From Actinocorallia herbida (GTDB taxonomy: Bacteria; Actinomycetota; Actinomycetes; Streptosporangiales; Streptosporangiaceae), in NCBI RefSeq assembly GCF_003751225.1, contig NZ_RJKE01000001.1, forward strand, positions 3,906,001-3,970,000: a stretch of DNA of 64,000 nucleotides, given 5' to 3'. The notes below the pieces were generated by a model. That model did no database searches, was not told the origin of the DNA, and saw only the letters and a program-made list of their open reading frames with translations. A program made the position numbers and the translations under genes. This document shows positions 1 to 64,000 of the stretch, piece by piece; position 1 is the stretch's first letter, and the number at the start of each line of letters is the position of its first letter.

Positions 1-2972
1 GCCGCGGAACCCACCCGGACGGGGAAGCGGACGAGCGGGAATCCCGTCGTCTCCCGTTCGGCACGCCGCAGGTCCTGGCGGAAGACGTTCCAGTCCTGGT
101 GCACCGCGGGCAGGCCCATGAGCTGGAGGTCGAGCTCGGCCCTGACCACGGCGAGCGCGGTCGCCGTCAGCGGGCCCTGGAGGTAGTCGGCGGGCTCCAC
201 TCCGGCGAGCAGCGCGTCGAGGTCGCCGAGCAGCACGCCGAGCCGTTCGCGGCCCGCGTCGCGGAGGGCGGCGGCGACGGCCCGCAGCCGGGGGTGGGCG
301 ATGGCGTCCGCGGTCGGGGTGTCTCCCCCCGGCGCGGGCAGCCACGGGGCGGGCCCGGGTCCCGGCGCGGCCACGAGGGAGCCGAGCGGGGTGCCGTCGG
401 CGGCGAAGAAGGCGAGGGCGTCGTCGAGGCCGTCGGGCATGACCCAGCCGCAGACCGGCGAGGTGGTCGGGACGTCGTTCATCTCGCGCAGGTCGTGGTC
501 GGCGTCGAGCCAGCGGAAGGCGAGCCGGGCGGGCTGGGCCAGCCGGGGCGGGAGCGCCGCCCAGCCGGGCCGGTCCGGGACGCGCAGCCGGGTGGACGTG
601 GTGATCTGCTCGGTGTCGACCTCGTGCGGGATGCCGAAGTTGTCGATGATCCGCAGCCGTCGGATCCGCAGTGCGCCCGTCCGGATCGGGGTGAAGTCGC
701 CGAGCGGGTGCGGGGCGTGCAGGGCGTCCGGCCCGACCGCCTCGGCGACGGCCGCGGCGAAGCGCCGGTGGTCGGGGAAACCGAGCGGGTCGGCGACGGG
801 CAGCTGGCGGGTGAGGCGGCGCATGAGCAGGGCGTCGTTGAAGCCGCCGAGCACCTGGGCGAGGTTGTCGTGCTCGTGCTCGCTCAGGTGGGCGTGGATC
901 GCGACGAGGGTGCGCAGCCGACGGTCTGGGCCGTGCGCGGCGTACCAGTCGAGGACCGCGCCGGGGGATCTCAGGAACTCCTCGGGCGCCGTCGCAGCGC
1001 CGGTCGCCTCGGTGTAGGGGGCGAGGATCGTGCCCGAGAGGTAGCGCAGCACCCGGGCGGACAGGACGGGCCGCGGGCCGGGTGACAGCACGGTCGAGCC
1101 GGAGTAGACGTTCGCCGCCTTGACGGGCGTGCCGTGTCCAGGGCGGACGTGCAGGTCGACGTCGCCGAGGGTGTGGTTCGCGGTGAGGTAGGCCGGGTCG
1201 TAGTCGCGCAGGCCGCCGTCGAGGTTGCCGCCCGGCCCGACCGGGAAGAACTCGGCCTCCCACTCCAGCAGCACCGGATGCCAGGGAGCGTGCGTCCAGA
1301 CGGTGTCGCGGGGACTGGGGGCGGCGACCGGGTGCCGGAGCAGCGTGAGGTTCGTGAAGTCGTCCACCCGTGCGGTCCGGCAGGCCAGGAGCCCGTCGGG
1401 CCGGTCCGCGCCGTCCCGGCCGTGCCGGTCGCTGGGGGTGGCGGCATCGCCGGTGAGCAGGACGACGGGTTCCGCCGGCACGTGGTGGCCGGGCGCGGGG
1501 ACCCGCGCCAGGACGAACTCGGCGGCGACGGGGCGGGCCTCGGCCGCGTTGACCACGGAGAGCGCGGCGAGCAGCGCGGCGCGGGCGGCGGCGAGCGCTC
1601 CGGCGAGCGTGCCGGGGGCGGCCTCGGGGCCTCGGCCCGTCCGTGCCGCTCGGTCGGCGAGTGACGCGATCTCGCGCTCCAGGAAGAAGCGGACCTCGTC
1701 GGGGTCGGGGTAGGAGTCGCGGGCGGTGTCGGGCGGGTAGGCGCAGAGCTGGTATCTGTGCCAGTCCATGAACAGCCGCTCGCGCCGTGACCGCAGCTCC
1801 TGTCCGGCCCGGTCGTAGGCCTCCTGGGCGGCGTTGAGCCCGTCGAGCAGGTCGCCGATCGCGTGCGGGAGCCGGAGCGCCTCGCGGCGCTGGCGCACCG
1901 CGGGCTCGGCGGGCCCGTCCGCGCGCCGCACCGTCCACAGCGTGCCCGAGGGGACGGCGCGGAAGCCCGCGGCGTGCCGCGCCGCGGCGAGGGCCGGCCC
2001 GGCGTCCAGGGGCCGCGACTCCAGCTCCGCGGCGAAGGACAGGGACTCGAGCAGCTCCTCCACCTCGTCCGCGGTCACGCCGGGCAGCGCCGTCCCGGCA
2101 AGGGTCTCGCCCAGGTGCGCGGCGAGCGCCTCGGTGGGGCTGAGCCCGACGCAGACGCCGGAGTCGCCCGTGCGGAGGGGGCTCACAGGGTCGACGTCGG
2201 GCCGGAAGACGACCCGGGCGGAGCAGACCGTCCGCGTCGGCCGGGGCGCCGCCGGGTGGACGCTCCAGCCCAGGTCGGTGGCGAGCCGGTCCCGCCAGTC
2301 CGTGCCGGTGAGCGCGGTCACGGGGTCCTGGCGGGGGTCGGCGTACCAGCCGACCACGTCATAGGAGAGCAGCGCTTCGGGGGACAGGCCGGTGATGGCC
2401 GGGTCGTGGAACCCGAAGACGCTGCGGCAGTCGGGGTAGAAGGCCGCGAAGGCGGGCTCCCCGTACCCCACCGCCGTCAGCGGCCGCACTCTGTCCCCGC
2501 CCCCGCTCTCCCTCCACTGGGACAGGGGCGTCTTCCGTCCCAGCCGCCGGAAGGGGAGCCCTCCGGCCTCGGAACCGGTGACGGGATAGGTGACGCCGTC
2601 CCCCGCGTCGTCGAAGAGGTCGCTGTCGACCACCCACTGCGCGTCGACCCGCCCGCGCCGCGTCCGGGTGACCAGCCACCGGTTCGGCACCGTCGGCACG
2701 GAGGTCTCCCCGTCCCGCTGGACGTGCCGGGTCAACCCGTCGGGCAGCGTCCAGTGCAGGTGCAGTCCCGCGGCCAGCCGGAAGTCCCCGTCCTGAAAGG
2801 GCCGGGCGGTGACGCGCTCGCCGAGGTAGGGCGACTGCGGATGGACGTCCCGGCCGGTGTCCGGGTCCACATGGGGGAGGAGGCCGAAGTCCGCGTGCGC
2901 GCCCACCGCAGGCGTGTCGATCGCCAGGAAGAGCGCGTCCAGCCGGACCGGCACCACAAGGATCTCAGCCAC
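1..2972 (-). CDS. Giant uncharacterised protein, C-terminus beyond the window
   Basis: I read one uninterrupted minus-strand frame from a GTG at 2972 to the left edge (about 990 residues, no stop, so partial). The start is preceded by a GGAGG four bases upstream. No signal peptide or membrane segment is visible, so it is probably cytoplasmic. Recurrent local motifs such as LHLHWTLPDGL, VPNRWLVTR, VCGWVMPDGLDD and WHPVLLEWEAEFFP look like a real, conserved family; from memory similar strings occur in large hypothetical proteins of bacteria with no assigned function. Third codon positions are nearly all G/C, which supports coding. I do not assign a function. It lies 124 bases downstream of the antiporter gene on the same strand and may be its transcriptional neighbour. 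Confidence is high that it is a gene, low for any role. Confidence 0.85.
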   Translation of the reverse strand, partial: MAEILVVPVRLDALFLAIDTPAVGAHADFGLLPHVDPDTGRDVHPQSPYLGERVTARPFQDGDFRLAAGLHLHWTLPDGLTRHVQRDGETSVPTVPNRWLVTRTRRGRVDAQWVVDSDLFDDAGDGVTYPVTGSEAGGLPFRRLGRKTPLSQWRESGGGDRVRPLTAVGYGEPAFAAFYPDCRSVFGFHDPAITGLSPEALLSYDVVGWYADPRQDPVTALTGTDWRDRLATDLGWSVHPAAPRPTRTVCSARVVFRPDVDPVSPLRTGDSGVCVGLSPTEALAAHLGETLAGTALPGVTADEVEELLESLSFAAELESRPLDAGPALAAARHAAGFRAVPSGTLWTVRRADGPAEPAVRQRREALRLPHAIGDLLDGLNAAQEAYDRAGQELRSRRERLFMDWHRYQLCAYPPDTARDSYPDPDEVRFFLEREIASLADRAARTGRGPEAAPGTLAGALAAARAALLAALSVVNAAEARPVAAEFVLARVPAPGHHVPAEPVVLLTGDAATPSDRHGRDGADRPDGLLACRTARVDDFTNLTLLRHPVAAPSPRDTVWTHAPWHPVLLEWEAEFFPVGPGGNLDGGLRDYDPAYLTANHTLGDVDLHVRPGHGTPVKAANVYSGSTVLSPGPRPVLSARVLRYLSGTILAPYTEATGAATAPEEFLRSPGAVLDWYAAHGPDRRLRTLVAIHAHLSEHEHDNLAQVLGGFNDALLMRRLTRQLPVADPLGFPDHRRFAAAVAEAVGPDALHAPHPLGDFTPIRTGALRIRRLRIIDNFGIPHEVDTEQITTSTRLRVPDRPGWAALPPRLAQPARLAFRWLDADHDLREMNDVPTTSPVCGWVMPDGLDDALAFFAADGTPLGSLVAAPGPGPAPWLPAPGGDTPTADAIAHPRLRAVAAALRDAGRERLGVLLGDLDALLAGVEPADYLQGPLTATALAVVRAELDLQLMGLPAVHQDWNVFRQDLRRAERETTGFPLVRFPVRVGSA

Positions 2973-3096
2973 GCAACCTCCGCTCCAGGCCCGTCTCGCC
3001 GCGAAATCTATACCTTCTGTCACGAGACGTGAGGTAAGAGTTATATGCCGGTTCGATTAGGGAATTGGCCCATGTTCACTAGATGCGCGGCGTCGG

Positions 3097-4341
3097 CTAC
3101 CGAGGGTGGCGGGCGCCGTAGGCGGCGGCGAGAGGGCGGGCGGTGAGGCCGTGCGCCAGGACGCTGAGCAGGACCGTGCAGCCGATGACGGTGACGGCGT
3201 CGTCGGCGTCGGGGCCGAGTTCTTCGAGGGCGATCAGGGCGAAGACGAGGGAGGCCAGGCCGCGGGGGCCGAACCAGCCGAGGAAGAGGACCGAGGAACG
3301 GTCGAGACCGGCGCCGAGGGTGACGAGGGCGACCGGGAGCATGCGCACGACGGTCAGGCTGAGCACCGCGTACAGGACGGTCGGCGGGCCGATCCGCGAG
3401 GCCATGATGGGGAGGACGATGACGCCGAACGCCAGCCAGACCAGCAGGGACACCAGCCGTCCGGTCTGCTCCAGGTAGGCGAGTTCGGCGGGCCCGCGCG
3501 GCCCGGCGGCCGCGCCGAACGCCAGGCCCGCGCAGAAGGCCGCGATGAAGCCGTTGCCGTGCAGGGCGACCGCGCCCGTGTAGGCGAGCACGGCGAGCGC
3601 GAGGACCGCGATGCCGGTGAAGTCCTCCGAGGCCCACTCCCTGCGCCGCGCCGCCCGCAGCAGCCCGCCGCCCGCCGGCCCGAGCACCGCGCCGACGACG
3701 AGGCCGAGGGCGAGTTCGACGAGCGCCATGCCCAGGGTGGGCGCGCCGCGGACGGCCTCCGCCGACGCGGCCCCGGCGAGCGCGAACATGACGACGGGGG
3801 TCGCGATCCCGTCGTTGAGCCCGCTCTCCACGGTGATGAGCCGCCGCATGCGCGGGGGCACCCGGGGGTTCGTCACGACGGGGAGCCCGAGCGCGGCGTC
3901 GGTGGGCGCGAGCGCGGCGCCCACCAGCAGCGCGAGCCACAGCTCAAGGCCGGGGAAGAACCAGGACGCGAGCCCCCAGCCCGTGAGGATCGTCAGCGGG
4001 AGCCCGACGCACAGCAGCCGCGCGTACACCCCCCGGTCCGCGCGGACCTCGCGCCACGGCACCCCCGCCGCGTCGGAGAACAGCACCCAGACGAGGGTGA
4101 CCTCGACCAGAGGCCGGAGCGCCTCCGGGGCGGTGGGCCCGGCGACCGTCCCCGTCGCCGCCAGCAGTCCCCCGACGGCCACGAACACGATCGGCGCGGT
4201 CAGGTCGGCCCGCTCCAGCCGCGAGGACACCAGCCCCCACCCGAAGATCACCAGCACGACGACCGTGACCGCCCCCACGCCCAAGGCCCCCTCCGCCCCC
4301 GCGCCCCGCCCTTTTTTCGCCCGTGCCCGCACCCGGCCCAC
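3097..4341 (-). CDS. Cation:proton antiporter (NhaP/CPA1-type)
   Basis: Encodes a protein of up to 414 residues made of about a dozen hydrophobic segments. It carries the antiporter core signature ALAPTDAALGLPVVTNPRVP followed by an ESGLNDG motif, whose acidic residues in this family sit in the ion-binding site. It should exchange cytoplasmic Na+ or K+ for H+ at the inner membrane. The GTG at 4341 gives a basic hydrophilic leader and has no clear ribosome site; a TTG at 4284 or a GTG at 4278, just after a GGAGGGG, may be the true start. It lies 55 bases downstream of the phosphatase-fold gene and has no accessory subunit genes, so it is likely a stand-alone transporter. The exact ion cannot be read from sequence. 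Confidence 0.88.
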   Translation of the reverse strand: MGRVRARAKKGRGAGAEGALGVGAVTVVVLVIFGWGLVSSRLERADLTAPIVFVAVGGLLAATGTVAGPTAPEALRPLVEVTLVWVLFSDAAGVPWREVRADRGVYARLLCVGLPLTILTGWGLASWFFPGLELWLALLVGAALAPTDAALGLPVVTNPRVPPRMRRLITVESGLNDGIATPVVMFALAGAASAEAVRGAPTLGMALVELALGLVVGAVLGPAGGGLLRAARRREWASEDFTGIAVLALAVLAYTGAVALHGNGFIAAFCAGLAFGAAAGPRGPAELAYLEQTGRLVSLLVWLAFGVIVLPIMASRIGPPTVLYAVLSLTVVRMLPVALVTLGAGLDRSSVLFLGWFGPRGLASLVFALIALEELGPDADDAVTVIGCTVLLSVLAHGLTARPLAAAYGARHPR

Positions 4342-4396
4342 GCCACACCCACCGGTGGTCCGCGCGGTGTCTCCCGACCCGCGCGCCGAGGGCCCG

Positions 4397-5374
4397 TCAG
4401 TCGGATTCGGTGACCTTCAGGGTGATGGGGAAATGGTCGGAGAACCCGGACTCGTTGACCTTTTTCCCCATGCCGCCGAAAGGGACGGGGGCGGGGTAGG
4501 CGCCGGTGCTGAAGGTGCCGGGGAAACGGAGGATGCGCACGGATTCGGGGTGGACCCGGAGCGGGGATCGGGGACGGGCCATGGGGGCGTTGACGATGAA
4601 CTGGTCGAGCAGGTTCGGTTCGTTGTTGAAGTAGAAAGTGCCGTCGGGGACGCCCATCTGAGGCCACATGAGGTTCCACAGGCGGGGCGTGTCGGCTTCG
4701 AGGACCCGGCGCCGCTGGCGGGTGCTGAGGGCGTGCACGACCAGCGAGGTGTCGAACGGCTCGTCGTTGAAGTCGCCCATCGCGAGTACCGGCGTGTCGG
4801 GGCCGTGCTCCTCCAGGGTGCGCTGGTGGAAGTAGGACAGGGTCTCGCCGGCGATGTGCCGGTAGCCCGCGGACTCGGCCGCGCCGCCGCTGCGTGAGGG
4901 CCAGTGGTTGCCGAACACCGCCCACGTGCGACCCCGCCTGGTCCGGAAGTTGACCTGCACGATCTCCCGGGTCGCGTTCCGGCGCATCACCACATGGAAG
5001 AACACCTGCCCGTCGGGCACCTCGAACAGGGCCGGATCGTAGAGGAACGCGACGTCGATGCCCCGCGCGTCACCGGTGTCGGCGTGCACGATCGCGTACC
5101 GGCGCCCCGGCAGCCGGTGGTGCACCGCCGCGGCCAGCCGCTCCAGGACGAACAGGTTCTCGACCTCGCACACCCCGAGCAGATCCGGTCCGGCGCCGTC
5201 CTTCATCTGCGCGATGACCGACGCCAACCGCTCGATCTTCAGATCGCGCAATCGCGGCGTCCACCCCGTGATGTCATCCTTGATGACCCGCGCCAGCCGT
5301 TCCGACCGGCGCGGCGAATTCTCCTCGTCAAAAAGGTTCTCGACATTCCACCAGGCCACGTCATAGTCGTCCAC
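4397..5374 (-). CDS. Endonuclease/exonuclease/phosphatase (EEP) family hydrolase
   Basis: A 325-residue protein with the ordered EEP motifs: WNVENLFDEE at the N-terminus, VCEVEN (metal-binding Glu), GNHWPSRSGG, MGDFNDEPFD (Asp/Asn pair) and a C-terminal SDHFPI (catalytic His). These build a divalent-metal phosphoesterase site like that of DNase I or exonuclease III relatives. The open frame extends upstream to 5488, but the GTG at 5374 has GAGGAG seven bases before it and begins exactly at the fold, so I choose it. No signal peptide is seen with that start, so it is probably cytoplasmic. The substrate (nucleic acid, lipid or sugar phosphate) cannot be told from sequence. Confidence 0.9.
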   Translation of the reverse strand: MDDYDVAWWNVENLFDEENSPRRSERLARVIKDDITGWTPRLRDLKIERLASVIAQMKDGAGPDLLGVCEVENLFVLERLAAAVHHRLPGRRYAIVHADTGDARGIDVAFLYDPALFEVPDGQVFFHVVMRRNATREIVQVNFRTRRGRTWAVFGNHWPSRSGGAAESAGYRHIAGETLSYFHQRTLEEHGPDTPVLAMGDFNDEPFDTSLVVHALSTRQRRRVLEADTPRLWNLMWPQMGVPDGTFYFNNEPNLLDQFIVNAPMARPRSPLRVHPESVRILRFPGTFSTGAYPAPVPFGGMGKKVNESGFSDHFPITLKVTESD

Positions 5375-5503
5375 CGCTGCACTCCTCAGCCGGCCCGATG
5401 CGACCCCGCACCCGAATTTTACCCGCGCAGCGCCACTTCGACCGGACGGCTTTGTGGATAGCGTGATACGAGCTTTGGCCGAGGCCACCGGTGCCCGGAC
5501 GGG

Positions 5504-6247
5504 TCAGACGCCCAGGTCCAGGGTGACGAGGTCGGACCAGGCGGCGAGACCGCCCGGATGGCGTGCGACCAGGTGGAATTCCAGGGTGTCCGTGCCGAAT
5601 CCGGTGCCGTCCCAGGTGTAGGTGCCGTCGGGGCCGGTGTAGAGGTAGCCGTAGCCCGACCATTCGTCCTCGGAGTCGGCAGGACGGGCGTAGACCGTGA
5701 CGGAGCCCGACGGGTCGGGCTGCCAGGTCCCGCAGGTCTTGACCTCGACGAGACCGGTCAGGGTCGGCGGCGTGGTGGAGGTCGCGGAGTCGGCGCTGAC
5801 CGAGACGCGAAGATCGCTCGCCGTGCCGGACGTCGGCGGGACGAAGCCGGGCTGGAGGACGACGGTCTCGGAGACGGCATGCGGGTTCGCGCCGCCGTAG
5901 TAGGCGATGACGTAGAACTCGGTGGCGCGCTGGATCGGCGCCGGCCACGAGAAGGTGCCGACGTCGGCCGTCGCCGGCACGGCGTCGTAGGCGATCCAAG
6001 GGGCGTCGGGCAGGTCGGTGGGACGGCCGAACACGTTGACCATGACCTGGGGCGCCGCGCCGATCGTGCCCCAGACGCCGTCGCGTTGGAGTTCGACCAG
6101 GCCGGTCAGGGTCGGCGGGCCGGAACAGCCCGCGGGAACCGCGGTGAGGGACGCCCGCATCCCGGTGATCGCGGCCGAGGCCGGCACCGGGAGGAGCAGG
6201 ACGACGGCCGCCGCGAGGGCGATGACGAAAGCCGTGAACGCGCGCAT
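5504..6247 (-). CDS. Small secreted protein with two Ig-like repeats
   Basis: A 247-residue protein starting MRAFTAFVIALAAAVVLLL and ending its signal peptide near PASA-A. The mature part has two similar halves, each containing a TLTGLVE(L/V) strand, a GTW or GVW turn and a long region rich in Tyr, Pro and Gly, which suggests two tandem beta-sandwich domains. No catalytic motif is evident. I prefer the ATG at 6247 (GGCGG five bases upstream) to the in-frame GTG at 6277. It is transcribed away from the PAS kinase gene, sharing a roughly 210-base divergent promoter region. The role is unknown; extracellular structural or adhesive function is only inference. Confidence 0.75.
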   Translation of the reverse strand: MRAFTAFVIALAAAVVLLLPVPASAAITGMRASLTAVPAGCSGPPTLTGLVELQRDGVWGTIGAAPQVMVNVFGRPTDLPDAPWIAYDAVPATADVGTFSWPAPIQRATEFYVIAYYGGANPHAVSETVVLQPGFVPPTSGTASDLRVSVSADSATSTTPPTLTGLVEVKTCGTWQPDPSGSVTVYARPADSEDEWSGYGYLYTGPDGTYTWDGTGFGTDTLEFHLVARHPGGLAAWSDLVTLDLGV

Positions 6248-6461
6248 GTAGTCCGCCTTGCCGTAGATCGGAAACACCTCACCGAGATCTACAGCGGTGG
6301 TCCGGTCCCGCCTGTGGAAAATGACGCACTCTCCCGAAATGGCCGGGTCCGGTGTGGCGCACAGGGCGTGAGATCTACCTGGTCTTCGCCCTGGGGTGGG
6401 GGGGATGTGCCGGAAAGGGCGCTTGTATTGACTTGGGGTGTGAGGGCCGTGGGAGGGCGGT

Positions 6462-7667
6462 ATGGCGAAGACCGAGGCGGAGGTCCTGTTCGAGGCCGTC
6501 GCGGCGCCCCTGGCTTATCTGTCGGTCGAGCTGGTGTATCTCAAGGTGAACCGGGCGTATGAGCGGACGACGGGGCGGTCCAGGGAGGGCCTGCTGGGGC
6601 GGTCGGTGGCGGAGTTGTTCCCCGGTGACGAGGCGGGGGAGGAGTACCTCGCGCTGCTGGACTCGATGGAGCGGGTGCTGACGGATCGCGAGACGGACAT
6701 CATGGCCGTGCACCGGCACGATGTGGAGGAGCCGGGCAGTCCCGGGGTGCTGCGGGAGCGCTACTGGAACATCACGAACACCCCGATCTTCGACGAAGAA
6801 GGGAAGATCGTCGGGATCCTCAACCAGCCGCAGGAGGTGACCACGTTCGTCCGGCGGGAACCCGACTCGGCGGAGTTCCCCGAGGAACGGGTGGAGACGC
6901 TCGAGGCGCACATGCTCGCCCAGACCAGCCAGCTGCACGAGGTCAACCAGCGGCTGCGGCGCGCCCAGGTCAAGGAGCGCCGGGTCTCGGACGCGCTCCG
7001 CAAGGCGGTCCAGGAGCAACGCGAGGCTGTCGCCGACGCCTCCCACGATCTGCGCGGCCCGCTCACCGGCCTGCTGACCCGGCTCCAGGTCGCCCTCGAC
7101 GACCCTGACGCCGACCCCCGCGAGACCCTGCTCGCCACGCTCCAGGACGCCGAGCGGCTCGGCGACATCGTCGGCGACCTGCTGGAACTGGCCAGACTCG
7201 AGGCCGGGGTGCCCGCGGACACCGAGCCCGTCGACCTTCCGGTGCTGGTCGGTGGCGAACTCGTCCACCTCGCGCCGCGCAAGACCGTCCGCACCCACCT
7301 GGACGTCGGGGTGATCGTCGACGCCTCCCGCGTCCGGCTGGCCCGCCTGGTGGGCAACCTGCTGGCCAACGCCGAACGGCACGCCGCGTCCCGCATCGAG
7401 GTGGCGGTCCTCGTCCGGGACCGCCAGGCCGTCCTCGAGGTGATGGACGACGGCCCCGGCATCCCCGACCCCGACAAGGAGGCCGTCTTCCGCCGCTTCT
7501 ACCGCCGCGCCGACGCTCGCCGCCTGGACCCGGGAGGCACCGGCCTCGGCCTCCCCATCGCCCGCCAGATCGCCGAGTCCCACGGCGGCACCCTCCAGGC
7601 CACCGACCGCCCCGACGACCTCCCCGGCGCCTGCCTCACCCTCCGGCTCCCCCTCCACCGACCCTGA
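6462..7667 (+). CDS. PAS-domain sensor histidine kinase (orphan, soluble)
   Basis: A 401-residue kinase. Residues about 5-120 form a PAS-like sensor (FEAVAAPLAYL, VNRAYERTTGRS, YWNITNTPIFDE). A helical linker follows, then a HisKA dimerisation domain with the phospho-acceptor His in ADASHDLRGPLTG, and a HATPase domain with N-box NLLANAERHA, G1 box DDGPGIPD and G2 box GTGLGLPIAR. No membrane segment is present, so it should sense an internal signal such as redox, ligand or light. GGGAGGGCGG precedes the ATG. There is no response regulator within 4 kb, so the partner is unknown. It ends in a perfect hairpin at 7689. Confidence 0.92.
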   Translation: MAKTEAEVLFEAVAAPLAYLSVELVYLKVNRAYERTTGRSREGLLGRSVAELFPGDEAGEEYLALLDSMERVLTDRETDIMAVHRHDVEEPGSPGVLRERYWNITNTPIFDEEGKIVGILNQPQEVTTFVRREPDSAEFPEERVETLEAHMLAQTSQLHEVNQRLRRAQVKERRVSDALRKAVQEQREAVADASHDLRGPLTGLLTRLQVALDDPDADPRETLLATLQDAERLGDIVGDLLELARLEAGVPADTEPVDLPVLVGGELVHLAPRKTVRTHLDVGVIVDASRVRLARLVGNLLANAERHAASRIEVAVLVRDRQAVLEVMDDGPGIPDPDKEAVFRRFYRRADARRLDPGGTGLGLPIARQIAESHGGTLQATDRPDDLPGACLTLRLPLHRP

Positions 7668-7688
7668 CACCCTGGTCCCGGAAAGCGC

Positions 7689-7722
7689 CGTGGCGCCCGC
7701 AGCCGGAACTGCGGGCGCCACG
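7689..7722. terminator. Perfect 14-bp hairpin after the PAS kinase
   Basis: Arms 7689-7702 and 7709-7722 are exact reverse complements (14 bp) around a 6-base loop. It sits 21 bases after the kinase stop codon. No U-tract follows, as is common for actinomycete terminators. Confidence 0.8.
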
Positions 7723-7971
7723 GGTGTCCCGCGGTCAGGGGAGGACGGTCACTCGGGCGGTCGGGGAGCCGTCGATCTCGACGTTCAGGAGGCCGTCGAG
7801 ATCGACGGGTTCCCGGCCGCGAGGGCGATCGCGGTGACCGCGCCACCCCAGGCCGGCGTTCGTGCTGCGCTCCTGCGCCGGAAAAGGGCTCGGCGGGGGG
7901 AACCGAACGGGGTCGGGTGGCATCGAAGCAATACGTATGACGGAAGAGCGGCAGCGGCGGAGGAGATGGCG
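7723..7971. other. Non-coding interval with a second hairpin
   Basis: About 250 bases between the kinase terminator and the small-gene pair. A 15-bp perfect inverted repeat (7769-7783 with 7794-7808, 10-base loop) lies in it. On the minus strand a short open stretch ends at 7735 with residues DGSPTARVTVLP, which resembles a protein tail but has no start or domain, so I do not call it. The remainder must contain the promoter for the gene at 7972; I see no confident -10/-35 pair. Confidence 0.5.
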
Positions 7972-8421
7972 ATGGGCATGTTCAAGCAGATGAAGCAGAT
8001 GGTCGGCATGGTCAACCAGGCGCCGGCGATGATCGACCAGGCCAGGCTGCTCCAGCAGCAGGCCCAGGCGGCCCAGGCGGCCCAGGCGGCGCGGCAGGCG
8101 CAGTACGGGCAAGCGGGGCGGTACGGGCAGGCCGCGCAGTTCGGCGCGCAGTTCGGCGGCATGGTCCCGCAGCCCGGCATCGCCGAGGGCGACCCGCGGC
8201 TCGCGCCGATCGAGGGCGTGACCCTGGCGGACTACGCGCGGATCTCGAAGTTCGCGGCGACCCACGGGCTCGACCTCGCCGGCCTCGGCGGCTACGTCGC
8301 CTCGCTCGGGTTCGACCCGCAGGTCTACCACCGCGCCACCGAGGCGTGGAACGCGCGCTTCAAGGGCGACATGGCGCTCGCCGCCCACTACGGCGGCCTT
8401 TACCAGGAAGCGCAGGTCTGA
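7972..8421 (+). CDS. Small helical protein, first of a pair
   Basis: A 149-residue protein beginning MGMFKQMKQMVGM, followed by a Gln/Ala-rich helical stretch (residues about 20-60, repeated QAAQAAQAA and QYGQA units) and a conserved-looking C-terminal half (GVTLADYARISKF, LGGYVASLGFDPQVYHRA). There is no signal peptide or membrane span. The ATG at 7972 is six bases after GGAGGAG; another ATG lies at 7966. The next gene starts one base after this stop codon and begins with a similar MG(M/F)FK motif, so the two are probably co-translated partners. Function unknown. Confidence 0.82.
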   Translation: MGMFKQMKQMVGMVNQAPAMIDQARLLQQQAQAAQAAQAARQAQYGQAGRYGQAAQFGAQFGGMVPQPGIAEGDPRLAPIEGVTLADYARISKFAATHGLDLAGLGGYVASLGFDPQVYHRATEAWNARFKGDMALAAHYGGLYQEAQV

Positions 8422-8422
8422 C

Positions 8423-8815
8423 ATGGGATTCTTCAAGTCGCTCAGGCAGCTCCAGCGGCAGTCCGCGGACATCCAGCGCGACTGGGACCCGGCCGCGCAG
8501 ATGCGCGCCGGCATGGCGCAGATGCAGGCGGCGACCGCGTCGCTCGCGCAGCAGAACGCGACCGCCCACCTCGCGCACACCGGCTTGCCCGGCAGCGGTA
8601 TGGTCACCGCCGTCCGGGACTCCGGAACCCGGATGAACGGGCAGCCGCTCGTCACCCTCGACCTCCTCGTGACGGTCCCCGGGCGCCCCCCGTACCCCGT
8701 CACCGTCCAGTGCGTCGTCCCCCTGATCGGCCTGCCACGCCTCGCCCCCGGACAGGACCTCCAGGTCCGCGTCGACCGGGCCCGACCCGAGTCCGTCGCC
8801 GTGATCTGGGCCTAG
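8423..8815 (+). CDS. Small protein with helical start and beta-rich tail, second of a pair
   Basis: A 130-residue protein: a helical N-terminus (MGFFKSLRQLQRQSADIQRD) and a beta-rich C-terminal part with GSGMVTAVRDSGTRMNGQP, LVTLDLLVTVPG and QVRVDRARPESVAVIW. From memory this tail pattern recurs in short actinobacterial hypothetical proteins, sometimes next to membrane domains; no activity is assigned. It starts one base after the preceding stop codon, so it is very likely coexpressed. The shared MG(M/F)FK start suggests that the two proteins belong to one assembly or descend from a duplication. Confidence 0.82.
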   Translation: MGFFKSLRQLQRQSADIQRDWDPAAQMRAGMAQMQAATASLAQQNATAHLAHTGLPGSGMVTAVRDSGTRMNGQPLVTLDLLVTVPGRPPYPVTVQCVVPLIGLPRLAPGQDLQVRVDRARPESVAVIWA

Positions 8816-8920
8816 TCCACGCCTTTCCGTCCCGCTCTCCCGCCCGGCTCATCGCGTGGCGTGGAATCCGAGGCCCGGACCGCCTACGCCGCCTCCACGG
8901 CTTTTGAAGGAGGGGATTGG

Positions 8921-8939
8921 TGGTAACACTGAGTTACCA
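8921..8939. promoter_or_regulatory. Operator-like palindrome TGGTAAC-N5-GTTACCA
   Basis: A perfect 7+7 bp inverted repeat with a 5-base spacer, 35 bases upstream of the small secreted gene at 8974, in otherwise GC-rich DNA. The geometry fits a dimeric transcription factor site; no regulator gene adjoins it. Confidence 0.55.
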
Positions 8940-8973
8940 GTGGGGATCTTAGAGGGACGGCCGGGGGTGCGGC

Positions 8974-9348
8974 GTGAGGTACGGGATCTGGGCGGTCCTG
9001 CTCGCGGTCGCGCTGGTCGTTCCCGGGGCCGCCGGGGGTGCGGACCAGGTTCGGGCGTTGACGGCGGTGGTGGCCGCGTCGGCGTCGGGGCTCGGCGGGG
9101 CGGCGCCCGCGCCCGTGCCGGACCGCCGGGACGGGTCGGCGGAGGACGTCACCGAGTGCCCGGGGGCCGCGCGGTCACGGGCCGCGATGAGATCGCGGGG
9201 CGAGAGGTACCGGGTTCGCCCGGTCGTGCCCCCGGCTCGGCCGCACCGCGCCGGGACGGTCGTCGCCGGGTCGTCGACGGGGAGGTCGGTCGCGCGGCCG
9301 GACCGGGGCGCGAGGGCGCAGGCGCTGCTCCAGGTGTTCCGCTGCTGA
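8974..9348 (+). CDS. Small secreted or membrane-anchored hypothetical protein
   Basis: A 124-residue protein from a GTG start, with a hydrophobic N-terminal segment (IWAVLLAVALVVPGAAGG) that looks like a signal peptide, a low-complexity Arg/Ala/Gly-rich middle and the tail ALLQVFRC with a terminal Cys. From memory this LLQVFRC ending recurs in short actinobacterial secreted proteins of unknown function. No enzymatic motif. It precedes the carbonic-anhydrase-like gene by 79 bases on the same strand, and the two may be co-transcribed from the promoter near the palindrome at 8921. Base composition and start context are only moderately convincing. Confidence 0.6.
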   Translation: MRYGIWAVLLAVALVVPGAAGGADQVRALTAVVAASASGLGGAAPAPVPDRRDGSAEDVTECPGAARSRAAMRSRGERYRVRPVVPPARPHRAGTVVAGSSTGRSVARPDRGARAQALLQVFRC

Positions 9349-9427
9349 CAGGTGTGCTCCGACGGCCCGTGCGGGGCCGAACGGAACCGAGCCATCTGTC
9401 GACCGGCACACCGAAACCGAGGAAACC

Positions 9428-9961
9428 ATGGAGCCACTCACCCACGCCCAGACCCGCACGACGGACGCCGCCGCGGCCCGTCCGACCACGCTGATCATCG
9501 CCTGCTGTGACGCCCAGCTGGATCCCGCGCGACTCGCGGGAGCCGCCCCGGGCAGCTGCCTGGAACTGCGCACGTTCGGCAACGTCGTCCCGCCGTACCG
9601 CCCGCACCGGGTGACCGCCGAGGCCGCCACGATCGCCTACGCGACCGAGATCCTCGGCGTCCAGGAGATCGTCGTCGTCGGGCACAGCGGCTGCGGGGCC
9701 GTCGCCGCACTCCAGCCGGGCGGTCTCAGCCTCCGCGCCTTCGATGCCTGGTGGTGGCTCACCCGCAGCGGCAACACCGGCCGGGGCCGCGCCGCCACCG
9801 ACGACCCGGGCCGCGCCCACCTGCGGCTCCAGGTGGCGAAGCTGCTCCGCTACCCCAAGATCAAACGTCGGCTCACCGAACGCCGCCTCGATCTCCGCGC
9901 CTACTACGCCGATCCCGCCTCGGGCACCGCCGAACTCCTGGAGCCGCCGTCGCGCACCTGA
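9428..9961 (+). CDS. Beta-carbonic-anhydrase-like protein with altered active site
   Basis: A 177-residue protein with the beta-class fold. Zinc ligand candidates are Cys26, His86 and Cys89 (from ACCDAQ and GHSGCG), with Asp28 two residues after Cys26. Family members normally have a CxDxR motif in which Asp and Arg form a dyad that opens the zinc site; here the Arg position is Gln30. The usual RNAGN-type loop appears as RTFGN. The family hydrates CO2 to bicarbonate in the cytoplasm; because the dyad arginine is missing, this copy may be locked, inactive or use another substrate (inference). It ends in a perfect terminator hairpin. Confidence 0.85.
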   Translation: MEPLTHAQTRTTDAAAARPTTLIIACCDAQLDPARLAGAAPGSCLELRTFGNVVPPYRPHRVTAEAATIAYATEILGVQEIVVVGHSGCGAVAALQPGGLSLRAFDAWWWLTRSGNTGRGRAATDDPGRAHLRLQVAKLLRYPKIKRRLTERRLDLRAYYADPASGTAELLEPPSRT

Positions 9962-9968
9962 CCGCGAG

Positions 9969-10003
9969 GGGCCCTGGGACCGGCATTCCCGGTCCCAGGG
10001 CCC
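9969..10003. terminator. 15-bp hairpin terminator
   Basis: Perfect inverted repeat 9969-9983 with 9989-10003 around a 5-base loop, starting 7 bases after the carbonic-anhydrase-like stop codon. No strong T-run follows. Confidence 0.85.
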
Positions 10004-10117
10004 GCCGCGGTACGCCGAGAGCACGGCCTCCGCCGCCGCGATGAGCCCGTCCGCCGACCGGGACGCCGAGCGTAAGGTCCTTCTTGTGGTTCCTGAGCGG
10101 GGACGGAGGGGTGGGCG

Positions 10118-11413
10118 TTGCGGCGGCAGGTGATGGGCGCGATCGTCGGGGTCGTGGTGCTCGGGGTGCTGCTGTTCGCGGCGCCGCTCGCGGTGGCGGT
10201 GGAGCGGCTGTACCGGGGGGACGCGGTCGGGGAGCTGGGGCGGGAGGCGGCGCGGGCCGCGGCGTGGGTGCCGGACGGAGGCGGGCTGCCGTCGAAGTTC
10301 GGGGAGCCCGTCGATGACGACGCGGTGCTCGGGGTGTACCGGGACGGCCGGAGGATCGCGGGGGAGGGGCCCGCGACGTCGGCGGTCGCCGCCGCGACGG
10401 CGGACGGCGGCATCCACGACGACGTCGAAGGGGACGACCTCGCCGTCGCGGCGCCCGTCCCGGCGGACGGCGAGGCCGAGCGGTCGGCGGTCCGGATCGC
10501 GGTGCCGTACGAGGAGGTCACCGAGGAGATGTGGGAGGCGTGGCGCACGATGCTGTTCACCGCGCTCGCCGTCCTGCTCGTCGCGGCGGGGCTCGCCTGG
10601 TTCCTCGCCCGGCGGCTCGCGGCGCCGCTGGAGCGGCTGACGGACGCGGCGGGCCGGCTCGGCGACGGTGACTTCAGCGTCCGGGCGGTCCGCTCGGGCG
10701 TGCCGGAGGTGGACGCCGCCCAGCGCGCGCTGGAGACGACCGCGCGCCGCCTCGGCCGGACGCTGGAGCGGGAGCGCGCCTTCAGCGCCGACGTCTCCCA
10801 CCAGCTGCGCACCCCGCTCACCGGGCTCCTCCTCGGCCTGGAGTCGGCGCTCGACGAGCCGGATCCGAGGCCCGCGATCCGGACCGCCCTGGAGCGCGGC
10901 GACCACCTCCAGACGATCATCGAAGATCTGATCGCCCTCACCCGGGACGCGCCCCGCGCCGATCTCGACCTCGACCCCCTGCTCGCGGGGGCGGAGGAGC
11001 GCTGGCGGGCGCCGCTCGCCGTGGAGGGCCGCGCGCTGGAGATCCGCAAAGACCCCGGCCTGCCCACCGCGCAGGCCTCGGCGGCGGCCGTCCGGCAGAT
11101 CCTCGACGTGCTGATCGACAACGCCCGCGCGCACGGCGAAGGCACGGTGACGGTCACCGCGGCCGACGTCGGCGCGGGCCTGTCGGTCGAGGTCTCCGAC
11201 GAGGGCGCGGGCCCGGACGATCCGGAAACGATCTTCGCCCGGCGTTCTCCCGGCACGGGCCACGGGATCGGGCTCGCACTCGCCAGGTCCCTCGCCGAGG
11301 CCGAGGGCGGGCGGCTCATGCTGCGCGGCGGCGCCACCTTCGTGCTGCTGCTGCCCGAGCGGCCCGTCTGGAGCGGCTTCGGGCCAGGGGGTCGCGCGTT
11401 AGCCGGGCGCTAA
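10118..11413 (+). CDS. Membrane sensor histidine kinase
   Basis: A 431-residue two-component kinase: TM1 near residues 8-28, an extracytoplasmic sensor of about 120 residues, TM2 (TALAVLLVAAGLAWFLA), a HAMP segment (RRLAAPLERLTDAAGRLGDG), HisKA with SADVSHQLRTPLTG, and HATPase with N-box IDNARAHG, the DEGAGPDD box and GHGIGLALAR. A TTG at 10118, eight bases after GGAGG, is the likely start. It is followed by a PAP2 phosphatase gene and then an OmpR-type regulator, all on the same strand with short gaps, so the three probably form one operon and the kinase pairs with that regulator. Confidence 0.92.
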   Translation: MRRQVMGAIVGVVVLGVLLFAAPLAVAVERLYRGDAVGELGREAARAAAWVPDGGGLPSKFGEPVDDDAVLGVYRDGRRIAGEGPATSAVAAATADGGIHDDVEGDDLAVAAPVPADGEAERSAVRIAVPYEEVTEEMWEAWRTMLFTALAVLLVAAGLAWFLARRLAAPLERLTDAAGRLGDGDFSVRAVRSGVPEVDAAQRALETTARRLGRTLERERAFSADVSHQLRTPLTGLLLGLESALDEPDPRPAIRTALERGDHLQTIIEDLIALTRDAPRADLDLDPLLAGAEERWRAPLAVEGRALEIRKDPGLPTAQASAAAVRQILDVLIDNARAHGEGTVTVTAADVGAGLSVEVSDEGAGPDDPETIFARRSPGTGHGIGLALARSLAEAEGGRLMLRGGATFVLLLPERPVWSGFGPGGRALAGR

Positions 11414-11464
11414 CCTTCGCCCGGTTAGCGTCGGCGGTCCGCTCTCGTCCGTAAGGAAGATGGG

Positions 11465-12118
11465 ATGACCGCTCCCGCGACGCGCCGCTCCCCGGGCCCC
11501 TTCTCCGCCTTCGCGCTGGGCCCGGTCGCGGTGCTCCTGGCCCTGTTGACCCTCGCCGTCTCCATCGTCGGCGGCCTCCCGTTCGACGGCCCCGTGCACG
11601 ACTGGTTCGCCGCCAACCGCGCCGCGCCGCTGACCGAAGCCGCGCGGCTGCTGACGGACTCGGCGGTCGGCGTGCCCGCGCTCCTGCTCGCCGCCGCGGC
11701 CGGGGCACTGCTGGCGGGCCGAGCGGAACTCCGCCATCGGGCGCGGTACGCCGCGGCGGCGATCGGCGTCCTCCTCGCCGGGCGGCTGGTGCGCTACGCC
11801 TGCGCGGAACTGCTGAACCGCGCGCGTCCCGAGCAGACGGACTGGGCGGTCCCCGCGTTCGGGCACGCGTTCCCGTCCGGCCACACCGCCGGCGCGACGA
11901 TCATCGCGGTCCTGTTCGTCGCCGCCCTTCGCGGGACGGGCCCGCGCGCCCTGGTCGTCGGATGGGCGCTCGGCGTCGGGCTCACCCGGGTCTACCTGGG
12001 CGTGCACTGGCCGACCGACGTGCTCGCCGGGTTCTGCTTCGGCGTCCTGTGGACCGTCCCGTGCCTGTGGCTGCTGCGCCGCGGCTCCGTGCGGGACGAG
12101 GCGCGCGAGGCGGCCTAG
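11465..12118 (+). CDS. PAP2-family membrane phosphatase
   Basis: A 217-residue integral membrane protein with the three PAP2 motifs in order: NRARPEQ (KxxxxxxRP-like), FPSGHTAG (PSGH) and TRVYLGVHWPTD (SRxxxxxHxxxD). About six hydrophobic segments are visible. Such enzymes dephosphorylate lipid phosphates such as phosphatidic acid or undecaprenyl diphosphate with the active site facing outward. It lies between a sensor kinase and its response regulator with short gaps, so it probably belongs to the same regulon, perhaps as an envelope-stress effector (inference). Confidence 0.9.
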   Translation: MTAPATRRSPGPFSAFALGPVAVLLALLTLAVSIVGGLPFDGPVHDWFAANRAAPLTEAARLLTDSAVGVPALLLAAAAGALLAGRAELRHRARYAAAAIGVLLAGRLVRYACAELLNRARPEQTDWAVPAFGHAFPSGHTAGATIIAVLFVAALRGTGPRALVVGWALGVGLTRVYLGVHWPTDVLAGFCFGVLWTVPCLWLLRRGSVRDEAREAA

Positions 12119-12128
12119 GATCCGAGGT

Positions 12129-12818
12129 GTGGCCGGAGAACGCATCATGATCGTGGAGGACGATCCCGTCATCGGCGAGGAACTGCTGCGCTCCCTCGGC
12201 AAGCAGGGCTTCGCGACGGCCCTGGCGCCCACCGGCGCCGAAGCCCTCGACCACGTCGGGGAGGCCGCGCCCGACCTGGTGCTCCTCGACCTCGGCCTGC
12301 CCGACATGGACGGGGTCGCCCTGTGCCGGATGCTGCGCGCGTCGCTCCCGCACTCGGTCATCGTCGTGCTCACCGCGCGCACCAGGGAGTTCGAGGTGGT
12401 CGTCGCGCTCGACGCGGGCGCCGACGACTACCTCACCAAGCCGTTCCGGCTGGCCGAACTCGGCGCCCGCGTCCGCGCCCACCTGCGCCGCAGCGCCGCC
12501 GCGTCCGACGAGCGCCCGCTCACCCTGGGCCGCCTCCGCCTCGATCCGGCGGCCCGCCGCGCCTTCGTCGGCGGCGCCGAACTCGACCTCCGCCCGAAGG
12601 AGTTCGACCTCCTGGCCCACCTCGCCGCGCACGCCGGCACCGTGGTGACCCGCGAACAGCTCATGGACGCCCTCTGGGACGCCCACTGGCACACCTCGAC
12701 CAAGACCCTCGACGTCCATATCGCCACCCTCCGCCGCAAACTCACCGCCCAAGGCGAACCCCCCGACCGCATCACCACCCTCCGCGGCACCGGCTACCGC
12801 TACACCCCCGACGCCTGA
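12129..12818 (+). CDS. OmpR/PhoB-type response regulator
   Basis: A 229-residue regulator. The receiver domain (residues about 5-120) has the acidic pair in VEDD, the phospho-acceptor Asp in LLDLGLPD, the conserved Thr in LTAR and the Lys in LTKPF. The C-terminal winged helix (about 135-228) has RPKEFDLLAHLA, LDVHIATLRRKL and RGTGYRY. It starts with GTG ten bases after the PAP2 stop codon. Its partner should be the kinase at 10118; control of the PAP2 gene and of its own operon is likely but not shown by sequence. Confidence 0.93.
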   Translation: MAGERIMIVEDDPVIGEELLRSLGKQGFATALAPTGAEALDHVGEAAPDLVLLDLGLPDMDGVALCRMLRASLPHSVIVVLTARTREFEVVVALDAGADDYLTKPFRLAELGARVRAHLRRSAAASDERPLTLGRLRLDPAARRAFVGGAELDLRPKEFDLLAHLAAHAGTVVTREQLMDALWDAHWHTSTKTLDVHIATLRRKLTAQGEPPDRITTLRGTGYRYTPDA

Positions 12819-12876
12819 CCGGGTGGCTCCCCGCTCGTAGAGCCCGACGGCGGTCACCTCGACGGGACCGGACTCG

Positions 12877-12909
12877 GGTCACGGTGAGAGAACCGCTCGA
12901 TCCGTGACC
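12877..12909. terminator. Hairpin between convergent genes
   Basis: 8-bp inverted repeat GGTCACGG/CCGTGACC (12877-12884 with 12902-12909) between the response regulator stop and the convergent amidase stop. It could end transcription from both sides. Confidence 0.5.
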
Positions 12910-12933
12910 TCGAGCCGACGGCCGGGGACGGGG

Positions 12934-14358
12934 TCAGGCCGGCAAGGGCGGGGCGAGGGCCGTGGTACGGGATTCGAGGTCGGTGGCGATGTCGAAGAGC
13001 AGGGGTTCGGCGAAGCGGGCGGCGATGAGCTGGACGGAGAGGGGAAGGCCGTCGGTGGCCTGGACGGGCACGGTGATGGCCGGGAAGCCGAGGACGGGCA
13101 CCGAGGTCATCGGCCACATGGCGGGGAAGAGGGAACGCGCGCGGGCCGGGTCGATGATGTCGGCGTCCTGCTCGAAGGGGGGCTCCGCGCAGGCCGGGGT
13201 GAGGAGCAGGGTGTTCCCGTCGCCGCCGGTGAGGAGTTCCTGGAGGCGGGTGATGAGGGTGGCCCGGCGGGCCCAGCCCTGGATGTAGTCGGTGATGCCG
13301 ACCGCGCCCCAGAGCTCGGCGGCGGCCTCGAAGCAGAAGGTGAGGTTGCGGCGGGTCGCCTCGTCGCCGATCTCGCGCATGCCGGGGGCCATCGGCTTCA
13401 GGTCCTCCATGAGCAGGAGGGACCACAGCCGGGCGGCCTCGCCGAGGAGGGGCACCTCCATCTCCTCGACGGGGTGCCCGGCGTCGGCGAGCCTGCGGGC
13501 CGCCGTGGTCACCGCGGCGTCGACCGACGGGTGGGCCCTCGCGAGCCCGACGTCGCGGACCACGCCTATCCGCACCGGGCCGCGGCGAGGCGCGAGGGAG
13601 GGCACCGCCGGGACGCCGAACGGGTCACGCAGGTCGGGGGTCGTCATCGCGGCGAGCGCGAGCCGGGCGTCGGAGACGGTCTTGGCGATCGGCCCGTGCA
13701 CCGCCCACGCCTGGAACGTGAGGGGGCCCTCCAGCTCCGGTCCCCCCGGCGGCTCCCAGCCGGAGACGAGGCCGACGGTCGGCCGGATGCCGACGACGCC
13801 GCAGCACGCCGCGGGGAAGCGGATCGAGCCGGCGATGTCGTTGCCCTGCCCGATCGGCGCCATGCCCGCGGCGACGGCCGCCGCCGCGCCGCCGCTGGAG
13901 CCGCCGGGGGTCCGGGACGCGTCCCACGGGTTGAGCGTCCTGCCGTGCGGGTCGTTGCCCGAGAACCAGCGCATCGAGAAGGCGGGCGCGTTGCTGCGGC
14001 CGAGGAACACCGCGCCGGACGCGCGCAGCCCGCCGACACAGGCGGCGTCGCCCGTGGCGCGGGCCCCGGCCGCCACCGTCAGGCCATGGCTGGCGAGCTT
14101 GCCCCGCTCCGGGGTGTTGATCTTCGTGTTCACCGGTACGCCGTGCAGCGGGCCGAGGACGGCCCCTGCCGCGACGGCCTCGTCAGCCCGGCGCGCGGCC
14201 TCCAGCGCGTCCTCCGGCAGCACCTCCACCAGGGCGTTCAGCGCCGGGTTGACGGCCTCGATCCGGCCGAGGCAGGACCGGACCGCCTCGCCGGACGAGA
14301 ACTCCCGGTTCCGGATCCCCGCCGCGAGCTCGGTCGCGGACAGCTGCCACAGTTCCAT
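12934..14358 (-). CDS. Amidase signature family hydrolase
   Basis: A 474-residue protein with the Ser-cisSer-Lys triad context: Lys in GVPVNTKIN, the cis-Ser in TPGGSSGGAAAAVAAG, and the nucleophile Ser in GNDIAGSIRFPA. The family hydrolyses small amides or, in GatA, works on glutaminyl-tRNA; no GatB/C genes are nearby, so a catabolic amidase is more likely. The ATG at 14358 has GGAG five bases upstream. It is divergent from a TetR gene with a palindrome between them, which suggests it is the regulated target. Confidence 0.92.
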   Translation of the reverse strand: MELWQLSATELAAGIRNREFSSGEAVRSCLGRIEAVNPALNALVEVLPEDALEAARRADEAVAAGAVLGPLHGVPVNTKINTPERGKLASHGLTVAAGARATGDAACVGGLRASGAVFLGRSNAPAFSMRWFSGNDPHGRTLNPWDASRTPGGSSGGAAAAVAAGMAPIGQGNDIAGSIRFPAACCGVVGIRPTVGLVSGWEPPGGPELEGPLTFQAWAVHGPIAKTVSDARLALAAMTTPDLRDPFGVPAVPSLAPRRGPVRIGVVRDVGLARAHPSVDAAVTTAARRLADAGHPVEEMEVPLLGEAARLWSLLLMEDLKPMAPGMREIGDEATRRNLTFCFEAAAELWGAVGITDYIQGWARRATLITRLQELLTGGDGNTLLLTPACAEPPFEQDADIIDPARARSLFPAMWPMTSVPVLGFPAITVPVQATDGLPLSVQLIAARFAEPLLFDIATDLESRTTALAPPLPA

Positions 14359-14471
14359 GCCTTCTCCAAGTCGATCGTAGGCGGGCCCGTCCTTCCAGCG
14401 CCGAAGTGACGGCGGCGCCGGGTGCGGTCCCGCATGGCATGGCGAGGAGAGTACGTGATGCAACAGCGATG

Positions 14472-14486
14472 TACAACGGTGTTGTA
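14472..14486. promoter_or_regulatory. TetR-type operator TACAAC-GGT-GTTGTA
   Basis: Perfect 6+6 inverted repeat with a 3-base spacer in the 159-base space between the divergent amidase and TetR genes, 32 bases upstream of the TetR start. Size and position fit auto- and cross-repression by that TetR protein. Confidence 0.65.
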
Positions 14487-14517
14487 TTTCCGGTGGGGTG
14501 TTCGTTACCGTGACGCC

Positions 14518-15102
14518 ATGCCGATGGAGATCGACCTCACCCAGCGCCTCGCGATGATCGCCGAGGCCACCCTCGACCTCGTGGCCACCGGCGGCATCGA
14601 CGCCGTCAGCATCAGGGCCGTCGCCAAACGGATCGGCGGGTCGACCACGCTGGTCACCAACTACCTGCCGACCCGCGAGGAACTGCTGCGCAACGCGGTC
14701 GAGCACGCGCTCGCCGCGTGGGACGCCGAGACCGAGGGCGTGATCGAGGGCGCGGCCGAGGACGAACGCCTGGCCGTCATGGCCCGCTGGGCGAGCTCCA
14801 CGACCGGAGACGACGCGGTGCTGCGCCGTCTGTTCATGGAGATCCTCGGCCGCAGCGAGCCGGAATCCGACGCCGTCGCGCTGCTCCGCAAGGACGCGCG
14901 CCGCGCCCACGAGGGCCTCAGCGCGGCGGCCGAGGCGGCGGGCGCGGCCGACGCCGCGTTCACCGCCGACATCCTGCACCTGGTGCTGCGCGGCTTCTAC
15001 CTGTCGAGCCTCGAGGACCCGCAGGGCTGGCCGGGCGACCGTGTCGGACCGCTCATCGACCGCCTGGTCCGCGTGCTGATCGCGGCCGACCCCGAGACCT
15101 GA
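14518..15102 (+). CDS. TetR-family transcriptional regulator
   Basis: A 194-residue protein with an N-terminal helix-turn-helix (ISIRAVAKRIGG region, STTLVTNYLPTREELL) and an alpha-helical ligand-binding C-terminal domain. The open frame extends upstream to 14422, but the helical DNA-binding domain begins right after the ATG at 14518. The upstream extension would run through the palindrome, so I choose 14518; its ribosome site is weak. It is divergent from the amidase and probably represses it until an amide-type ligand binds (inference). Confidence 0.88.
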   Translation: MPMEIDLTQRLAMIAEATLDLVATGGIDAVSIRAVAKRIGGSTTLVTNYLPTREELLRNAVEHALAAWDAETEGVIEGAAEDERLAVMARWASSTTGDDAVLRRLFMEILGRSEPESDAVALLRKDARRAHEGLSAAAEAAGAADAAFTADILHLVLRGFYLSSLEDPQGWPGDRVGPLIDRLVRVLIAADPET

Positions 15103-15418
15103 GCCTTGAAGGAGAACCCGATGCGGTGCCCCGACACGCCGGCCCAAGCCCGCCCCAGCACCGCCCGCGGCCCACCGGCCGCTGAGCTCGCGAACCGGAT
15201 CATGCCATCTCGGGATGGGCCACGGAGGCCGCATCCCGTCTCACCCTGATCGGCCCCCGCCGACCGGGGCGTCAAGAACACCCGTCGTGCGGTGGCCCTG
15301 TGCTCCGTCGCGTCGCGTGCGGCGGGCTTCGCCATGCCTTCCGGCCGCCGACTTCCGCGTGCCTTCCGAGGTACGCGTCCCCCCGCCGACCCGTCCCAGC
15401 TCGAAGGGTCCTCTCGTC
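15103..15418. other. Long leader before the ABC operon
   Basis: A 316-base interval between the TetR gene and the solute-binding protein gene. Apart from the short ORF at 15121 I see no RNA structure or clear promoter. The operon promoter must lie in it; GAAGGG at 15403 is the probable ribosome site for the next gene. Confidence 0.4.
15121..15249 (+). CDS. Possible 42-codon ORF with strong ribosome site
   Basis: An ATG at 15121 lies six bases after AAGGAG (15109-15114) and 18 bases after the TetR stop. The frame runs 42 codons to TGA and encodes a Pro/Arg-rich peptide starting MRCPDTPAQ with no recognisable domain. It could be a leader peptide, a truncated gene remnant or chance. Codon third-position bias is weak in the second half. 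Confidence 0.35.
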   Translation: MRCPDTPAQARPSTARGPPAAELANRIMPSRDGPRRPHPVSP

Positions 15419-17059
15419 ATGCCATTCACCCAGCGCCCTGCCCGGCGCCACCTGCCCGCACTGCTCACCACGGTCCTGCTCGGCTCGGCGGCCCTGGCCG
15501 CCTGTTCCAGCGGGGGCGACGGCGGCGGCAGGCCGACCGTCGATCACGGTATCACCACGTCGGTTCCGGCCCCCACCCAGGAGGTCGCGTCCCTCACCTG
15601 GAACGTCCCGGCCGGGGAGCCTCCGACGCTCGACCCCGCCCAGTCCGGCATCGAGTCGGTCAGCACGATCACCGCGAACCTGTGCGAGGGCCTGTTCACC
15701 CTCGGGCCCGACTACAAGCCGCGGCCCGCGCTCGCCACCGGCGTCGAGCACCCCGACCCGCTCACCTACGTGCTGTCCCTGCGCGAGGACGCGACGTTCT
15801 GGAACGGCGACCCCGTGACGCCCGCCGACGTCCTGTTCAGCGTCGAGCGGATCCTCGACCCGAAGCTCGGCTCCTCCTGGATCGGGTGGGCCGCGAACCT
15901 TCGCGACATCAAGGCCACCGGCGAGCACGAGATCACCGTCCGGCTCAAGCGGCCCGACGCCGTCGTGCCCAACTTCTTCGCGATGCCGTCGTTCTTCGTC
16001 GTGCAGAAGAAGTTCGCCGAGACCGCGGGACCGGCGTTCGGGACGGCCTCGGGCGGCCTCATGTGCACCGGGCCGTACAAGTTCGGCGCGTGGACGCAGG
16101 GCCAGGACGTCACCGTCACCCGCAACGACGCCTGGTGGAACACCGCAGCGCCGAAGGTGAAGGACATCCGCTTCACGTTCATCACCGACCCGTCGGCGCA
16201 GACCGCGGCCCTGGCGAGCGGCGACGTGGACGGCCAGTTCAGCGTCCCGCTCGCGGCCGAGCCCCAGCTCGCCGGCAAAGGACGGCTGCTGTTCGGGGCG
16301 AGCATGGCCCCGACCTTCCTCTCCGTGCTGAACTCGGAGGGGGCGCTGGCCGAGCCCGCCACCCGTCGGGCGCTCCAGGCCCTCATCGACTACAAGGGCA
16401 TCCTCGAGTCGGTCTACCAGGGCACCGCGCAGCCGCTGCGCGCGCTCGTCCCGCCGGAGGCGTGGGGCTACGCCGCCGACGTCTACCGGGCCGAATACGA
16501 CAAGCTGCCCGAACCGGCACAGGATCTGGACAAGGCGAAGGCGCTCGTCGAGGCGACCCCGGCCGCCAAGGAGAAGATCGTCCTCGCCTACACGACCGCG
16601 ATCGACGAGGAGAGCCGGATCGCCACGGCGATCGCCGACGCCGCGGCCCAGGTCGGGATGACGGTCGAGCTCCGGCCGCTCACCGCCGAGCAGTTCGGCG
16701 CGGTGTTCATCGCGCCGACCGCCCGGGAGGGCATCGACCTGCTCTTGTCGTCGGGCTACCTGGACTTCCCCGAGCCGCTGGCCTACTACCAGTTCTTCAC
16801 GACCGGCCACTTCTACAACTTCGGCGGCTACGCCGACACCGGATACGACGCCGCGATCGGCAAGGCGATGACCACCGAGGACCCCGTCGGGCGCGCCCGG
16901 GAGGTCGCCAAGGCACAGGGCATCATGGCCGCGGACCTCGCCAACATCCCGATCGCCACCCAGTACGTCCGGGTGTTCTACACCGACCGTCTGACGGGGC
17001 TCGTCCCCCGGCAGACGTACGTGAACACGCCGTGGGCCGTCTCGCTGGGCGGCGTCTGA
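15419..17059 (+). CDS. Peptide-type ABC transporter substrate-binding lipoprotein (SBP family 5)
   Basis: A 546-residue lipoprotein: signal peptide with lipobox LAAC (Cys29), then the family-5 binding fold (GEPPTLDPAQSGI, YVLSLREDATFWNGDPVTP, ADVLFSVERI, CTGPYKFGAWTQG). The family captures oligopeptides, nickel or glycosides outside the membrane for an Opp/Dpp-type importer. The open frame extends to 15215, but the ATG at 15419 starts directly with the signal peptide. One base separates its stop from the first permease. The linked CocE hydrolase hints at an ester or amide cargo (inference). Confidence 0.93.
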   Translation: MPFTQRPARRHLPALLTTVLLGSAALAACSSGGDGGGRPTVDHGITTSVPAPTQEVASLTWNVPAGEPPTLDPAQSGIESVSTITANLCEGLFTLGPDYKPRPALATGVEHPDPLTYVLSLREDATFWNGDPVTPADVLFSVERILDPKLGSSWIGWAANLRDIKATGEHEITVRLKRPDAVVPNFFAMPSFFVVQKKFAETAGPAFGTASGGLMCTGPYKFGAWTQGQDVTVTRNDAWWNTAAPKVKDIRFTFITDPSAQTAALASGDVDGQFSVPLAAEPQLAGKGRLLFGASMAPTFLSVLNSEGALAEPATRRALQALIDYKGILESVYQGTAQPLRALVPPEAWGYAADVYRAEYDKLPEPAQDLDKAKALVEATPAAKEKIVLAYTTAIDEESRIATAIADAAAQVGMTVELRPLTAEQFGAVFIAPTAREGIDLLLSSGYLDFPEPLAYYQFFTTGHFYNFGGYADTGYDAAIGKAMTTEDPVGRAREVAKAQGIMAADLANIPIATQYVRVFYTDRLTGLVPRQTYVNTPWAVSLGGV

Positions 17060-17060
17060 G

Positions 17061-18023
17061 ATGAAGGGTTCGTTCGGCCGCCGGATCGGCGGGCGCGCCG
17101 CGGGGGCGCTGCTGACCGTCCTGGTCGCCTCGGTCGTCATCTACGGGGCGCTGCGCCTCGTGCCCGGCGATCCGGTGCTCACGCTGTCCGCCGGACGGCG
17201 GCTGACCCCTGACCAGATCGAGGCGCTGCGCGAGCGCCTCGGTCTGGACCGGGGGTTCGTCCAGGGCTACCTGGCCTGGGCGGGCGGCGCGCTCCGCCTC
17301 GACCTGGGCACCTCGCTCACCTACCGGACGGGCGTCTCCGCGCTCATAGGCGCCCGGCTGAAGGTGTCGGGGCTGTTGCTGGCCTACGCGGCGGTGCTGG
17401 CCGTCGTGCTCGGGTTCGGCGCGGCGCTCGCCGCGGCCGTCAAGGGCGGCGCGGTGAACCGGGCGGCGAGTGTCGCCGCGGCGGTCACCACGGCCACGCC
17501 CCCGTTCGTCGCGGCGATCATCCTGCTGTCGGCGTTCGCGGTCGGGTTCGGCTGGTTCCCGGCCACCGGCGCGGGCTCCGGCGCGCTGCCGGACCGGCTC
17601 TGGCACCTGACGCTGCCCGCGGTCGCGATGGCGCTCGCCGCCTTCGGCGTCCTGGCCAGGGTCGGGCACGCCGCGCTGGCCGAGGCGATGGGCCGCGACC
17701 ACGTGGAGGCGGCGATCGGCCGGGGCGTCGGCCGGGCCGCGGTGATCCGGCGGCATGTCGTCCGCAACGCGCTGCCCCCGCTGCTGACGGTCACCGGAGT
17801 GCTCGTCGCCGGACTCTTCGTCGGCACCGCCGTCGTGGAGAGCGCCTTCGGCCTCGACGGGGTCGGGTCGCTCCTCGTCGCCTCGGTCTCCCGCCGTGAC
17901 TTCCCCGTCGTGCAGGGCATCGCGCTCATCGCCGTAGTGCTCTTTGTCGCGGTGAACACGGCGGTGGACCTGCTGATCCCGCTCATCGACCCGCGAGTGA
18001 AGGAAGGCGGGGCCGAGTCATGA
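17061..18023 (+). CDS. ABC transporter permease (DppB/OppB-type)
   Basis: A 320-residue membrane protein with the typical DppB start (LRLVPGDPV), about six membrane segments and the cytoplasmic EAA-like loop (EAMGRDHVEAAIGRGVG) that docks the ATPase. The region ESAFGLDGVGSLLV is characteristic of the family. It begins one base after the binding-protein stop and overlaps the next gene by four bases, so translation is coupled. Confidence 0.93.
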   Translation: MKGSFGRRIGGRAAGALLTVLVASVVIYGALRLVPGDPVLTLSAGRRLTPDQIEALRERLGLDRGFVQGYLAWAGGALRLDLGTSLTYRTGVSALIGARLKVSGLLLAYAAVLAVVLGFGAALAAAVKGGAVNRAASVAAAVTTATPPFVAAIILLSAFAVGFGWFPATGAGSGALPDRLWHLTLPAVAMALAAFGVLARVGHAALAEAMGRDHVEAAIGRGVGRAAVIRRHVVRNALPPLLTVTGVLVAGLFVGTAVVESAFGLDGVGSLLVASVSRRDFPVVQGIALIAVVLFVAVNTAVDLLIPLIDPRVKEGGAES

Positions 18024-18889
18024 CGTTCTCGATCCCGGCGCTGCGCGCGCCGCGGTCCCGGCCGCGCGGGCGAGGGCGGCTCGTGGTGCGGTGCGCGCTG
18101 GCCCTTCTCGGGCTGGCGGCCGCCGCCGCGCTGCTCGCGCCCGTCCTCGCACCGCACTCCCCGGAAGCGACGAGCCTGTCGGCGTCCCTGGCCCCGCCCG
18201 GCACACCCGGGTACTGGCTGGGCGCGGACTCCACCGGACGCGACGTCCTGTCCCGGCTGCTTTACGGGGCGCGGCTCTCACTGCTCGCGCCGCTCGGTGT
18301 GGTGCTGCTGTCCGGGCTGCTCGGCACCGCGCTCGGGCTGTTCGCGGCACGCGCGGGCGGCTGGGCCGACGCCGTCGTGTCACGCTCGATGGACGTGGTG
18401 TTCGCGTTCCCGAGCCTGCTGCTGGCGATGCTGGTCGTGGCGGTCTTCGGGCCGGGACTGCTCGCGCCGATCTGCGCGCTCGCCGTCTCCTACACCCCGT
18501 TCATCGGCCGCATCGTGCGCGGCGCGGCCCTCCAGGAAGGCGCCAGGCCCTACGTGGAGGCCTACCGCGTCATGGGCTTCGGCGAACTCGCCGTCACCCT
18601 GCGGCACCTGCTGCCCAACATCGCACCTCTGCTCGCGGCGCAGAGCGCACTCGGCTTCGGCTACGCCCTGGTCGACCTGGCCTCCCTGTCCTATCTGGGC
18701 CTGGGCAGCAGGCCCCCCGACGCCGACTGGGGCTCGATGATCGACCAAGCGCGCGGCGCGATCCTCCAGGGCTCCCCCTGGAGCGCCATCGTCCCCGGCG
18801 TCGCCGTCCTGCTGACCGTCGTCAGTGTCAACGTGCTCGGCGAGCACATCAGCGCCTCGGTGGCGCGCCGCCGGGAGGTGCGCGGATGA
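18020..18889 (+). CDS. ABC transporter permease (DppC/OppC-type)
   Basis: A 289-residue permease with an N-terminal membrane span, the YWLGADSTGRDVLSRLLYGAR signature region typical of DppC, five further spans and an EAA loop (EAYRVMGFGELAVTLRHLLPN). It forms the channel with the preceding permease. ATGA overlaps at both ends show tight coupling. Confidence 0.93.
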   Translation: MTFSIPALRAPRSRPRGRGRLVVRCALALLGLAAAAALLAPVLAPHSPEATSLSASLAPPGTPGYWLGADSTGRDVLSRLLYGARLSLLAPLGVVLLSGLLGTALGLFAARAGGWADAVVSRSMDVVFAFPSLLLAMLVVAVFGPGLLAPICALAVSYTPFIGRIVRGAALQEGARPYVEAYRVMGFGELAVTLRHLLPNIAPLLAAQSALGFGYALVDLASLSYLGLGSRPPDADWGSMIDQARGAILQGSPWSAIVPGVAVLLTVVSVNVLGEHISASVARRREVRG

Positions 18890-19896
18890 GCTCCGGAAGC
18901 AACGGAAGACCCGGCACCGCGGGGAGCGCCGAGCCCGCCCGGGGAACCGGCGACGTGCTGCGGGTCTCCGGGCTGTCGCTGGACGTCGGGGGAGTGCCGC
19001 TGCTCGCGGACGTGTCCCTGCGGGTGGCACGGGGGGAGACCGTCGGGCTCGTGGGCGAGTCGGGGTCGGGGAAGTCCTTGACCGTGCGGGCCGCCCTCGG
19101 GCTGCTGCCGCGTGGTGCCCGTGCCTCGGGGTCCGTCGGGGTGGCGGGGACCGAGGTGCTCACCGCGCCGCCCCGGGTGCTGCGCGAGTTGCGCAGGACC
19201 CGCGTGTCGATGGTGTTCCAGGACCCGAGGGCGGCGCTCAACCCGGTGCGGCGGATCGGGGACTACCTCACCGAGGGGTTGCGGGCGCGGGGGGTTCCGG
19301 CGCGGGCGGCCGGGGCGCGCGCGATCGACCTGCTGGAGCGGGTCGGCATCCGCGACCCGCGCGGGGCGCTGCGCCGGTTCCCGCACGAGTTCTCCGGCGG
19401 GATGCTCCAGCGCGTCGTGATCGCCGGGGCGCTGGCGACCGAGCCCGCGCTGCTGCTGGCCGACGAGCCGACGACGGCGCTCGACGTCACCACCCAGGCC
19501 GAGGTCGTGGCGTTGCTGCGCGACCTGCGCGACGAGCATGGCACCGGCCTGGTGTTCGTCACCCATGACCTCGATCTGGCCGCCGCGATCTGCGACCGCG
19601 TCTACGTCATGTACGCGGGCCGGACCGTCGAGGAGGCGCCGGGCGCGGCCCTGTGCGGCACGCCCGGCCATCCCTACACGCGGGCGCTGCTGGAGGCGAG
19701 CCCGTCGGTGCGCGGTGAGCGTGCCGAGATCCGGGCCATCGCGGGCCGGCCGCGCGCGCTGGCCGAGGCCCCGTCGGGCTGCGCGTTCCGCGACCGCTGC
19801 CCGCGCGCGGCCGACGCCTGCGCCGCCGCCGTGCCCGAGGCCAGGTCACACGGCCTGTCCCTCGTCGCCTGCCTCGACCCGGAAGGAACACGATGA
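18886..19896 (+). CDS. ABC transporter ATPase (DppD-type)
   Basis: A 336-residue ATPase: Walker A GESGSGKS, Q-loop FQDPRAALNP, signature FSGGMLQR, Walker B LLLADEPTTALD, H-loop VTHDLDLA. The C-terminal tail carries the oligopeptide-transporter cysteines (GCAFRDRCPRAADAC), which in some family members bind an Fe-S cluster. The open frame continues far upstream, but ATG 18886 overlaps the permease stop (ATGA) and begins the domain. Confidence 0.93.
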   Translation: MSSGSNGRPGTAGSAEPARGTGDVLRVSGLSLDVGGVPLLADVSLRVARGETVGLVGESGSGKSLTVRAALGLLPRGARASGSVGVAGTEVLTAPPRVLRELRRTRVSMVFQDPRAALNPVRRIGDYLTEGLRARGVPARAAGARAIDLLERVGIRDPRGALRRFPHEFSGGMLQRVVIAGALATEPALLLADEPTTALDVTTQAEVVALLRDLRDEHGTGLVFVTHDLDLAAAICDRVYVMYAGRTVEEAPGAALCGTPGHPYTRALLEASPSVRGERAEIRAIAGRPRALAEAPSGCAFRDRCPRAADACAAAVPEARSHGLSLVACLDPEGTR

Positions 19897-20726
19897 CGGC
19901 GCCCGTGCTGCGCGTGACATCCCTGGTGAAGCGCTTCGGCGCCTTCACCGCAGTGGACGGGGTGGGCTTCGACCTGCCGCCCGGCCATGCCCTCGGCATC
20001 GTCGGCGAATCGGGCTCCGGCAAGACGACCACGGCCCGCATCCTCGCCGGGCTGGAGGCGCCCACCTCCGGAACCGTCGAGCTGGACGGCCGGGTCCTGG
20101 ACACCGGATCCCGCCGCGACCGGCTCCGACAGGCCCGCCACCTTCAGATGATCTTCCAGGACCCGTACGGCTCGTTCGACCCGCGCCTCACCATCGCCCG
20201 GTCGATCGCCGAACCGCTGCGGCTGCACGACCCCGGCGGTGACCACCGCGCCCGCGTCGCCGCACTGCTGGAGCAGGTCGGGCTGAGCGAGCGGCTGGGC
20301 GGCTCGCTGCCGCGCGAGCTTTCCGGCGGCCAGCGGCAGCGCGCCGCGATCGCCCGCGCGCTGGGCATCGCACCGCGCGTCCTCGTCCTCGACGAGGCGG
20401 TCGCCGCGCTCGACGTCTCCATCCAGGCCCAGATCCTCGGGCTGCTCGCCGACCTCCGGCGTGACACCGGCATCGCCTACGTCTTCGTGAGCCATGATCT
20501 CGCCGTCGTCCGGCATGTCACCGACACCGTGCTGGTCATGCGGCACGGCAGGGTGGTGGAGCGCGGGCCGACCGAGGACCTGCTGCGCGACCCTCGGCAC
20601 CCCTATACACGGCTGCTGCTCACGTCCCTTCCCGGCCCCGGCTGGGACCCCGACCGGGTCGCCCGCGACCGGCGCGCCCTCGACGCCGCCGACGCCACCA
20701 CTCGCACAGAAAAGACCGGACCGTGA
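19893..20726 (+). CDS. ABC transporter ATPase (DppF-type)
   Basis: A 277-residue ATPase with Walker A GESGSGKT, FQDPYGSFDPR, signature LSGGQRQR, Walker B VLDEAVAALD (Ala-Val instead of the usual Pro-Thr/Val) and H-loop VSHDLAVV. It pairs with the DppD-type ATPase to power import. It overlaps neighbours by four bases on both sides. Confidence 0.93.
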   Translation: MTAPVLRVTSLVKRFGAFTAVDGVGFDLPPGHALGIVGESGSGKTTTARILAGLEAPTSGTVELDGRVLDTGSRRDRLRQARHLQMIFQDPYGSFDPRLTIARSIAEPLRLHDPGGDHRARVAALLEQVGLSERLGGSLPRELSGGQRQRAAIARALGIAPRVLVLDEAVAALDVSIQAQILGLLADLRRDTGIAYVFVSHDLAVVRHVTDTVLVMRHGRVVERGPTEDLLRDPRHPYTRLLLTSLPGPGWDPDRVARDRRALDAADATTRTEKTGP

Positions 20727-22435
20727 ACTCACGCCATCCCGGGCAGTTCGCCCATCACTCCCATGGCCGCCGCCCGCCCGTCGCGCACAAGGCCGGCCCC
20801 GCGCCTGTGCCGGACGACGCCGAGCCCGTCTCCGTGCCGATGCGCGACGGAATCCGGCTCGCCGCCGACCTGTACCGGGTCCCCGGCGATCGGGCCCGTC
20901 CGGTCGTCCTCGTCCGGCTGCCGTACGACAAGGACGGCGTGTACTGCTTCATGCCGGAGATCGCGCGGTATTTCGGTGCGCGCGGCTACCACGCGGTGGT
21001 CCAGGACGTGCGGGGCAAGTACCGTTCCGAGGGCGCGACCGAGTTCGGCCTGCACGAACCGGACGACGGACACGACACCGTCGCCTGGATCGCCGCGCAA
21101 CCGTGGTGCGACGGGAACGTGGTGATGTGGGGTGACTCCTACTACGGCTACACCGCGCTCGCCGCCGCGGTCGGCGGGCATTCCGCGCTCCGGGCGATCG
21201 CGCCCCGGCTGACCGGCTCCCAGCTGTCCACGGTCCTCGACCGCGGCGACGGCACGCACGAGGTCGAGCAGACGGCACGCAAGGTCTATTTCGCCTCGCA
21301 CTATGTCGATCGGGACAGGTACGAGTGGGAGCCGGACTGGCGCGTCCGGCCGCTGCGTGCGGAGTTCGAGGCGTTCTATACCGAGATCGGGCGACGGTCG
21401 GTGAACTTCGACGCCGAGTTCGCCGGACCGTCCCGGTTCGTGCCGCCGCCGTTGAAGGCCCTGCTGGAGGCCCCGCCGATCCCCGTGCTCTACACGATCG
21501 GCTGGTTCGACAACTGCGCCCTCTGGTCCTGGCACGACGTGCGGGCGCTCGCCCGGCACCCCGGGTGGTCGGCCCGGCTGCACCTGCGCCTCGAGGCGAT
21601 CGACCACGAGAACCACCGCCTCGCGGACGCGCCGATCGGCCCGGAGCACGACCACACGGCGTCGTCCGAGGTGCTCGGCCGGATGCTGCCGCGCTACCTC
21701 GATCCGGCGCTGGCGTTCTTCGACGCGGTGCTCGGGGGGCGTCTCGCGGAGCTTCCGCGGGTCGACTACGAGGTGTGCCACGGGGAGTGGGCGACGGCCG
21801 GGGAGTGGCCTCCGGCATCCGCCGCGGGCTCGGCGTACCTGCTGACGGCTTCGGCGGGGCTCGTCGCGGAGTCCGGAGACGTCAGCGGGGAGGAGCACGA
21901 GCTGACGTGGACCTACGACCCGGCCGATCTCGTCCCCTCTCCGGGAGCCAACCCCTTCGCGGCGCTTCATGACCGGGCGGACCTGCGGGCGGTGGGGGAG
22001 CGCTCCGACGTGCTGCGGTTCACCGGCGAGGCCGTCGAGCGGGACACCGATCTGCTCGGTCCCGCAGCGCTGCACGTCGGGTTCTCCGCCCCGGCCGGGG
22101 CACACCTGCACGTCAGGCTGCTCGACCAGGGCCCCGACGGCGCCGCCCACCTCATCACCAACGGCCAGGTCAGGATCGCCGAGGCGGCCGACCGTACCGG
22201 GATCCGGGTCGACCTCCGCGACATCGCCTACCGCCTCAGGGCCGGGCACCGGCTGGTGCTCGATCTCACCAGCAGCGACTTCCCCGACCATGTGCCCGAG
22301 GCCCCGCCCGGCACCGACCCCTGGTCCGCTCTGCCGGGCGGCCCCTCACCGCGCACGGTCACCCTCGGCGGCCCGTCCCCGAGCCGTCTGGTGATCGGAG
22401 CGGCCCGCCCGGAATCCTCGAAGCGTCCGGGCTGA
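20723..22435 (+). CDS. CocE/NonD family alpha/beta hydrolase
   Basis: A 570-residue enzyme. The N-terminal alpha/beta-hydrolase domain has the nucleophile in GDSYYG, with candidate Asp in GWFDNC and His in EAIDHENH; the C-terminal half is the jelly-roll typical of X-Pro dipeptidyl peptidase / cocaine-esterase relatives. No signal peptide, so it should act on imported substrate. It starts with GTG overlapping the ATPase stop (GTGA) and so belongs to the importer operon: import, then hydrolysis of an acyl ester or amide. Confidence 0.9.
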   Translation: MNSRHPGQFAHHSHGRRPPVAHKAGPAPVPDDAEPVSVPMRDGIRLAADLYRVPGDRARPVVLVRLPYDKDGVYCFMPEIARYFGARGYHAVVQDVRGKYRSEGATEFGLHEPDDGHDTVAWIAAQPWCDGNVVMWGDSYYGYTALAAAVGGHSALRAIAPRLTGSQLSTVLDRGDGTHEVEQTARKVYFASHYVDRDRYEWEPDWRVRPLRAEFEAFYTEIGRRSVNFDAEFAGPSRFVPPPLKALLEAPPIPVLYTIGWFDNCALWSWHDVRALARHPGWSARLHLRLEAIDHENHRLADAPIGPEHDHTASSEVLGRMLPRYLDPALAFFDAVLGGRLAELPRVDYEVCHGEWATAGEWPPASAAGSAYLLTASAGLVAESGDVSGEEHELTWTYDPADLVPSPGANPFAALHDRADLRAVGERSDVLRFTGEAVERDTDLLGPAALHVGFSAPAGAHLHVRLLDQGPDGAAHLITNGQVRIAEAADRTGIRVDLRDIAYRLRAGHRLVLDLTSSDFPDHVPEAPPGTDPWSALPGGPSPRTVTLGGPSPSRLVIGAARPESSKRPG

Positions 22436-22443
22436 CCCTTTCC

Positions 22444-22473
22444 ACCGGCCGCACGGTTCCCGGTGCGGCCGGT
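22444..22473. terminator. 11-bp hairpin after the CocE-type gene
   Basis: Arms 22444-22454 and 22463-22473 are perfect reverse complements with an 8-base loop. It lies 8 bases after the hydrolase stop, between it and the DUF3237 gene, so it may terminate or attenuate. Confidence 0.65.
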
Positions 22474-22498
22474 CCGCCTTCTACCCCGAGGACTTGCC

Positions 22499-22963
22499 TT
22501 GTCCGAGCTTCCCGGCCTCACCTTCGCGTTCGAGATCCGCGCCGACCTCGCCCCCACCCTGCATGTCGGGCACGGCTCGGGCGAGCGCACCGAGTTCACC
22601 CCCATCACCGGCGGCACCGTGACCGGACCGCTGCTGCGCGGCACGGTCCTGCCCGGCGGCGGCGACTGGTCCGGCACCCGCGGAAGCGTCTGCGAGCTCG
22701 ACGCCCGCTACCTCCTGCGGGCCGAGGACGGCGCGGTCATCGACATCGCCAACCGCGGCTACCACCACGAGGACGACCCGGACGCCCCCGTCCAGCACGA
22801 CGGCGCCCTCCGGATCAGCGAACCCGGCGTCTACTACCGGACCTCGCCGGTCTTCCGCACCGACGCCCCCGCGCACCTGTGGCTCACCCGCACGGTCTTC
22901 GTCGGACTCGCCCGTGACGCAGGCGAGCACTCCGTCGCCATCCGCATGTACGCCCTGCGCTGA
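22499..22963 (+). CDS. DUF3237 family protein
   Basis: A 154-residue protein matching the DUF3237 pattern: LTFAFEIRADL near the start, TGPLLRGTVLPGGGDW, ISEPGVYYRTSPVF and a C-terminal LWLTRTVFVG. The family is a small beta-barrel with no confirmed activity. A TTG at 22499 follows GAGG by eight bases and starts the domain; the frame is open from 22463. It is probably the last gene of the importer operon and may handle the hydrolase product (inference). Confidence 0.82.
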   Translation: MSELPGLTFAFEIRADLAPTLHVGHGSGERTEFTPITGGTVTGPLLRGTVLPGGGDWSGTRGSVCELDARYLLRAEDGAVIDIANRGYHHEDDPDAPVQHDGALRISEPGVYYRTSPVFRTDAPAHLWLTRTVFVGLARDAGEHSVAIRMYALR

Positions 22964-22978
22964 GCCCGCTTCCGGAGG

Positions 22979-23398
22979 TCAGGAGGTGACGGCGGTCCGA
23001 GCGCGGTTGAGGTAGTCGCGGAACGCCTCGCGCTCGGTTCCCGTGAACCCTTTCAGCATCTGCTCCTCGAGCGCCGCGACCGGTTCGGCGTACTCGGCGA
23101 GGAAGCGGCGGCCGGCGTCGGTGAGGCCGAGGATGTGCCGTCTCCGGTTGGCCGGGTCGACGGACCTGCTGATGAGCCCCCGGCGCTCGATCGCCGCGAT
23201 GACGTCCGCCATGGACTGCGGCGTGACGAAGGAGTTCCGGGCGAGTTCGGCGCCGGACAGCCCGCTCCTGCGCTCCAGCACGGTGAGCGCCGTGTACTGG
23301 AGCGTGGTGAGCCCGGAGGGCCTGAGCAACTCGTCGAGCCGGGCCCGGGTGGCCAGTTCCACCTGCTTGATCGAGTACAGCAGGGACGGCTGCGGCAT
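22979..23398 (-). CDS. MarR-family regulator
   Basis: A 139-residue winged-helix protein (LDELLRPSGLTTLQYTAL, SGAELARNSFVTPQSM, the wing SVDPANRRRHILGLT). The ATG at 23398 has GGGAG five bases upstream and is preferred to the frame start at 23461. It is divergent from the crotonase operon with matching CAGG-N3-CCTG operators between, so it probably represses both units until an acyl-CoA or aromatic ligand binds, as CouR-type MarR proteins do. Confidence 0.9.
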   Translation of the reverse strand: MPQPSLLYSIKQVELATRARLDELLRPSGLTTLQYTALTVLERRSGLSGAELARNSFVTPQSMADVIAAIERRGLISRSVDPANRRRHILGLTDAGRRFLAEYAEPVAALEEQMLKGFTGTEREAFRDYLNRARTAVTS

Positions 23399-23421
23399 GC
23401 CCACTCCCGTTCGCGATCTCT

Positions 23422-23432
23422 CAGGAACCCTG
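23422..23432. promoter_or_regulatory. MarR operator copy 1 (CAGG-AAC-CCTG)
   Basis: Inverted repeat 24 bases upstream of the MarR start; the same core as the longer site at 23497, which suggests that one protein binds both. Confidence 0.55.
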
Positions 23433-23496
23433 TCGAAAACAGCATATCGGGGCCTTGCCATCGGCCCGGATGCCCGGCATTATCAGGAATCTTGTT

Positions 23497-23511
23497 ATCA
23501 GGAAACCTGAT
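23497..23511. promoter_or_regulatory. MarR operator copy 2 (ATCAGG-AAA-CCTGAT)
   Basis: Perfect 6+6 inverted repeat, 17 bases upstream of the crotonase TTG start, with a further half-site TATCAGGAA at 23481. Placement would block transcription of the catabolic operon. Confidence 0.65.
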
Positions 23512-23527
23512 GATTTTGGAGGAGATC

Positions 23528-24292
23528 TTGCCCCCCTTGGCAGTGGAGACGCGCGGTAGCGTCGCCGTGCTGCGGCTGAGCCGCCCGGCGAAGCGGAACG
23601 CGCTGGACACCGCGACGATCCTGGAGCTCGAGCGGTTCTTCGCGGTGCCCCCCGAAGGCGTCGGCGCGATCGTGCTCGCCGCCGAAGGCGCGCACTTCTG
23701 CGCGGGCCTCGACCTGTCGGACCTCACCGAGCGGTCCACCTGGGAGTCCGTGCTGCACTCCCGGATGTGGCACCGGGCGTTCGACCGGATCGAGAACGGC
23801 ACGCTGCCCGTCGTCGCGGCCCTGCACGGCGCGGTGATCGGCGGCGGGCTCGAACTCGCGGCCGCCGCGCACATCCGGGTCGCCGAGGAGTCGGCGTACT
23901 ACGCGCTGCCGGAAGGGCAGCGCGGCCTGTTCGTCGGCGGCGGCGGCTCGGTGCGGGTGCCGCGGTTGATCGGCGCCCACCGGATGACCGACCTGATGCT
24001 CACCGGACGGGTCTACGACGCCGTCGAAGGCCAGGCGGCAGGCCTGTCCCACTATCTCGTCGGCCCGGGTGAGGCTCTGGACAAAGCGGTCGAACTAGCC
24101 GAGCGGATCGCCGGGAACGCCCCCGTCTCGAACTTCGCGGTGCTGAGCGCGCTTCCGCGGATCGCCGAAGCCGATCCGCGGCAGGGCTATCTGCTGGAGT
24201 CGCTGATGTCCGCCGTCGCGGCGGGCGGCGAGGACGCGCAGCAGCGGATGCGCGCGTTCCTGGAAGGCCGGGCCGGAAAGGTGACGCGATGA
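23528..24292 (+). CDS. Enoyl-CoA hydratase/isomerase (crotonase)
   Basis: A 254-residue crotonase with the oxyanion-hole segments AEGAHFCAGLDL and GAVIGGGLELAAAAH. It should hydrate or isomerise an enoyl-CoA. A TTG at 23528 lies five bases after GGAGG; an ATG at 23510 overlaps the operator and lacks a ribosome site. It overlaps the ligase gene by four bases. First gene of a four-gene CoA-linked operon. Confidence 0.9.
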   Translation: MPPLAVETRGSVAVLRLSRPAKRNALDTATILELERFFAVPPEGVGAIVLAAEGAHFCAGLDLSDLTERSTWESVLHSRMWHRAFDRIENGTLPVVAALHGAVIGGGLELAAAAHIRVAEESAYYALPEGQRGLFVGGGGSVRVPRLIGAHRMTDLMLTGRVYDAVEGQAAGLSHYLVGPGEALDKAVELAERIAGNAPVSNFAVLSALPRIAEADPRQGYLLESLMSAVAAGGEDAQQRMRAFLEGRAGKVTR

Positions 24293-26223
24293 CCGAGCCG
24301 CTGACGACCCCGCGGGACCCGAGCGCGAGCCGCATCGGGCAGTACGCCGCCTGGCTCGAAGCCGAACGCGGCCTGGAGTTTGCCGACTACCCGGCTCTGC
24401 ATCACTGGTCCGTCACCGATCTCGACGGGTTCTGGTCGTCGATCTGGGAGTACTGCGGCGTCCGCGCGCACAACCCGCCCGCGCGGGTGCTGGAGAGCCG
24501 CGCTATGCCGGGCGCCCGGTGGTTCCCCGGAGCGACGCTGAACTACGCCGAGCACGCGCTGGGGCTGCCCCAGGACGCCGACGACGTCGCGATCGTGGCC
24601 CGATCGCAGACCCGTCCCGGCGTCGAGCTGACCTTCGGCGAGCTGCGCGAGCAGGTCGCGCGGGCCCGGGCCGGGCTGCGCCGGCTCGGCGTCGGGAAGG
24701 GCGACCGGGTCGTCGCCTATCTGCCGAACATCCCCGAGACCATCGTGGCGTTCCTGGCGACGGCGAGCCTCGGCGCGGTGTTCGCGTCGTGTGCGCCGGA
24801 GTTCGGCGTCCGGAGCGTCATCGACAGGTTCGGGCAGCTCGCACCCAAGGTGCTGCTCGCGATCGGCGGCTACCGGTACGGCACCCGCGACGTGGACCGT
24901 ACGGCCGAGGTCGCGGAGCTGCGGGCGGCCCTGCCCGACCTCGCCCACACGGTCGGAGTCCCCTATGGGCCCTTCACCGTCGCGGACGCGGTGGGCTGGG
25001 ACGATCTGCTGGCGGAGCCCGGCGCGGAGGGGTTCGACCCGGTTCCGTTCGACCATCCGCTGTTCGTGCTGTTCACCTCGGGGACGACGGGGCTGCCGAA
25101 GGCGATCGTGCACGGGCACGGCGGCGTCCTCCTGGAGCATCTGAAGAACCACACGCTGAGCTGGGATCTGGGTCCCGGCGACCGGATGCTGTGGTTCAGC
25201 ACGACCGCGTGGATGCTGTGGAACGCGCTGGTCTCGGCGCTGACCGTGCGCGCCTCGCTGGTGCTGATCGACGGCGACCCGGCCTTCCCCGACCTGCGCG
25301 AGCAGTGGAGGCTGGCCGAGGAGACCGGCGCCACGCTGATGGGGACGAGCCCCGGCTACCTGATGGCCTGCCGCAAGGCGGGGATCAGCCCCGGGGAGGA
25401 GTTCGCGCTGCCCCGGCTGCGCCAGCTCGGCGCGGCGGGCAGCCCGCTGGCGGCCGAGGGCTACCACTGGGTGCACGCGCAGTTCGGCGACCGGGTGCTG
25501 CTGAACGTCGGTTCCGGCGGCACCGACGTGTGCACGGGCATCCTGCAGGGCTCGCCGTGGCAGCCGGTGTGGGCGGGGGAGATCTCCGGGCCGTGCCTGG
25601 GGGTCGCGGCGCAGGCGTTCGATCCGGAGGGGAACCCGGTCGTCGGGGCGCTCGGCGAACTCGTGATCACCGAGCCGATGCCGTCGATGCCGGTCGGGTT
25701 CTGGGGGGACCAGGACGGGAGCCGCTACCGGGCCGCCTATTTCGCTGTCTATCCCGGGATCTGGCGGCATGGGGACTGGGTGCGCTTCGCCGAGGACGGG
25801 CGCTGCGTCGTCGCCGGGAGGTCGGACGCCACCCTGAACCGGGGCGGCGTGCGGCTGGGCACGGCGGACTTCTACGCGGTCGCGGAGGAGCTGCCCGAGG
25901 TCGTCGACAGCCTGGTCGTCCATCTGGAGGACGCCGAGGGCGGGCCGGGCGAGCTCGTGCTGTTCGTGCAGACCGACGGGACGGACCTCGACGACGCCTT
26001 GCGGGCCCGGCTGAAGACCGCCCTGCGCACCGAGCTTTCGCCCCGCCATGTGCCGGATCGGATCGAGCGCGTCACCGCGATTCCGCGCAGCCGGACGGGC
26101 AAGAAGCTCGAAGTGCCCGCGAAGCGCATCCTGCTCGGCGCGCGCCCCGAGGACGTCGCCAGCCGTGACGTGCTCGCCGATCCGGCGTCGCTGGACGTCT
26201 TCACCACCTGGAGGCGGGCATGA
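24289..26223 (+). CDS. Acetoacetate-CoA ligase-like acyl-CoA synthetase
   Basis: A 644-residue adenylating enzyme of the acetoacetyl-CoA synthetase type: N-terminal LHHWSVTDLDGFWSSIWEY, ATP loop LFTSGTTGLPKAI, the WMLWN motif, and a C-terminal SRTGKKLEVP with the catalytic Lys. It activates an acid with ATP and CoA. The family name does not fix the substrate; in this operon it may prime a beta-keto, hydroxy or enoic acid. It overlaps both neighbours by four bases. Confidence 0.9.
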   Translation: MTEPLTTPRDPSASRIGQYAAWLEAERGLEFADYPALHHWSVTDLDGFWSSIWEYCGVRAHNPPARVLESRAMPGARWFPGATLNYAEHALGLPQDADDVAIVARSQTRPGVELTFGELREQVARARAGLRRLGVGKGDRVVAYLPNIPETIVAFLATASLGAVFASCAPEFGVRSVIDRFGQLAPKVLLAIGGYRYGTRDVDRTAEVAELRAALPDLAHTVGVPYGPFTVADAVGWDDLLAEPGAEGFDPVPFDHPLFVLFTSGTTGLPKAIVHGHGGVLLEHLKNHTLSWDLGPGDRMLWFSTTAWMLWNALVSALTVRASLVLIDGDPAFPDLREQWRLAEETGATLMGTSPGYLMACRKAGISPGEEFALPRLRQLGAAGSPLAAEGYHWVHAQFGDRVLLNVGSGGTDVCTGILQGSPWQPVWAGEISGPCLGVAAQAFDPEGNPVVGALGELVITEPMPSMPVGFWGDQDGSRYRAAYFAVYPGIWRHGDWVRFAEDGRCVVAGRSDATLNRGGVRLGTADFYAVAEELPEVVDSLVVHLEDAEGGPGELVLFVQTDGTDLDDALRARLKTALRTELSPRHVPDRIERVTAIPRSRTGKKLEVPAKRILLGARPEDVASRDVLADPASLDVFTTWRRA

Positions 26224-27161
26224 AGGCCGCGATCGTCGGCACGGGCGTCATCGGGGCGAGCTGGACGGCGCTGCTCCTCGCGCACGGGCACGACGTCGTC
26301 GCCACCGATCCGGCACCGGGCGCGCAGGACGCGCTGCGGGCGGCGGTCGCGGCGCACTGGCCCGCGCTGCGCCTGACCGGGCTCGCCGAAGGCGCGTCAC
26401 CGGACCGGCTCGCCTTCACCCGCGACGCCTCCGAGGCCGTCGCGGACGCGGACTTCGTGCAGGAGAACGGGCCGGAGCGGACCGAGGCCAAGGACCGGCT
26501 GTTCGCGCTCCTGGACGAGGCGGCCCCTCCTGCGACGGTTCTGGCGAGCAGTTCCTCGGGCATCACCCCGTCCAGGATCCAGCGGGCCTGTGCCCGGCAT
26601 CCCGAGCGCGTCCTCGTGGGCCATCCCTTCAACCCGCCGCACCTCATCCCGCTGGTCGAGGTCGTGCCGGGCGGGGCGACCTCGGAGGAGGCGGTCCTGT
26701 CGGCGATGGCGGTCTACCGCGGCCTCGGCCGGCGGCCCGTCCGGGTCCGGCGGGAGCTGCCCGGCCACCTCGCCAACCGGCTCCAGGCGGCGCTGTGGCG
26801 GGAGGCGTACTCGCTCGTCGCGAGCGGCGCGGCCGACGTGGCCGATCTCGACGCCGTCATCGCGCACGGGCCCGGCCTGCGCTGGGCGCTGCTCGGCCCG
26901 TTCGCCAACCAGCACCTCTCCGGCGGGGCGGGCGGTATCGCCCACATCCTGGCGCACCTCGGCCCGCCCACCGAGGAGATCTGGGCCGACCTCGGCGCGC
27001 CGCGGCTCACCCCCGAGCTCGTCCGGGCCATCGTCGCGGGAGTCGACGAGGAGTTCCACGACGTCGACATGGCGGCCGTCGTGGCCGACCGGGACGCGCT
27101 CCTGCACCTGCTGATCACCGCCAAGGCCGCCACCGCAACCCTGGGAGGGACCACCCCGTGA
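26220..27161 (+). CDS. 3-hydroxyacyl-CoA / carnitine dehydrogenase family protein
   Basis: A 313-residue dehydrogenase: NAD-binding AAIVGTGVIGASW, the family Ser/His region (SSSSGITPSRIQ, GHPFNPPHLIPLVEVV), and a helical C-terminal dimerisation domain. It oxidises a 3-hydroxy group to the ketone; members act on 3-hydroxyacyl-CoA or L-carnitine. In this operon a 3-hydroxyacyl-CoA from the crotonase is the natural substrate (inference). The ATG overlaps the ligase stop. Confidence 0.88.
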   Translation: MKAAIVGTGVIGASWTALLLAHGHDVVATDPAPGAQDALRAAVAAHWPALRLTGLAEGASPDRLAFTRDASEAVADADFVQENGPERTEAKDRLFALLDEAAPPATVLASSSSGITPSRIQRACARHPERVLVGHPFNPPHLIPLVEVVPGGATSEEAVLSAMAVYRGLGRRPVRVRRELPGHLANRLQAALWREAYSLVASGAADVADLDAVIAHGPGLRWALLGPFANQHLSGGAGGIAHILAHLGPPTEEIWADLGAPRLTPELVRAIVAGVDEEFHDVDMAAVVADRDALLHLLITAKAATATLGGTTP

Positions 27162-28021
27162 ACGTCGCCGACCTGACCGCCATCGACTTCCACGTGCACG
27201 TGGAACAGGACGCCCACGGGCACTTCGCCTTGGACGACGAGCTGATGGAGGCGTCCTCCGCATACTTCAAATCCGCCGAGCACCGCACCCCGACCGTGGA
27301 CGTGATCGCCGCCCACTACCGGGAGCGCCGGATGGCCGCCGTCATCTTCACCGTCGACGCCTCGACGGCCCTGCGGCACCCGGCGCTGTCCAGCGAGGAG
27401 ATCGCCGAGGCGGCCGCGCAGCACCCTGACGTCCTCATCCCGTTCGGCTCCGTCGACCCGCACGCGGGTGCGAAGGCCGTCACGAGGGCTCGCGGCCTGG
27501 TCACCGACCATGGGGTGCGCGGGTTCAAGTTCCACCCCAGCCTCCAGGGCTTCGCCCCGAACGAGACGGCCTTCTACCCGCTGTACGAGGCGCTGCAGGA
27601 ACTCGGCGTCCCCGCCCTCTTCCACACCGGGCAGACCGGGATCGGCGCGGGCCTGCCCGGCGGCCGGGGCATCAAGCTGGGCTACTCCGACCCGATGCTC
27701 ATCGACGACGTCGCGGCCGACTTCCCCGACCTCAAGATCATCCTCGCCCATCCGTCGGTGCCCTGGCAGGACGAGGCCATCTCGATCGCCACTCACAAGG
27801 CCAACGTGCACATCGACCTGTCGGGCTGGTCGCCGAAGTACTTCCCGCCCCGGCTCGTCCAGGCCGCCTCCCGGCAGCTCCGGCACAAGGTCCTCTTCGG
27901 CTCGGACTTCCCCCTCATCACCCCGGACCGCTGGCTCACCGACTTCGCCGCTCTCGACATCAAGCCGGACGCCCGGCCGCTCATCCTCAAGGACAACGCC
28001 GTCCGCCTGCTCGGGCTCTGA
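27158..28021 (+). CDS. Amidohydrolase-superfamily hydrolase
   Basis: A 287-residue TIM-barrel metal hydrolase from a GTG that overlaps the previous stop (GTGA), with GGGAGGG upstream. Metal ligands: HxH at His12/His14 (IDFHVHVE), His in LFHTGQTG, His in ILAHPS, and Asp in FGSDFP. In the p-hydroxycinnamate (cou) route of Rhodococcus an enzyme of this superfamily cleaves the beta-ketoacyl-CoA; the gene order here (hydratase, ligase, dehydrogenase, amidohydrolase, MarR) suggests the same role. Direct decarboxylase activity is an alternative. Confidence 0.88.
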   Translation: MNVADLTAIDFHVHVEQDAHGHFALDDELMEASSAYFKSAEHRTPTVDVIAAHYRERRMAAVIFTVDASTALRHPALSSEEIAEAAAQHPDVLIPFGSVDPHAGAKAVTRARGLVTDHGVRGFKFHPSLQGFAPNETAFYPLYEALQELGVPALFHTGQTGIGAGLPGGRGIKLGYSDPMLIDDVAADFPDLKIILAHPSVPWQDEAISIATHKANVHIDLSGWSPKYFPPRLVQAASRQLRHKVLFGSDFPLITPDRWLTDFAALDIKPDARPLILKDNAVRLLGL

Positions 28022-28152
28022 GCCGGGCGCGGAGCGCGTTCCGGCTGGTGGGGAGGATTGGGCGATCCTCCAGAGAGCGCGGCGGGAAGCGCCGAATTTC
28101 CGTAGGGCGCGGTGATCGTGCTCGGGCCGGTCGCCTTGCTTGACTGGCCGTC

Positions 28153-28968
28153 ATGGATCTGAACGACGTCGTGGAGGTACGGGACGCGAGCCGGCTCGTG
28201 ACCTGGGAGCCCGGCGACGCGTGGCTGGCCGGGGGCACCTACCTGTTCTCCGAGCCGCAGCCGCACCTGCGCCGCCTGCTGGACCTGAGCCGGACCGGCT
28301 GGACCCCGGCCGCCGCACTGCCCGGCGGGGCGGTGGAGATCGCCGCGACCTGCACGATCGCGCGGCTGTCCCGGTTCGCCGCGGCGCTGGACCGGGCGGC
28401 CGCGCCGCTCTTCGAGCAGTGCTGCCGGGCCTTCCTCGCCTCGTTCAAGATCTGGAACATGGCGACCGTCGGCGGGAACCTGTGCAACGCGCTCCCGGCG
28501 GGTCCGATGATCTCGCTGACCGCCGCGCTCGACGGGGAGTGCCTGCTCCTGGCGCGGGACGGCGGACGGCGCACCCTGCCCGTCGCGGAGTTCGTCACCG
28601 GCGCGGGCGAGAACGCTCTCACCGAGGGGGAACTGCTGCGCTCGATCACGCTGCCCGCCCGCGCGCTGAACAGCCGGACCGCTTTCCGGCAGGCGTCGCT
28701 GTACGGGCTCGGCCGCTCCGCGGTCCTGGTCATCGGCGCGCTCGATCCGGTGGACGGCGCGGTGACGATCACCGTCACCGCCTCGACGCCCAAGCCCGTC
28801 CAGGTCGGGTTCCCCGCCCTGCCGACGGCCTCGCGGCTGCGCGCGGCGCTCGAGGAGGCCGTCGGCGGCGGGTGGTTCGACGACGTGCACGGCCTTCCCG
28901 AGTGGCGGCGGCACATGACGCTGCGGAGCGCCGAGGAGATCCGCCGGGAACTGGAGGACGTTCATTGA
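28153..28968 (+). CDS. Xanthine-dehydrogenase-type FAD-binding subunit
   Basis: A 271-residue protein with the CoxM/XdhB FAD-binding pattern: WLAGGTYL near residue 30, and NMATVGGNLCNALPAGP in the middle, followed by the CO-dehydrogenase flavoprotein C-terminal domain. It passes electrons from the Fe-S centres of the next gene to NAD+ or another acceptor. No clear ribosome site precedes the ATG, so translation may be leaderless. It overlaps the next gene by four bases. Confidence 0.9.
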   Translation: MDLNDVVEVRDASRLVTWEPGDAWLAGGTYLFSEPQPHLRRLLDLSRTGWTPAAALPGGAVEIAATCTIARLSRFAAALDRAAAPLFEQCCRAFLASFKIWNMATVGGNLCNALPAGPMISLTAALDGECLLLARDGGRRTLPVAEFVTGAGENALTEGELLRSITLPARALNSRTAFRQASLYGLGRSAVLVIGALDPVDGAVTITVTASTPKPVQVGFPALPTASRLRAALEEAVGGGWFDDVHGLPEWRRHMTLRSAEEIRRELEDVH

Positions 28969-31682
28969 GCATCGAGGTCAACGGCGGCGTCCACGCCGAG
29001 GAGCCGCGGCCGGGCCAGTGCCTGCGGAGCTACCTGCGTGAGCGCGGCTGGTTCGGGGTCAAGAAGGGCTGCGACACCGGCGACTGCGGCGCCTGCACCG
29101 TCCATGTGGACGGCGAACCGGTGCACAGCTGTCTGTATCCGGCGTTCCGCGCCGAAGGCCGCAGCATCACCACGATCGAGGGGCTCGCCGGACCGGACGG
29201 GGAGCCGCACCCCGTCCAGCAGCGCTTCCTGGACGCGCAGGGCTTCCAGTGCGGCTTCTGCACCGCCGGATTCGTGATGACGACGGCGAAACTCGACGGG
29301 GACCAGCTCGCCGACCTGCCCAGGGCGTTCAAGGGCAACCTCTGCCGGTGCACCGGATACCGGTCCATCGAGGACGCCGTGCGCGGCAGGTGCAACATCG
29401 AGGAGGCGGCGGCGGGGGAGACCGTGGGCCGCAGCCTTCCCGCGCCGGCCGGACCCCGGATCGTCACGGGCACCGCGCGCTTCACCTTCGACGTCGACGT
29501 CCCGGGCCTGCTGCACCTGAAGCTGCTGCGCTCGCCGCACGCGCACGCCAGGATCGTCGCGATCGACGCCTCGGCCGCGCTGCGGGTCCCGGGCGTGCAG
29601 GCGGTGCTCACGCACGAGGACGCGCCGGACCGGCTGTTCTCCACCGGCCTGCACGAGCACGCCACGGACGACCCGGCCGACACCCGGGTCCTCGACGACA
29701 CGGTCCGGTACGTCGGGCAGCGCGTCGCGGCGGTCGTCGCCGACAGCGAGGCCGCCGCGGAGGAAGGGCGCCGCCTGATCGAGGTGGCTTACGAGGTGCT
29801 CCCGGCGGTCCTCGACCCGGAGGAGGCGATGCGCCCGGGTGCCCCCGTCGTCCACGCCAAGGACGGGGCCGTCGCGGGGATCGCGCGGCCGGAGGACAAC
29901 GTCGTGGCCGAGGCGCATGTCGAGGAGGGCGACCTCGAAGCGGGCTTCGCCGCCGCCGACGTCGTCTACGAGGGGACCTTCCGGACGCAGCGGGTGCAGC
30001 ACGCGGCCCTGGAGACGCACGGCGCGGTGGCCTGGCTGGACGACGCCGGCCGGCTCGTCGTGCGGTCCAGCACCCAGACGCCGTTCCTCGCCCGCCGCGC
30101 CCTGGCCCGGCTGTTCGACCTGCCGCACGACGGCGTCCGGGTCGTCGCGGGACGGGTCGGCGGGGGCTTCGGCGGCAAGCAGGAGATGCTGGTCGAGGAC
30201 ATCGTCGCGCTCGCGGTCCTGCGGCTGCGCCGTCCCGTCAAGCTGGAGTACACCCGCGCCGAGCAGTTCCACGGCGCGACGACCCGGCATCCGTTCACCG
30301 TCGCGGTCAAGGCGGGCGCGCGCGGGGACGGCACCTTGACGGCGCTCGAACTGCGGATCGTCTCCGACACGGGCGCCTACGGCAACCACGGGCCCGGCGT
30401 GATGTTCCACAGCATCGGCGAATCCCTGGCCGTCTACCGGGCGCGGAGCAAGAAGGTGGACGCCTACGCCGTCTACACCCACGCCCTCCCGTCCGGGGCC
30501 TTCCGCGGGTACGGGCTCGGCCAGGTGATGTTCGCCGTCGAGTCGGCGCTGGACGAACTCGCCGTCCGGCTCGGCCTCGACCCGCTGGATCTGCGCGCGG
30601 TGAACGTCATCGGCCCGGAGGAGCCCCTGCACGACGGCGACGAGGACGACCTGTACGTCGCCAGCTACGGGCTCGACCGGTGCCTTGAGGTGCTGCGCGC
30701 GGCGCAGGACGAGCCGGGCGGCACGCCCGCGCCGGACGGCTGGCTGGTCGGGGAGGGCACGGCGCTGGCGATGATCGCGACGAGCCCGCCGCGCGGCCAC
30801 TTCGCCGATGTCCGGGCCGCGCTCCTGCCGGACGGCTCGTACCGCCTCGCGGTCGGCACCGCCGAGTTCGGCAACGGCACCACCACCGTGCACCGGCAGA
30901 TCGCCGCGGCCGAGCTCGGCACGACCGTCGAGCGGATCTCCGTGCGGCAGTCCGACACCGACCTCGTGCCGCACGACACCGGCGCGTACGGCTCGACCGG
31001 CGTCATGATCGCGGGCAAGGCGACCCTGCGGGCCTGCCGCGGGCTCGCCGACCTCCTCGTGGACTTCGCCGCGGCCCGCGTCGGCGTCGCCCGTGCGGCG
31101 TGCCGGCTCACCGAGGAAGGGGTCGCGCACCCGGGCGGCCTGCTGACCCTCAAGGAGCTGCACGCCGCGGCGCGGGCCATGGGCCAGGACCTCGCCGCCG
31201 CCGGGCATTTCGACGGCACCCCGCGCTCGGTCGCCTTCAACGCGCACTGGTTCCGGATCGCGGTCGACCCGGGAACCGGGGAGCTGCGCGTGCTGCGCAG
31301 CGTCCACGCGGCCGACGCGGGCCGGGTGATGAACCCGGCGCAGTGCCGCGGCCAGATCGAGGGCGGCGTGGCGCAGGCGCTCGGCGCGGCGCTCTACGAG
31401 GAGGTGCGCTTGGACGCCGGGGGAGCGGTCGAGACCGACTCGTTCCGCGCCTACCGGGTCCCCCAATACGCCGACACGCCCCGCACCGAGGTCCACTTCG
31501 TGGACACCCTGGACCCGATCGGGCCCCTCGGCGCCAAGTCGATGAGCGAGAGCCCGTTCAACCCCGTCGCCCCGGCCCTCGCCAACGCCCTGCGCGACGC
31601 CACCGGGGTCCGCTTCACCGCGCTTCCGCTGACCCGCGACCGTGTCTGGCTCGCCCTCCGGGAAGCGGGAGTTGTGGAGTGA
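28965..31682 (+). CDS. Fused 2Fe-2S / molybdopterin hydroxylase subunit (XDH-like)
   Basis: A 905-residue fusion of the small and large subunits. A plant-type 2Fe-2S site (Cys36, Cys41, Cys44, Cys56) and a second cluster (Cys96, Cys99, Cys127, Cys129) are followed from about residue 165 by the molybdopterin domain, with GRVGGGFGGKQEM, GAFRGYGLGQ and the catalytic Glu862 in SMSESPFNPV. The enzyme should hydroxylate a heteroaromatic carbon using water. The start is a TTG within TTGA, after GGAGG. No XdhC-like maturation gene is present in the window. Confidence 0.9.
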   Translation: MSIEVNGGVHAEEPRPGQCLRSYLRERGWFGVKKGCDTGDCGACTVHVDGEPVHSCLYPAFRAEGRSITTIEGLAGPDGEPHPVQQRFLDAQGFQCGFCTAGFVMTTAKLDGDQLADLPRAFKGNLCRCTGYRSIEDAVRGRCNIEEAAAGETVGRSLPAPAGPRIVTGTARFTFDVDVPGLLHLKLLRSPHAHARIVAIDASAALRVPGVQAVLTHEDAPDRLFSTGLHEHATDDPADTRVLDDTVRYVGQRVAAVVADSEAAAEEGRRLIEVAYEVLPAVLDPEEAMRPGAPVVHAKDGAVAGIARPEDNVVAEAHVEEGDLEAGFAAADVVYEGTFRTQRVQHAALETHGAVAWLDDAGRLVVRSSTQTPFLARRALARLFDLPHDGVRVVAGRVGGGFGGKQEMLVEDIVALAVLRLRRPVKLEYTRAEQFHGATTRHPFTVAVKAGARGDGTLTALELRIVSDTGAYGNHGPGVMFHSIGESLAVYRARSKKVDAYAVYTHALPSGAFRGYGLGQVMFAVESALDELAVRLGLDPLDLRAVNVIGPEEPLHDGDEDDLYVASYGLDRCLEVLRAAQDEPGGTPAPDGWLVGEGTALAMIATSPPRGHFADVRAALLPDGSYRLAVGTAEFGNGTTTVHRQIAAAELGTTVERISVRQSDTDLVPHDTGAYGSTGVMIAGKATLRACRGLADLLVDFAAARVGVARAACRLTEEGVAHPGGLLTLKELHAAARAMGQDLAAAGHFDGTPRSVAFNAHWFRIAVDPGTGELRVLRSVHAADAGRVMNPAQCRGQIEGGVAQALGAALYEEVRLDAGGAVETDSFRAYRVPQYADTPRTEVHFVDTLDPIGPLGAKSMSESPFNPVAPALANALRDATGVRFTALPLTRDRVWLALREAGVVE

Positions 31683-31728
31683 ACTGCGCGCGGAAACTTG
31701 CCGGTTTCGCGGCGGTTTCATAGGTGTT

Positions 31729-31744
31729 GCTTATGATCATAAGC
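31729..31744. promoter_or_regulatory. 16-bp perfect palindrome upstream of the oxygenase gene
   Basis: GCTTATGATCATAAGC is a perfect, AT-rich palindrome in GC-rich DNA, 77 bases upstream of the oxygenase start and 46 after the molybdoenzyme stop. It looks like an operator; the XRE-cupin protein at 33477 is a candidate binder. Confidence 0.6.
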
Positions 31745-31821
31745 CTTGCCTCTGGAGGCGGGGGCGTGTGTAATGGGAGGAGCGATCCGCCGCAGTGCGG
31801 CGCAGAACGAAGGAGTCCGCC

Positions 31822-32796
31822 GTGGCCACACCTGACATTCCGCTCATCGACGTCTCGGTCTGGCGTTCGGGAGACGAGGCGCGTCGGGCGGAGCTGGCCG
31901 GACGGCTCGATCGGGCCATGCGGGACTCCGGGTTCTTCCTGGTGTCCGGGCACGGCATCGACGAGCGGCTGCTCGCCGAGCTGCGGGTCGAGGCGAAGAA
32001 GTTCTTCTCGCTGCCGGGCGAGGCCAAGGAGGTCTACCGCACCCAGGTCGGCGGGCGGGGCTGGCTCGCGAAGGGGGCCGAGGCGAACTCCTTCTACGGG
32101 GAGGACGCCGACCCCGCGAAGGCCGACCTCAAGGAGAGCCTGAGCCTGGGCCGCGACCACAGCACCGGGAACACCGAGATCGACCGGGCCTGGTTCGCCC
32201 CGAACGTCTGGCCGGAGGAGGTGCCCGCGCTCCAGGCGCTCGGCGAGCGCTGGATGGCCGAGGCGCGCGAGCTGTACTACGACCTCCTCGCGATGCTGGC
32301 CACGGCGCTGGGGCTGCCCGAGCGCTACTTTCTGGACCGCGCGCTGGATTCGCCGCACACCTTCAACATCAACCGCTACCCGGCCCTGGCGGAGGTGGGC
32401 AGGGCCCTCGACGGCCAGTACCGGGTGGCCCCGCACACCGACTGGGGGATGCTGACGATCCTCGACCGCCAGCCGGGATACGGCGGCCTCCAGGTCCAGA
32501 CCCCCTCCGGCGAGTGGGCCGATGCTCCATACGTCGAAGGGGCCTTCACCATCAACATCGCCGACCTCCTCGCCCGCTGGACCGGCGACCGCTGGCGCTC
32601 GACCCGCCACCGGGTCCTCCCACCGAGCCCGGACGCACCCGCCGAGGAGCTCATCAGCGTCATCATGTTCATGGAGGCCGACATGGACCAGGTCGTCACC
32701 CCGTTCGCGCCACCCATCGGCGGGGGCGCGGACTACGCGCCGGTGGTCGCCGCCGACTGGTTCACCGAGCGCGCCGGCGCGGCGACGGTGTCGTGA
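31822..32796 (+). CDS. Isopenicillin-N-synthase-like Fe(II) oxygenase
   Basis: A 324-residue protein with the family N-domain (IPLIDVSVW, DSGFFLVSGHGI) and jelly-roll core. Iron ligands: His205 and Asp207 (PHTDWGMLTILD) and His263 (STRHRVL). The RxS motif that binds 2-oxoglutarate or the substrate carboxylate in most members is Leu277-Ile-Ser279 here, so the arginine is missing. GTG 31822 is six bases after AAGGAG. Four-base overlap with the deaminase gene indicates a shared pathway. Confidence 0.88.
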   Translation: MATPDIPLIDVSVWRSGDEARRAELAGRLDRAMRDSGFFLVSGHGIDERLLAELRVEAKKFFSLPGEAKEVYRTQVGGRGWLAKGAEANSFYGEDADPAKADLKESLSLGRDHSTGNTEIDRAWFAPNVWPEEVPALQALGERWMAEARELYYDLLAMLATALGLPERYFLDRALDSPHTFNINRYPALAEVGRALDGQYRVAPHTDWGMLTILDRQPGYGGLQVQTPSGEWADAPYVEGAFTINIADLLARWTGDRWRSTRHRVLPPSPDAPAEELISVIMFMEADMDQVVTPFAPPIGGGADYAPVVAADWFTERAGAATVS

Positions 32797-33275
32797 CGCC
32801 CCTTCCCGCCGACCTGCGCCTGCTGGAAAGGGCCATCGCGCTCGCCGGGGAGGCACGGGCACGGGGCCGCCATCCGTTCGGCGCGCTGGTCGCCGACGCC
32901 CGGGGGGACGTCCTCGCCGAGGCGGTCAACGACTCGCTGCCGCCCGGCGGCGACCCCACCCGGCACGCCGAACTGCTCGCGGCCGCCGCCGCGGCCCGCG
33001 CGGCGCCGGAGGGCGGGCTGGGCGGGGCCACCCTGTTCACCAGCGCCGAACCCTGCGCGATGTGCGCGGGCGCGATCTACTGGACCGGGATCGGCCGGGT
33101 CGTCTACGCCCTGTCGGAGTCCCGGCTCCTCGCGCTGACCGGGAACCATCCCGAGAACCCGACGCTCGCACTGCCGTGCCGCGAGGTGTTCGCCCGCGGT
33201 CAGCGTGTCGTCGAGGTGCTCGGCCCGCTGCTGGAGGACGCCGCGGAGGCTCCGCACGTCGGCTTCTGGACCTGA
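32793..33275 (+). CDS. Nucleoside/guanine deaminase family protein
   Basis: A 160-residue zinc deaminase of the cytidine/guanine-deaminase fold: His58-Ala-Glu60 (TRHAELL) and PCAMC (Cys88, Cys91), plus the C-terminal tail GFWT. The family deaminates purine or pyrimidine bases or nucleosides. Its GTG overlaps the oxygenase stop. Together with the molybdoenzyme this suggests purine or related base catabolism (guanine to xanthine to urate), which remains inference. Confidence 0.88.
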   Translation: MTPLPADLRLLERAIALAGEARARGRHPFGALVADARGDVLAEAVNDSLPPGGDPTRHAELLAAAAAARAAPEGGLGGATLFTSAEPCAMCAGAIYWTGIGRVVYALSESRLLALTGNHPENPTLALPCREVFARGQRVVEVLGPLLEDAAEAPHVGFWT

Positions 33276-33328
33276 CCGGCCGGGCTCACACCGTGCCCCG
33301 GGGCGCGGGAGGCGGAGTGGGGAACGGC

Positions 33329-33356
33329 GGGAGGTGGTGGGGTGCCGGGGCTTGGG
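33329..33356 (+). other. G-quadruplex-type motif
   Basis: Four G-runs (GGG, GGGG, GGGG, GGG) with loops of 7, 4 and 3 bases, in a G-rich 201-base gap between the deaminase and the XRE-cupin gene. It lies on the sense strand of both and could fold in DNA or RNA. Confidence 0.5.
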
Positions 33357-33476
33357 AAGTGGAGCGGGGACGGGCGGGAGGCGGCGGGGCGTCGGCCGCC
33401 GGGCGCGGGAGCGCCTTCGCGGGCGGCGATAATCGACGACCACCACGCATCCGACGAGTGACCAGGAGGCGCGACA

Positions 33477-34109
33477 GTGCCGAACCCGACGCAGCCCCCG
33501 ACGTCCGACGCGTACATCGCGGAGTCGATCGGCAGGCAGGTGCGGGAGCTGCGGGAGCGCGCGGGGCTTTCGGTGACGGGGCTCGCCGCGGCGTGCGGCG
33601 TCAGCCAGCCCTACGTGAGCCAGATAGAGAAGGGGGCGGCCTCCCCGTCGCTGTCGACGGTCTACCGCCTGGCGAAGGCGCTGGGCGCACGGCCCGGCGA
33701 CCTGCTGCCGCCGCTGTCGGACGACGGCGAGGTCACCGTCGTGCGCAGCGACGAGGGCGAACTCGTCCCGATCAGTGACCGGCCCGACACCGGCCACGGC
33801 AGGATCCTGCTCTCCCATCGGCGGGCGCCCCTCTCGGTGTTCGAGTACGTCCTGCAGCCCGACCAGTACGTCGGCGAGTGGTTCGGCGCCCCGGGCGTCT
33901 CCGCCATCTACGTCGTCTCCGGGACGCTGGAGGTCGAGGTCGCCGGGCACGGCGTGTACACCCTGGGCCCGCGCGACTTCATCTCCCTGGCCGACAACGT
34001 CTTCGACCGCTGGAAGGTCCTCGGCACCGACCGCGTCCACCTCGTCCTCTCCTACAGCCCCCCACCCGGCGCCCCCGAGGCGCCACCGCGCGCTGCCGCC
34101 GCACCCTGA
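33477..34109 (+). CDS. XRE-family regulator with cupin sensor domain
   Basis: A 210-residue regulator. An XRE helix-turn-helix (residues about 18-75: IGRQVRELRERAGLS, GVSQPYVSQIEKG, SLSTVYRLAKALG) is followed by a C-terminal cupin (about 110-195; VSAIYVVSGTLEVEV, LGPRDFISL). Such proteins sense small molecules and control adjacent catabolic genes. GTG 33477 has AGGAGG seven bases upstream. Its position after the XDH/oxygenase/deaminase genes suggests it controls them, perhaps through the palindrome at 31729. Confidence 0.9.
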   Translation: MPNPTQPPTSDAYIAESIGRQVRELRERAGLSVTGLAAACGVSQPYVSQIEKGAASPSLSTVYRLAKALGARPGDLLPPLSDDGEVTVVRSDEGELVPISDRPDTGHGRILLSHRRAPLSVFEYVLQPDQYVGEWFGAPGVSAIYVVSGTLEVEVAGHGVYTLGPRDFISLADNVFDRWKVLGTDRVHLVLSYSPPPGAPEAPPRAAAAP

Positions 34110-34213
34110 GGCCGTCCGGGTAGGTTCACCGGGTACTCGATTCCCCCGAGACGCCACCCCGCGCCGCCTCCGCACCTTGAGGCCGTCCGGGGTAAGGGTT
34201 TCCCGGGCACCCG
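34072..34213. repeat. 71-bp imperfect tandem duplication over the XRE-cupin stop codon
   Basis: Copy 1 (34072-34142) and copy 2 (34143-34213) share a 49-base ungapped core with 5 mismatches (34072-34120 versus 34143-34191), then diverge. Copy 1 holds the gene end and TGA; copy 2 repeats the TGA at the same place and lies downstream. Confidence 0.75.
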
Positions 34214-34282
34214 ACGACCCAGGAGACGAGGGCGCACCCGCCAGGCCGCCGCACGCGCACGACCCTGGGACGGGTCGATCGA

Positions 34283-34298
34283 ACCCGCTCGGGCGGGT
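34283..34298. terminator. Small hairpin between convergent genes
   Basis: ACCCGC/GCGGGT 6-bp stem with a TCGG tetraloop, between the XRE-cupin gene and the convergent SDR gene. Possible bidirectional terminator; short stem, so only moderate support. Confidence 0.4.
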
Positions 34299-34313
34299 CA
34301 GGACGCGTGCGGG

Positions 34314-35033
34314 TCAGACGATGAGGCCGCCGGTGACGCGGAGGTTCTGGCCGGTGATCCAGGCGGAGTCGGGTCCGGCGAGGAAGGCGACGACCGCGGC
34401 GATGTCGGCGGGCTCGCCGAGCCGTCCCAGGGCGGTGAGGAGCCTGGTCTGCTCCAGGGCCTCGGGCGGGTTGGCGGCGTGCAGCAGGTCGGTGTCGGTC
34501 GCGCCCGGCGAGACGGTGTTCACGGTGATGCCCCGGGGGCCGAACTCGCGGGCGGCCACGGCGGTGAACTGCTCGAGGGCGGCCTTGCTCGCCGCGTAGA
34601 GCGCGATCCCGGGAGCGGGCAGGACCGTGTTGAGCGTCGAGATGTTGATGACGCGCCCGCCGTCGCGCAGCACCGTCGCCGCCCGGCCCATCGCCAGCAG
34701 CGGGAAGCGCGCGTTCACCGCCATCACCCGGTCGAAGTCCGCGGCGGTCACCTCGCCGATGAGCCGGGGCGGGTTGATCGCCGCGTTGTTCACCAGGATG
34801 TCGAGCCCGTCGCCGACCGGGCCGAACAGCGCGTCGACGCTCTCCGGATCGGCGAGGTCGGCCCGGACCGCCACGACGCCGGCCAGTTCCGCGGTGAGCG
34901 CTTCGGCGGCCTCCCGGTCGTGCACGTATCCGAAGACGACGCGCGCCCCCTCGTCGACCAGCCTCCGAACGATGGCCCGTCCGATGCCCCGTGAGCCGCC
35001 GGTCACCAGTGCCGTCTTCCCCTTGAGCGTCAT
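34314..35033 (-). CDS. Short-chain dehydrogenase/reductase
   Basis: A 239-residue classical SDR: cofactor loop TGGSRGIG, NNAA in the fourth strand, catalytic Ser in NISTLN, YxxxK as YAASKAA and a C-terminal TGQNLRVTGG. It reduces or oxidises an alcohol or ketone with NAD(P)H. It is convergent with the XRE-cupin gene and has a 17-bp palindrome just upstream of its start. The specific substrate is unknown. Confidence 0.92.
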   Translation of the reverse strand: MTLKGKTALVTGGSRGIGRAIVRRLVDEGARVVFGYVHDREAAEALTAELAGVVAVRADLADPESVDALFGPVGDGLDILVNNAAINPPRLIGEVTAADFDRVMAVNARFPLLAMGRAATVLRDGGRVINISTLNTVLPAPGIALYAASKAALEQFTAVAAREFGPRGITVNTVSPGATDTDLLHAANPPEALEQTRLLTALGRLGEPADIAAVVAFLAGPDSAWITGQNLRVTGGLIV

Positions 35034-35051
35034 ACCGCGTGACGGTAGCCG

Positions 35052-35068
35052 GACACCGGTCCGGTGTC
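35052..35068. promoter_or_regulatory. 17-bp palindrome GACACCGG-T-CCGGTGTC
   Basis: Perfect 8+8 inverted repeat with one central base, 18 bases upstream of the SDR start. The position fits an operator over the SDR promoter; no dedicated regulator gene adjoins. Confidence 0.6.
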
Positions 35069-35301
35069 TCGCGCGAACGCGAACATCTCACCCGGGCATG
35101 GCCGCCGAGCGGGCGTCGCCGACCGATCGCGGGCCGGAGGACGGAGGCCCGCGAGTGATCCTCCCCAGTGCCGGAGGTGACGCCTCACCGCGGTTCGTCG
35201 GCGGGCGGGGTGTCCTTTAAGTGTTCGCCAAGTGGTGCGGCGCAGAGTGGGGGTCGACCGGGTGGGGAGGCCGTCCGGCGGTAGGCGAGGAGAACGAGGG
35301 A

Positions 35302-35925
35302 ATGGTGACGTCCGTGGGGGTTCGGGGGCTGGGTGCGGGGCTGGTGGGCGGCGGGGGAGTGCTGTTCGCGGTCGGGAACGTGCTGCACCCGCTGGAGCAC
35401 AACGCGGCGGCGCACGCTGCGGCCACCTGGGAGGCGGCGCACCTGATCTTCGGCCTGGGTGGGCTGCTCGTGGCGGCGGGCCTGCCGCTGGTCCTGGCCG
35501 TGGGCGGGGTCGTCAGGCCGTCGCGGATCGTCATGACGGGCGGGGTGCTGTTCGCGCTCGCGTTCGCCGCGCTCGGGCCGGGTGCCTGGTTCGAGGCCTT
35601 CGTCGCCCCGCTGCCGGGGGACGTGGCGGCCGGCCTCGAAAAGGGGGCGGGCGGCACGGTCAACGCGGTCGCGGGGAGCGTGTGGATCCTGGCGATGCTG
35701 ATCCTGGGCGGCGGGCTGGCCCGGAGCGGGTCGCGCGGGTCGGTGCGGCTGGCGGGGGCCGGTCTCATCCTCACCACGGTCGTCATGATCGGCGGGCCCG
35801 GCATCCCGGTGAAGGAAGGGCTGTGGATCATCCCGGGGACGGTCGTGGCAGGGCTGTCCCTGGTGCTGCTCGCGCTGGCCGCGGTCCGGCGGCCGGAGCG
35901 GGCGGCCGCCGAGATCCCCGTCTGA
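35302..35925 (+). CDS. Multi-span membrane protein of unknown function
   Basis: A 207-residue protein with about six hydrophobic segments (e.g. GLGAGLVGGGGVLFAVGNVL, LIFGLGGLLVAAGLPLVLAV, SVWILAMLILGGGLA). No transport or enzyme signature. His residues at HPLEHNAAAHAA lie after the first span and could bind metal or haem, which is speculation. ATG 35302 is preceded by GAGGAG/GAGGGA; the frame is open from 35221 but the earlier part is hydrophilic. Confidence 0.8.
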   Translation: MVTSVGVRGLGAGLVGGGGVLFAVGNVLHPLEHNAAAHAAATWEAAHLIFGLGGLLVAAGLPLVLAVGGVVRPSRIVMTGGVLFALAFAALGPGAWFEAFVAPLPGDVAAGLEKGAGGTVNAVAGSVWILAMLILGGGLARSGSRGSVRLAGAGLILTTVVMIGGPGIPVKEGLWIIPGTVVAGLSLVLLALAAVRRPERAAAEIPV

Positions 35926-35939
35926 CGGTGGCCGTGCCG

Positions 35940-35967
35940 CGATGCCGGCCGGGATCGTCCGGCATCG
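35940..35967. terminator. 9-bp hairpin after the membrane protein
   Basis: CGATGCCGG/CCGGCATCG stem (35940-35948 with 35959-35967), 15 bases after the stop codon; likely terminator. Confidence 0.6.
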
Positions 35968-35987
35968 TGTCCTTCCGATGGATTCCG

Positions 35988-36025
35988 CCACAGGCCCGCG
36001 CGTCACTAGACTCGCGGGCCTGTGG
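35988..36025. terminator. 13-bp hairpin upstream of the AfsR-like gene
   Basis: Perfect arms 35988-36000 and 36013-36025 around a 12-base loop. It lies 26 bases before the start codon of the AfsR-like gene. It may be a second terminator or a leader structure affecting that gene. Confidence 0.6.
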
Positions 36026-36051
36026 TGTCGCCGCCGGAGGAGGCACGGGGC

Positions 36052-39000
36052 ATGGACATGCGGGTGCTCGGCCCCGTCGAGGTGTGGCGGGACGGCGCGG
36101 CGATCGATGTGGGCAGCCCGAAGCAGCGGACCGTGCTGGCCCTGCTCGCCGCCGTCGCGCCGCGCCCGGTCTCGGTGGACCGGCTCATCGAGGAGATCTG
36201 GGAGGGCAGCCCGCCGCCGCGCCCGCTCGGGTCGCTCCAGGTGTACGTGTCGAACCTGCGCCGCGCGCTCGAGCCCGCCCGACGGCCTGGGGCCCCCGCC
36301 ACGGTCCTGGTCACCGCGCCGCCCGGATACGCGCTGCGCGTGGATGAGCGGCTGGACCGGGTCAGGTTCGAACGCGCGGCGGCGCTGGGGCACGACCTGC
36401 TCGCGGCCGGGGACAACACGGGGGCGCGCGGCGCGCTCGCCGAGGCGCTCGACCTGTGGCGCGGGGAGCCTTACGCCGACGTGCCCGTCGCGGCGCTGGG
36501 GCCGGAGACGGAACGGCTGCTCAAGCTGCGGATGCTCGCGGCCGAGGACCTGTGGGCCGCGGAGGTCGCCCTCGGCCGGCATCGGGCCGCCGTGCCCGCG
36601 CTGCGCCGCCTGGCCGTGGAGCATCCGCTGCGCGAGCGCGTCTGGGAACTGCTCGTCGTCGCGCTGTACCGGTCCGGCCACCAGGCCGAGGCGCTGAGCG
36701 CGCTCCGCGAGGTGCGCCTCCGCCTCGCCGACGACCTGGGCATCGACCCCGGTCCGGCGCTCCGCGCGCTGGAGACCGACGTCCTGCGCCAGGCCCCGCA
36801 CCTGGACCCGCCACCCGTCACGCCGCCGCCCCGCCTTCCGACGGCCGGGGGACCGCCCGGCGCGGGGTCGTCCGGGTTCGTGTCGGTCGACGGATCGGCC
36901 GACGCGGGTCCCTCCCGGTACTCGACGGCCGAGGGCTCGCCCGTCGCGGGGCGGTCCTGGCCGACGTCGCAGCAGGCGGCCGAGCCCGCCGAAGTCCTCG
37001 TCGGCAGGGCGGACCCCCTCGCGGCGCTCGTGACGGCCGGGCGTACCGCACTCGCGGGACGCGGCGGGATCGTCGTCGTCTCCGGCGAGCCCGGCATCGG
37101 CAAGAGCCGGCTGCTGCGCGAGTTCACCCGGCCCGCCCCGTCCGGCGCGGCGAGACCGCGGCCGATCACGGTGGCGGGCGACCCGGAGGGCACGCCGCCG
37201 TGGCACGGGTGGCACACCGTCCTTGCGGGGCTCGGCGCCGCACTGCCGGACACGTCCGGCACCGACCCGGACGTGGCCCGCTGGAACGTCGTCCAGACGG
37301 TCCGGACCGCGCTGGCCGCCGCCCCCGAACCCGTCGCCCTGGTCTTCGACGACCTCCAATGGCTCGACAGCCCGTCCCTCCAGGTCCTCGCCGCCCTCGC
37401 CGACACGCTCCCCGATCTGCCCTGCTGCCTCCTGGCCGCGACCCGCGACACCCCGCCCGCCGACGGCCCCCTCGCCGCGGCCCTCGCCGCCCTCACCCGA
37501 GCCGGCGCCACCCGCCTGACCCTTCACCGCTTCACCCTCACCGAGACCCACCACTACGTGCGGGCGGTCACCGCCCTCCCCCTCCCCGCCGACCAGCTCG
37601 CGGCCCTCCACACCCGTACCGAAGGCAACCCCCTGTTCCTCCGCGAGATGACCCGCCTCCTCGCTGAAACCGCCCGACCCGGCGCGACCCCCGCCCCCAC
37701 CGGGCCCGCTTGGACCACCATCCTCGCCGCCGCCCGAACCCGCCGCCCTTCCGACCTCGAGAGCCCCCGGCCCGCCCATCCCGAGCCGAACGACCGGCCT
37801 TCCGACCCGACGCTGGAAGCCCGAGAGCCCGACGGCACGAGTGACGGCCGGGAGCCTGGCGATCTGGGGGAGCGGCAGGAGTCCGACGGTGCGCGCGACG
37901 GGCGGATGCCCGGTGCCATCGGCAAGGGTCGGGCATCCGACGCGTCGCGCGAGCGCCGGGAGGCTGACAGTGCCCGTGAGGGCCGGGAGCCGGGCGATCC
38001 GGGGGGAGGTCGGGCATCCGACGCGTTGCGGGACGATCGAGTCTCCGGTGCCGGGAGCGGTGGGGTGGGGGTGGGCGTGGAGGTTTCCGGTGGGGGTCGG
38101 GGTCTCGTGGTGCCGGGCGATCTGCGGGGGGTGCTCGCGGGGGTTCCCGAGGGGATTCGGGATGTGGTGCGGGTGCGGGTGGCGGCGTTGCCGGAGGAGG
38201 TGCGGGGGGTGCTCCAAGCGGCGGCCGTGCTCGGGCAGCGGGTCGATGTGGAGCTGTTGGGGCGGGTTTGCGGGCTTGATCCGGAGAAGGCGTTGGATCT
38301 GGTGGACGTCGCCGTGATCCACCGGGTGCTGGAGGAGGACGCGGAGGCGATCGGGCAGGTGCGGTTCGGGCACGCGCTGGTGCGGGACGCGATCCTCGCC
38401 GATCTGCGGCCGGGGCGGAGGGCCGCCCTGCACCTGAAGGCCGCCGACGCGCTGGCCGAGGACGGTGGGCCCGCCGCCGCGCTCGCCGCGCACCTGGACG
38501 GGGCCGCCGCGCGGATGCCGCGGCTGGCGGGCCGGGCCGTCAGGGCGGCGGAGGACGCGGCGGCCGAGGCGAGTGCCCGCAACGCGCCGATCGAGGCGGC
38601 GCGCTGGCGGGAGCGGGCGCTCCGGCTGGCGGAGACGGACCGGGAGCTGGACCACGCCCGTCGGCACGCACTGCTCGTCGCGCTCGCCGCGGCGCGGCGC
38701 GACGCCTCGGACGTCGCGGGCGCGCGGGAGGCGATGCTCGCCGCGGTCGGTATCGCCGAGGAGCTGCGCGACGAGAAGGGCGTCGCCGAGGCCCTCGTCG
38801 CCTACGGCGCGGCCACGGCCCCCGTCTGGCCGGGCCCCTTCCCCGACCCCGTCGTGCTGCACCGGATGGAGGCCAGCGCCCAGGGACTCGACGCGCTCGA
38901 CGACGGGCTCGGCGGCCTCCTGCTGGCGTGCCTGGCCGCGGAGACCGCCAAAACCGGCGATGTCCCCGGGACCCGGGCCGTCTCCGCACGGGCCGTCGCG

Positions 39001-40011
39001 CGGGCCCGCGCCGCCGGGGACGTCGGGCTGCTCGCCCGGATCCTCGGCGCCCACCTCGTCACGACCTGGGCCGCCGACACCGTCGAGACCCGGATCGAGC
39101 AGGCGCGCGAGCTCGCCGCGCTGCCCGCGGGCCCGGCCGCCGAGGCGCTCGGCCGCTGGTTCGCGGGGGTCTCCCTGCTGGAGGCCGGACGCCGCCGGGA
39201 GAGCCGCGCCGAGGTGGAGCGCAGCGGCAGGCTCGCCGAACGGCTCGGTCTGCCCGCCCTGCTCGCCCAGCAGGGGTGGTTCGCCGCGATGGAGAGCTTC
39301 GTCCGCGGCGACCTCGCCGCGGCCGAGGCGGCGACGGACCGGGCGGCGGCGCTGCACCGCAGCACCGGCATGTGGGGCGCGGACGAGTCGGTCGCCAGCC
39401 AGCTCTTCGCGCTGCGCGACGAACAGGACAGGCTGCCCGAACTCGTGCCCGCCCTCACCGCGGTCGCCGACGCCGGTATGCCGGGCATGATCGAGGGCGC
39501 CGCCCTCGGCCTGCTGCGTGCGGGCGACCTGCGCGGCGCCCGTGACGCCCTCGACCGGGCCTTCGCCGACCCCCCGCTGCCCGCCTGGGGCCTGGTCCAC
39601 TCCTGGGCGGTGCGCGCCGAGGTCTGCGCCGCCGTGGGCTCCCCGGCCCAGGTCGCCGAGGCCGAGCGCGTCCTCGCCCCGCACGCGGCCCGGATCGCCC
39701 TCGCCGGCACCGGCGTCCTCTGCCGGGGTTCCGTCGTCCGCCTCCTCGGCCTGCTCGCCGAACGCCGCGGCGACCTCCCCGCCGCCGAGGCGGCCCTGCG
39801 CTCCGCGGTCGCCCTCGAGGACGACACGGGCCTCACCCTCTGGGCCGCCCACTCCCGCGTCGCCCTCGCCCGCGTCCTTCGCCTCTCCGGCACCCCGTCG
39901 GACGCGGAACCCAGCACCCTCCTGGACCAGGCCGCCACCACCCGCGGCCTCCGCCGCCTCACCCGCACCATCACCACGGCCCGGAGCCCCGACCCCACCT
40001 CATGGTGGTAG
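36052..40011 (+). CDS. AfsR/SARP-type giant transcriptional regulator
   Basis: A 1,319-residue regulator. Domains in order: OmpR-type DNA-binding (1-95; VLGPVEVWRDG, SLQVYVSNLRRALE), bacterial transcriptional activation domain (about 100-245), a Pro/Gly-rich linker, an AAA/NACHT-like ATPase with Walker A GEPGIGKSR near residue 345 and Walker B VFDDLQWLD near 430, an unusual repeat linker (about 590-665), then a helical TPR-like C-terminus. Such proteins activate secondary metabolism or stress genes in actinomycetes. GGAGGAGG lies eight bases before ATG 36052. No biosynthetic cluster adjoins, so the target is unknown. Confidence 0.92.
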   Translation: MDMRVLGPVEVWRDGAAIDVGSPKQRTVLALLAAVAPRPVSVDRLIEEIWEGSPPPRPLGSLQVYVSNLRRALEPARRPGAPATVLVTAPPGYALRVDERLDRVRFERAAALGHDLLAAGDNTGARGALAEALDLWRGEPYADVPVAALGPETERLLKLRMLAAEDLWAAEVALGRHRAAVPALRRLAVEHPLRERVWELLVVALYRSGHQAEALSALREVRLRLADDLGIDPGPALRALETDVLRQAPHLDPPPVTPPPRLPTAGGPPGAGSSGFVSVDGSADAGPSRYSTAEGSPVAGRSWPTSQQAAEPAEVLVGRADPLAALVTAGRTALAGRGGIVVVSGEPGIGKSRLLREFTRPAPSGAARPRPITVAGDPEGTPPWHGWHTVLAGLGAALPDTSGTDPDVARWNVVQTVRTALAAAPEPVALVFDDLQWLDSPSLQVLAALADTLPDLPCCLLAATRDTPPADGPLAAALAALTRAGATRLTLHRFTLTETHHYVRAVTALPLPADQLAALHTRTEGNPLFLREMTRLLAETARPGATPAPTGPAWTTILAAARTRRPSDLESPRPAHPEPNDRPSDPTLEAREPDGTSDGREPGDLGERQESDGARDGRMPGAIGKGRASDASRERREADSAREGREPGDPGGGRASDALRDDRVSGAGSGGVGVGVEVSGGGRGLVVPGDLRGVLAGVPEGIRDVVRVRVAALPEEVRGVLQAAAVLGQRVDVELLGRVCGLDPEKALDLVDVAVIHRVLEEDAEAIGQVRFGHALVRDAILADLRPGRRAALHLKAADALAEDGGPAAALAAHLDGAAARMPRLAGRAVRAAEDAAAEASARNAPIEAARWRERALRLAETDRELDHARRHALLVALAAARRDASDVAGAREAMLAAVGIAEELRDEKGVAEALVAYGAATAPVWPGPFPDPVVLHRMEASAQGLDALDDGLGGLLLACLAAETAKTGDVPGTRAVSARAVARARAAGDVGLLARILGAHLVTTWAADTVETRIEQARELAALPAGPAAEALGRWFAGVSLLEAGRRRESRAEVERSGRLAERLGLPALLAQQGWFAAMESFVRGDLAAAEAATDRAAALHRSTGMWGADESVASQLFALRDEQDRLPELVPALTAVADAGMPGMIEGAALGLLRAGDLRGARDALDRAFADPPLPAWGLVHSWAVRAEVCAAVGSPAQVAEAERVLAPHAARIALAGTGVLCRGSVVRLLGLLAERRGDLPAAEAALRSAVALEDDTGLTLWAAHSRVALARVLRLSGTPSDAEPSTLLDQAATTRGLRRLTRTITTARSPDPTSWW
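37825..38040. repeat. Tandem repeats inside the AfsR-like gene
   Basis: Three units: 37825-37878 (54 bases, shortened), 37879-37959 and 37960-38040 (81 bases each). Units 2 and 3 share TCGGGCATCCGACGCGT at the same offset; units 1 and 3 share a nearly identical stretch at offset 21-40. All are in frame and encode a charged, Gly/Arg/Glu/Asp-rich linker. Confidence 0.75.
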
Positions 40012-40222
40012 CCCGCCCGCGCGTTCCGCCGCGAAAGCGGATCAACGGGGTCGTCCGGTAGCCTTGGGCCAGGCCCGGGTCATCGACCAGGCCGCGTGCT
40101 TCGATGGCGAGTCGGGCATTCCGGACGCAGTCGGCTGGGGAGCCGACGGGCGTCCGAACGCGGCGGTATAACCCCTTTGACCTGCTCATTCTGGTCATCG
40201 GCAGGACGAACGACAGGAAATC

Positions 40223-41059
40223 ATGGAAGTCTCGCAAGTCGCGCTGCCTGCGCCGTCCGACATCCGGCTGATCATCACGGACATGGACGGCACCCTCCTG
40301 GACGGCGCAGGGCGCGTGCCCGACGAGCTGTGGACGCTGCTGCCGCGGCTTCGCGAGCACGGGATCGTGTTCAGCCCCGCGAGCGGACGGCAGTACGCCA
40401 CCCTGGCCGCCGTGTTCGCCCGGGTCGACGACGGCATGGTCTACATCGCGGAGAACGGGGCCTATGTCGTCCGGGACGGCGCTGAACTCAGCTCCGTGAC
40501 GCTCGGGCCGGTCATCGCCGCCCACGCCGTCGAGGCCGTCCGGCGTCTGGCCCGGGAAGGCGCGGACGTCGGGGCGGTGGTCTGCGGGAAGCGCGCGGCC
40601 TACGTCGAACGGTCGGACGCCCCCTTCCTCGCGGAGATCGCCCGCTACTACCACGAGTACCGCGTCGTGGAGGATGCCACGGAGATCGACGACGAGTTCG
40701 TCAAGGTCGCCGTGTTCACCTTCGGCGCGGCGGAAGAGGCCGTCTACCCCGCCGTGCGAGCCGCCTGCCCCGACCAGCAGGTCGTCGTCTCCAGCGAGCA
40801 CTGGGTCGACGTCCTCGACCCGCTGACGGACAAGGGCGTCGCCGTGCGCAAGCTCCAGGCGGAGCTGGGCATCGGCCCCGACCAGACCATGATCTTCGGC
40901 GACTACCTCAACGACCTCGCCATGCTCGACCTCGCCACCTGGTCCTTCGCCACCGCCAACGCGCACCCCGAGGTGCTGGCCCGCGCCCGCCACCGGGCCC
41001 CGGCCAATACCGACAACGGCGTCACCCGCGTCCTCACCGAACTCCTCGACGGCCGCTGA
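40223..41059 (+). CDS. Cof-type HAD-superfamily phosphatase
   Basis: A 278-residue hydrolase with nucleophile Asp in ITDMDGTLLD, the motif II Ser in FSPASGRQ, Lys in LTDKGVAV and acidic motif GDYLNDLAML. The cap is of the Cof (C2b) type, so sugar phosphates, nucleotides or PLP are typical substrates. It is 9 bases from the convergent permease gene. A 211-base gap precedes it; apart from TTGACC near 40178 I see no strong promoter there. Confidence 0.9.
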   Translation: MEVSQVALPAPSDIRLIITDMDGTLLDGAGRVPDELWTLLPRLREHGIVFSPASGRQYATLAAVFARVDDGMVYIAENGAYVVRDGAELSSVTLGPVIAAHAVEAVRRLAREGADVGAVVCGKRAAYVERSDAPFLAEIARYYHEYRVVEDATEIDDEFVKVAVFTFGAAEEAVYPAVRAACPDQQVVVSSEHWVDVLDPLTDKGVAVRKLQAELGIGPDQTMIFGDYLNDLAMLDLATWSFATANAHPEVLARARHRAPANTDNGVTRVLTELLDGR

Positions 41060-41067
41060 CGATCCCG

Positions 41068-42327
41068 TCAGGCGCGGAGCTTGCGGGCCCCGTAGGCGGC
41101 GGCCCCAAGGGCGACCGCCCCGGCACCCCACAGGACCGACGTCACGGGGAGCGTGAAGGCGAGGACGAGGCACCCGGCCAGGCCCAGGACCGGGACGACC
41201 CGGGCAGGCCGCCCTTCGGCGGGGGAGAGGGTCCAGGCCGAGGCGTTGGCGATCGCGTAGTAGAGCAGGACGCCGAACGAGGAGAACCCGATCGCCGCGC
41301 GCAGGTCGGCGGTGGCCGCCAGCACCGCGACCACCGTGCCGACCGCGAGCTCCGCCCGCTGCGGGACGCCGAAGCGCGGGTGCACGGCGGCGAGCACGTG
41401 CGGCAGGTTCCGGTCTCGGGCCATCGCCAGGGTGGTGCGCGAGACGCCGAGGATCAGCGCGAGCAGTGAGCCGAGCGCGGCCACCGCGGCCCCGACCCGC
41501 ACCAGCGGGACCAGGACCGGCGCCCCGGCGGCGCGGACCGCGTCGGCGAGCGGGGCCTCCGCGCGCGCCAGCGGCTCGGGCCCCAGCACCGCGAGGACGG
41601 CCAGCGCCACCACGGCGTACATCGCGAGGGTGATTCCGAGCGCGAGGGAGACGGCGCGCGGGATCGTGCGGGCGGGGTCGCGGACCTCCTCGCCCAGCGT
41701 GGCGATCCGCGCATAACCGGCGAACGCGAAGAACAGCAGGCCCGCCGCCTGAAGCACCCCGAGCACCCCGGCGTCCGCGCCGACGCCCCAGCGCGCGGCG
41801 TCCGCGGCGGAACCGGTCAGGCAGACGGTGCCGACCGCGGCCAGCACCGCCAGCACGAACGCGACGATCACCCGGGTCAGCCAGGCTGCCTTCCGCACCC
41901 CGAGAAGGTTCACCGAGGTCAGCGCGACCACCGCCGCGACGGCCACCGCGTGCGCCTGGTCCGGCCACGCGTAGGCCCCGACGGTCAAGGCCATCGCCGC
42001 GCACGAGGCGGTCTTCCCGACGACGAACGCCCACCCCGCCAGGTGCCCCCAGAACGCGCCGAGCCGCTCCCGCCCGTACACATAGGTGCCGCCGGACCTC
42101 GGATACCGGGCCGCGAGCCGCGCCGAGGACGTCGCGTTGCAGTAGGCCACCACCGCGGCGAGCCCCAGCCCCAGGAGCAGCCCGGACCCCGCCGCCGCGG
42201 CGGCGGGCGCGAGCGCCGCGAAGATCCCGGCCCCGAGCATCGCGCCGAGCCCGACCACCACCGCGTCGAAGATCCCGAGACTCCGCCGCAGCTCCCCCTG
42301 CCCGGCCGAAGCCGTCGACGGGCCCAT
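41068..42327 (-). CDS. APC-family amino acid/amine permease
   Basis: A 419-residue permease with about 12 membrane spans. The N-terminal consensus VVVGLGAMLGAGIFAALAPA is the substrate-binding unwound helix, and FFAFAGYARIATLGEEV is the second family signature. It should take up or exchange amino acids or polyamines. ATG 42327 follows CAGGGATC; the open frame extends to 42369. It is divergent from the MFS gene, with palindromes in the gap. Confidence 0.9.
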   Translation of the reverse strand: MGPSTASAGQGELRRSLGIFDAVVVGLGAMLGAGIFAALAPAAAAAGSGLLLGLGLAAVVAYCNATSSARLAARYPRSGGTYVYGRERLGAFWGHLAGWAFVVGKTASCAAMALTVGAYAWPDQAHAVAVAAVVALTSVNLLGVRKAAWLTRVIVAFVLAVLAAVGTVCLTGSAADAARWGVGADAGVLGVLQAAGLLFFAFAGYARIATLGEEVRDPARTIPRAVSLALGITLAMYAVVALAVLAVLGPEPLARAEAPLADAVRAAGAPVLVPLVRVGAAVAALGSLLALILGVSRTTLAMARDRNLPHVLAAVHPRFGVPQRAELAVGTVVAVLAATADLRAAIGFSSFGVLLYYAIANASAWTLSPAEGRPARVVPVLGLAGCLVLAFTLPVTSVLWGAGAVALGAAAYGARKLRA

Positions 42328-42454
42328 GATCCCTGCCTCTCCCCGTACCGGCCACCGATCCCGGCGCACGATATCGGCCCGAGATGACGGAACGGGGTTC
42401 GGTCGCGTCCGAGGTCCCGTGCGGAGATTTCGGGCGGTATTTCGGCCTTAGCAT

Positions 42455-42484
42455 GGTCTAGACCGCTCTTTTGGAAGGTTCCAA
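42455..42484. promoter_or_regulatory. Two palindromes before the MFS gene
   Basis: GGTCTAGACC (42455-42464, perfect 10-mer) and TTGGAA-GG-TTCCAA (42471-42484). The second includes the likely ribosome site GGAAGG of the MFS gene, so binding there would block transcription or initiation. Confidence 0.6.
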
Positions 42485-42490
42485 CTCCCC

Positions 42491-43711
42491 ATGCCCTTGG
42501 CTCTGCTCGCCCTGGCCGCCGCCGCGTTCTGCATCGGCACGACCGAATTCGTCACGATGGGGCTGCTGCCCCAGATCGCAGACGGGGTCGGGGTGTCCGT
42601 GCCGCAAGCGGGCAACATCGTGTCGGCCTATGCGCTCGGCGTCGTCGTCGGCGCCCCGCTGCTCACCGGGATCGGGGCGCGTATCCCGCACAAGCGGCTG
42701 CTGCTGATGCTGTGCGGGGTGTTCGTGATCGGCAACGCGGCGTCCGCGCTCGCGCCGACGTTCGGGTGGCTCTTCGCCGCGCGCGTGTTCGCGGGCCTCC
42801 CGCACGGGGCGATCTTCGGGGTCGGCGCGGTCGTCGCCGCGCGGCTCGTCGCGCCGGAGCGGGCGGCGCGGGCCGTCTCGATGATGTTCCTCGGGCTGAC
42901 CATCGCCAACATCATCGGCGTCCCGGCGGGTACCGCGCTCGGGCAGGAGCTGGGCTGGCGGTTCACCTACCTCGCCGTCACCGTCCTCAGCCTCGTGGCC
43001 CTCGCAGGGCTCGCCCTGTTCATCCCGCACCAGCCGCGCGGGCCCAAGGCGGGCGTCCGGCACGAGCTGCGGGCCATGGGCAACACCCAGGTCGGGATCG
43101 GGCTGATCACGGCGGTCGTTGGATTCGGTGGGTTCTTCGCCGTCTACAGCTACCTCGTGCCCATGCTCACAAATGTGACAGGCATGTCCGACTCGTCGAC
43201 CACGCTGGTCCTCGCGCTCTACGGCGTCGGCATGACGCTCGGCACACTCCTGGCGGGTCCGCTGACCGACCGGGCGCTGCGCCCGACGCTGTACGCGGGG
43301 TTCCTCCTGCTCGCGGTAGGACTCGCGGTCTTCTACTTCACGGTCCACAGCACGGTGCCCGCCCTCGTGACGGTCGTCTTCATCGGCATGATGGGCTCCT
43401 TCATCACCACGCCGCTCCAGATGCTGCTCATGACCAAGGCGAAGAACGCGCCGACCATGGCCGCGGCCTCCAACCACTCGGCGTTCAACCTCGCCAACGC
43501 GGGCGGCGCCTGGCTCGGCGGCCTCGCCATCACGGCGGGCTGGGGCTGGGCCTCGCCCGCCCTCGTCGGCTCCGGCCTCGCTCTGGCGGGCCTGGCCCTC
43601 GCGTTCGTCGGCGCGGCACTCGACCGGAACCCCGACCGCGCGGAGCCGCTTCCCGAACCCGTCACCGAAGGCGCGGCGGTGCTGGAGGCGAAGGGGTCGG
43701 CGCGGCCGTAG
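42491..43711 (+). CDS. MFS drug-efflux transporter (AraJ/chloramphenicol-resistance type)
   Basis: A 406-residue, 12-span major facilitator. The start ALLALAAAAFCIGTTEFVTMG and the VFAGLPHGAIFGVG motif match the Cmx/AraJ drug:H+ antiporter group, which exports chloramphenicol, sugars or other small molecules. It is divergent from the APC permease with operator-like palindromes upstream and ends at a strong hairpin. Confidence 0.92.
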   Translation: MPLALLALAAAAFCIGTTEFVTMGLLPQIADGVGVSVPQAGNIVSAYALGVVVGAPLLTGIGARIPHKRLLLMLCGVFVIGNAASALAPTFGWLFAARVFAGLPHGAIFGVGAVVAARLVAPERAARAVSMMFLGLTIANIIGVPAGTALGQELGWRFTYLAVTVLSLVALAGLALFIPHQPRGPKAGVRHELRAMGNTQVGIGLITAVVGFGGFFAVYSYLVPMLTNVTGMSDSSTTLVLALYGVGMTLGTLLAGPLTDRALRPTLYAGFLLLAVGLAVFYFTVHSTVPALVTVVFIGMMGSFITTPLQMLLMTKAKNAPTMAAASNHSAFNLANAGGAWLGGLAITAGWGWASPALVGSGLALAGLALAFVGAALDRNPDRAEPLPEPVTEGAAVLEAKGSARP

Positions 43712-43717
43712 CCGTGC

Positions 43718-43747
43718 GGCCCCTCCGACGGGGTCGTCGGAGGGGCC
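43718..43747. terminator. 12-bp hairpin between convergent genes
   Basis: Arms 43718-43729 and 43736-43747 are perfect complements with a 6-base loop, 6 bases after the MFS stop and 17 before the convergent gene's stop codon; a bidirectional terminator. Confidence 0.8.
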
Positions 43748-43764
43748 CGAGGGCGCGAGGCCCG

Positions 43765-46700
43765 CTACGGGGTGATCGTGAGGGTCATTCCGGCGATGTT
43801 GGAGTACTGCGGCGGTCCGTAGGAGTCGGTGCAGCCGACCGAGAACCGCCAGGTGCCGGGGGCCGTCGGGGTGCCGCTGACGGTGCCGGTGGCCGGGTCG
43901 AGGGTCAGTCCGGTGGGCAGGGTGCCGGAGGCCACGGTCCAGTCCTTCAGGGGCGCGTCGAAGGGCCGCGTACCGCCGCTGGCGTGGATCTCGGCCCGGT
44001 AGGGCCTGCCGACGGCGCCGTACCCCAGGGGCTGCTCCGGGCCGATGTACGGGGCACCGGTCACGATTCCCCCGGCGAGCAGCATGATCGCCGAGCTCTC
44101 GGTGGCCACGACGTCGAGCAGGGCCGCGATGCCCGCCCGGTTCCGGCTCGCCGGGTCCTTGGGCAGCAGGTTCCAGCGCAGGAGCCCGAAGACTCCCGGC
44201 AGGCCCGACAGGATGATCTGCGCGGTCCCGTAGGGGTTCGTGTGGCTCTTCGCGCAGGCGGCGCCCGATGCCGCGAGGAACCCGATCGAGAGCGCGCCCA
44301 CGATGAGCGGCCCGCGGGTGGCCGTGACGGCGGTCTCGCCCCCCTTCTTCTCGACCTTGCCGGTGTTGCGGAAGATCGGGGTGTCCTTCTGCCAGTCCTT
44401 CCTGCCGTTGTCGAGGAAGACGGTGCCGACCGAGAACAGCGTGTTCACCGCGGCGAACACCCACGCGATGGTCCACGCCCCGTCAGCGCCCTTCCAGTCG
44501 TTGCCGCCCACCGGGGGCAGGGAGCTGAGCGTGCCGTACAGGCCGCTGGACAGGAGCGCCGAGCTCATGCCGATGAACTGCTGGAGCTGGTAGGGCCAGT
44601 CGCCCGTCTCGTTGAAGCTGACGACCGGGACCAGGTCCGCCATCGCGTCGAAGCCGCCGCCGAACACGCCGGCGAATCCGGAGACGATCTGGAGGTTCTT
44701 GTAGAGGGCGTTGAGCTCGGCAGGGGGCATCCCGACGGTGTCGTCCGGGACGGAAAGCCACGGCGGCGGGGCGATCGGCGGGAAGAGGCCGCCGGGGAAG
44801 GGGGCCTCGTCGACGCCCATGACGAGCTTGTACGACGTGGTCGTGAAGAATCCCGCGATGAGGAAGATCAGCCCGCCGAGGGACAGGTCCTTCACGTCGG
44901 TGACCCCGGCCTGCTCCTGGATCCACCGGTAGAGGGTGTTGACGGGCCCGCCGAGGTCGAACGGTTCGTCGAGCGCCTTCTGGAGGTGCGCGCAGATGGT
45001 GGTCGCGAGCCGCACGACCGCCGCGACGACGTGGTCGGCCGCCCGCAGAGCGCCGAGGCTGAGCTGTTCGAGGATGTCGATCACCGCGACCACCGACGCC
45101 TTGGCGCCCGCGTCGGGGTCGGCGGGGTCGGTGACGCCCGCGACGATCGCCTCCAGGTCGGCGAGCACCCGGTCCGCGGTGTCCGACAGGTCGGTCTGCG
45201 CGAGGTCGACGAGGAACACGCCGAAGGCGTCGGTGATCGGGCCGGAGGCGAGCGCCTTCGAGGTCGCGGCCCGGGTGGCGGCGACGGTCTTGGGCCCCAT
45301 GACCTGGGTGAGCATCCACGTCGACTGGGGGTTGTCCTTGATCTGGCCGTCGGCGAGCCCGTGCCCGGAGGGGTCGGTGACGGTGGGCGGCTGGTTGGCC
45401 GCGTCGCCGAGCGGCCGTCCCGCGTACTCCTCCTTGAGCGCCACGAGGGTGTCGGTGACCTTCTGCTCCTGGGCCGCGAACCACCCGGACGCCCGGCCGC
45501 CGTAGTACTCGATGGTGGAGGACGCATAGGACGTCAGGGTCCGCATCCCGGATTCGAGGGCGGTCTTGGTGTCCCAGATGTCCTTGAAGTCGAACAGGGA
45601 CTTCAGCCAGTCGACGACCGCGGTGATGGTCTCGACGACCTCGCGGACGACCGCCTCGACGGCGCGGACCGTGGCGTCGACGGTGTCGAGGACGAACCCG
45701 ACGAGCTCCACGATCTTGTCGCCGATGTAGACGAACACCGAGGTCACGGCGTGGACGGCGACGTGGTAGACCGCGATCGCGCCGTTCTTGACGCCCTCCC
45801 AGACGTCGCCCGCCCAGTCGAGGAAGTCGTCCCAGACGCCGCCGTACTGCGGGAGCGCGCGGATGGCGTCCAGGTGGGCCGCGACCTCCGCGGGTGTGGC
45901 GAACTCGGTGTAGGTGACCCGGCCGGCTCCCGCGGTGCCGCGCACGACGGGGGCCGAGCCGACGGCGAACCCGTGGATCGCCGGCGCGGCTCCGGCGCCC
46001 TGGAAGCGCCGCGAGACGAGGCCGGTGCCCGACGCCTGCTGGAAGACCTGGCCGATGCCGGTGTAGGCGTCCTTGATCGCGGGTGCGCCGTGCCTGGCCG
46101 GGTCGATGATCGGGACCCCGTCGACCTTGGCGGAGGCGAACGCCTCCTCACTGAACACGCCGCTCTGCGAGGGGAGTGTGCCGGTCCCGGCGAGGTAGTC
46201 GTGGACGGCGGCGGCGGGCTGGATGACCGCGCCGCTCTCCGGGCCGACGGTGTCCACGTGCAGGGTCGCGGGCAGGAGGCTGTCCGCGGTGGTCGCGATG
46301 GTGAGCTTGCCCTGGAGGTCGGTGGCGAGCGCGGCGCCGTGGCCGGGGCCGACGAGGTAGGAGGCGCCGTCGACCTTGATCTCGACGAGGGTGTCGGCGG
46401 AGACCGCCACGGGCAGCCCCGGCATCGGGGTGCCGCGCCCGTCGAGCACGGTGACGGAGCTGACGTAGTGGCCGACCAGGTGCGGGGCGCCGCCGGTGGG
46501 GAGGCGGACCTTGTCGCGGGTCCAGCGCGCGGCGGCGTCCTGGGTGTGCAGGGCGAACTGGTCGGAGGCGGCCTTGACCCCTTCGCGCATGACGAACTGG
46601 CTGGGCGAGGCGTCGGGGAAGGCGTCGAGCGCGAAGCGGGCGACCTTGGGCACGAGCGCGACGCAGGCGGGCACCGGCGTGCCGAGGACCGTGCCCTTCG

Positions 46701-47854
46701 TGTCCCGGGCGACGGCGAGCGACCAGACGGGCGCGCCGGTGGAGCTCCACGCGACCTGGTGGAGCACCTTGAGGGTGTTGGCCGGGACGCCGCCGGATCC
46801 GGCGGTCAGGCCGAAGACGTGGACCATGCCGTCGCCGTCGAGCCACGCCTCGGCCGAGTACAGGCCGAGGCCCGCGGTGTAGGTGTACCTGCCGTTCTGG
46901 GTGCCGTCCTCGTGCCAGGTGACGAGGTTGCCCGAGGCGTCCAGGTAGAGGCAGCCCAGGTCCATGCTGCCGTAGGCCCGGTAGACGCCCACGAGGTCGG
47001 TGGCCGTGCTCGCGATCGGCTTGGGCGCGGCCGCCGCCGGGGACACGCTGTTGTAGCGGGTGAGCTTGGCTCCGACGCGGGCGTAGGCGATCCAGCCGCT
47101 CATCGGGGCCGCGGGGGTCATGGTGGTCGGGGTGTGGCCGCCCGCGAGTTCGTCGAGCCGTCCGGCCTTGGTGACGGAGGCGCCGTTGTTGAGCGCGGCG
47201 AAGCGCCGACCGCCGCCGTTCTCGACGCGGATGGTCACCAGCGCGCCCGTGGCGGGGTCGGCGCCGGTGACGACCGGAGTGCGGCCGTCGTAGTACACGT
47301 GCAGGTGGCCGACGCCGGCGACCCCGGAGCCGCCGCCGAAGTCGATGGCCGCCGCGTCGGCCTGCCAGGCCCAGCCCGTCACCATGCCGTTCCGGGTCGT
47401 GGTGGGGACCAGGCGCAGGGCCTTGGGCAGGGTCGAAGGGCCGCCCGCGTAGATGGCCCACAGGGTGCGGTCCCGGGGGTGGACGACGATGACGACCTCG
47501 GTGGCGGGCGTGGTCGTGCCGGGTCCGAGGACCGGGGGACTGCCGCCAGCCGGTGGCCGTCCCGTTCTCGGCGATGTCGTCGGGATCGTCGCGCCGGAGG
47601 TAGGTGAGGCCGCCGTTCTCGTCGACGACGAGGGCCTCCTCCTTGCCGTCCTGGTAGGGGTTGGCGAACAGGGCGACCTTGCCCTTGCCCGCGCCGACCG
47701 AGACGAGGTCCGCGGCGACGGTGTCCTGCATGAGGAGGCAGGACACGCTCATCGAGCCGGGGCCTTCGAGTGTTCGCGAGGCCGGGTCGGCGAGCCCGGC
47801 ACGCTCGGCGCGCCGGACGGTGCCGACGGAGGGGGAGGAAAGGGTCATGCTCAT
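43765..47854 (-). pseudogene. Very large propeller/helical/Ig-like protein split by a frameshift
   Basis: The N-terminal frame starts at ATG 47854 and reads about 105 residues (SCLLMQDTVAADLVSVGAG, LFANPYQDGKEEALVVDENG), then is out of phase at a run of five G (47534-47538). The other frame continues PVLGPGTTTPATEVVIVV through to 43765. Skipping one base rejoins both into about 1,360 residues. The N-terminal third has beta-propeller-like strands (TLWAIYAGG, LGCLYLDASGN); the middle is helical; a short hydrophobic region follows (IAWVFAAVNTLFSVGTVFL); the C-terminus is an Ig-like domain (GTLPTGLTLDPATGTVSGTP). No signal peptide is visible. Function unknown. The shift may be mutation, a sequencing error or programmed. 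Confidence 0.75.
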
Positions 47855-47997
47855 GGTGCGCCGCCTTTGCGGGTCGGGGGAACGAGACCCGGACGGGCGG
47901 GACCTCGAGCTACCGGGCCCTGCCGTCCGTCACCGAGGACGTTAGGCAGGCCGCGTTCCCCGAACGTTCCCTCGGCGAGGGCGGGCCGGCAGGCGGG

Positions 47998-48972
47998 TCA
48001 GAGGGTGAGCACGATCTTGCCCACGGGGTGGCCCTGCTCGAGGTGGCGGAGGGCCTCGGGGAGGGCGGCGAAGGGGTAGGTGCGGTCCAGGACCGGGGCG
48101 AGTCGGCGCTCCTCGATGAGGGTCGCCAGGAGGCGGAGGTCCGCGGTGTTGGGCTTCCATTGGACCGCCGCGACGCGTTCGCGGACGAAGGGGGACAGCA
48201 GGAACCCGCGGACCTGCTGCGCGGCGGGGCCGAGGAGGCCGCCCCGGGAGGTGATGCCGCCGACGAGGACCAGGGTGCCGCGCGGGAGCAGGAGGCGCCG
48301 GAGGGCGCGCAGGGAGCGGCCGCCCGCGATGTCGAGGACGAGGTCGTAGCGTTCCGTGCGCTCGGTGAAGTCCGTGGAGGTGTAGTCGACGGCGTCGGCG
48401 CCGAGGGAGCGGACCAGGTCGAGGCCGCGGGGGCCGCACACGCCGGTGACGTCCGCGCCGAACGCCTTGGCGAGCTGGACGGCGAACGTGCCGATGCCGC
48501 CGGAGGCGCCGATGACGAGGACGCGCTGCCCGTCCTCGATCCCGCCCACGTCGCGCAGGCCCTGGAGCGCGGTGTGCGCGGCCATGGACACCGCGGCCGC
48601 CTGCTCGAAGGACAGGTCGGCGGGCTTGACCGCGAGGGTCGCGGGGGAGGCCGCGACGGACTCGGCGAACGCGCCGAGCGGGACCTCGCCGAAGACCTCG
48701 TCGCCGGGGCGGAGCCCGGTCACCTCCTCGCCTACCCGCTCGACGACGCCCGCGACGTCGGCGCCGAGGATCAGACCGGGTCGCGGCCGCCGCAGGCCGA
48801 CGCTGAGCCGCACGAGGAACGGGGCGGCGCGCAGGTGCCGCCAGTCGTAGGGGTTGACCGACGCCGCCCGCACCCGGACGAGCACCTTGTCCGGGGCGAG
48901 CGCGGGTTCGGGGAGGTCTTGGAGGGTCAGCACGTCGGGCGGGCCGTAGCGGTCCCAGGTCCAGGCCTTCAT
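47998..48972 (-). CDS. NADPH:quinone-reductase-like zinc-independent MDR
   Basis: A 324-residue medium-chain reductase of the quinone oxidoreductase type: VNPYDWRHLR, GADVAGVVERVG, NADP-binding VIGASGGIGTFAVQLAK and the C-terminal HLEQGHPVGKIVL. The structural zinc cysteines are absent. It probably reduces quinones or enones with NADPH. The ATG follows GGAAGGAAGACCC. A nested palindrome lies 35 bases upstream, and the TetR gene is the next gene on the same strand. Confidence 0.92.
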   Translation of the reverse strand: MKAWTWDRYGPPDVLTLQDLPEPALAPDKVLVRVRAASVNPYDWRHLRAAPFLVRLSVGLRRPRPGLILGADVAGVVERVGEEVTGLRPGDEVFGEVPLGAFAESVAASPATLAVKPADLSFEQAAAVSMAAHTALQGLRDVGGIEDGQRVLVIGASGGIGTFAVQLAKAFGADVTGVCGPRGLDLVRSLGADAVDYTSTDFTERTERYDLVLDIAGGRSLRALRRLLLPRGTLVLVGGITSRGGLLGPAAQQVRGFLLSPFVRERVAAVQWKPNTADLRLLATLIEERRLAPVLDRTYPFAALPEALRHLEQGHPVGKIVLTL

Positions 48973-49006
48973 GGGTCTTCCTTCCGTCGGGGCGAAAGGA
49001 CAGCCA

Positions 49007-49051
49007 TACGAGATAAGGCTGCCATACGTCGTATGTTTGCCTTATCTCGTA
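49007..49051. promoter_or_regulatory. Nested palindromic operator
   Basis: Outer arms 49007-49019 and 49039-49051 are 13-bp perfect complements. Inside them lies a second palindrome, CATAC-GTC-GTATG (49023-49035). The nesting suggests two dimers of a TetR-type repressor over the promoter of the oxidoreductase gene. Confidence 0.75.
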
Positions 49052-49117
49052 AGTCCGTCAAGGGCGTGCCGGGAAGATGGCGTGATCGGGACAGAAAGCG
49101 GGACGCGTCAGACGGGG

Positions 49118-49816
49118 TCAGGAACCGGTGCGGCGGCGATCGAGCCCGTCGAGGATCAGGTCGAGCGCGAACTCGAACTCGAATCGGTCATCGCAGAAGC
49201 CCAGGGTGCCGTCCGGGTCGTCGTGGGCGGCGAGCATCCCGGCGAGGTTCGGGAAGTGCTCGGCCATCTGCTCGGCCATCGCGGCGGAGTCCTCCGTCGC
49301 GGCCGCGCCCGGATCGAACAGCTCCTGGGCGAACCCGAGGGCGCGGCTGCCCAGCACGTGCAGCGCCCGGTGGGCCAGATCGAAGGAGAACCCGCCCGCC
49401 CGCAGGATCCCGACCACGCCGTCGTAGTAGGCGACGACCGCCGTGCTCGTCGTGGTGCGCGAGGTGAGCACCTGGGGAGCCCACCGATGGCGCAGGAAGA
49501 CCTCCCGCGCGGTGAGGATCCGCGTGCGCAGCGCCCCCCGCCAGTCATCCCCCGGCGCGGGCGACCCGGCCTGCTCCACCGCCTGGAAGATCTCGCCGAG
49601 GATCACCTCGACGACCCCGTCGAGGACGGCTTCCTTGTTGGCGACATGGTGGTACAGCGACATCGCCTCGACGCCGAGCTCCTGCGCCACCCGGCGCATC
49701 GTGAGCGCGTCGAGCCCGTCCCGGTCGGCGATCGCCACCGCCGCCCGCAGCACCCGCCGCCGGCTCAGCGGGATACGGGGAGCCTCGTCGGCCTCGGCGT
49801 CAATCCACAGATCCAT
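49118..49816 (-). CDS. TetR-family regulator
   Basis: A 232-residue protein with N-terminal helix-turn-helix (LTMRRVAQELGVEAMSLYHHV, a tetracycline-repressor-type recognition helix) and a TetR_C-like ligand domain. ATG 49816 is six bases after AAAGG and preferred to 49822. Located directly upstream of the quinone-reductase gene, it is the probable binder of the palindrome at 49007, with a quinone or electrophile as inducer (inference). Confidence 0.9.
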   Translation of the reverse strand: MDLWIDAEADEAPRIPLSRRRVLRAAVAIADRDGLDALTMRRVAQELGVEAMSLYHHVANKEAVLDGVVEVILGEIFQAVEQAGSPAPGDDWRGALRTRILTAREVFLRHRWAPQVLTSRTTTSTAVVAYYDGVVGILRAGGFSFDLAHRALHVLGSRALGFAQELFDPGAAATEDSAAMAEQMAEHFPNLAGMLAAHDDPDGTLGFCDDRFEFEFALDLILDGLDRRRTGS

Positions 49817-49889
49817 GCGCATCCTTTCCGCCGCACCCTATCCGCCCATGGCCCTTCCGGCGATCAGCGCGAGGCAAGACCGACCGGCG

Positions 49890-52800
49890 CTACCGGTCCC
49901 CGCCTCCGGGCCGTGCACCGCCTATTCCCTGGCGGCCCTGGCCCTTGGCCGATGGAGCCCAGGCCGGCCGGAGGGCGCCGGTGGTGAAGGACCAGACCGG
50001 GGAGGTGGTGCGGTGTCCGTCGGCGTCGGTGGCCTCCGCGTACCAGGTGTGGCGGGTGGCGGGGCGGAGAAGGCCCGTCGGGGCGGTGAACCGGGTGCCG
50101 GAGGGGACGTCGGCGAGTGCCGCGAGGGTCCGGGTCGTCTTGGCGGTGAGGGCGAGGTGGTCGGTGGTCACGGCGCGTTTCGGCGGGCGGAGGGTGATGT
50201 CCTCGGTGAAGTTCTCCAGGTCCTCCTGCCAGTGGTGGTCTCCGCCCGTCAGGACGGAGAAGGTCTGGTTGGTGAGCTTCTGGTGTTCGGTGTCGAAGGC
50301 CAGGGTGCGCATCCAGCCGCCGCCTGACGTCGGCACCTCCTGGTAGTCGGCCATCACCTCCACGACGGTCCGGTCGCCGAGGCGTCGGACGTTGCGCGCC
50401 GCGCCGGTGAAGTGGCCGGACAGCACGAGGGCGACGTTCTCGTTGGGCCGCACGAGCCGGTTGAAGATCCGCCTGCCCGGTCCGGAGTAGGCGCCGACGG
50501 TGTTGAGGTAGATGTGGGTGGCGATCACGACGTTGTGACCGGGGTGCGCCTTGATGATCCGGTCGGCCCAGGCGATCTCGGCGTCGTCCAGGCTCCAGTC
50601 CAGGTAGACGATCAGGTAATCGGCGCGGGGGGTGGACACCAGGTCGTAGTGCTGGACGTTGTCGTCTGCCGTGCCGCCGTACCAGGGCCTGCCCGCGTAC
50701 CGGTCCGCGCCGAACAGCGCGCGGTAGGCGTCGTAGCGGCCGTCGCTCAGGTCGTGGTTGCCCGGGACGATGCCGTAGGGCAGGTCTGCCTCGTCCCACG
50801 TCCTCATGATCTGGGAGGCGCGGGCCCAGTGCTCGGCGGCGTCGGCGTCGTTGACGATGTCGCCGGTGTGCACGCCGTAGCCGATGTTCCCGCCATGCCG
50901 GTTCTCGATCGCCCAGTCCACCATCTTCTGGAACGTGTCGGGTTCCCGTTCCGAGTAGTGCTGGGTGTCGGTGATCCAGGCGAAGACCGCGTCCCGGTCG
51001 GAGATCACCGAGGCCGGGACGTTCTGGACCATGAACCTCGCCCTGCCCCGGCGCACGGTGTCGGCCACCTCGGCCTCGCCGCTCAGCGCCAGGTCGGCGC
51101 CGCCCTGCCCGTCGGCGAGCGGCTGCCAGGAGCGGGTGGCGTGGTTCCACACCGACAGGACGGCGCGCTGCCCGGCCGGGACCGTGCCGTGCCAGGTGAC
51201 GGTGTGGCGCGGCGCGGCGAGGTCGCGGGGGACCGCCAGATCGAACTGCTGGAACGGGTAGGCGCGGTCGCTTTCGACGGTGGCGGTCCTGCCGTCGTCG
51301 GCGGCCAGGGCGGCGGTCTCGATGGCCTCGCCCGCCACGCGCGCCGGTGTGGGGGAGGTGGAGACACCCTCGGTCGCGGCGGCCGCGCGGTCGGTGAAGT
51401 CGCCGAGGTAGGCCCACTTGAGGGCGACGTCGACCGGGTCGCCCGCCGGGTCGGCGACGGTGACGCCGAGCGTGGCGCGGGTCGGGGAGACCTCGGTGGT
51501 CCGGTCGGCCGGGAACGGGTCACTCGGGGTGTCGGGGAAGTTCCCGAGGGTGCTGAACCGCACCGTCCGCTCGGTGGTGTTGCCGAGTGCGTCGGTCGCG
51601 GCCACGGCCAGAGTGTGCGCGCCGTCTTCGAGGTCGTCGGCGGTGAACGCGGCGCCGTCGTGGACGGTCCTGCCGTCCAGGGTCCTGGCGACGGACACCA
51701 CGCGGTGCGGGTCGGTCACGGCGGCGTCGACGGTGAACGGCGTCCGGTACCGCTCGCCCGCCTCGGGGCTGCGGACGGTGACGGCGGGCCCGGTGTTGTC
51801 GACCACCACCCGGGCGGCCGCCTCGCGGGCGCCTCCCGGCCGGGACGCCGCGACGGTGTGCGGGCCGTCGGCGACCGCGGTGCTGTCCCAGCGCGCCGCG
51901 TGCTCGGTGCGCAGGTCGTCGGGGACGGTGAACGTCCAGTCCCGGTGGTAGGTCTTGACCGGGCCGTCGTCGCCGATCGCCAGTCCCGTCGCGGGGTCGA
52001 AGGCGGGATCGCGGAGCGTGCGGCCGGCGCCGAACTCCAGGCGGGCGTCGCGCACGATGAAATCATCGTTGTCACCCGCCCCGTCCGCGGTGGCCGTGGC
52101 GGTGCCGGTGCGGATCCGCAGGACGTTGCGGCCCGGCTTGAGCTTCGCGAGCGGAACGGGGATCCGGACTCGCGCGTAGTCGGTGACCGTGCCGGGCTCC
52201 GGCTCGGCGAGGAGTTCGCTGTTGAGCCAGACGCTGTCGCGGTGGCGGCCCGTCTCCAGGCCGTGGGCGTCGAAGACGAAGGCGGGATCGGCGGAGTCCC
52301 GTCGTGTGGTCTCCAGCGGGCGGCCGTCGACGCTGATCTGCACCTCTCCCGCGCCTCCCGCGACGAGCTCGCGGTCGCCGGAGACGGTGTCGCCGTCGGA
52401 CAGATCGAGGGACACCGGGCCCGAGTGGTCGACGGCGACGCGGGCGCGGGCGACGCGCGCGCCGTCGGCCGAGGTCGCGACGATCTCGTAGGGGCGCTCG
52501 GCGAGTCCCGCGGTGTCCCACCCGTGGGACTGGAGACCGCGCACCTGGACGGCCGGGACGTCGATGTGCCAGTCGTGGTGACGGGGTCTACCGGCGACGT
52601 CGCCGATCGGGAACCGGGTGAAGGGCCGGTCGGCCGGGTCCTTGGCGGTGGTCCCGTCGGGGAACGTCACCTTGAGGTCCTGGACGGTGAAGTCGTCGTT
52701 GCCGCCGTCCGGGTCGTCGGTCGCCTCGGTGCTGCCCGTGCTCAGCCGGACGGTGTTGGCCCCCGCCCGGAACGCGGTCGCCGGGACCGGCACCGTCACC

Positions 52801-53144
52801 TTCGCGTACCCGTGCGCGCTCACCTTCGGCTCCACGGCCTTGACCCCGTTGACCCACAGGCTGTTCCGGTGGCCGTCGCCGGCGTCGAAGCCGTCCGCCT
52901 GGAAGCTCACCGCGATCTGCGGGACGACCGTGGTGACCGGGACGTCTTCGCCGTCGACGCGGAGCGAGACCGCCTGCCCGCCCCCTGCCCGGTCGGCGGC
53001 CAAGAGCTCGACCCCGCCGTCCAGGACGTCGCCGTCTTCGACCGACAGCCAGACGCCGCCCTCCGCCCTGGCCGCCGCGCCCGGCGCCCCGGCGAGCCCC
53101 AGCACGAGCACCACCGCCCCCGGCACCCGAAGCCCGCGCCGCAC
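49890..53144 (-). CDS. Secreted multidomain metallophosphoesterase
   Basis: A 1,084-residue protein with a signal peptide (LRVPGAVVLVLGLAGAPGAAARA). Two homologous beta modules follow (about 65-243 and 270-453; both contain HRNS/HRDSVWLN, GxNDDF and HHDW/HRDW), then Ig-like segments, a calcineurin-type phosphoesterase (720-945) with Asp726/His729, Asp762, GNHD 795-798, His877 and His911, and a C-terminal FN3-like region. It probably hydrolyses phosphoesters outside the cell. The GTG at 53144 is ten bases after GGAGG; a GTG at 53150 and an ATG at 53189 are alternatives. Confidence 0.87.
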   Translation of the reverse strand: MRRGLRVPGAVVLVLGLAGAPGAAARAEGGVWLSVEDGDVLDGGVELLAADRAGGGQAVSLRVDGEDVPVTTVVPQIAVSFQADGFDAGDGHRNSLWVNGVKAVEPKVSAHGYAKVTVPVPATAFRAGANTVRLSTGSTEATDDPDGGNDDFTVQDLKVTFPDGTTAKDPADRPFTRFPIGDVAGRPRHHDWHIDVPAVQVRGLQSHGWDTAGLAERPYEIVATSADGARVARARVAVDHSGPVSLDLSDGDTVSGDRELVAGGAGEVQISVDGRPLETTRRDSADPAFVFDAHGLETGRHRDSVWLNSELLAEPEPGTVTDYARVRIPVPLAKLKPGRNVLRIRTGTATATADGAGDNDDFIVRDARLEFGAGRTLRDPAFDPATGLAIGDDGPVKTYHRDWTFTVPDDLRTEHAARWDSTAVADGPHTVAASRPGGAREAAARVVVDNTGPAVTVRSPEAGERYRTPFTVDAAVTDPHRVVSVARTLDGRTVHDGAAFTADDLEDGAHTLAVAATDALGNTTERTVRFSTLGNFPDTPSDPFPADRTTEVSPTRATLGVTVADPAGDPVDVALKWAYLGDFTDRAAAATEGVSTSPTPARVAGEAIETAALAADDGRTATVESDRAYPFQQFDLAVPRDLAAPRHTVTWHGTVPAGQRAVLSVWNHATRSWQPLADGQGGADLALSGEAEVADTVRRGRARFMVQNVPASVISDRDAVFAWITDTQHYSEREPDTFQKMVDWAIENRHGGNIGYGVHTGDIVNDADAAEHWARASQIMRTWDEADLPYGIVPGNHDLSDGRYDAYRALFGADRYAGRPWYGGTADDNVQHYDLVSTPRADYLIVYLDWSLDDAEIAWADRIIKAHPGHNVVIATHIYLNTVGAYSGPGRRIFNRLVRPNENVALVLSGHFTGAARNVRRLGDRTVVEVMADYQEVPTSGGGWMRTLAFDTEHQKLTNQTFSVLTGGDHHWQEDLENFTEDITLRPPKRAVTTDHLALTAKTTRTLAALADVPSGTRFTAPTGLLRPATRHTWYAEATDADGHRTTSPVWSFTTGALRPAWAPSAKGQGRQGIGGARPGGGDR

Positions 53145-53221
53145 GACCACGGAACCTCCCCCGTCACGAGTCCGCACAGACACCGGCATACCCGCGCCGC
53201 ACGCACAATGATCATTCCTCC

Positions 53222-53317
53222 CTCCCCTCGGCCAACGCCGCCACCCGCAGGAACGTCATCGTGCACAAGCCGGGCGGCTCCTACGAGACCGGCGCCTTCG
53301 CCACCATGGCGAGCTGA
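53222..53317 (+). pseudogene. Possible gene tail with no start
   Basis: A plus-strand stretch with strong G/C third-position bias ends at TGA 53315. Its last residues read RRNVIVHKPGGSYETGAFA then TMAS. No plausible start precedes it, so it may be the remnant of a deleted gene. It ends just before the hairpin at 53328. Confidence 0.3.
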
Positions 53318-53327
53318 CCCCGTCCCA

Positions 53328-53364
53328 CGGCCCGTCCCGGGACCTTCGACCCCGGGACGGGCCG
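53328..53364. terminator. 14-bp hairpin terminator
   Basis: Arms 53328-53341 and 53351-53364 are perfect complements with a 9-base loop, 10 bases beyond the stop codon of the nitroreductase-fold gene (minus strand). Confidence 0.8.
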
Positions 53365-53374
53365 CCCCCCTTGT

Positions 53375-53827
53375 TCAGGGGGCCGGGCGGATGCGGACCA
53401 TGGTGGCCGCGCGGGCGGCGCGCTCGAGGTCGGCGCGGAGGTATTCGCCGTCGGCGCCGGTGCGGACCCCGTGGTACTTCGCGTCGCGGGGCGTTCGGTG
53501 GAGGAACGTGCGCAGGGCGTCGACTGCGCTCTGGTGATCCTGGGTGACGACCTCGCCGACCCCGGTGAGGCGGCGGCCCGCGACGACCATGCGCACCGGG
53601 GCGGGGTCGCGGAGGTTCTTCCACCAGGTGCCGTCGGTGAAGCAGGTGAGGTTCTCGCCGTCGCGGCAGTAGCTCACCGGCAGCGTATAGGCGGTGCCCG
53701 TTCTGCGGCCGCTGAAGGAGAGCAGCATCGTGTTGCGGCTCATCAGGCGGTGCGCCGGCGAGCGCAGCACCGCCCGGACGATGACGTTGACAGAGCGCGG
53801 AACCGTCCTGGGCTGTGCGGCGGCCAT
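53375..53827 (-). CDS. Deazaflavin-dependent nitroreductase family protein
   Basis: A 150-residue split-barrel protein with the family pattern (LSFSGRRTGTAYTLPVSY, WWKNLRDP, RRLTGVGEVV). Members bind F420 or flavin, and some reduce nitro compounds or quinones. The start ATG 53827 follows AGGAGG. It is divergent from a TetR gene with operator repeats in the gap and is probably its target. Confidence 0.85.
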   Translation of the reverse strand: MAAAQPRTVPRSVNVIVRAVLRSPAHRLMSRNTMLLSFSGRRTGTAYTLPVSYCRDGENLTCFTDGTWWKNLRDPAPVRMVVAGRRLTGVGEVVTQDHQSAVDALRTFLHRTPRDAKYHGVRTGADGEYLRADLERAARAATMVRIRPAP

Positions 53828-53850
53828 GGGACCTCCTCCTTATTCAACAT

Positions 53851-53892
53851 GTGTGCACTAAGCTAGGCCGCCTAGTGGACACGCGTCAACTA
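53851..53892. promoter_or_regulatory. TetR operator cluster
   Basis: Three related half-sites in the 76-base divergent gap: GTGTGCACTA (53851-53860), TAGTGGACAC (53873-53882) and GTCAACTA (53885-53892), plus CTAGG-CCG-CCTAG at 53863-53875. The first two form a near-perfect palindrome with one mismatch. Confidence 0.65.
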
Positions 53893-53903
53893 AGCTCGGG
53901 CCC

Positions 53904-54524
53904 ATGGGCACACGACGACGGATGGCTCCCGAGGAGCGGCGCGCCCAGCTCCTCGACATCGGCGCCGCGATGTTCGCCGCGCAGCCCTACGACGAGGTCC
54001 TCATCGAGCGCGTCGCCGAACAGGCCCAGGTCTCCCGCGCCCTCCTGTACCGCTATTTCCCTACGAAGCGCGACTTCTTCGCCGCGATCTTCCAACGCGA
54101 CAGCGACGCCCTCCTGTCCGCCGCGACCCCCGACCCCGGCCTGCCCCTGGCCGACCAGGTGGCCGCGGGGCTGGACGCCCACATCGACTACTTCGTCGAC
54201 AACACCCACGCCGCCCTGGCCGTCAACCGAGGCCCCCTCTCCGGCGACCCCCTCATCCAAGGCATCATCTCCACCGAACTGGCCACCCTCCGCCGCCGCA
54301 TGATCGACGCCACCGCCCTGGAGGGCCACGCTCGGGCCCTGGCCTCCACCGCCCTCCACGGCTGGCTCATGTTCGTCCGGGGCGCTTGCACCGAATGGGT
54401 CCACACCCGATCCATCACCCGCCCGGAACTCCACCGAATGTGCCTCCGCACCTTGGCGAGCGCCCTGGGCCCCGACCTCCTCGACGAACTCACCGGGAGC
54501 GCCGAAGAGAACCGCGACCGCTGA
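53904..54524 (+). CDS. TetR-family regulator
   Basis: A 206-residue protein: helix-turn-helix ERVAEQAQVSRALLYRYFP followed by a helical C-terminal domain with TSITRPELH-like elements. It is divergent from the nitroreductase-fold gene and likely represses it and itself via the half-sites at 53851-53892. It ends near a short hairpin at 54546. Confidence 0.92.
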   Translation: MGTRRRMAPEERRAQLLDIGAAMFAAQPYDEVLIERVAEQAQVSRALLYRYFPTKRDFFAAIFQRDSDALLSAATPDPGLPLADQVAAGLDAHIDYFVDNTHAALAVNRGPLSGDPLIQGIISTELATLRRRMIDATALEGHARALASTALHGWLMFVRGACTEWVHTRSITRPELHRMCLRTLASALGPDLLDELTGSAEENRDR

Positions 54525-54545
54525 CAGGGCTCAGCGAAAGGCCCG

Positions 54546-54577
54546 ACCGGCTCCTGGAAGATCGGAGGCGAGCCGGT
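54546..54577. terminator. Possible hairpin after the TetR gene
   Basis: ACCGGCTC/GAGCCGGT 8-bp stem (54546-54553 with 54570-54577) with a 16-base loop, in the gap between the convergent TetR and HAD genes. Confidence 0.45.
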
Positions 54578-54595
54578 TCGGTCCGCTGCGGTGGG

Positions 54596-55186
54596 TCAGC
54601 GTCGTCCGGGGGCGGGGACGTGGACCCAGGCCATGCCCGCGGCCTGGGCGGATCGGATGCCGTTGTCGGCGTCCTCGAAGACGAGGCAGCGGGCCGGGTC
54701 GACGTTCAGTCGCTCGGCGGCCAGGAGGAAGGGGTCCGGGGCGGGCTTGGGGCGCGCGTAGTCGCCGGCGCAGACCATCGTGTCGAATCTGTCGAGGAGC
54801 CCGAGGGCGGTCAGGGAGGCCGTCACCGAGGCCCGGGTGCTGCCGGACACGACGGCGAAGGGGATGCGGCCGTGCGCGGTCTCGATGTGCTCGAGCACGT
54901 CGGGCACCGCGGCCAGTCTCGGGAGCATCTTCTCGTAGAGCTCCATATGGCGGGCGGCGACGGCCGCGACCGGCATGGCGAGTCCCCGGGCGGTGTTGAG
55001 GTCGGAGATGACGTCGGGCACCGTCCGGCCGCCCCAGGCGTAGAACAGTTCCTCGGAGAGCTCGCAGCCCCACTCCGCGAGCGTCTCCTGCCAGGCGAGG
55101 AAGTGCAGCGGCATGGAGTCCGCGATGGTCCCGTCGCAGTCGAAGAGGTAGGCGTCGAACTCACCGGGGGGCAGGCTGAGGGTCAC
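54596..55186 (-). CDS. HAD-superfamily sugar-phosphatase-like protein
   Basis: A 196-residue HAD phosphatase with nucleophile motif FDCDGTIADS, motif II VVSGSTR, Lys in RPKPAPDPF and FEDADNG. Similar enzymes are beta-phosphoglucomutase or sugar phosphatases. I choose a GTG at 55186; the frame is open upstream to 55324, but that part encodes an unrelated AraC-type tail. The ribosome site is weak, so the start is uncertain. Confidence 0.85.
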   Translation of the reverse strand: MTLSLPPGEFDAYLFDCDGTIADSMPLHFLAWQETLAEWGCELSEELFYAWGGRTVPDVISDLNTARGLAMPVAAVAARHMELYEKMLPRLAAVPDVLEHIETAHGRIPFAVVSGSTRASVTASLTALGLLDRFDTMVCAGDYARPKPAPDPFLLAAERLNVDPARCLVFEDADNGIRSAQAAGMAWVHVPAPGRR

Positions 55187-55224
55187 CGGACCACCGTACT
55201 GGAGGGCGCCGGCGACGTCCGGGG

Positions 55225-55445
55225 CCGGGCGGAGCCAGTGGCGCAGCGTCGCTGACGGCAGCTCGCCGAAACGTTCGCGGTACTGCTGCGAGAAGCGCCC
55301 GGAGTGGAAGAAACCCCAGCGCACCGCGCGGGCAGCACCACCTCGGCCCCGGCCGCCGCGAGCCTCCCGGCGATCCCCAGCCCGATGCCGTCGCCCTTAC
55401 CAGGACCACTCGATCCACTGATGACGATGGCAGGCTCGGCTCCGC
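55225..55445 (-). pseudogene. SDR N-terminus fused to AraC C-terminus (gene debris)
   Basis: On the minus strand, roughly 55445-55328 reads as the start of a short-chain dehydrogenase (AIVISGSSG, then GIGLGIAGRLAAAGAEVV) and 55324-55225 reads in another frame as the end of an AraC-type helix-turn-helix (WGFFHSGRFSQQYRERFGEL). Neither gene is complete. The junction lies near 55325-55332 and looks like a deletion scar. Confidence 0.65.
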
Positions 55446-55583
55446 CTGGACGCGGGGCCCGGGCGGGGCCCGGCCCGCCCGTCGCACTGGTTCGTCCTCG
55501 AACCCGCGAGCGCGGCGGGCGCCGACGCCCAGGCCCTGTTCGGGGAAGGGGCCGCGAGGTCGCGGTCCCTTCGCCGGGTGGGC

Positions 55584-57140
55584 TTACGGGGGCTCGGGAG
55601 TGGCCAGGAACTCCCGCATGCGCTGCCGGAGGTCGGGGTCGGGCTCGGCCGACGCCGCGGCGGCGATCCAGTCGCGGAGGTCGCTCGGGCGGCCCTCCGA
55701 CGGCCAGGTCGTCAGCGTGCGGAAGGCGCTGTACCGGACCCGGACCACCCGGTTGCGCAAGGCGACCCGGAACAGTTCGAGGCCGGCCCAGGGGTGGTCG
55801 GCAAGCTCGGTGATGACGGACTCCAGCGCTCTGTCCGGCGCGTGCTCGGGACCGAGGCCGAGGTCGCCGGCGGGACCCCCGGCGAGCTGTTCGACGGGGA
55901 GCAGGCGCTGGGCCAGCGTGATCACCGAGGCGAGGCCGTCCTCGTCGGCGAGGTCGACCGCGCAGTGCCAGGCATAGGCGTCGAACGGTTCCCGTGCCAG
56001 GTGGCGGAGCGTCTGCGGGAGGACCGGCAGGTCCAGCCGGAGGGCGCACGCGAGGGCGACGTGGAAGCCGGACGGGCCGTCGAGGCCCGCGAGCACCGGC
56101 TCCAGCCAGCCCGGCCTGGCCAGCAGCGCCTCGTACCGGTCGATCAGGCGCGCGGGCTCCCCCTCCGGCCAGGTGAGGTCCAGGTCGGGATTCGACGCCC
56201 ACCCTCTGATGACGAGCAGGGCGTCGAGCGCGCGAAGCGTCGGCTCCGTCCTCCCGACGAGTTCGGCGTAGCGGTGCAGGACGGGCACCGCCTCGGCGTA
56301 GTCGGTCAGGTCCTCGGCAGGGCCGCCGAGGGCGAGCGCCGAGAGGATGTCGCCCGCGCCGTCCAGGAGCGCCGCGTCCACCTCGGGTTCGAGGAGGGCG
56401 CCGTGGAGGTCCCCGGTCGTCGCGGCGAGATGAACGAGGTACTCGTCCATGATCTCGTTGCGGAACCCCTCGCGGAGCAGCCACCCTTTGATGTCCGGAT
56501 CGGTACCGCCCTCGAGGCGCCGCACCGCGTGGATCCGTCCCCAGCCAGTGACCCGCCGGGCCAGCGTGTAGGCGACGCGGTGCCGGTCGGGCTGCGTCTT
56601 CACCAGGGCCACCACCGCGTACAGGGTGAACTCTTCGAGGGTTCCGAGCAGGAGCAGCAGATCGCGGTCGTCCTCGCCGCCGCACTCGCCGAGCATCACC
56701 AGGCCCAGCTTGACGGCGTCGCGGGCGGTGCCGTACTCGACGAGATGCCGGGCCACCGCGTGCAACCGGTCCCGGGGCAGCACCCTTCGGCGCAGCTCCG
56801 CGACGAGATCGTCCGCGAGATCGACCGCGGACTTCCCCGCGAGCACCTCTTCCAGCCGGTCCGGAGACGCCCGTGCGGCGTCCACGATCTCTTCGAGGAG
56901 ATCGGCCACCTCGGCGGCCACCGCGGGTCGCGGCTCGATGCCGAAGTGATGCACCTGGACGCCGTCGCGCACCAGGCTCGACATGAGGGATCCGTCGTCG
57001 TGGGCCGGTTCATCGGGAAGCGGTGCGCCACCCTGCGGCCAGGGCCCGGGACCGTGAAGCGCGTACAGGGCAAGAGCGTGGGCCAGGATCGTGTTCCGCT
57101 CGTCGACGGAACCACGGTCCAGCTCCCACTCGCCGGGCAC
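55584..57140 (-). CDS. Helical-repeat (HEAT-like) protein of unknown function
   Basis: A 518-residue, almost wholly alpha-helical acidic protein with repeated paired helices. The last 100 residues (ALESVITELADHPWAGLELF, VRVRYSAFRTLTTWP) look HEAT-like. No signal peptide or membrane span. Such solenoids usually mediate protein contacts. The GTG at 57140 has no strong ribosome site. It lies 110 bases downstream of the aromatic operon, beyond a hairpin, so it is probably separately expressed. Confidence 0.8.
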   Translation of the reverse strand: MPGEWELDRGSVDERNTILAHALALYALHGPGPWPQGGAPLPDEPAHDDGSLMSSLVRDGVQVHHFGIEPRPAVAAEVADLLEEIVDAARASPDRLEEVLAGKSAVDLADDLVAELRRRVLPRDRLHAVARHLVEYGTARDAVKLGLVMLGECGGEDDRDLLLLLGTLEEFTLYAVVALVKTQPDRHRVAYTLARRVTGWGRIHAVRRLEGGTDPDIKGWLLREGFRNEIMDEYLVHLAATTGDLHGALLEPEVDAALLDGAGDILSALALGGPAEDLTDYAEAVPVLHRYAELVGRTEPTLRALDALLVIRGWASNPDLDLTWPEGEPARLIDRYEALLARPGWLEPVLAGLDGPSGFHVALACALRLDLPVLPQTLRHLAREPFDAYAWHCAVDLADEDGLASVITLAQRLLPVEQLAGGPAGDLGLGPEHAPDRALESVITELADHPWAGLELFRVALRNRVVRVRYSAFRTLTTWPSEGRPSDLRDWIAAAASAEPDPDLRQRMREFLATPEPP

Positions 57141-57218
57141 TACCGGCAGGGGCGCAGGACGCCCTTTCCAAGAGAGGTCATCTTCCGATCATGACACCAC
57201 CCCACCGGAACCGGCAAG

Positions 57219-57246
57219 CCCCGCGCACCCGGGTGGGCGCGCGGGG
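57219..57246. terminator. Hairpin at the end of the aromatic operon
   Basis: CCCCGCGC (57219-57226) and GCGCGGGG (57239-57246) pair, with a 12-base interior that can pair further. It lies 5 bases beyond the maleylacetate reductase stop codon. Confidence 0.6.
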
Positions 57247-57250
57247 AGGC

Positions 57251-58315
57251 TCAGGGAGCGGGGGCGGTGCCCTGGTGGGCGTGGGTGAGGAGGTCGGTGA
57301 GGTCGGGGGCGGTCGGGGGGCGGGGGTTGGCGTAGGGGGTGGCCAGGACTTGGGACACGATCTCCGGGATCGCGGACTCTCGGAGGCCGAGGGAGGCCAG
57401 GGAGGTGGGGGCACCGAGGGCGCGCGCCAGATCCCAGAGTGCGGTGGCCGGGTCGGGGGAGCCCAGGACTCGGGACAGGGCGGCGGTCGCATCCGGGGCG
57501 GCCGCCGCGTTGTAGGCGAGGACGTGGGGGAGGACGACGGTGTGGACCTCCGCGTGAGGGAGGTCGAAGGTGCCGCCCAGGACATGGCAGAGCTTGTGGT
57601 GGAGGGACATGGTCGTGGCGCCCAGGACCGCCCCGCACAGCCAGGCGCCGTAGAGGGCGCGGGAGCGGGCGGGCGGGTCGGCCGGGGCCTCGACGAGCCG
57701 GGGGAGCGACTCGATCAGGGCGCGGGCCCCGGCTTCGGCCATGAGGGCGACGATGGGGGAGAGATCGGGGGCGTAGAGGGCCTCCGCGGCGTGGGCCAGG
57801 GCGTTGAAGCCGCTGGTGACCGAGAGGGCGGGCGGAAGGGTCAGGGTGAGGTCGGGGTCGTAGACGACCGCGCGGGGGAGGACCGCGGGATCGCGGCCGG
57901 TGCGCTTGACGCCGTCCTCGGTGAGGCCCCAGACGGGGGTCATCTCCGAGCCCGCGTAGGTGGTGGGGACGGCGATGACGGGGAGGCCGTCGCGCAGGGC
58001 GAGGGCCTTGGCGAGGCCGATGGCCGAGCCGCCGCCGACCGCGACGCAGCCGTCCGCGCCGAGCCGGGCCGCCGCCTCGCGGGCTGCGGCGACGATCGGC
58101 GTGGGGACGTGCATCCGGGCTCCGGCGAACACCCCGGCGGCGCGCTCACCGAGCAGGTCCGCGACGCGCAGGGCGAGCTTCTCGTGTCCCGGCGTGGACA
58201 CCACGAGGGCGCGGGAGAGCCCGAGCCGTCGCGCCTCGTCCGCGACGGCGGGCAGCCGCCCGGCGCCGAAGACGACGCGCATCGGCTGCGCCTCGTAGAC
58301 GAACTCATCCCGCAT
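57251..58315 (-). CDS. Maleylacetate reductase
   Basis: A 354-residue iron-type alcohol dehydrogenase family enzyme matching maleylacetate reductases: RVVFGAGRL near the start, the cofactor region VGGGSAIGLAKALAL, PTTYAGSEMTPVWG, SGFNALAHAAEALYAP and SLHHKLCHVLGGTFDLPHAE. It reduces maleylacetate to 3-oxoadipate with NAD(P)H. Its start overlaps the dioxygenase gene by 11 bases. This step follows hydroxyquinol ring cleavage, so the pair is diagnostic for the hydroxyquinol pathway. Confidence 0.93.
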   Translation of the reverse strand: MRDEFVYEAQPMRVVFGAGRLPAVADEARRLGLSRALVVSTPGHEKLALRVADLLGERAAGVFAGARMHVPTPIVAAAREAAARLGADGCVAVGGGSAIGLAKALALRDGLPVIAVPTTYAGSEMTPVWGLTEDGVKRTGRDPAVLPRAVVYDPDLTLTLPPALSVTSGFNALAHAAEALYAPDLSPIVALMAEAGARALIESLPRLVEAPADPPARSRALYGAWLCGAVLGATTMSLHHKLCHVLGGTFDLPHAEVHTVVLPHVLAYNAAAAPDATAALSRVLGSPDPATALWDLARALGAPTSLASLGLRESAIPEIVSQVLATPYANPRPPTAPDLTDLLTHAHQGTAPAP

Positions 58316-59174
58316 CGGCGGCCTCCGGTTCCACGACGACCTCGTAGACGGCCTCGCGGAAGGGGACGGCCAAGCCGTACCGCGCGGCCTCCCTCTCGTC
58401 GGCCACCTCCGCGAAGTCGACGACGAGGCTCTGCTTCACCGCGAAGACCGCGTCGGACTCGATGTAGGGGCTGTCCGCCACGAAAAGGTGGGTGGTGAGC
58501 GCCTTGTGGCCTTCGGCGGCCACGATCAGGTGGACGTGGGCGGGCCGGTACGGGTGCCGCCGCGTCGCCTTGAGCAGCCCGCCGACCGGCCCGTCGGTGG
58601 GGATCGGGTAGTGGCTCGGCACGACCGTGCGGAACCACAGCCGCCCGTCCTCCCCGGTGCGGAAGAGGCCGCGCCCGTTGCCGAGCGGCTGCACGTCGGG
58701 CTGCTGGACGTCGTAGAAGCCGTCCTCGTCGCACTGCCAGACGTCGACCGACGCGCCGGGCAGCGGCCTCCCGTCGGCGGAGACGACCCGCAGGGACACC
58801 ACGCACGGGGTGCCCCGCCCGAGCAGGTCGACGGACTCGCCCTCCTCCCGGGGCGGTGACTCGACGACGTGGAAGGGCCCGAGCACGGTGCTCTCGGTGC
58901 CCGTCTCCTGGCCGTTCAGGGTCTCCACCAGCATCGAGACGCCCAGGACGTCGGAGAGCAGGATGAACTCCTGCCGCTTGTCGTCGCACTTCTGACCGAC
59001 CTCGGTGAGGAAGCCGATCGCGCGCTCCCACTCGGGGACCGTCACGCGGTGCTCGCGGACGTAGGCGTGCAGATGCCCGACCAGGCCCTCCAGCAGCTCC
59101 CTGAGCCGCGGATCGGGCGTCTCGGCGAAGCTCGCGGCGACGGCCGCGGTCGCGGACTCCTCGGTCAGATCCAT
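58305..59174 (-). CDS. Hydroxyquinol 1,2-dioxygenase (intradiol)
   Basis: A 289-residue intradiol dioxygenase. An N-terminal dimerisation region (LTEVGQKCDDKRQEFILLSD) is typical of catechol/hydroxyquinol enzymes. Fe(III) ligands are Tyr154, Tyr189, His213 and His215 (CDEDGFYDVQ, SHYPIPTDGP, RPAHVHL). It cleaves 1,2,4-trihydroxybenzene to maleylacetate. The adjacent reductase supports hydroxyquinol over catechol. It overlaps the neighbouring genes at both ends. Confidence 0.93.
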   Translation of the reverse strand: MDLTEESATAAVAASFAETPDPRLRELLEGLVGHLHAYVREHRVTVPEWERAIGFLTEVGQKCDDKRQEFILLSDVLGVSMLVETLNGQETGTESTVLGPFHVVESPPREEGESVDLLGRGTPCVVSLRVVSADGRPLPGASVDVWQCDEDGFYDVQQPDVQPLGNGRGLFRTGEDGRLWFRTVVPSHYPIPTDGPVGGLLKATRRHPYRPAHVHLIVAAEGHKALTTHLFVADSPYIESDAVFAVKQSLVVDFAEVADEREAARYGLAVPFREAVYEVVVEPEAADAG

Positions 59175-60052
59175 GATCCCGCCTCGGCCTTCTCACGCGG
59201 CGCCTCGGGTGCGGCGACGCACTCGTTGCGCATCCTTCCGATGCCGTCCACCCAGGATTCCACCACGTCGCCGGGCGCGAGGAAACGCTGCGGCGAGCGC
59301 GCCGCGCCCACGCCCGAAGGGGTGCCGGTGAAGATGAGGTCGCCGGGCAGCAGCGGCACCGTCTGGGAGAGCCGGGCGACCAGCTCCGGCACCGGGAACA
59401 CCAGGTCGGCGGTGCTGCCCTGCTGCACGACGTCGCCGTTGACCGAGCAGCCCAGCGCGAGCCGGTCGGGGTCGGGCAGCGCGTCGGGCGTGATCAGCCA
59501 CGGGCCGAGCGGGCCGAAGGTCGGGAAGGACTTCGCGAGGCTGAACTGGGGCGACGCGCCCGCCGTCTGCATCCTGCGCTGCGAGATGTCCTGGCCGATG
59601 GTCAGGCCCGCGACGTGGTCCCAGCCGCGCTCGGCCGACACGCGGTGGGCGGCGCGGCCGATGACGACGACGACCTCGACCTCCCAGTCGCACGGCCCGT
59701 CCACCAGCTCGATCGCGCCGAACGCGCCGGTGAGGCACGACCGGTACTTGGTGAAGACGCTCGGGGCCTCCGGCAGCGGCGCCCCGATCTCCGCGGCGTG
59801 GTCGACGTAGTTCATGCCGACCGCGAAGACCTGCCGGGGGTCGGTCAGCGGCGGGCGGAGCAGGGAACGGTCCAACTCCCGGCCTCCGCGCAGTGCTCTG
59901 CCCTCGGCCCAGGCGCGGAACGCGGTCCAGTCCTCCAGGAGCGATCTCGGGTCGGGACCGAACCTGCCGTCCGACCACTCCGCGACGTCGTGGACCCGGA
60001 GGTCCTCCCCGACGACGGTCGCCCTGCCGTCCACGTTGGCGATGCGCAACAA
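59165..60052 (-). CDS. Fumarylacetoacetate-hydrolase family protein
   Basis: A 295-residue FAH-fold protein: FAVGMNYVDHAAEIG, the metal Glu/Asp set in DWEVEVVVVIG and GQDISQRRMQ, and IFTGTPSGVG. Members hydrolyse or decarboxylate beta-diketones and 2-oxo acids using Mg2+. It is not needed for hydroxyquinol breakdown as such, so it may process a side product or an earlier intermediate. TTG 60052 with GAGAGG upstream is the likely start. Confidence 0.9.
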   Translation of the reverse strand: MLRIANVDGRATVVGEDLRVHDVAEWSDGRFGPDPRSLLEDWTAFRAWAEGRALRGGRELDRSLLRPPLTDPRQVFAVGMNYVDHAAEIGAPLPEAPSVFTKYRSCLTGAFGAIELVDGPCDWEVEVVVVIGRAAHRVSAERGWDHVAGLTIGQDISQRRMQTAGASPQFSLAKSFPTFGPLGPWLITPDALPDPDRLALGCSVNGDVVQQGSTADLVFPVPELVARLSQTVPLLPGDLIFTGTPSGVGAARSPQRFLAPGDVVESWVDGIGRMRNECVAAPEAPREKAEAGSWI

Positions 60053-60142
60053 CCCTCAAACCTCTCAAGTCAGTCTCATGGCCGCGCGGACCCTCCCCGC
60101 GCGTCCCTTGCCCCGGCCCGCCGCGCGACGCGGCGCGCGCCG

Positions 60143-60946
60143 CTAGTGCGGGTAGCCGGTGTAACCGGGCGAGCAGCCGGGCGTCGGCGCGGTCCGGCCG
60201 CCGTCGACGGGCAGCAGCACGCCGCTGACGTAGCTCGCCGCCGGCGAGGCCAGGTAGAGCACCGCCGAGGCGTACTCCTCCGGCTCGGCGACCGGCCGCA
60301 GCGGGGTCGCCCGGCCGAGTTCCGCCACCACCGACGGGTTCAGCGGCATAGCCGACGAGCCCGCCCGTGACACCCCGTTGACCCGGATGCCTTCGCCCGC
60401 GAGCTGGGCCGCGAGCATGTGCACCAGGACGTGCACGCCGCCCTTGGAGGCGGAGTAGCTGACCACGTTCGGGTTGCCGAAGGTGCCGTCGATCGAGCCG
60501 GCGTGGACCATCGAGGCGTTCTCGGCGCGGCGCAGGTGCGGCAGGAAGGCGCGGGAGGCCGCGTAGACGCCCGTGAGGTTGATCCGGACCGTCTCGTCGA
60601 ACTGCTCGATGGAGACGTCGGGGAACCTGCCGAAGTCGTTGGCGAAGTGGTGGGTGACCAGGGTGTTCACGGACTCCCAGGGCAGCTCGGCCGCGATCCG
60701 CTCGACGTCGTGCGGGTCGCGCGGGTCGTGCGTGAAGACGATCGGGTCGCCGCCCGCCGCGCGGACGGCCGCCTCGGCGGCCTCGGCCGACTCCTTGGTG
60801 GCCTGCGCGATGGCGACCTCCGCGCCGCACTGGGCGAACGCGACGGCCGAGGCGGTGACGAGGTCCTCGGGGCCGTTGATCCCGATGCCGGTGCCGAGCA
60901 GCACGACCTTGGTGCCGGTGAAGTCGAACGCCTGCTTGATGTCCAT
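60143..60946 (-). CDS. Short-chain dehydrogenase/reductase
   Basis: A 267-residue SDR. The cofactor loop is atypical (LLGTGIGINGPED in place of TGxxxGIG), while catalytic Ser in HAGSIDG, YSASKGG and the C-terminal SGVLLPVDGG are conserved. It could reduce a carbonyl or dehydrogenate an alcohol/diol in the aromatic pathway. It is co-oriented with its neighbours, with short gaps. Confidence 0.88.
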   Translation of the reverse strand: MDIKQAFDFTGTKVVLLGTGIGINGPEDLVTASAVAFAQCGAEVAIAQATKESAEAAEAAVRAAGGDPIVFTHDPRDPHDVERIAAELPWESVNTLVTHHFANDFGRFPDVSIEQFDETVRINLTGVYAASRAFLPHLRRAENASMVHAGSIDGTFGNPNVVSYSASKGGVHVLVHMLAAQLAGEGIRVNGVSRAGSSAMPLNPSVVAELGRATPLRPVAEPEEYASAVLYLASPAASYVSGVLLPVDGGRTAPTPGCSPGYTGYPH

Positions 60947-60980
60947 CTGTTCCTTCTTCTCGGGTTTCGGGAGGGCGCGC

Positions 60981-62189
60981 TCAGGCGGAGCGGCGCAGGG
61001 CGCCTTCGGGGTCCTGGTAGCGCCAGAGCCAGTCCTGGACGCTGGAGTCGATCGCGCCTTCGGCCACCGCCTTGTCGCGGGCGCGCTGCGCCTCGCCGTC
61101 GGGCAGGTGGAAGGTCGTCGCGTTGGCCGCGGACAGCGACTGCGCCCGGTTGGCGCGCTCCAGGCGCAGCGCCTCGAACGCGGCGAACGCCTCGGCCGGG
61201 TCGTCCAGCGCGGCGAACGCGGCGCCGAGCGCCTGGCCGTCCTCGATCGCCTGCGCCGCGCCCTGGCCCAGGTAGGGCAGCATCGGGTGGCAGCCGTCGC
61301 CGAGGAGCGCGACGCGTCCCGCGGTCCAGCTCTCCAGCGCGGGCTGAACGTAGATGTCGTACCGGATCACGCCGTTGCCCTCGGTGATGAGGCGGCGCAG
61401 CGGCTCGTGCCAGCCCTCCAGGTGGGCGAGGGTCTCGGCCACGCCGACCGGGCCGGACGTGGCGCCGGTGGACAGCGCCGGGGCCTCGATGCAGCAGGTG
61501 ACGTTGATGACCTTGCCGCGCCGGAACGGGCAGTGCACCACGTGCGCGCCGGGGCCGAGCCACGACTCGAACCCGTTGCGCTCGACGAACTCGGCGAGCG
61601 CCCGGTCGGCCAGCAGCCGCTCGGCGGGCACCTGGGTGCGGAACCCGCTGTGCCCGGTGTAGGCCGGGTCCTCCGCGCCGAACAGCTCACGCCGGACGAC
61701 GGAGCGGATGCCGTCGGCGCCGATGGTGAAGTCGGGCGTGAAGACCGTGCCGTCCGCGGTGCCGACCCGGCCGGTCGCGGCGTCCACCCCGGCGACGCGC
61801 CGGCCGGTGAGGACGCGGACGGGCCTGCCCGGAAGGGCGGGGTCCTGGGCCGCGTCCAGGAGGGCGCGCTGGAGGTCGCCGCGGTGGGCGAACCAGAAGG
61901 GGTGGCCGAACGCGTCGACCGTCGTGCCCAGCGGGGACCTGAACAGTTCCGCGCCGTCCTGCCAGCGGCGGCGGGTGGTCCAGGTCGGCACCGCGACGTC
62001 GGGTGCCAGCCGGTCGGCCAGGCCCAGCGCGGACAGCGCGCCGACCGCGTTGGGGCCGAGGCCGATGCCCGCGCCCACCTCGCTGATCTGGCGGGACTGC
62101 TCCAGCACGGTGACCTCGTGGCCCGCCCGGCGCAGTGCGACGGCGGCGGTGAGCCCGCCGATGCCCGCGCCGATGACAACCGCATACAT
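60981..62189 (-). CDS. FAD-dependent aromatic monooxygenase (salicylate-hydroxylase-like)
   Basis: A 402-residue group A flavoprotein monooxygenase: GAGIGGLTAAVAL, the DG motif in IGADGIRSVV and the GD motif in VALLGDGCHPMLPYLGQG. Relatives decarboxylate-hydroxylate salicylate, 6-hydroxynicotinate or dihydroxybenzoates using NAD(P)H and O2. In this operon it most likely turns a dihydroxybenzoate into hydroxyquinol. Its start lies 9 bases from the preceding gene's end. Confidence 0.92.
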   Translation of the reverse strand: MYAVVIGAGIGGLTAAVALRRAGHEVTVLEQSRQISEVGAGIGLGPNAVGALSALGLADRLAPDVAVPTWTTRRRWQDGAELFRSPLGTTVDAFGHPFWFAHRGDLQRALLDAAQDPALPGRPVRVLTGRRVAGVDAATGRVGTADGTVFTPDFTIGADGIRSVVRRELFGAEDPAYTGHSGFRTQVPAERLLADRALAEFVERNGFESWLGPGAHVVHCPFRRGKVINVTCCIEAPALSTGATSGPVGVAETLAHLEGWHEPLRRLITEGNGVIRYDIYVQPALESWTAGRVALLGDGCHPMLPYLGQGAAQAIEDGQALGAAFAALDDPAEAFAAFEALRLERANRAQSLSAANATTFHLPDGEAQRARDKAVAEGAIDSSVQDWLWRYQDPEGALRRSA

Positions 62190-62198
62190 GGGAGACTC

Positions 62199-63182
62199 CT
62201 AGATGATCGAGGTGTGGCCGCTGGGCTCGGCGTCCACCGGGCTGAACAGGGACGCCGCCGAGGGCGCTCCGGTGGTGATCCGCTGCTCGCGCGCATAGCG
62301 GACGATCAGTTCCATCGCGCGGACGTTGCCGTCGGTCAGGCCGTACTGCCACGGGTCCTTGCCGAGCAGCGCGTCCTGCTCGCGCCAGGCGTCCTGGACG
62401 AAGGCGAACGGCAGGGTCCGGGGGTTGCGCAGCCGCTCCATCGCCTGCCGCCGCGCGGTGGTGAACGCGGCCAGGAGGCTGTTCGGCACCCATGGGTGCC
62501 GGTCGACGACCTCCTGGCGGATGGTCACGACGTGCATCACGGGGAAGACGCCGGTCTTGGCGTAGTACCGCTTCTCGACGTCGGCGTAGTCGGGGAACAG
62601 GCGGGCGACCGCCGGGTCTCCGGCGAGGAACGACGGCGGGTGGTAGGCCGACACCGTCGCGGCGATCCCGCCCGAGGTGAGCAGGTCGTCGATGCGGTGG
62701 CGGGCCGCGCTGTCGGTGGGGGCGAGCGGGGCCTGCTGGCCGTCGGCGAGCCTGCCGAAACCACCGAAGACATCGACCCAGTCGACCTTGTCGAGGTCGA
62801 GGCCGTGCTCGTCCTGGAGGATGCCGCGGATCCACACCGCCGCGGCGGGCTCGAACCCGCCGATGCCGACCGCCCTCCCGGTGAGGTCGGCGACGGACTC
62901 GATGCCGCTGCCGGTGTGCACGAAGATCGAGCCGTGCCGGAACCTGCGGTGCGGGAAGACCGGGATCGCCGTCAGCGGCTCGCCCTGCTCCTTGGCGCGC
63001 AGGTACTGGACGATGTTGAACTCCGAGACGTCGACCTCGTTGCGGCGGTCGAGCCGGAAGATGCGCTCCTTGTCGTCCGACAGGGGCACGAGGTCGATGC
63101 CGTCGGGCCGGACCGTGCCGTCCAGCAGCGCGCGGGTGATCTCGTAGTCGCCGCAGGCGAGCGAGAGGGTGAGCCGGCTCAT
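62199..63182 (-). CDS. 4,5-dihydroxyphthalate-decarboxylase-like / periplasmic-binding-fold protein
   Basis: A 327-residue protein with the type II periplasmic-binding fold seen in Pht5-type 4,5-dihydroxyphthalate decarboxylases (LACGDYEITRALLDG, RHGSIFVHTGSGI, VGIGGFEPAAAVWIRGIL). It has no signal peptide, so it is cytoplasmic rather than an ABC binding protein, although a binding role for the adjacent importer cannot be excluded. It overlaps the ATPase gene by four bases. Confidence 0.85.
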   Translation of the reverse strand: MSRLTLSLACGDYEITRALLDGTVRPDGIDLVPLSDDKERIFRLDRRNEVDVSEFNIVQYLRAKEQGEPLTAIPVFPHRRFRHGSIFVHTGSGIESVADLTGRAVGIGGFEPAAAVWIRGILQDEHGLDLDKVDWVDVFGGFGRLADGQQAPLAPTDSAARHRIDDLLTSGGIAATVSAYHPPSFLAGDPAVARLFPDYADVEKRYYAKTGVFPVMHVVTIRQEVVDRHPWVPNSLLAAFTTARRQAMERLRNPRTLPFAFVQDAWREQDALLGKDPWQYGLTDGNVRAMELIVRYAREQRITTGAPSAASLFSPVDAEPSGHTSII

Positions 63183-63955
63183 CGGGCGGCCTCCTGGTGG
63201 TGGCCGAGCGCGCTGAAGACCGAGGCGCGCAGGTCGGCGAAGGTCTCGGTGGCCTTGGTCGCGATCTGCTCGCGCGGCCGCGGCAGGTCGACCGGCATGA
63301 CCTCGCGGATGGTGGTGGGCGTGCGGGTGAGGACGACGATCCGGCCGCCGAGGTAGATGGCCTCATCGATGTCGTGGGTGACGAAACCGATCGTCATCTT
63401 CCGCTCGGACCACAGCCGCTGGGTGAGGTCCTCCAGCTCGACGCGCGTCTGCGCGTCGACCGAGGCGAACGGCTCGTCCATCAGCAGCAGCCGGGGCCGG
63501 TAGGCGAGCGCGCGGGCGATGGCCACGCGCTGCTGCATGCCGCCGGACAGCTGCCACGGCTTCTTGTCCAGGTGGGCGCTCAGCCCGACCGACGCCAGCG
63601 CCTCCGCGGTGCGCTCGGCCGCCTCCTTCTTGGAGATCGGCTTGTAGCGCAGCGGCAGCCTGACGTTCTCCGCGACGCTCAGCCACGGCAGCAGCGAGCG
63701 GCTGTAGTCCTGGAACACGATGCCGAGCGTGTCGGGCGGGCCGGTGACGTCCTCGCCCGCGACCCGGACGGTGCCGGAGTCGAAGGGCATGAGGCCGCCC
63801 AGGCAGCGCAGCATCGTGGTCTTGCCGCAGCCCGACGGGCCCACGATGGAGACGAGTTCGCCCTCGAAGACCTCGAGAGTGATGTCCGCGAGGACGAGTT
63901 CACTCCCGTAGCTCTTGCGCAGGCCGTCGACCTGGAGGATCGCCTGCTCAGTCAT
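63179..63955 (-). CDS. ABC transporter ATPase (nitrate/sulfonate/taurine type)
   Basis: A 258-residue ATPase: Walker A GPSGCGKTTM, Q-loop FQDYSRSLLPW, signature LSGGMQQR, Walker B LLMDEPFASVD and H-loop VTHDIDEAIYLG. This group powers import of aromatic acids, taurine, sulfonates or nitrate. It overlaps both the permease end and the next gene, so it is tightly coupled. It predicts an aromatic-acid importer for the pathway downstream. Confidence 0.93.
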   Translation of the reverse strand: MTEQAILQVDGLRKSYGSELVLADITLEVFEGELVSIVGPSGCGKTTMLRCLGGLMPFDSGTVRVAGEDVTGPPDTLGIVFQDYSRSLLPWLSVAENVRLPLRYKPISKKEAAERTAEALASVGLSAHLDKKPWQLSGGMQQRVAIARALAYRPRLLLMDEPFASVDAQTRVELEDLTQRLWSERKMTIGFVTHDIDEAIYLGGRIVVLTRTPTTIREVMPVDLPRPREQIATKATETFADLRASVFSALGHHQEAAR

Positions 63956-64000
63956 TGACGTACTCTCCGAACTTCCGGTCCAGCAGGCGGCCGCCGAAGG
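63948..64000 (-). CDS. ABC permease C-terminus, cut by the window edge
   Basis: The last 16-17 codons of a minus-strand gene, ending with LLDRKFGEYVND and TGA at 63948, overlapping the ATPase start by 8 bases. Identity as the permease is inferred from the ATPase next to it. Confidence 0.6.
   Translation of the reverse strand, partial: FGGRLLDRKFGEYVND

Follow-up and report, generated by a model that had tools for sequence, protein, structure and literature searches.

A putative operon for the uptake of an organic acid and its breakdown through hydroxyquinol in Actinocorallia herbida

Gene content, importer and conservation of the operon

A gene cluster on the minus strand of the soil-type actinobacterium Actinocorallia herbida contains seven genes (57251-63955) and the end of a permease gene (63948-64000) that form one tightly coupled operon (Table 1). 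It lies at the end of the window, the 64,000-nucleotide stretch of contig NZ_RJKE01000001.1 that was analysed. Overlaps of 8, 4, 10 and 11 bp join the permease and ATPase, ATPase and Pht5-like, FAH and dioxygenase, and dioxygenase and reductase genes, respectively. Gaps of 9, 34 and 90 bp separate the Pht5-like and monooxygenase, monooxygenase and short-chain dehydrogenase (SDR), and SDR and FAH genes, respectively. This spacing is operonic. Pfam, NCBIfam and PDB searches concur with the family names of the genes.

Table 1. Genes of the operon and its flank (window positions, or contig positions where marked)
Feature	Position	Strand	Basis
Predicted maleylacetate reductase (Fe-ADH family), 354 aa	57251..58315	-	PDB ranking, nine-row tree
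Predicted hydroxyquinol 1,2-dioxygenase (intradiol), 289 aa	58305..59174	-	PDB ranking
FAH-family protein (acylpyruvate hydrolase/decarboxylase/tautomerase type), 295 aa	59165..60052	-	Pfam PF01557
Atypical SDR, 267 aa	60143..60946	-	Pfam adh_short
Group A FAD monooxygenase, 402 aa	60981..62189	-	PDB ranking
Pht5/DHPDC-like protein, substrate-binding-protein fold, no leader, 327 aa	62199..63182	-	PDB match 9jp7, AlphaFold model
ABC importer ATPase (taurine/nitrate/sulfonate type), 258 aa	63179..63955	-	Pfam ABC_tran
ABC permease B, 3' end	63948..64000	-	gene runs on to about contig position 3970709 (neighbouring genome sequence)
Lipoprotein-like binding protein	contig 3971581-3972549	-	neighbouring genome sequence, Pfam
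Divergent GntR/FCD regulator	contig 3972772-3973458	+	neighbouring genome sequence, Pfam

A second permease, permease A, is encoded upstream of permease B in the neighbouring genome sequence, past the window end. The same flank contains the genes of a lipoprotein-like binding protein and of a divergently oriented GntR/FCD regulator, as identified with Pfam. The ATPase, two permeases and binding protein make up a complete binding-protein-dependent ABC importer, which is nearest to the SsuA/TauA type. The best NCBIfam models for the ATPase are the taurine and nitrate ATP-binding subunits, with scores under their cut-offs. The binding proteins carry a lipobox-like motif (LTGC/LSAC/LAGC, read by eye). 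An organic (probably aromatic) acid appears, from these sequences, to be imported by the operon-encoded transporter. The GntR/FCD regulator would bind a palindrome, TTTCGAAA, at the operon promoter.

The same 11 genes, four of them located entirely or largely past the window end, recur as a cluster in Nonomuraea wenchangensis, another Nonomuraea genome and Arthrobacter sp. MA-N2. With the window genome, this makes four genomes, from two actinobacterial families, that have the full gene set; the gene order is rearranged between them, and the set was otherwise rare in what was searched. A chance grouping is excluded because these genes are conserved as a cluster in other genomes. In Arthrobacter, the monooxygenase, SDR and FAH genes are split off as an operon of their own, apart from the importer operon, and both operons have a near-identical promoter/operator (local score of 45 versus 15 or less in 200 shuffles).

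The initial annotation had listed the window genes as a coupled minus-strand operon, and the list, positions, coupling and families all held. A single co-regulated operon is supported, as is the import role that it proposed, the cluster encoding an ATPase, two permeases and a binding protein. Two of the checks that it suggested have been run: the sequence just past 64 kb supplies the missing importer subunits and, divergently oriented, the GntR regulator gene, and the search of other genomes recovered the gene set in the two Nonomuraea genomes and Arthrobacter sp. MA-N2.

Predicted ring-cleavage and upper-pathway enzymes

The five solved structures that score highest with the dioxygenase (226-272 bits) comprise three named hydroxyquinol or 6-chlorohydroxyquinol 1,2-dioxygenase, PnpC and one with a generic name. 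The protein is 55% identical to the hydroxyquinol 1,2-dioxygenase of strain RW1, with which it groups in the tree together with two others (100/99). The Tyr residues of the YDVQ and YPIP motifs and the HxH motif, which we take to be the iron ligands, are retained in all seven aligned rows. A catechol-type operon, in which this enzyme would cleave catechol or chlorocatechol, might be suggested by the shared superfamily and by the best NCBIfam model, catechol 1,2-dioxygenase, yet that score is far under the cut-off. Such an operon is extremely improbable: the catechol and chlorocatechol models give 134-152 bits against cut-offs of 359-404, the solved enzymes of both kinds reach at most 133 bits, and a maleylacetate reductase gene adjoins the dioxygenase gene. 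The reductase ranks with 3jzd, 3hl0, 3w5s and 3iv7 (402, 357, 351 and 267 bits, respectively; next match, 114), of which 3hl0 and 3w5s are named maleylacetate reductase and 3jzd and 3iv7 have generic names. The predicted lower half, from hydroxyquinol via maleylacetate to 3-oxoadipate, is a solid assignment.

The solved proteins nearest to the FAD monooxygenase are 8x38, a decarboxylating vanillate 1-hydroxylase (220 bits), 8gsm (217 bits), 8r2t (204 bits) and 8rqh, a tropone 2-monooxygenase (192 bits). We take 8gsm and 8r2t to be CpMNX1 and TvMNX1, respectively. Lower scores were obtained with 6-hydroxynicotinate 3-monooxygenase (161 bits), the 4bjy group (141-147 bits) and salicylate hydroxylase (102 bits). 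These four structures, of decarboxylating or related monooxygenases, also head the ranking for the Arthrobacter copy, the other cluster member tested. The window enzyme and the copies of the three other clusters form a clade of their own (99/98), and the tree leaves undecided the branching order between this clade and the 1-hydroxylases, tropone 2-monooxygenase and others. The enzyme is probably a decarboxylating ring hydroxylase that would give hydroxyquinol. Two other assignments were not supported: salicylate 1-monooxygenase (TIGR03219, 130.7 bits against a cut-off of 446.35; solved enzyme, 102 bits) and 3-hydroxybenzoate 6-hydroxylase, which is the best NCBIfam model, yet scores 216.2 bits against a cut-off of 459 and falls in a separate clade. 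Another gene of the same genome scores 414 bits with 4bjy, which is named a probable salicylate monooxygenase in the PDB and is presumably a 3-hydroxybenzoate 6-hydroxylase. A 40%-identical relative in Rhodococcus opacus is followed directly by maleylacetate reductase and dioxygenase genes, beside hydroxycinnamate-cleaving genes. It is weak as support for 1-hydroxylation because tropone 2-monooxygenase (302 bits) outranks the 1-hydroxylases (230-242 bits).

The Pht5-like protein begins with MSRLTLSLACGDYEIT; no leader is recognizable by eye, and the first modelled strand comprises residues 4-9. At E 0.1 or better, the PDB search gave a single sequence match, 9jp7 (4.4e-50), a 4,5-dihydroxyphthalate decarboxylase. 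The AlphaFold model (pLDDT 86) matches 9jp7 at E 4.5e-30 and TM 0.84, ahead of the next protein in the fold search by 17 orders of magnitude in E-value. Twenty-two residues, including E54, R79, R82, R119 and H217, are invariant across 27 homologues, and both the decarboxylase fold and these family-invariant residues are present in the window protein. Decarboxylase-like chemistry is likely from the fold and invariant residues, and the modelled protein is a probable lyase or decarboxylase on a binding-protein fold. This fold, and the location of the gene directly after the ATPase gene in all four clusters, would also suit a non-catalytic cytosolic binding protein or sensor tied to the importer. 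Such a role is quite improbable, given the best fold match to an enzyme by so wide an interval, the 22 invariant residues and the separate lipoprotein-like binding protein already encoded in all four clusters.

The Pht5-like proteins of the clusters form one cluster-specific clade (100/100). In the tree, 9jp7 pairs with a phthalate-context Massilia enzyme (100/100), and the window protein, which is 36% identical to the latter, lies across a 100/99 split (100/100 when 9jp7 is left out). The window protein has I15, N56, V58, H78, E111, A113 and Y180, whereas both 9jp7 and the Massilia enzyme have R, S, S, S, Q, T and R, respectively. 4,5-Dihydroxyphthalate is doubtful as the substrate because of this split and the missing residues that are fixed there. 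No phthalate dioxygenase genes were found nearby, the nearest of 29 Rieske matches being more than 60 kb from the operon; two Rieske genes lie beside the gene of the Massilia WG5 homologue. The nearest scanned Pht5-like relatives adjoin M24 peptidase, MmgE/PrpD and hydantoinase genes, not aromatic genes.

The SDR retains the Ser-Tyr-Lys residues, and its GTGxGxxGPxD and THHFA motifs occur in all four clusters. It has no close solved relative (one PDB match at the E 1e-25 limit, 103 bits), and at 1e-45 no match was found in the 344 other genomes of a class sample (seven candidates scored per genome). The nearest solved relative of the FAH protein is 6v77, a 'putative HpcE' (298 bits), and the best curated model is 2,4-didehydro-3-deoxy-L-rhamnonate hydrolase (175 bits against a cut-off of 500). 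The NYxDHxxE and DWExE motifs are retained in the four cluster copies, and the Arthrobacter FAH is not clearly orthologous to the others in the tree.

The dioxygenase-reductase pairs of the four clusters represent no fewer than two lineages, and probably three (tree of nine rows). Separate recruitment of the Nonomuraea and Arthrobacter pairs is less certain because their dioxygenases share one half of the midpoint-rooted tree. Taken with the single clades of the Pht5-like proteins and monooxygenases, the several lineages indicate that a single upper module was joined to a different hydroxyquinol pair in different hosts.

Among the functions initially assigned, conversion of hydroxyquinol to 3-oxoadipate agrees with the ranking of the dioxygenase and reductase, and the signal-less nature of the Pht5-like protein agrees with the lack of a leader by eye. 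A salicylate-hydroxylase-type monooxygenase was not supported, given the lead of para-hydroxybenzoate 1-hydroxylases (220 bits for the decarboxylating vanillate enzyme versus 102). Of the proposed decarboxylation of an aromatic diacid, the decarboxylase-like chemistry was retained as likely, but a phthalate-like diacid handled by a Pht5 orthologue was not, given the 100/99 split and the absence of two Arg and several Ser/Thr/Gln residues. The caveat that the Pht5-like protein might be the solute-binding subunit was not borne out because all four clusters encode a separate one.

Proposed pathway and candidate substrates

It is fairly probable that the cluster is a regulated uptake-and-catabolism operon, upper steps included, that funnels an imported organic acid through hydroxyquinol to 3-oxoadipate. 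After import, the Pht5-like protein would cleave CO2 or a similar group off the substrate. The resulting hydroxybenzoate (protocatechuate or 2,4-dihydroxybenzoate) would then be converted to hydroxyquinol by the FAD monooxygenase, through hydroxylation at the carbon that bears the carboxyl group, which would leave as CO2. Before these steps, the SDR and FAH proteins would shorten or oxidise the substrate; oxidation of a hydroxyl group and hydrolysis of the resulting 2,4-diketo acid are one possibility. Because a gene for protocatechuate 3,4-dioxygenase is present in the genome, hydroxyquinol is not an obligatory intermediate for protocatechuate.

The monooxygenase family covers salicylate- and para-hydroxybenzoate-type substrates, and 2,4-dihydroxybenzoate is both. 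This compound, formed for example from a dihydroxyisophthalate-like acid and converted to hydroxyquinol by the monooxygenase, is a tentative candidate for the intermediate. It would explain the need for a hydroxyquinol pair despite the protocatechuate 3,4-dioxygenase gene. In the classical Pht5 route, 4,5-dihydroxyphthalate, imported or made elsewhere, would be decarboxylated to protocatechuate by the Pht5-like protein and then to hydroxyquinol by decarboxylating 1-hydroxylation. The sole sequence match and by far the best fold match of the Pht5-like protein argue for this route, as does protocatechuate itself, a para-hydroxybenzoate like the substrates of the nearest solved monooxygenases. 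The hydroxyquinol reported for Pseudarthrobacter Sphe3 without a dioxygenase gene is also consistent with oxidative decarboxylation of protocatechuate (PMC10815724). The route is nevertheless unlikely in view of the split from 9jp7 and the Massilia enzyme with its seven residue differences, the distance to the nearest Rieske gene and the protocatechuate 3,4-dioxygenase gene.

A side-chain substrate is just as doubtful as the classical route. Here the SDR would oxidise a 4-hydroxy-2-oxo acid and the FAH protein would hydrolyse the 2,4-diketo acid, releasing pyruvate and a hydroxybenzoate that the monooxygenase would turn into hydroxyquinol. The FAH motifs, its best curated model and the association of SDR and FAH with the monooxygenase in Arthrobacter are consistent with such steps, but they leave none for the Pht5-like protein, the SDR is remote from any solved relative, and the Arthrobacter FAH is not a clear orthologue of the others.

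Judged by sequence comparison, the cluster is a real variant of hydroxyquinol catabolism with upper-pathway enzymes that match no characterised subfamily. The chances are about even that the importer, the Pht5-like enzyme, the FAD monooxygenase with its distinct clade, the atypical SDR and the FAH protein together make up an undescribed upper pathway from an imported acid to hydroxyquinol, which has been combined with ring-cleavage pairs from no fewer than two lineages, and probably from three, and in which the Pht5-like enzyme is a new specificity of the binding-protein-fold lyases and not a phthalate enzyme. Hydroxyquinol is a hub of aromatic breakdown, and the bacterial list of acids that feed it is incomplete. 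The module is compact and apparently inducible, and its single importer, single regulator and conserved operator make the substrate directly testable. It would define a new activity in poorly charted enzymes that resemble solute-binding proteins.

Comparison with known systems

The genes Swit_5061-5063 of Rhizorhabdus (Sphingomonas) wittichii RW1, presumably the dxn genes, form one run that similarly encodes a FAD monooxygenase, an iron-containing dehydrogenase and hydroxyquinol 1,2-dioxygenase. The RW1 monooxygenase gene is 1.69 kb, compared with 1.21 kb in the window, and the run contains no ABC importer, Pht5-like or FAH gene. The hydroxycinnamate cluster of the Rhodococcus opacus plasmid pRop44186_a likewise includes a run of genes for the monooxygenase, maleylacetate reductase and dioxygenase (40%, 45% and 48% identity, respectively), and the same annotated run is present on the plasmid pRoPD630_1 of R. 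opacus PD630. Its upper genes differ, being annotated as hydroxycinnamoyl-CoA hydratase/lyase, aldehyde dehydrogenase and AMP-binding protein, and no ABC importer, Pht5-like or SDR gene is annotated in the stretch. In Rhodococcus jostii RHA1 and Agrobacterium, protocatechuate is reportedly converted to hydroxyquinol (Spence et al., 2020). A monooxygenase and a decarboxylase reportedly act there ahead of hydroxyquinol dioxygenase and maleylacetate reductase; we know of no importer or Pht5-like gene in that route.

Pht5/PhtD of Comamonas testosteroni KF-1 (9jp7) shares its fold and family-invariant residues with the window protein, but falls on the other side of the split with other residues at fixed positions, and the window operon has no Rieske gene within 60 kb. 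The 4-hydroxybenzoate/vanillate 1-hydroxylases (8gsm, 8x38 and 8r2t) are the highest-scoring solved relatives of the window monooxygenase, but the cluster monooxygenases form a separate clade, the position of which relative to them the tree leaves undecided.

Organization and distribution of the operon

The catabolic operon of Actinocorallia herbida is genuine, complete and rare. The part of it that lies in the window (3906001-3970000 in a single-contig genome of 9.8 Mb) is given in the table, together with the positions of the other loci discussed. The binding protein and the regulator missing from the initial annotation are present beyond 64 kb, in locus L009, which extends past the window. 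There, the upstream genes on the same strand encode another permease and, as binding protein, a lipoprotein-like member of the NMT1/SsuA type, and a GntR regulator with an FCD domain lies on the plus strand, facing the importer genes. With these parts located, the cluster consists of a ten-gene operon and its regulator.

Coordinates of the operon and of related loci
Feature	Locus	Position	Strand
ABC ATPase, Pht5-like protein, FAD monooxygenase, SDR, FAH, intradiol dioxygenase, iron-type dehydrogenase (order of transcription)	window	57251-63955	minus
Permease (end seen in the initial annotation)	window	stop at 63948	minus
Protocatechuate 3,4-dioxygenase, thiolase, CoA-transferase-like, gentisate-type cupin, FAH and monooxygenase genes	G000:C1 (A. 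herbida genome)	~1868-1882 kb	
Stretch covered by locus L011	L011 (G000:C1)	1872-1887 kb	
Near-identical promoter/operators	L013 (Arthrobacter sp. MA-N2)	~5270-5347 and 6212-6275	
Pht5-like homologue with M24 peptidase	L015	4461-9097	
Pht5-like homologue with M24 peptidase	L030	2746-14572	
Rieske/Gfo/Idh/decarboxylase block, its start repeated	L075 (Massilia sp. WG5 plasmid)	693-18438	

When the gene set was sought in other genomes, all 11 genes were found clustered in locus L012 of Nonomuraea wenchangensis, locus L068 of genome G516 from the same genus group, and locus L013 of Arthrobacter sp. MA-N2. The regulator, binding protein, permeases, ATPase, Pht5-like protein, monooxygenase, SDR and FAH of the window show 71-88% identity to those of the two Nonomuraea-type clusters, whereas the dioxygenase and reductase show just 47-51% and stand in reversed order there. 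The Arthrobacter cluster (45-76% identity to the window) is split into one operon containing the importer, Pht5-like, reductase and dioxygenase genes and a divergent operon containing the monooxygenase, SDR and FAH genes.

The cluster is rare in the samples searched, which overlap. A cluster-type Pht5-like match was detected in 1 of 394 class genomes (the window's own), 1 of 3 genus genomes, 3 of 297 family genomes (at least 83% identity, own included), the same three among 345 order genomes, and 1 of 295 Arthrobacter-family genomes. Weaker Pht5-like matches occur in 9 further genomes of the class sample (34-41% identity) and 17 of the family sample (39-43%). Among 19 loci of a GTDB scan, the cluster is present in two, within flanks that are in some cases short.

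The upper half of the operon is a new combination of genes, and searches of an open-access library yielded no description recognisable as this gene set. The SDR keeps the Ser-Tyr-Lys set in all four clusters, with GTGxGxxGPxD and THHFA where the usual cofactor motifs would stand. No SDR match at 1e-45 was found in 344 other class genomes when the top seven candidates of each genome were scored, and relatives on plasmids show at most 36% identity among the 15 matches listed. The FAH protein keeps the DWExE and NYxDHxxE motifs; in its tree, the Arthrobacter copy does not join the other copies.

The hydroxyquinol pair and the operon promoters

The lower, hydroxyquinol half of the operon is well supported. 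Among solved structures, the top five matches of the dioxygenase score 226-272 bits and include three enzymes named hydroxyquinol or 6-chlorohydroxyquinol 1,2-dioxygenase, PnpC and one generic entry, whereas catechol and chlorocatechol enzymes reach at most 133 bits. The dehydrogenase matches four entries at 267-402 bits, of which two carry the name maleylacetate reductase; the next entry reaches 114 bits. This ranking bears out the initial annotation of the two genes as a hydroxyquinol pair. Use of 3-oxoadipate by the host is plausible, since thiolase and CoA-transferase-like genes are present elsewhere in the genome.

In nine-member trees of the dioxygenases and of the reductases, the window dioxygenase joins that of RHA1 plasmid pRHL3 (88/89) within a group (100/99) that includes the enzymes of RW1 and Rhizobium WL3, the Arthrobacter pair joins the pair of a Rhodococcus opacus plasmid (100/99 and 100/100), and the Nonomuraea pair stands apart. 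The Nonomuraea dioxygenases fall in the other half of their tree, with those of Arthrobacter and R. opacus, and the Nonomuraea reductases group with the window's side at moderate support (85/86, 83/87). The two trees suggest that the lower pairs derive from at least two lineages, probably three. That a single upper module is followed by unlike hydroxyquinol pairs is the most telling sign that the module itself would yield hydroxyquinol.

The operon promoter is denoted the TTTCGAAA promoter. The three Streptosporangiaceae-type clusters have ATTTTCGAAATCTCTTGAC in common before the binding-protein gene, with the palindrome near a -35-like TTGAC. The divergent Arthrobacter operons share a nearly identical stretch of about 63 bases in which the palindrome, TTGACATTTACGATTTAGC and CTAGGTCAC all occur, with a local score of 45 versus at most 15 in 200 shuffles, as if the promoter had been duplicated at the operon split. 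The GntR protein is the candidate ligand of the palindrome site. The palindrome alone is not specific because its core, WTTTCGAAAW, occurs in 14 of 109 loci, among them the four clusters and also unrelated loci such as L016, L019, L075 and L078; the 64-kb window itself contains no WTTTCGAAAW.

The two Arthrobacter promoters, with their 4-base spacer to the -35 box, served as the template for a search pattern. In the 4.8-Mb Arthrobacter genome, only the two source promoters match at no more than one mismatch; five more matches at two mismatches give 7 places in total versus 2 for the reversed control. The operator of the A. herbida cluster, like those of G516 and N. wenchangensis (G564), has a spacer of 3 bases, so the absence of pattern matches in the A. 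herbida genome is uninformative for that genome. In G516 and G564, the pattern matches 3 and 2 places, respectively, at one to two mismatches, none of them at the cluster, with one control match each.

The Pht5-like protein

The only PDB sequence match of the Pht5-like protein at E <=0.1 is 9jp7, the 4,5-dihydroxyphthalate decarboxylase of Comamonas testosteroni (4.4e-50). A model built from 23 sequences (mean pLDDT 86.3) also matches 9jp7 best (E 4.5e-30, TM 0.84), followed by PqqT (E 9.1e-13), entries named 'enzyme of biosynthetic pathway', Thi5, TauA, SsuA, DszB and MqnD. This ranking indicates that the modelled protein has a binding-protein fold, one that several enzymes use. The alternative that it is the solute-binding subunit of the importer, which would have spoken against the initial annotation, is dismissed because the operon encodes a separate binding protein. 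The protein keeps all 22 of the positions that are invariant across 27 homologues, among them E54, R79, R82, R119 and H217, and these five are also found in 9jp7. It is concluded that the Pht5-like protein is probably a decarboxylase-like enzyme.

The decarboxylase of the initial annotation stands as to fold and invariant residues, but its likeness to the 4,5-dihydroxyphthalate enzyme probably does not extend to the substrate. In the tree, 9jp7 pairs with a Massilia WG5 protein (100/100), whose gene sits among Rieske and Gfo/Idh genes of the phthalate type, and a 100/99 split (100/100 without 9jp7) sets the window protein apart from both. A long stem (length 1.0, 100/100) carries the four cluster proteins alone. 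They have I15, N56, V58, H78, E111, A113 and Y180, whereas nine rows on the other side (the long-branch row L042 omitted) and 9jp7 have R, S, S, S, Q, T and R. I15 and H78 are common to all 13 other rows on the window's side, N56 and A113 to some, and V58, E111 and Y180 to none. The split and the fixed-residue differences argue, with moderate confidence, that the substrate is not 4,5-dihydroxyphthalate. None of the 29 Rieske matches in the genome lies within 60 kb of the operon.

In a neighbour scan of ten proteins of three loci, the two closest non-cluster relatives, in L030 and L015, were found by M24 peptidases and MmgE/PrpD, and in L030 also by hydantoinase A/B; these homologues are 45-46% identical and lie directly upstream of the M24 peptidase. 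Locus L070 (G451, same family) contains two Pht5-like genes with LigXa-type Rieske, ketopantoate hydroxymethyltransferase, EutA and RpiB family genes, an unusual grouping. On the Massilia sp. WG5 plasmid, a second copy of the IS6 transposase is followed once more by the start of the Rieske/Gfo/Idh/4,5-dihydroxyphthalate decarboxylase block, whose protein accessions are identical in the two places. Cys10 of the Pht5-like protein directly follows the first modelled strand; at least 90% of the 27 homologues keep it, and 9jp7 and the Massilia enzyme have Met there. MqnD and DszB presumably use a cysteine at a similar place.

The FAD monooxygenase and the probable source of hydroxyquinol

The best solved relatives of the window monooxygenase are 8x38, a decarboxylative vanillate 1-hydroxylase (219.6 bits), 8gsm, a 4-hydroxybenzoate decarboxylase (216.9), 8r2t (203.9) and 8rqh, a tropone 2-monooxygenase (192.5); the same four lead for the Arthrobacter enzyme (253, 221, 215 and 214 bits). 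Lower scores were obtained for 6-hydroxynicotinate 3-monooxygenase (161), the group of 4bjy (141-147) and salicylate hydroxylase (102). We take 8r2t to be TvMNX1 and 4bjy to be 3-hydroxybenzoate 6-hydroxylase. TvMNX1 is named 4-hydroxybenzoate 1-hydroxylase in PMC12915361. The best NCBIfam model is 3-hydroxybenzoate 6-monooxygenase, at a score well below its cut-off. In an 18-row tree, the four cluster enzymes form one clade (99/98), separate from that of 4bjy and without a settled placement relative to the 1-hydroxylases, tropone 2-monooxygenase and others. The curated scores and the tree oppose both a 3-hydroxybenzoate 6-hydroxylase and the salicylate-hydroxylase type originally proposed. 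An enzyme resembling 3-hydroxybenzoate 6-hydroxylase is encoded elsewhere in the genome, in L011 (414 bits to 4bjy), together with CoA transferase and gentisate-type cupin genes, both assigned by eye, and an FAH gene; the protocatechuate 3,4-dioxygenase and thiolase genes lie next to them.

PMC10815724, in which 2020 work on RHA1 and Agrobacterium is cited, attributes hydroxyquinol formed by Pseudarthrobacter Sphe3 during growth on 4-hydroxybenzoate to protocatechuate, and states that a hydroxyquinol dioxygenase gene was not found in that strain. In A. herbida, protocatechuate would not need the operon because a protocatechuate 3,4-dioxygenase gene is present, which is a point against the simplest protocatechuate route. 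A reading as riboflavin catabolism was rejected, the sections of PMC12746152 consulted containing no matching gene set.

A comparison can be made with R. opacus, in which plasmid pRop44186_a encodes a 40% identical monooxygenase relative followed directly by maleylacetate reductase and dioxygenase genes. The relative itself ranks tropone 2-monooxygenase first (302 bits, versus 230-242 for the 1-hydroxylases), which weakens the case for 1-hydroxylation drawn from it. Oxidative decarboxylation to hydroxyquinol by the monooxygenase of the operon is likely. On the R. opacus plasmids (L080 and L084), a single run holds the annotated genes for hydroxycinnamoyl-CoA hydratase/lyase, aldehyde dehydrogenase, an AMP-binding protein, FAD monooxygenase, maleylacetate reductase and dioxygenase, and strain PD630 has the run as well. 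It looks like a hydroxycinnamate-to-hydroxyquinol pathway, and the context of the pRop44186_a relative fits a hydroxybenzoate substrate.
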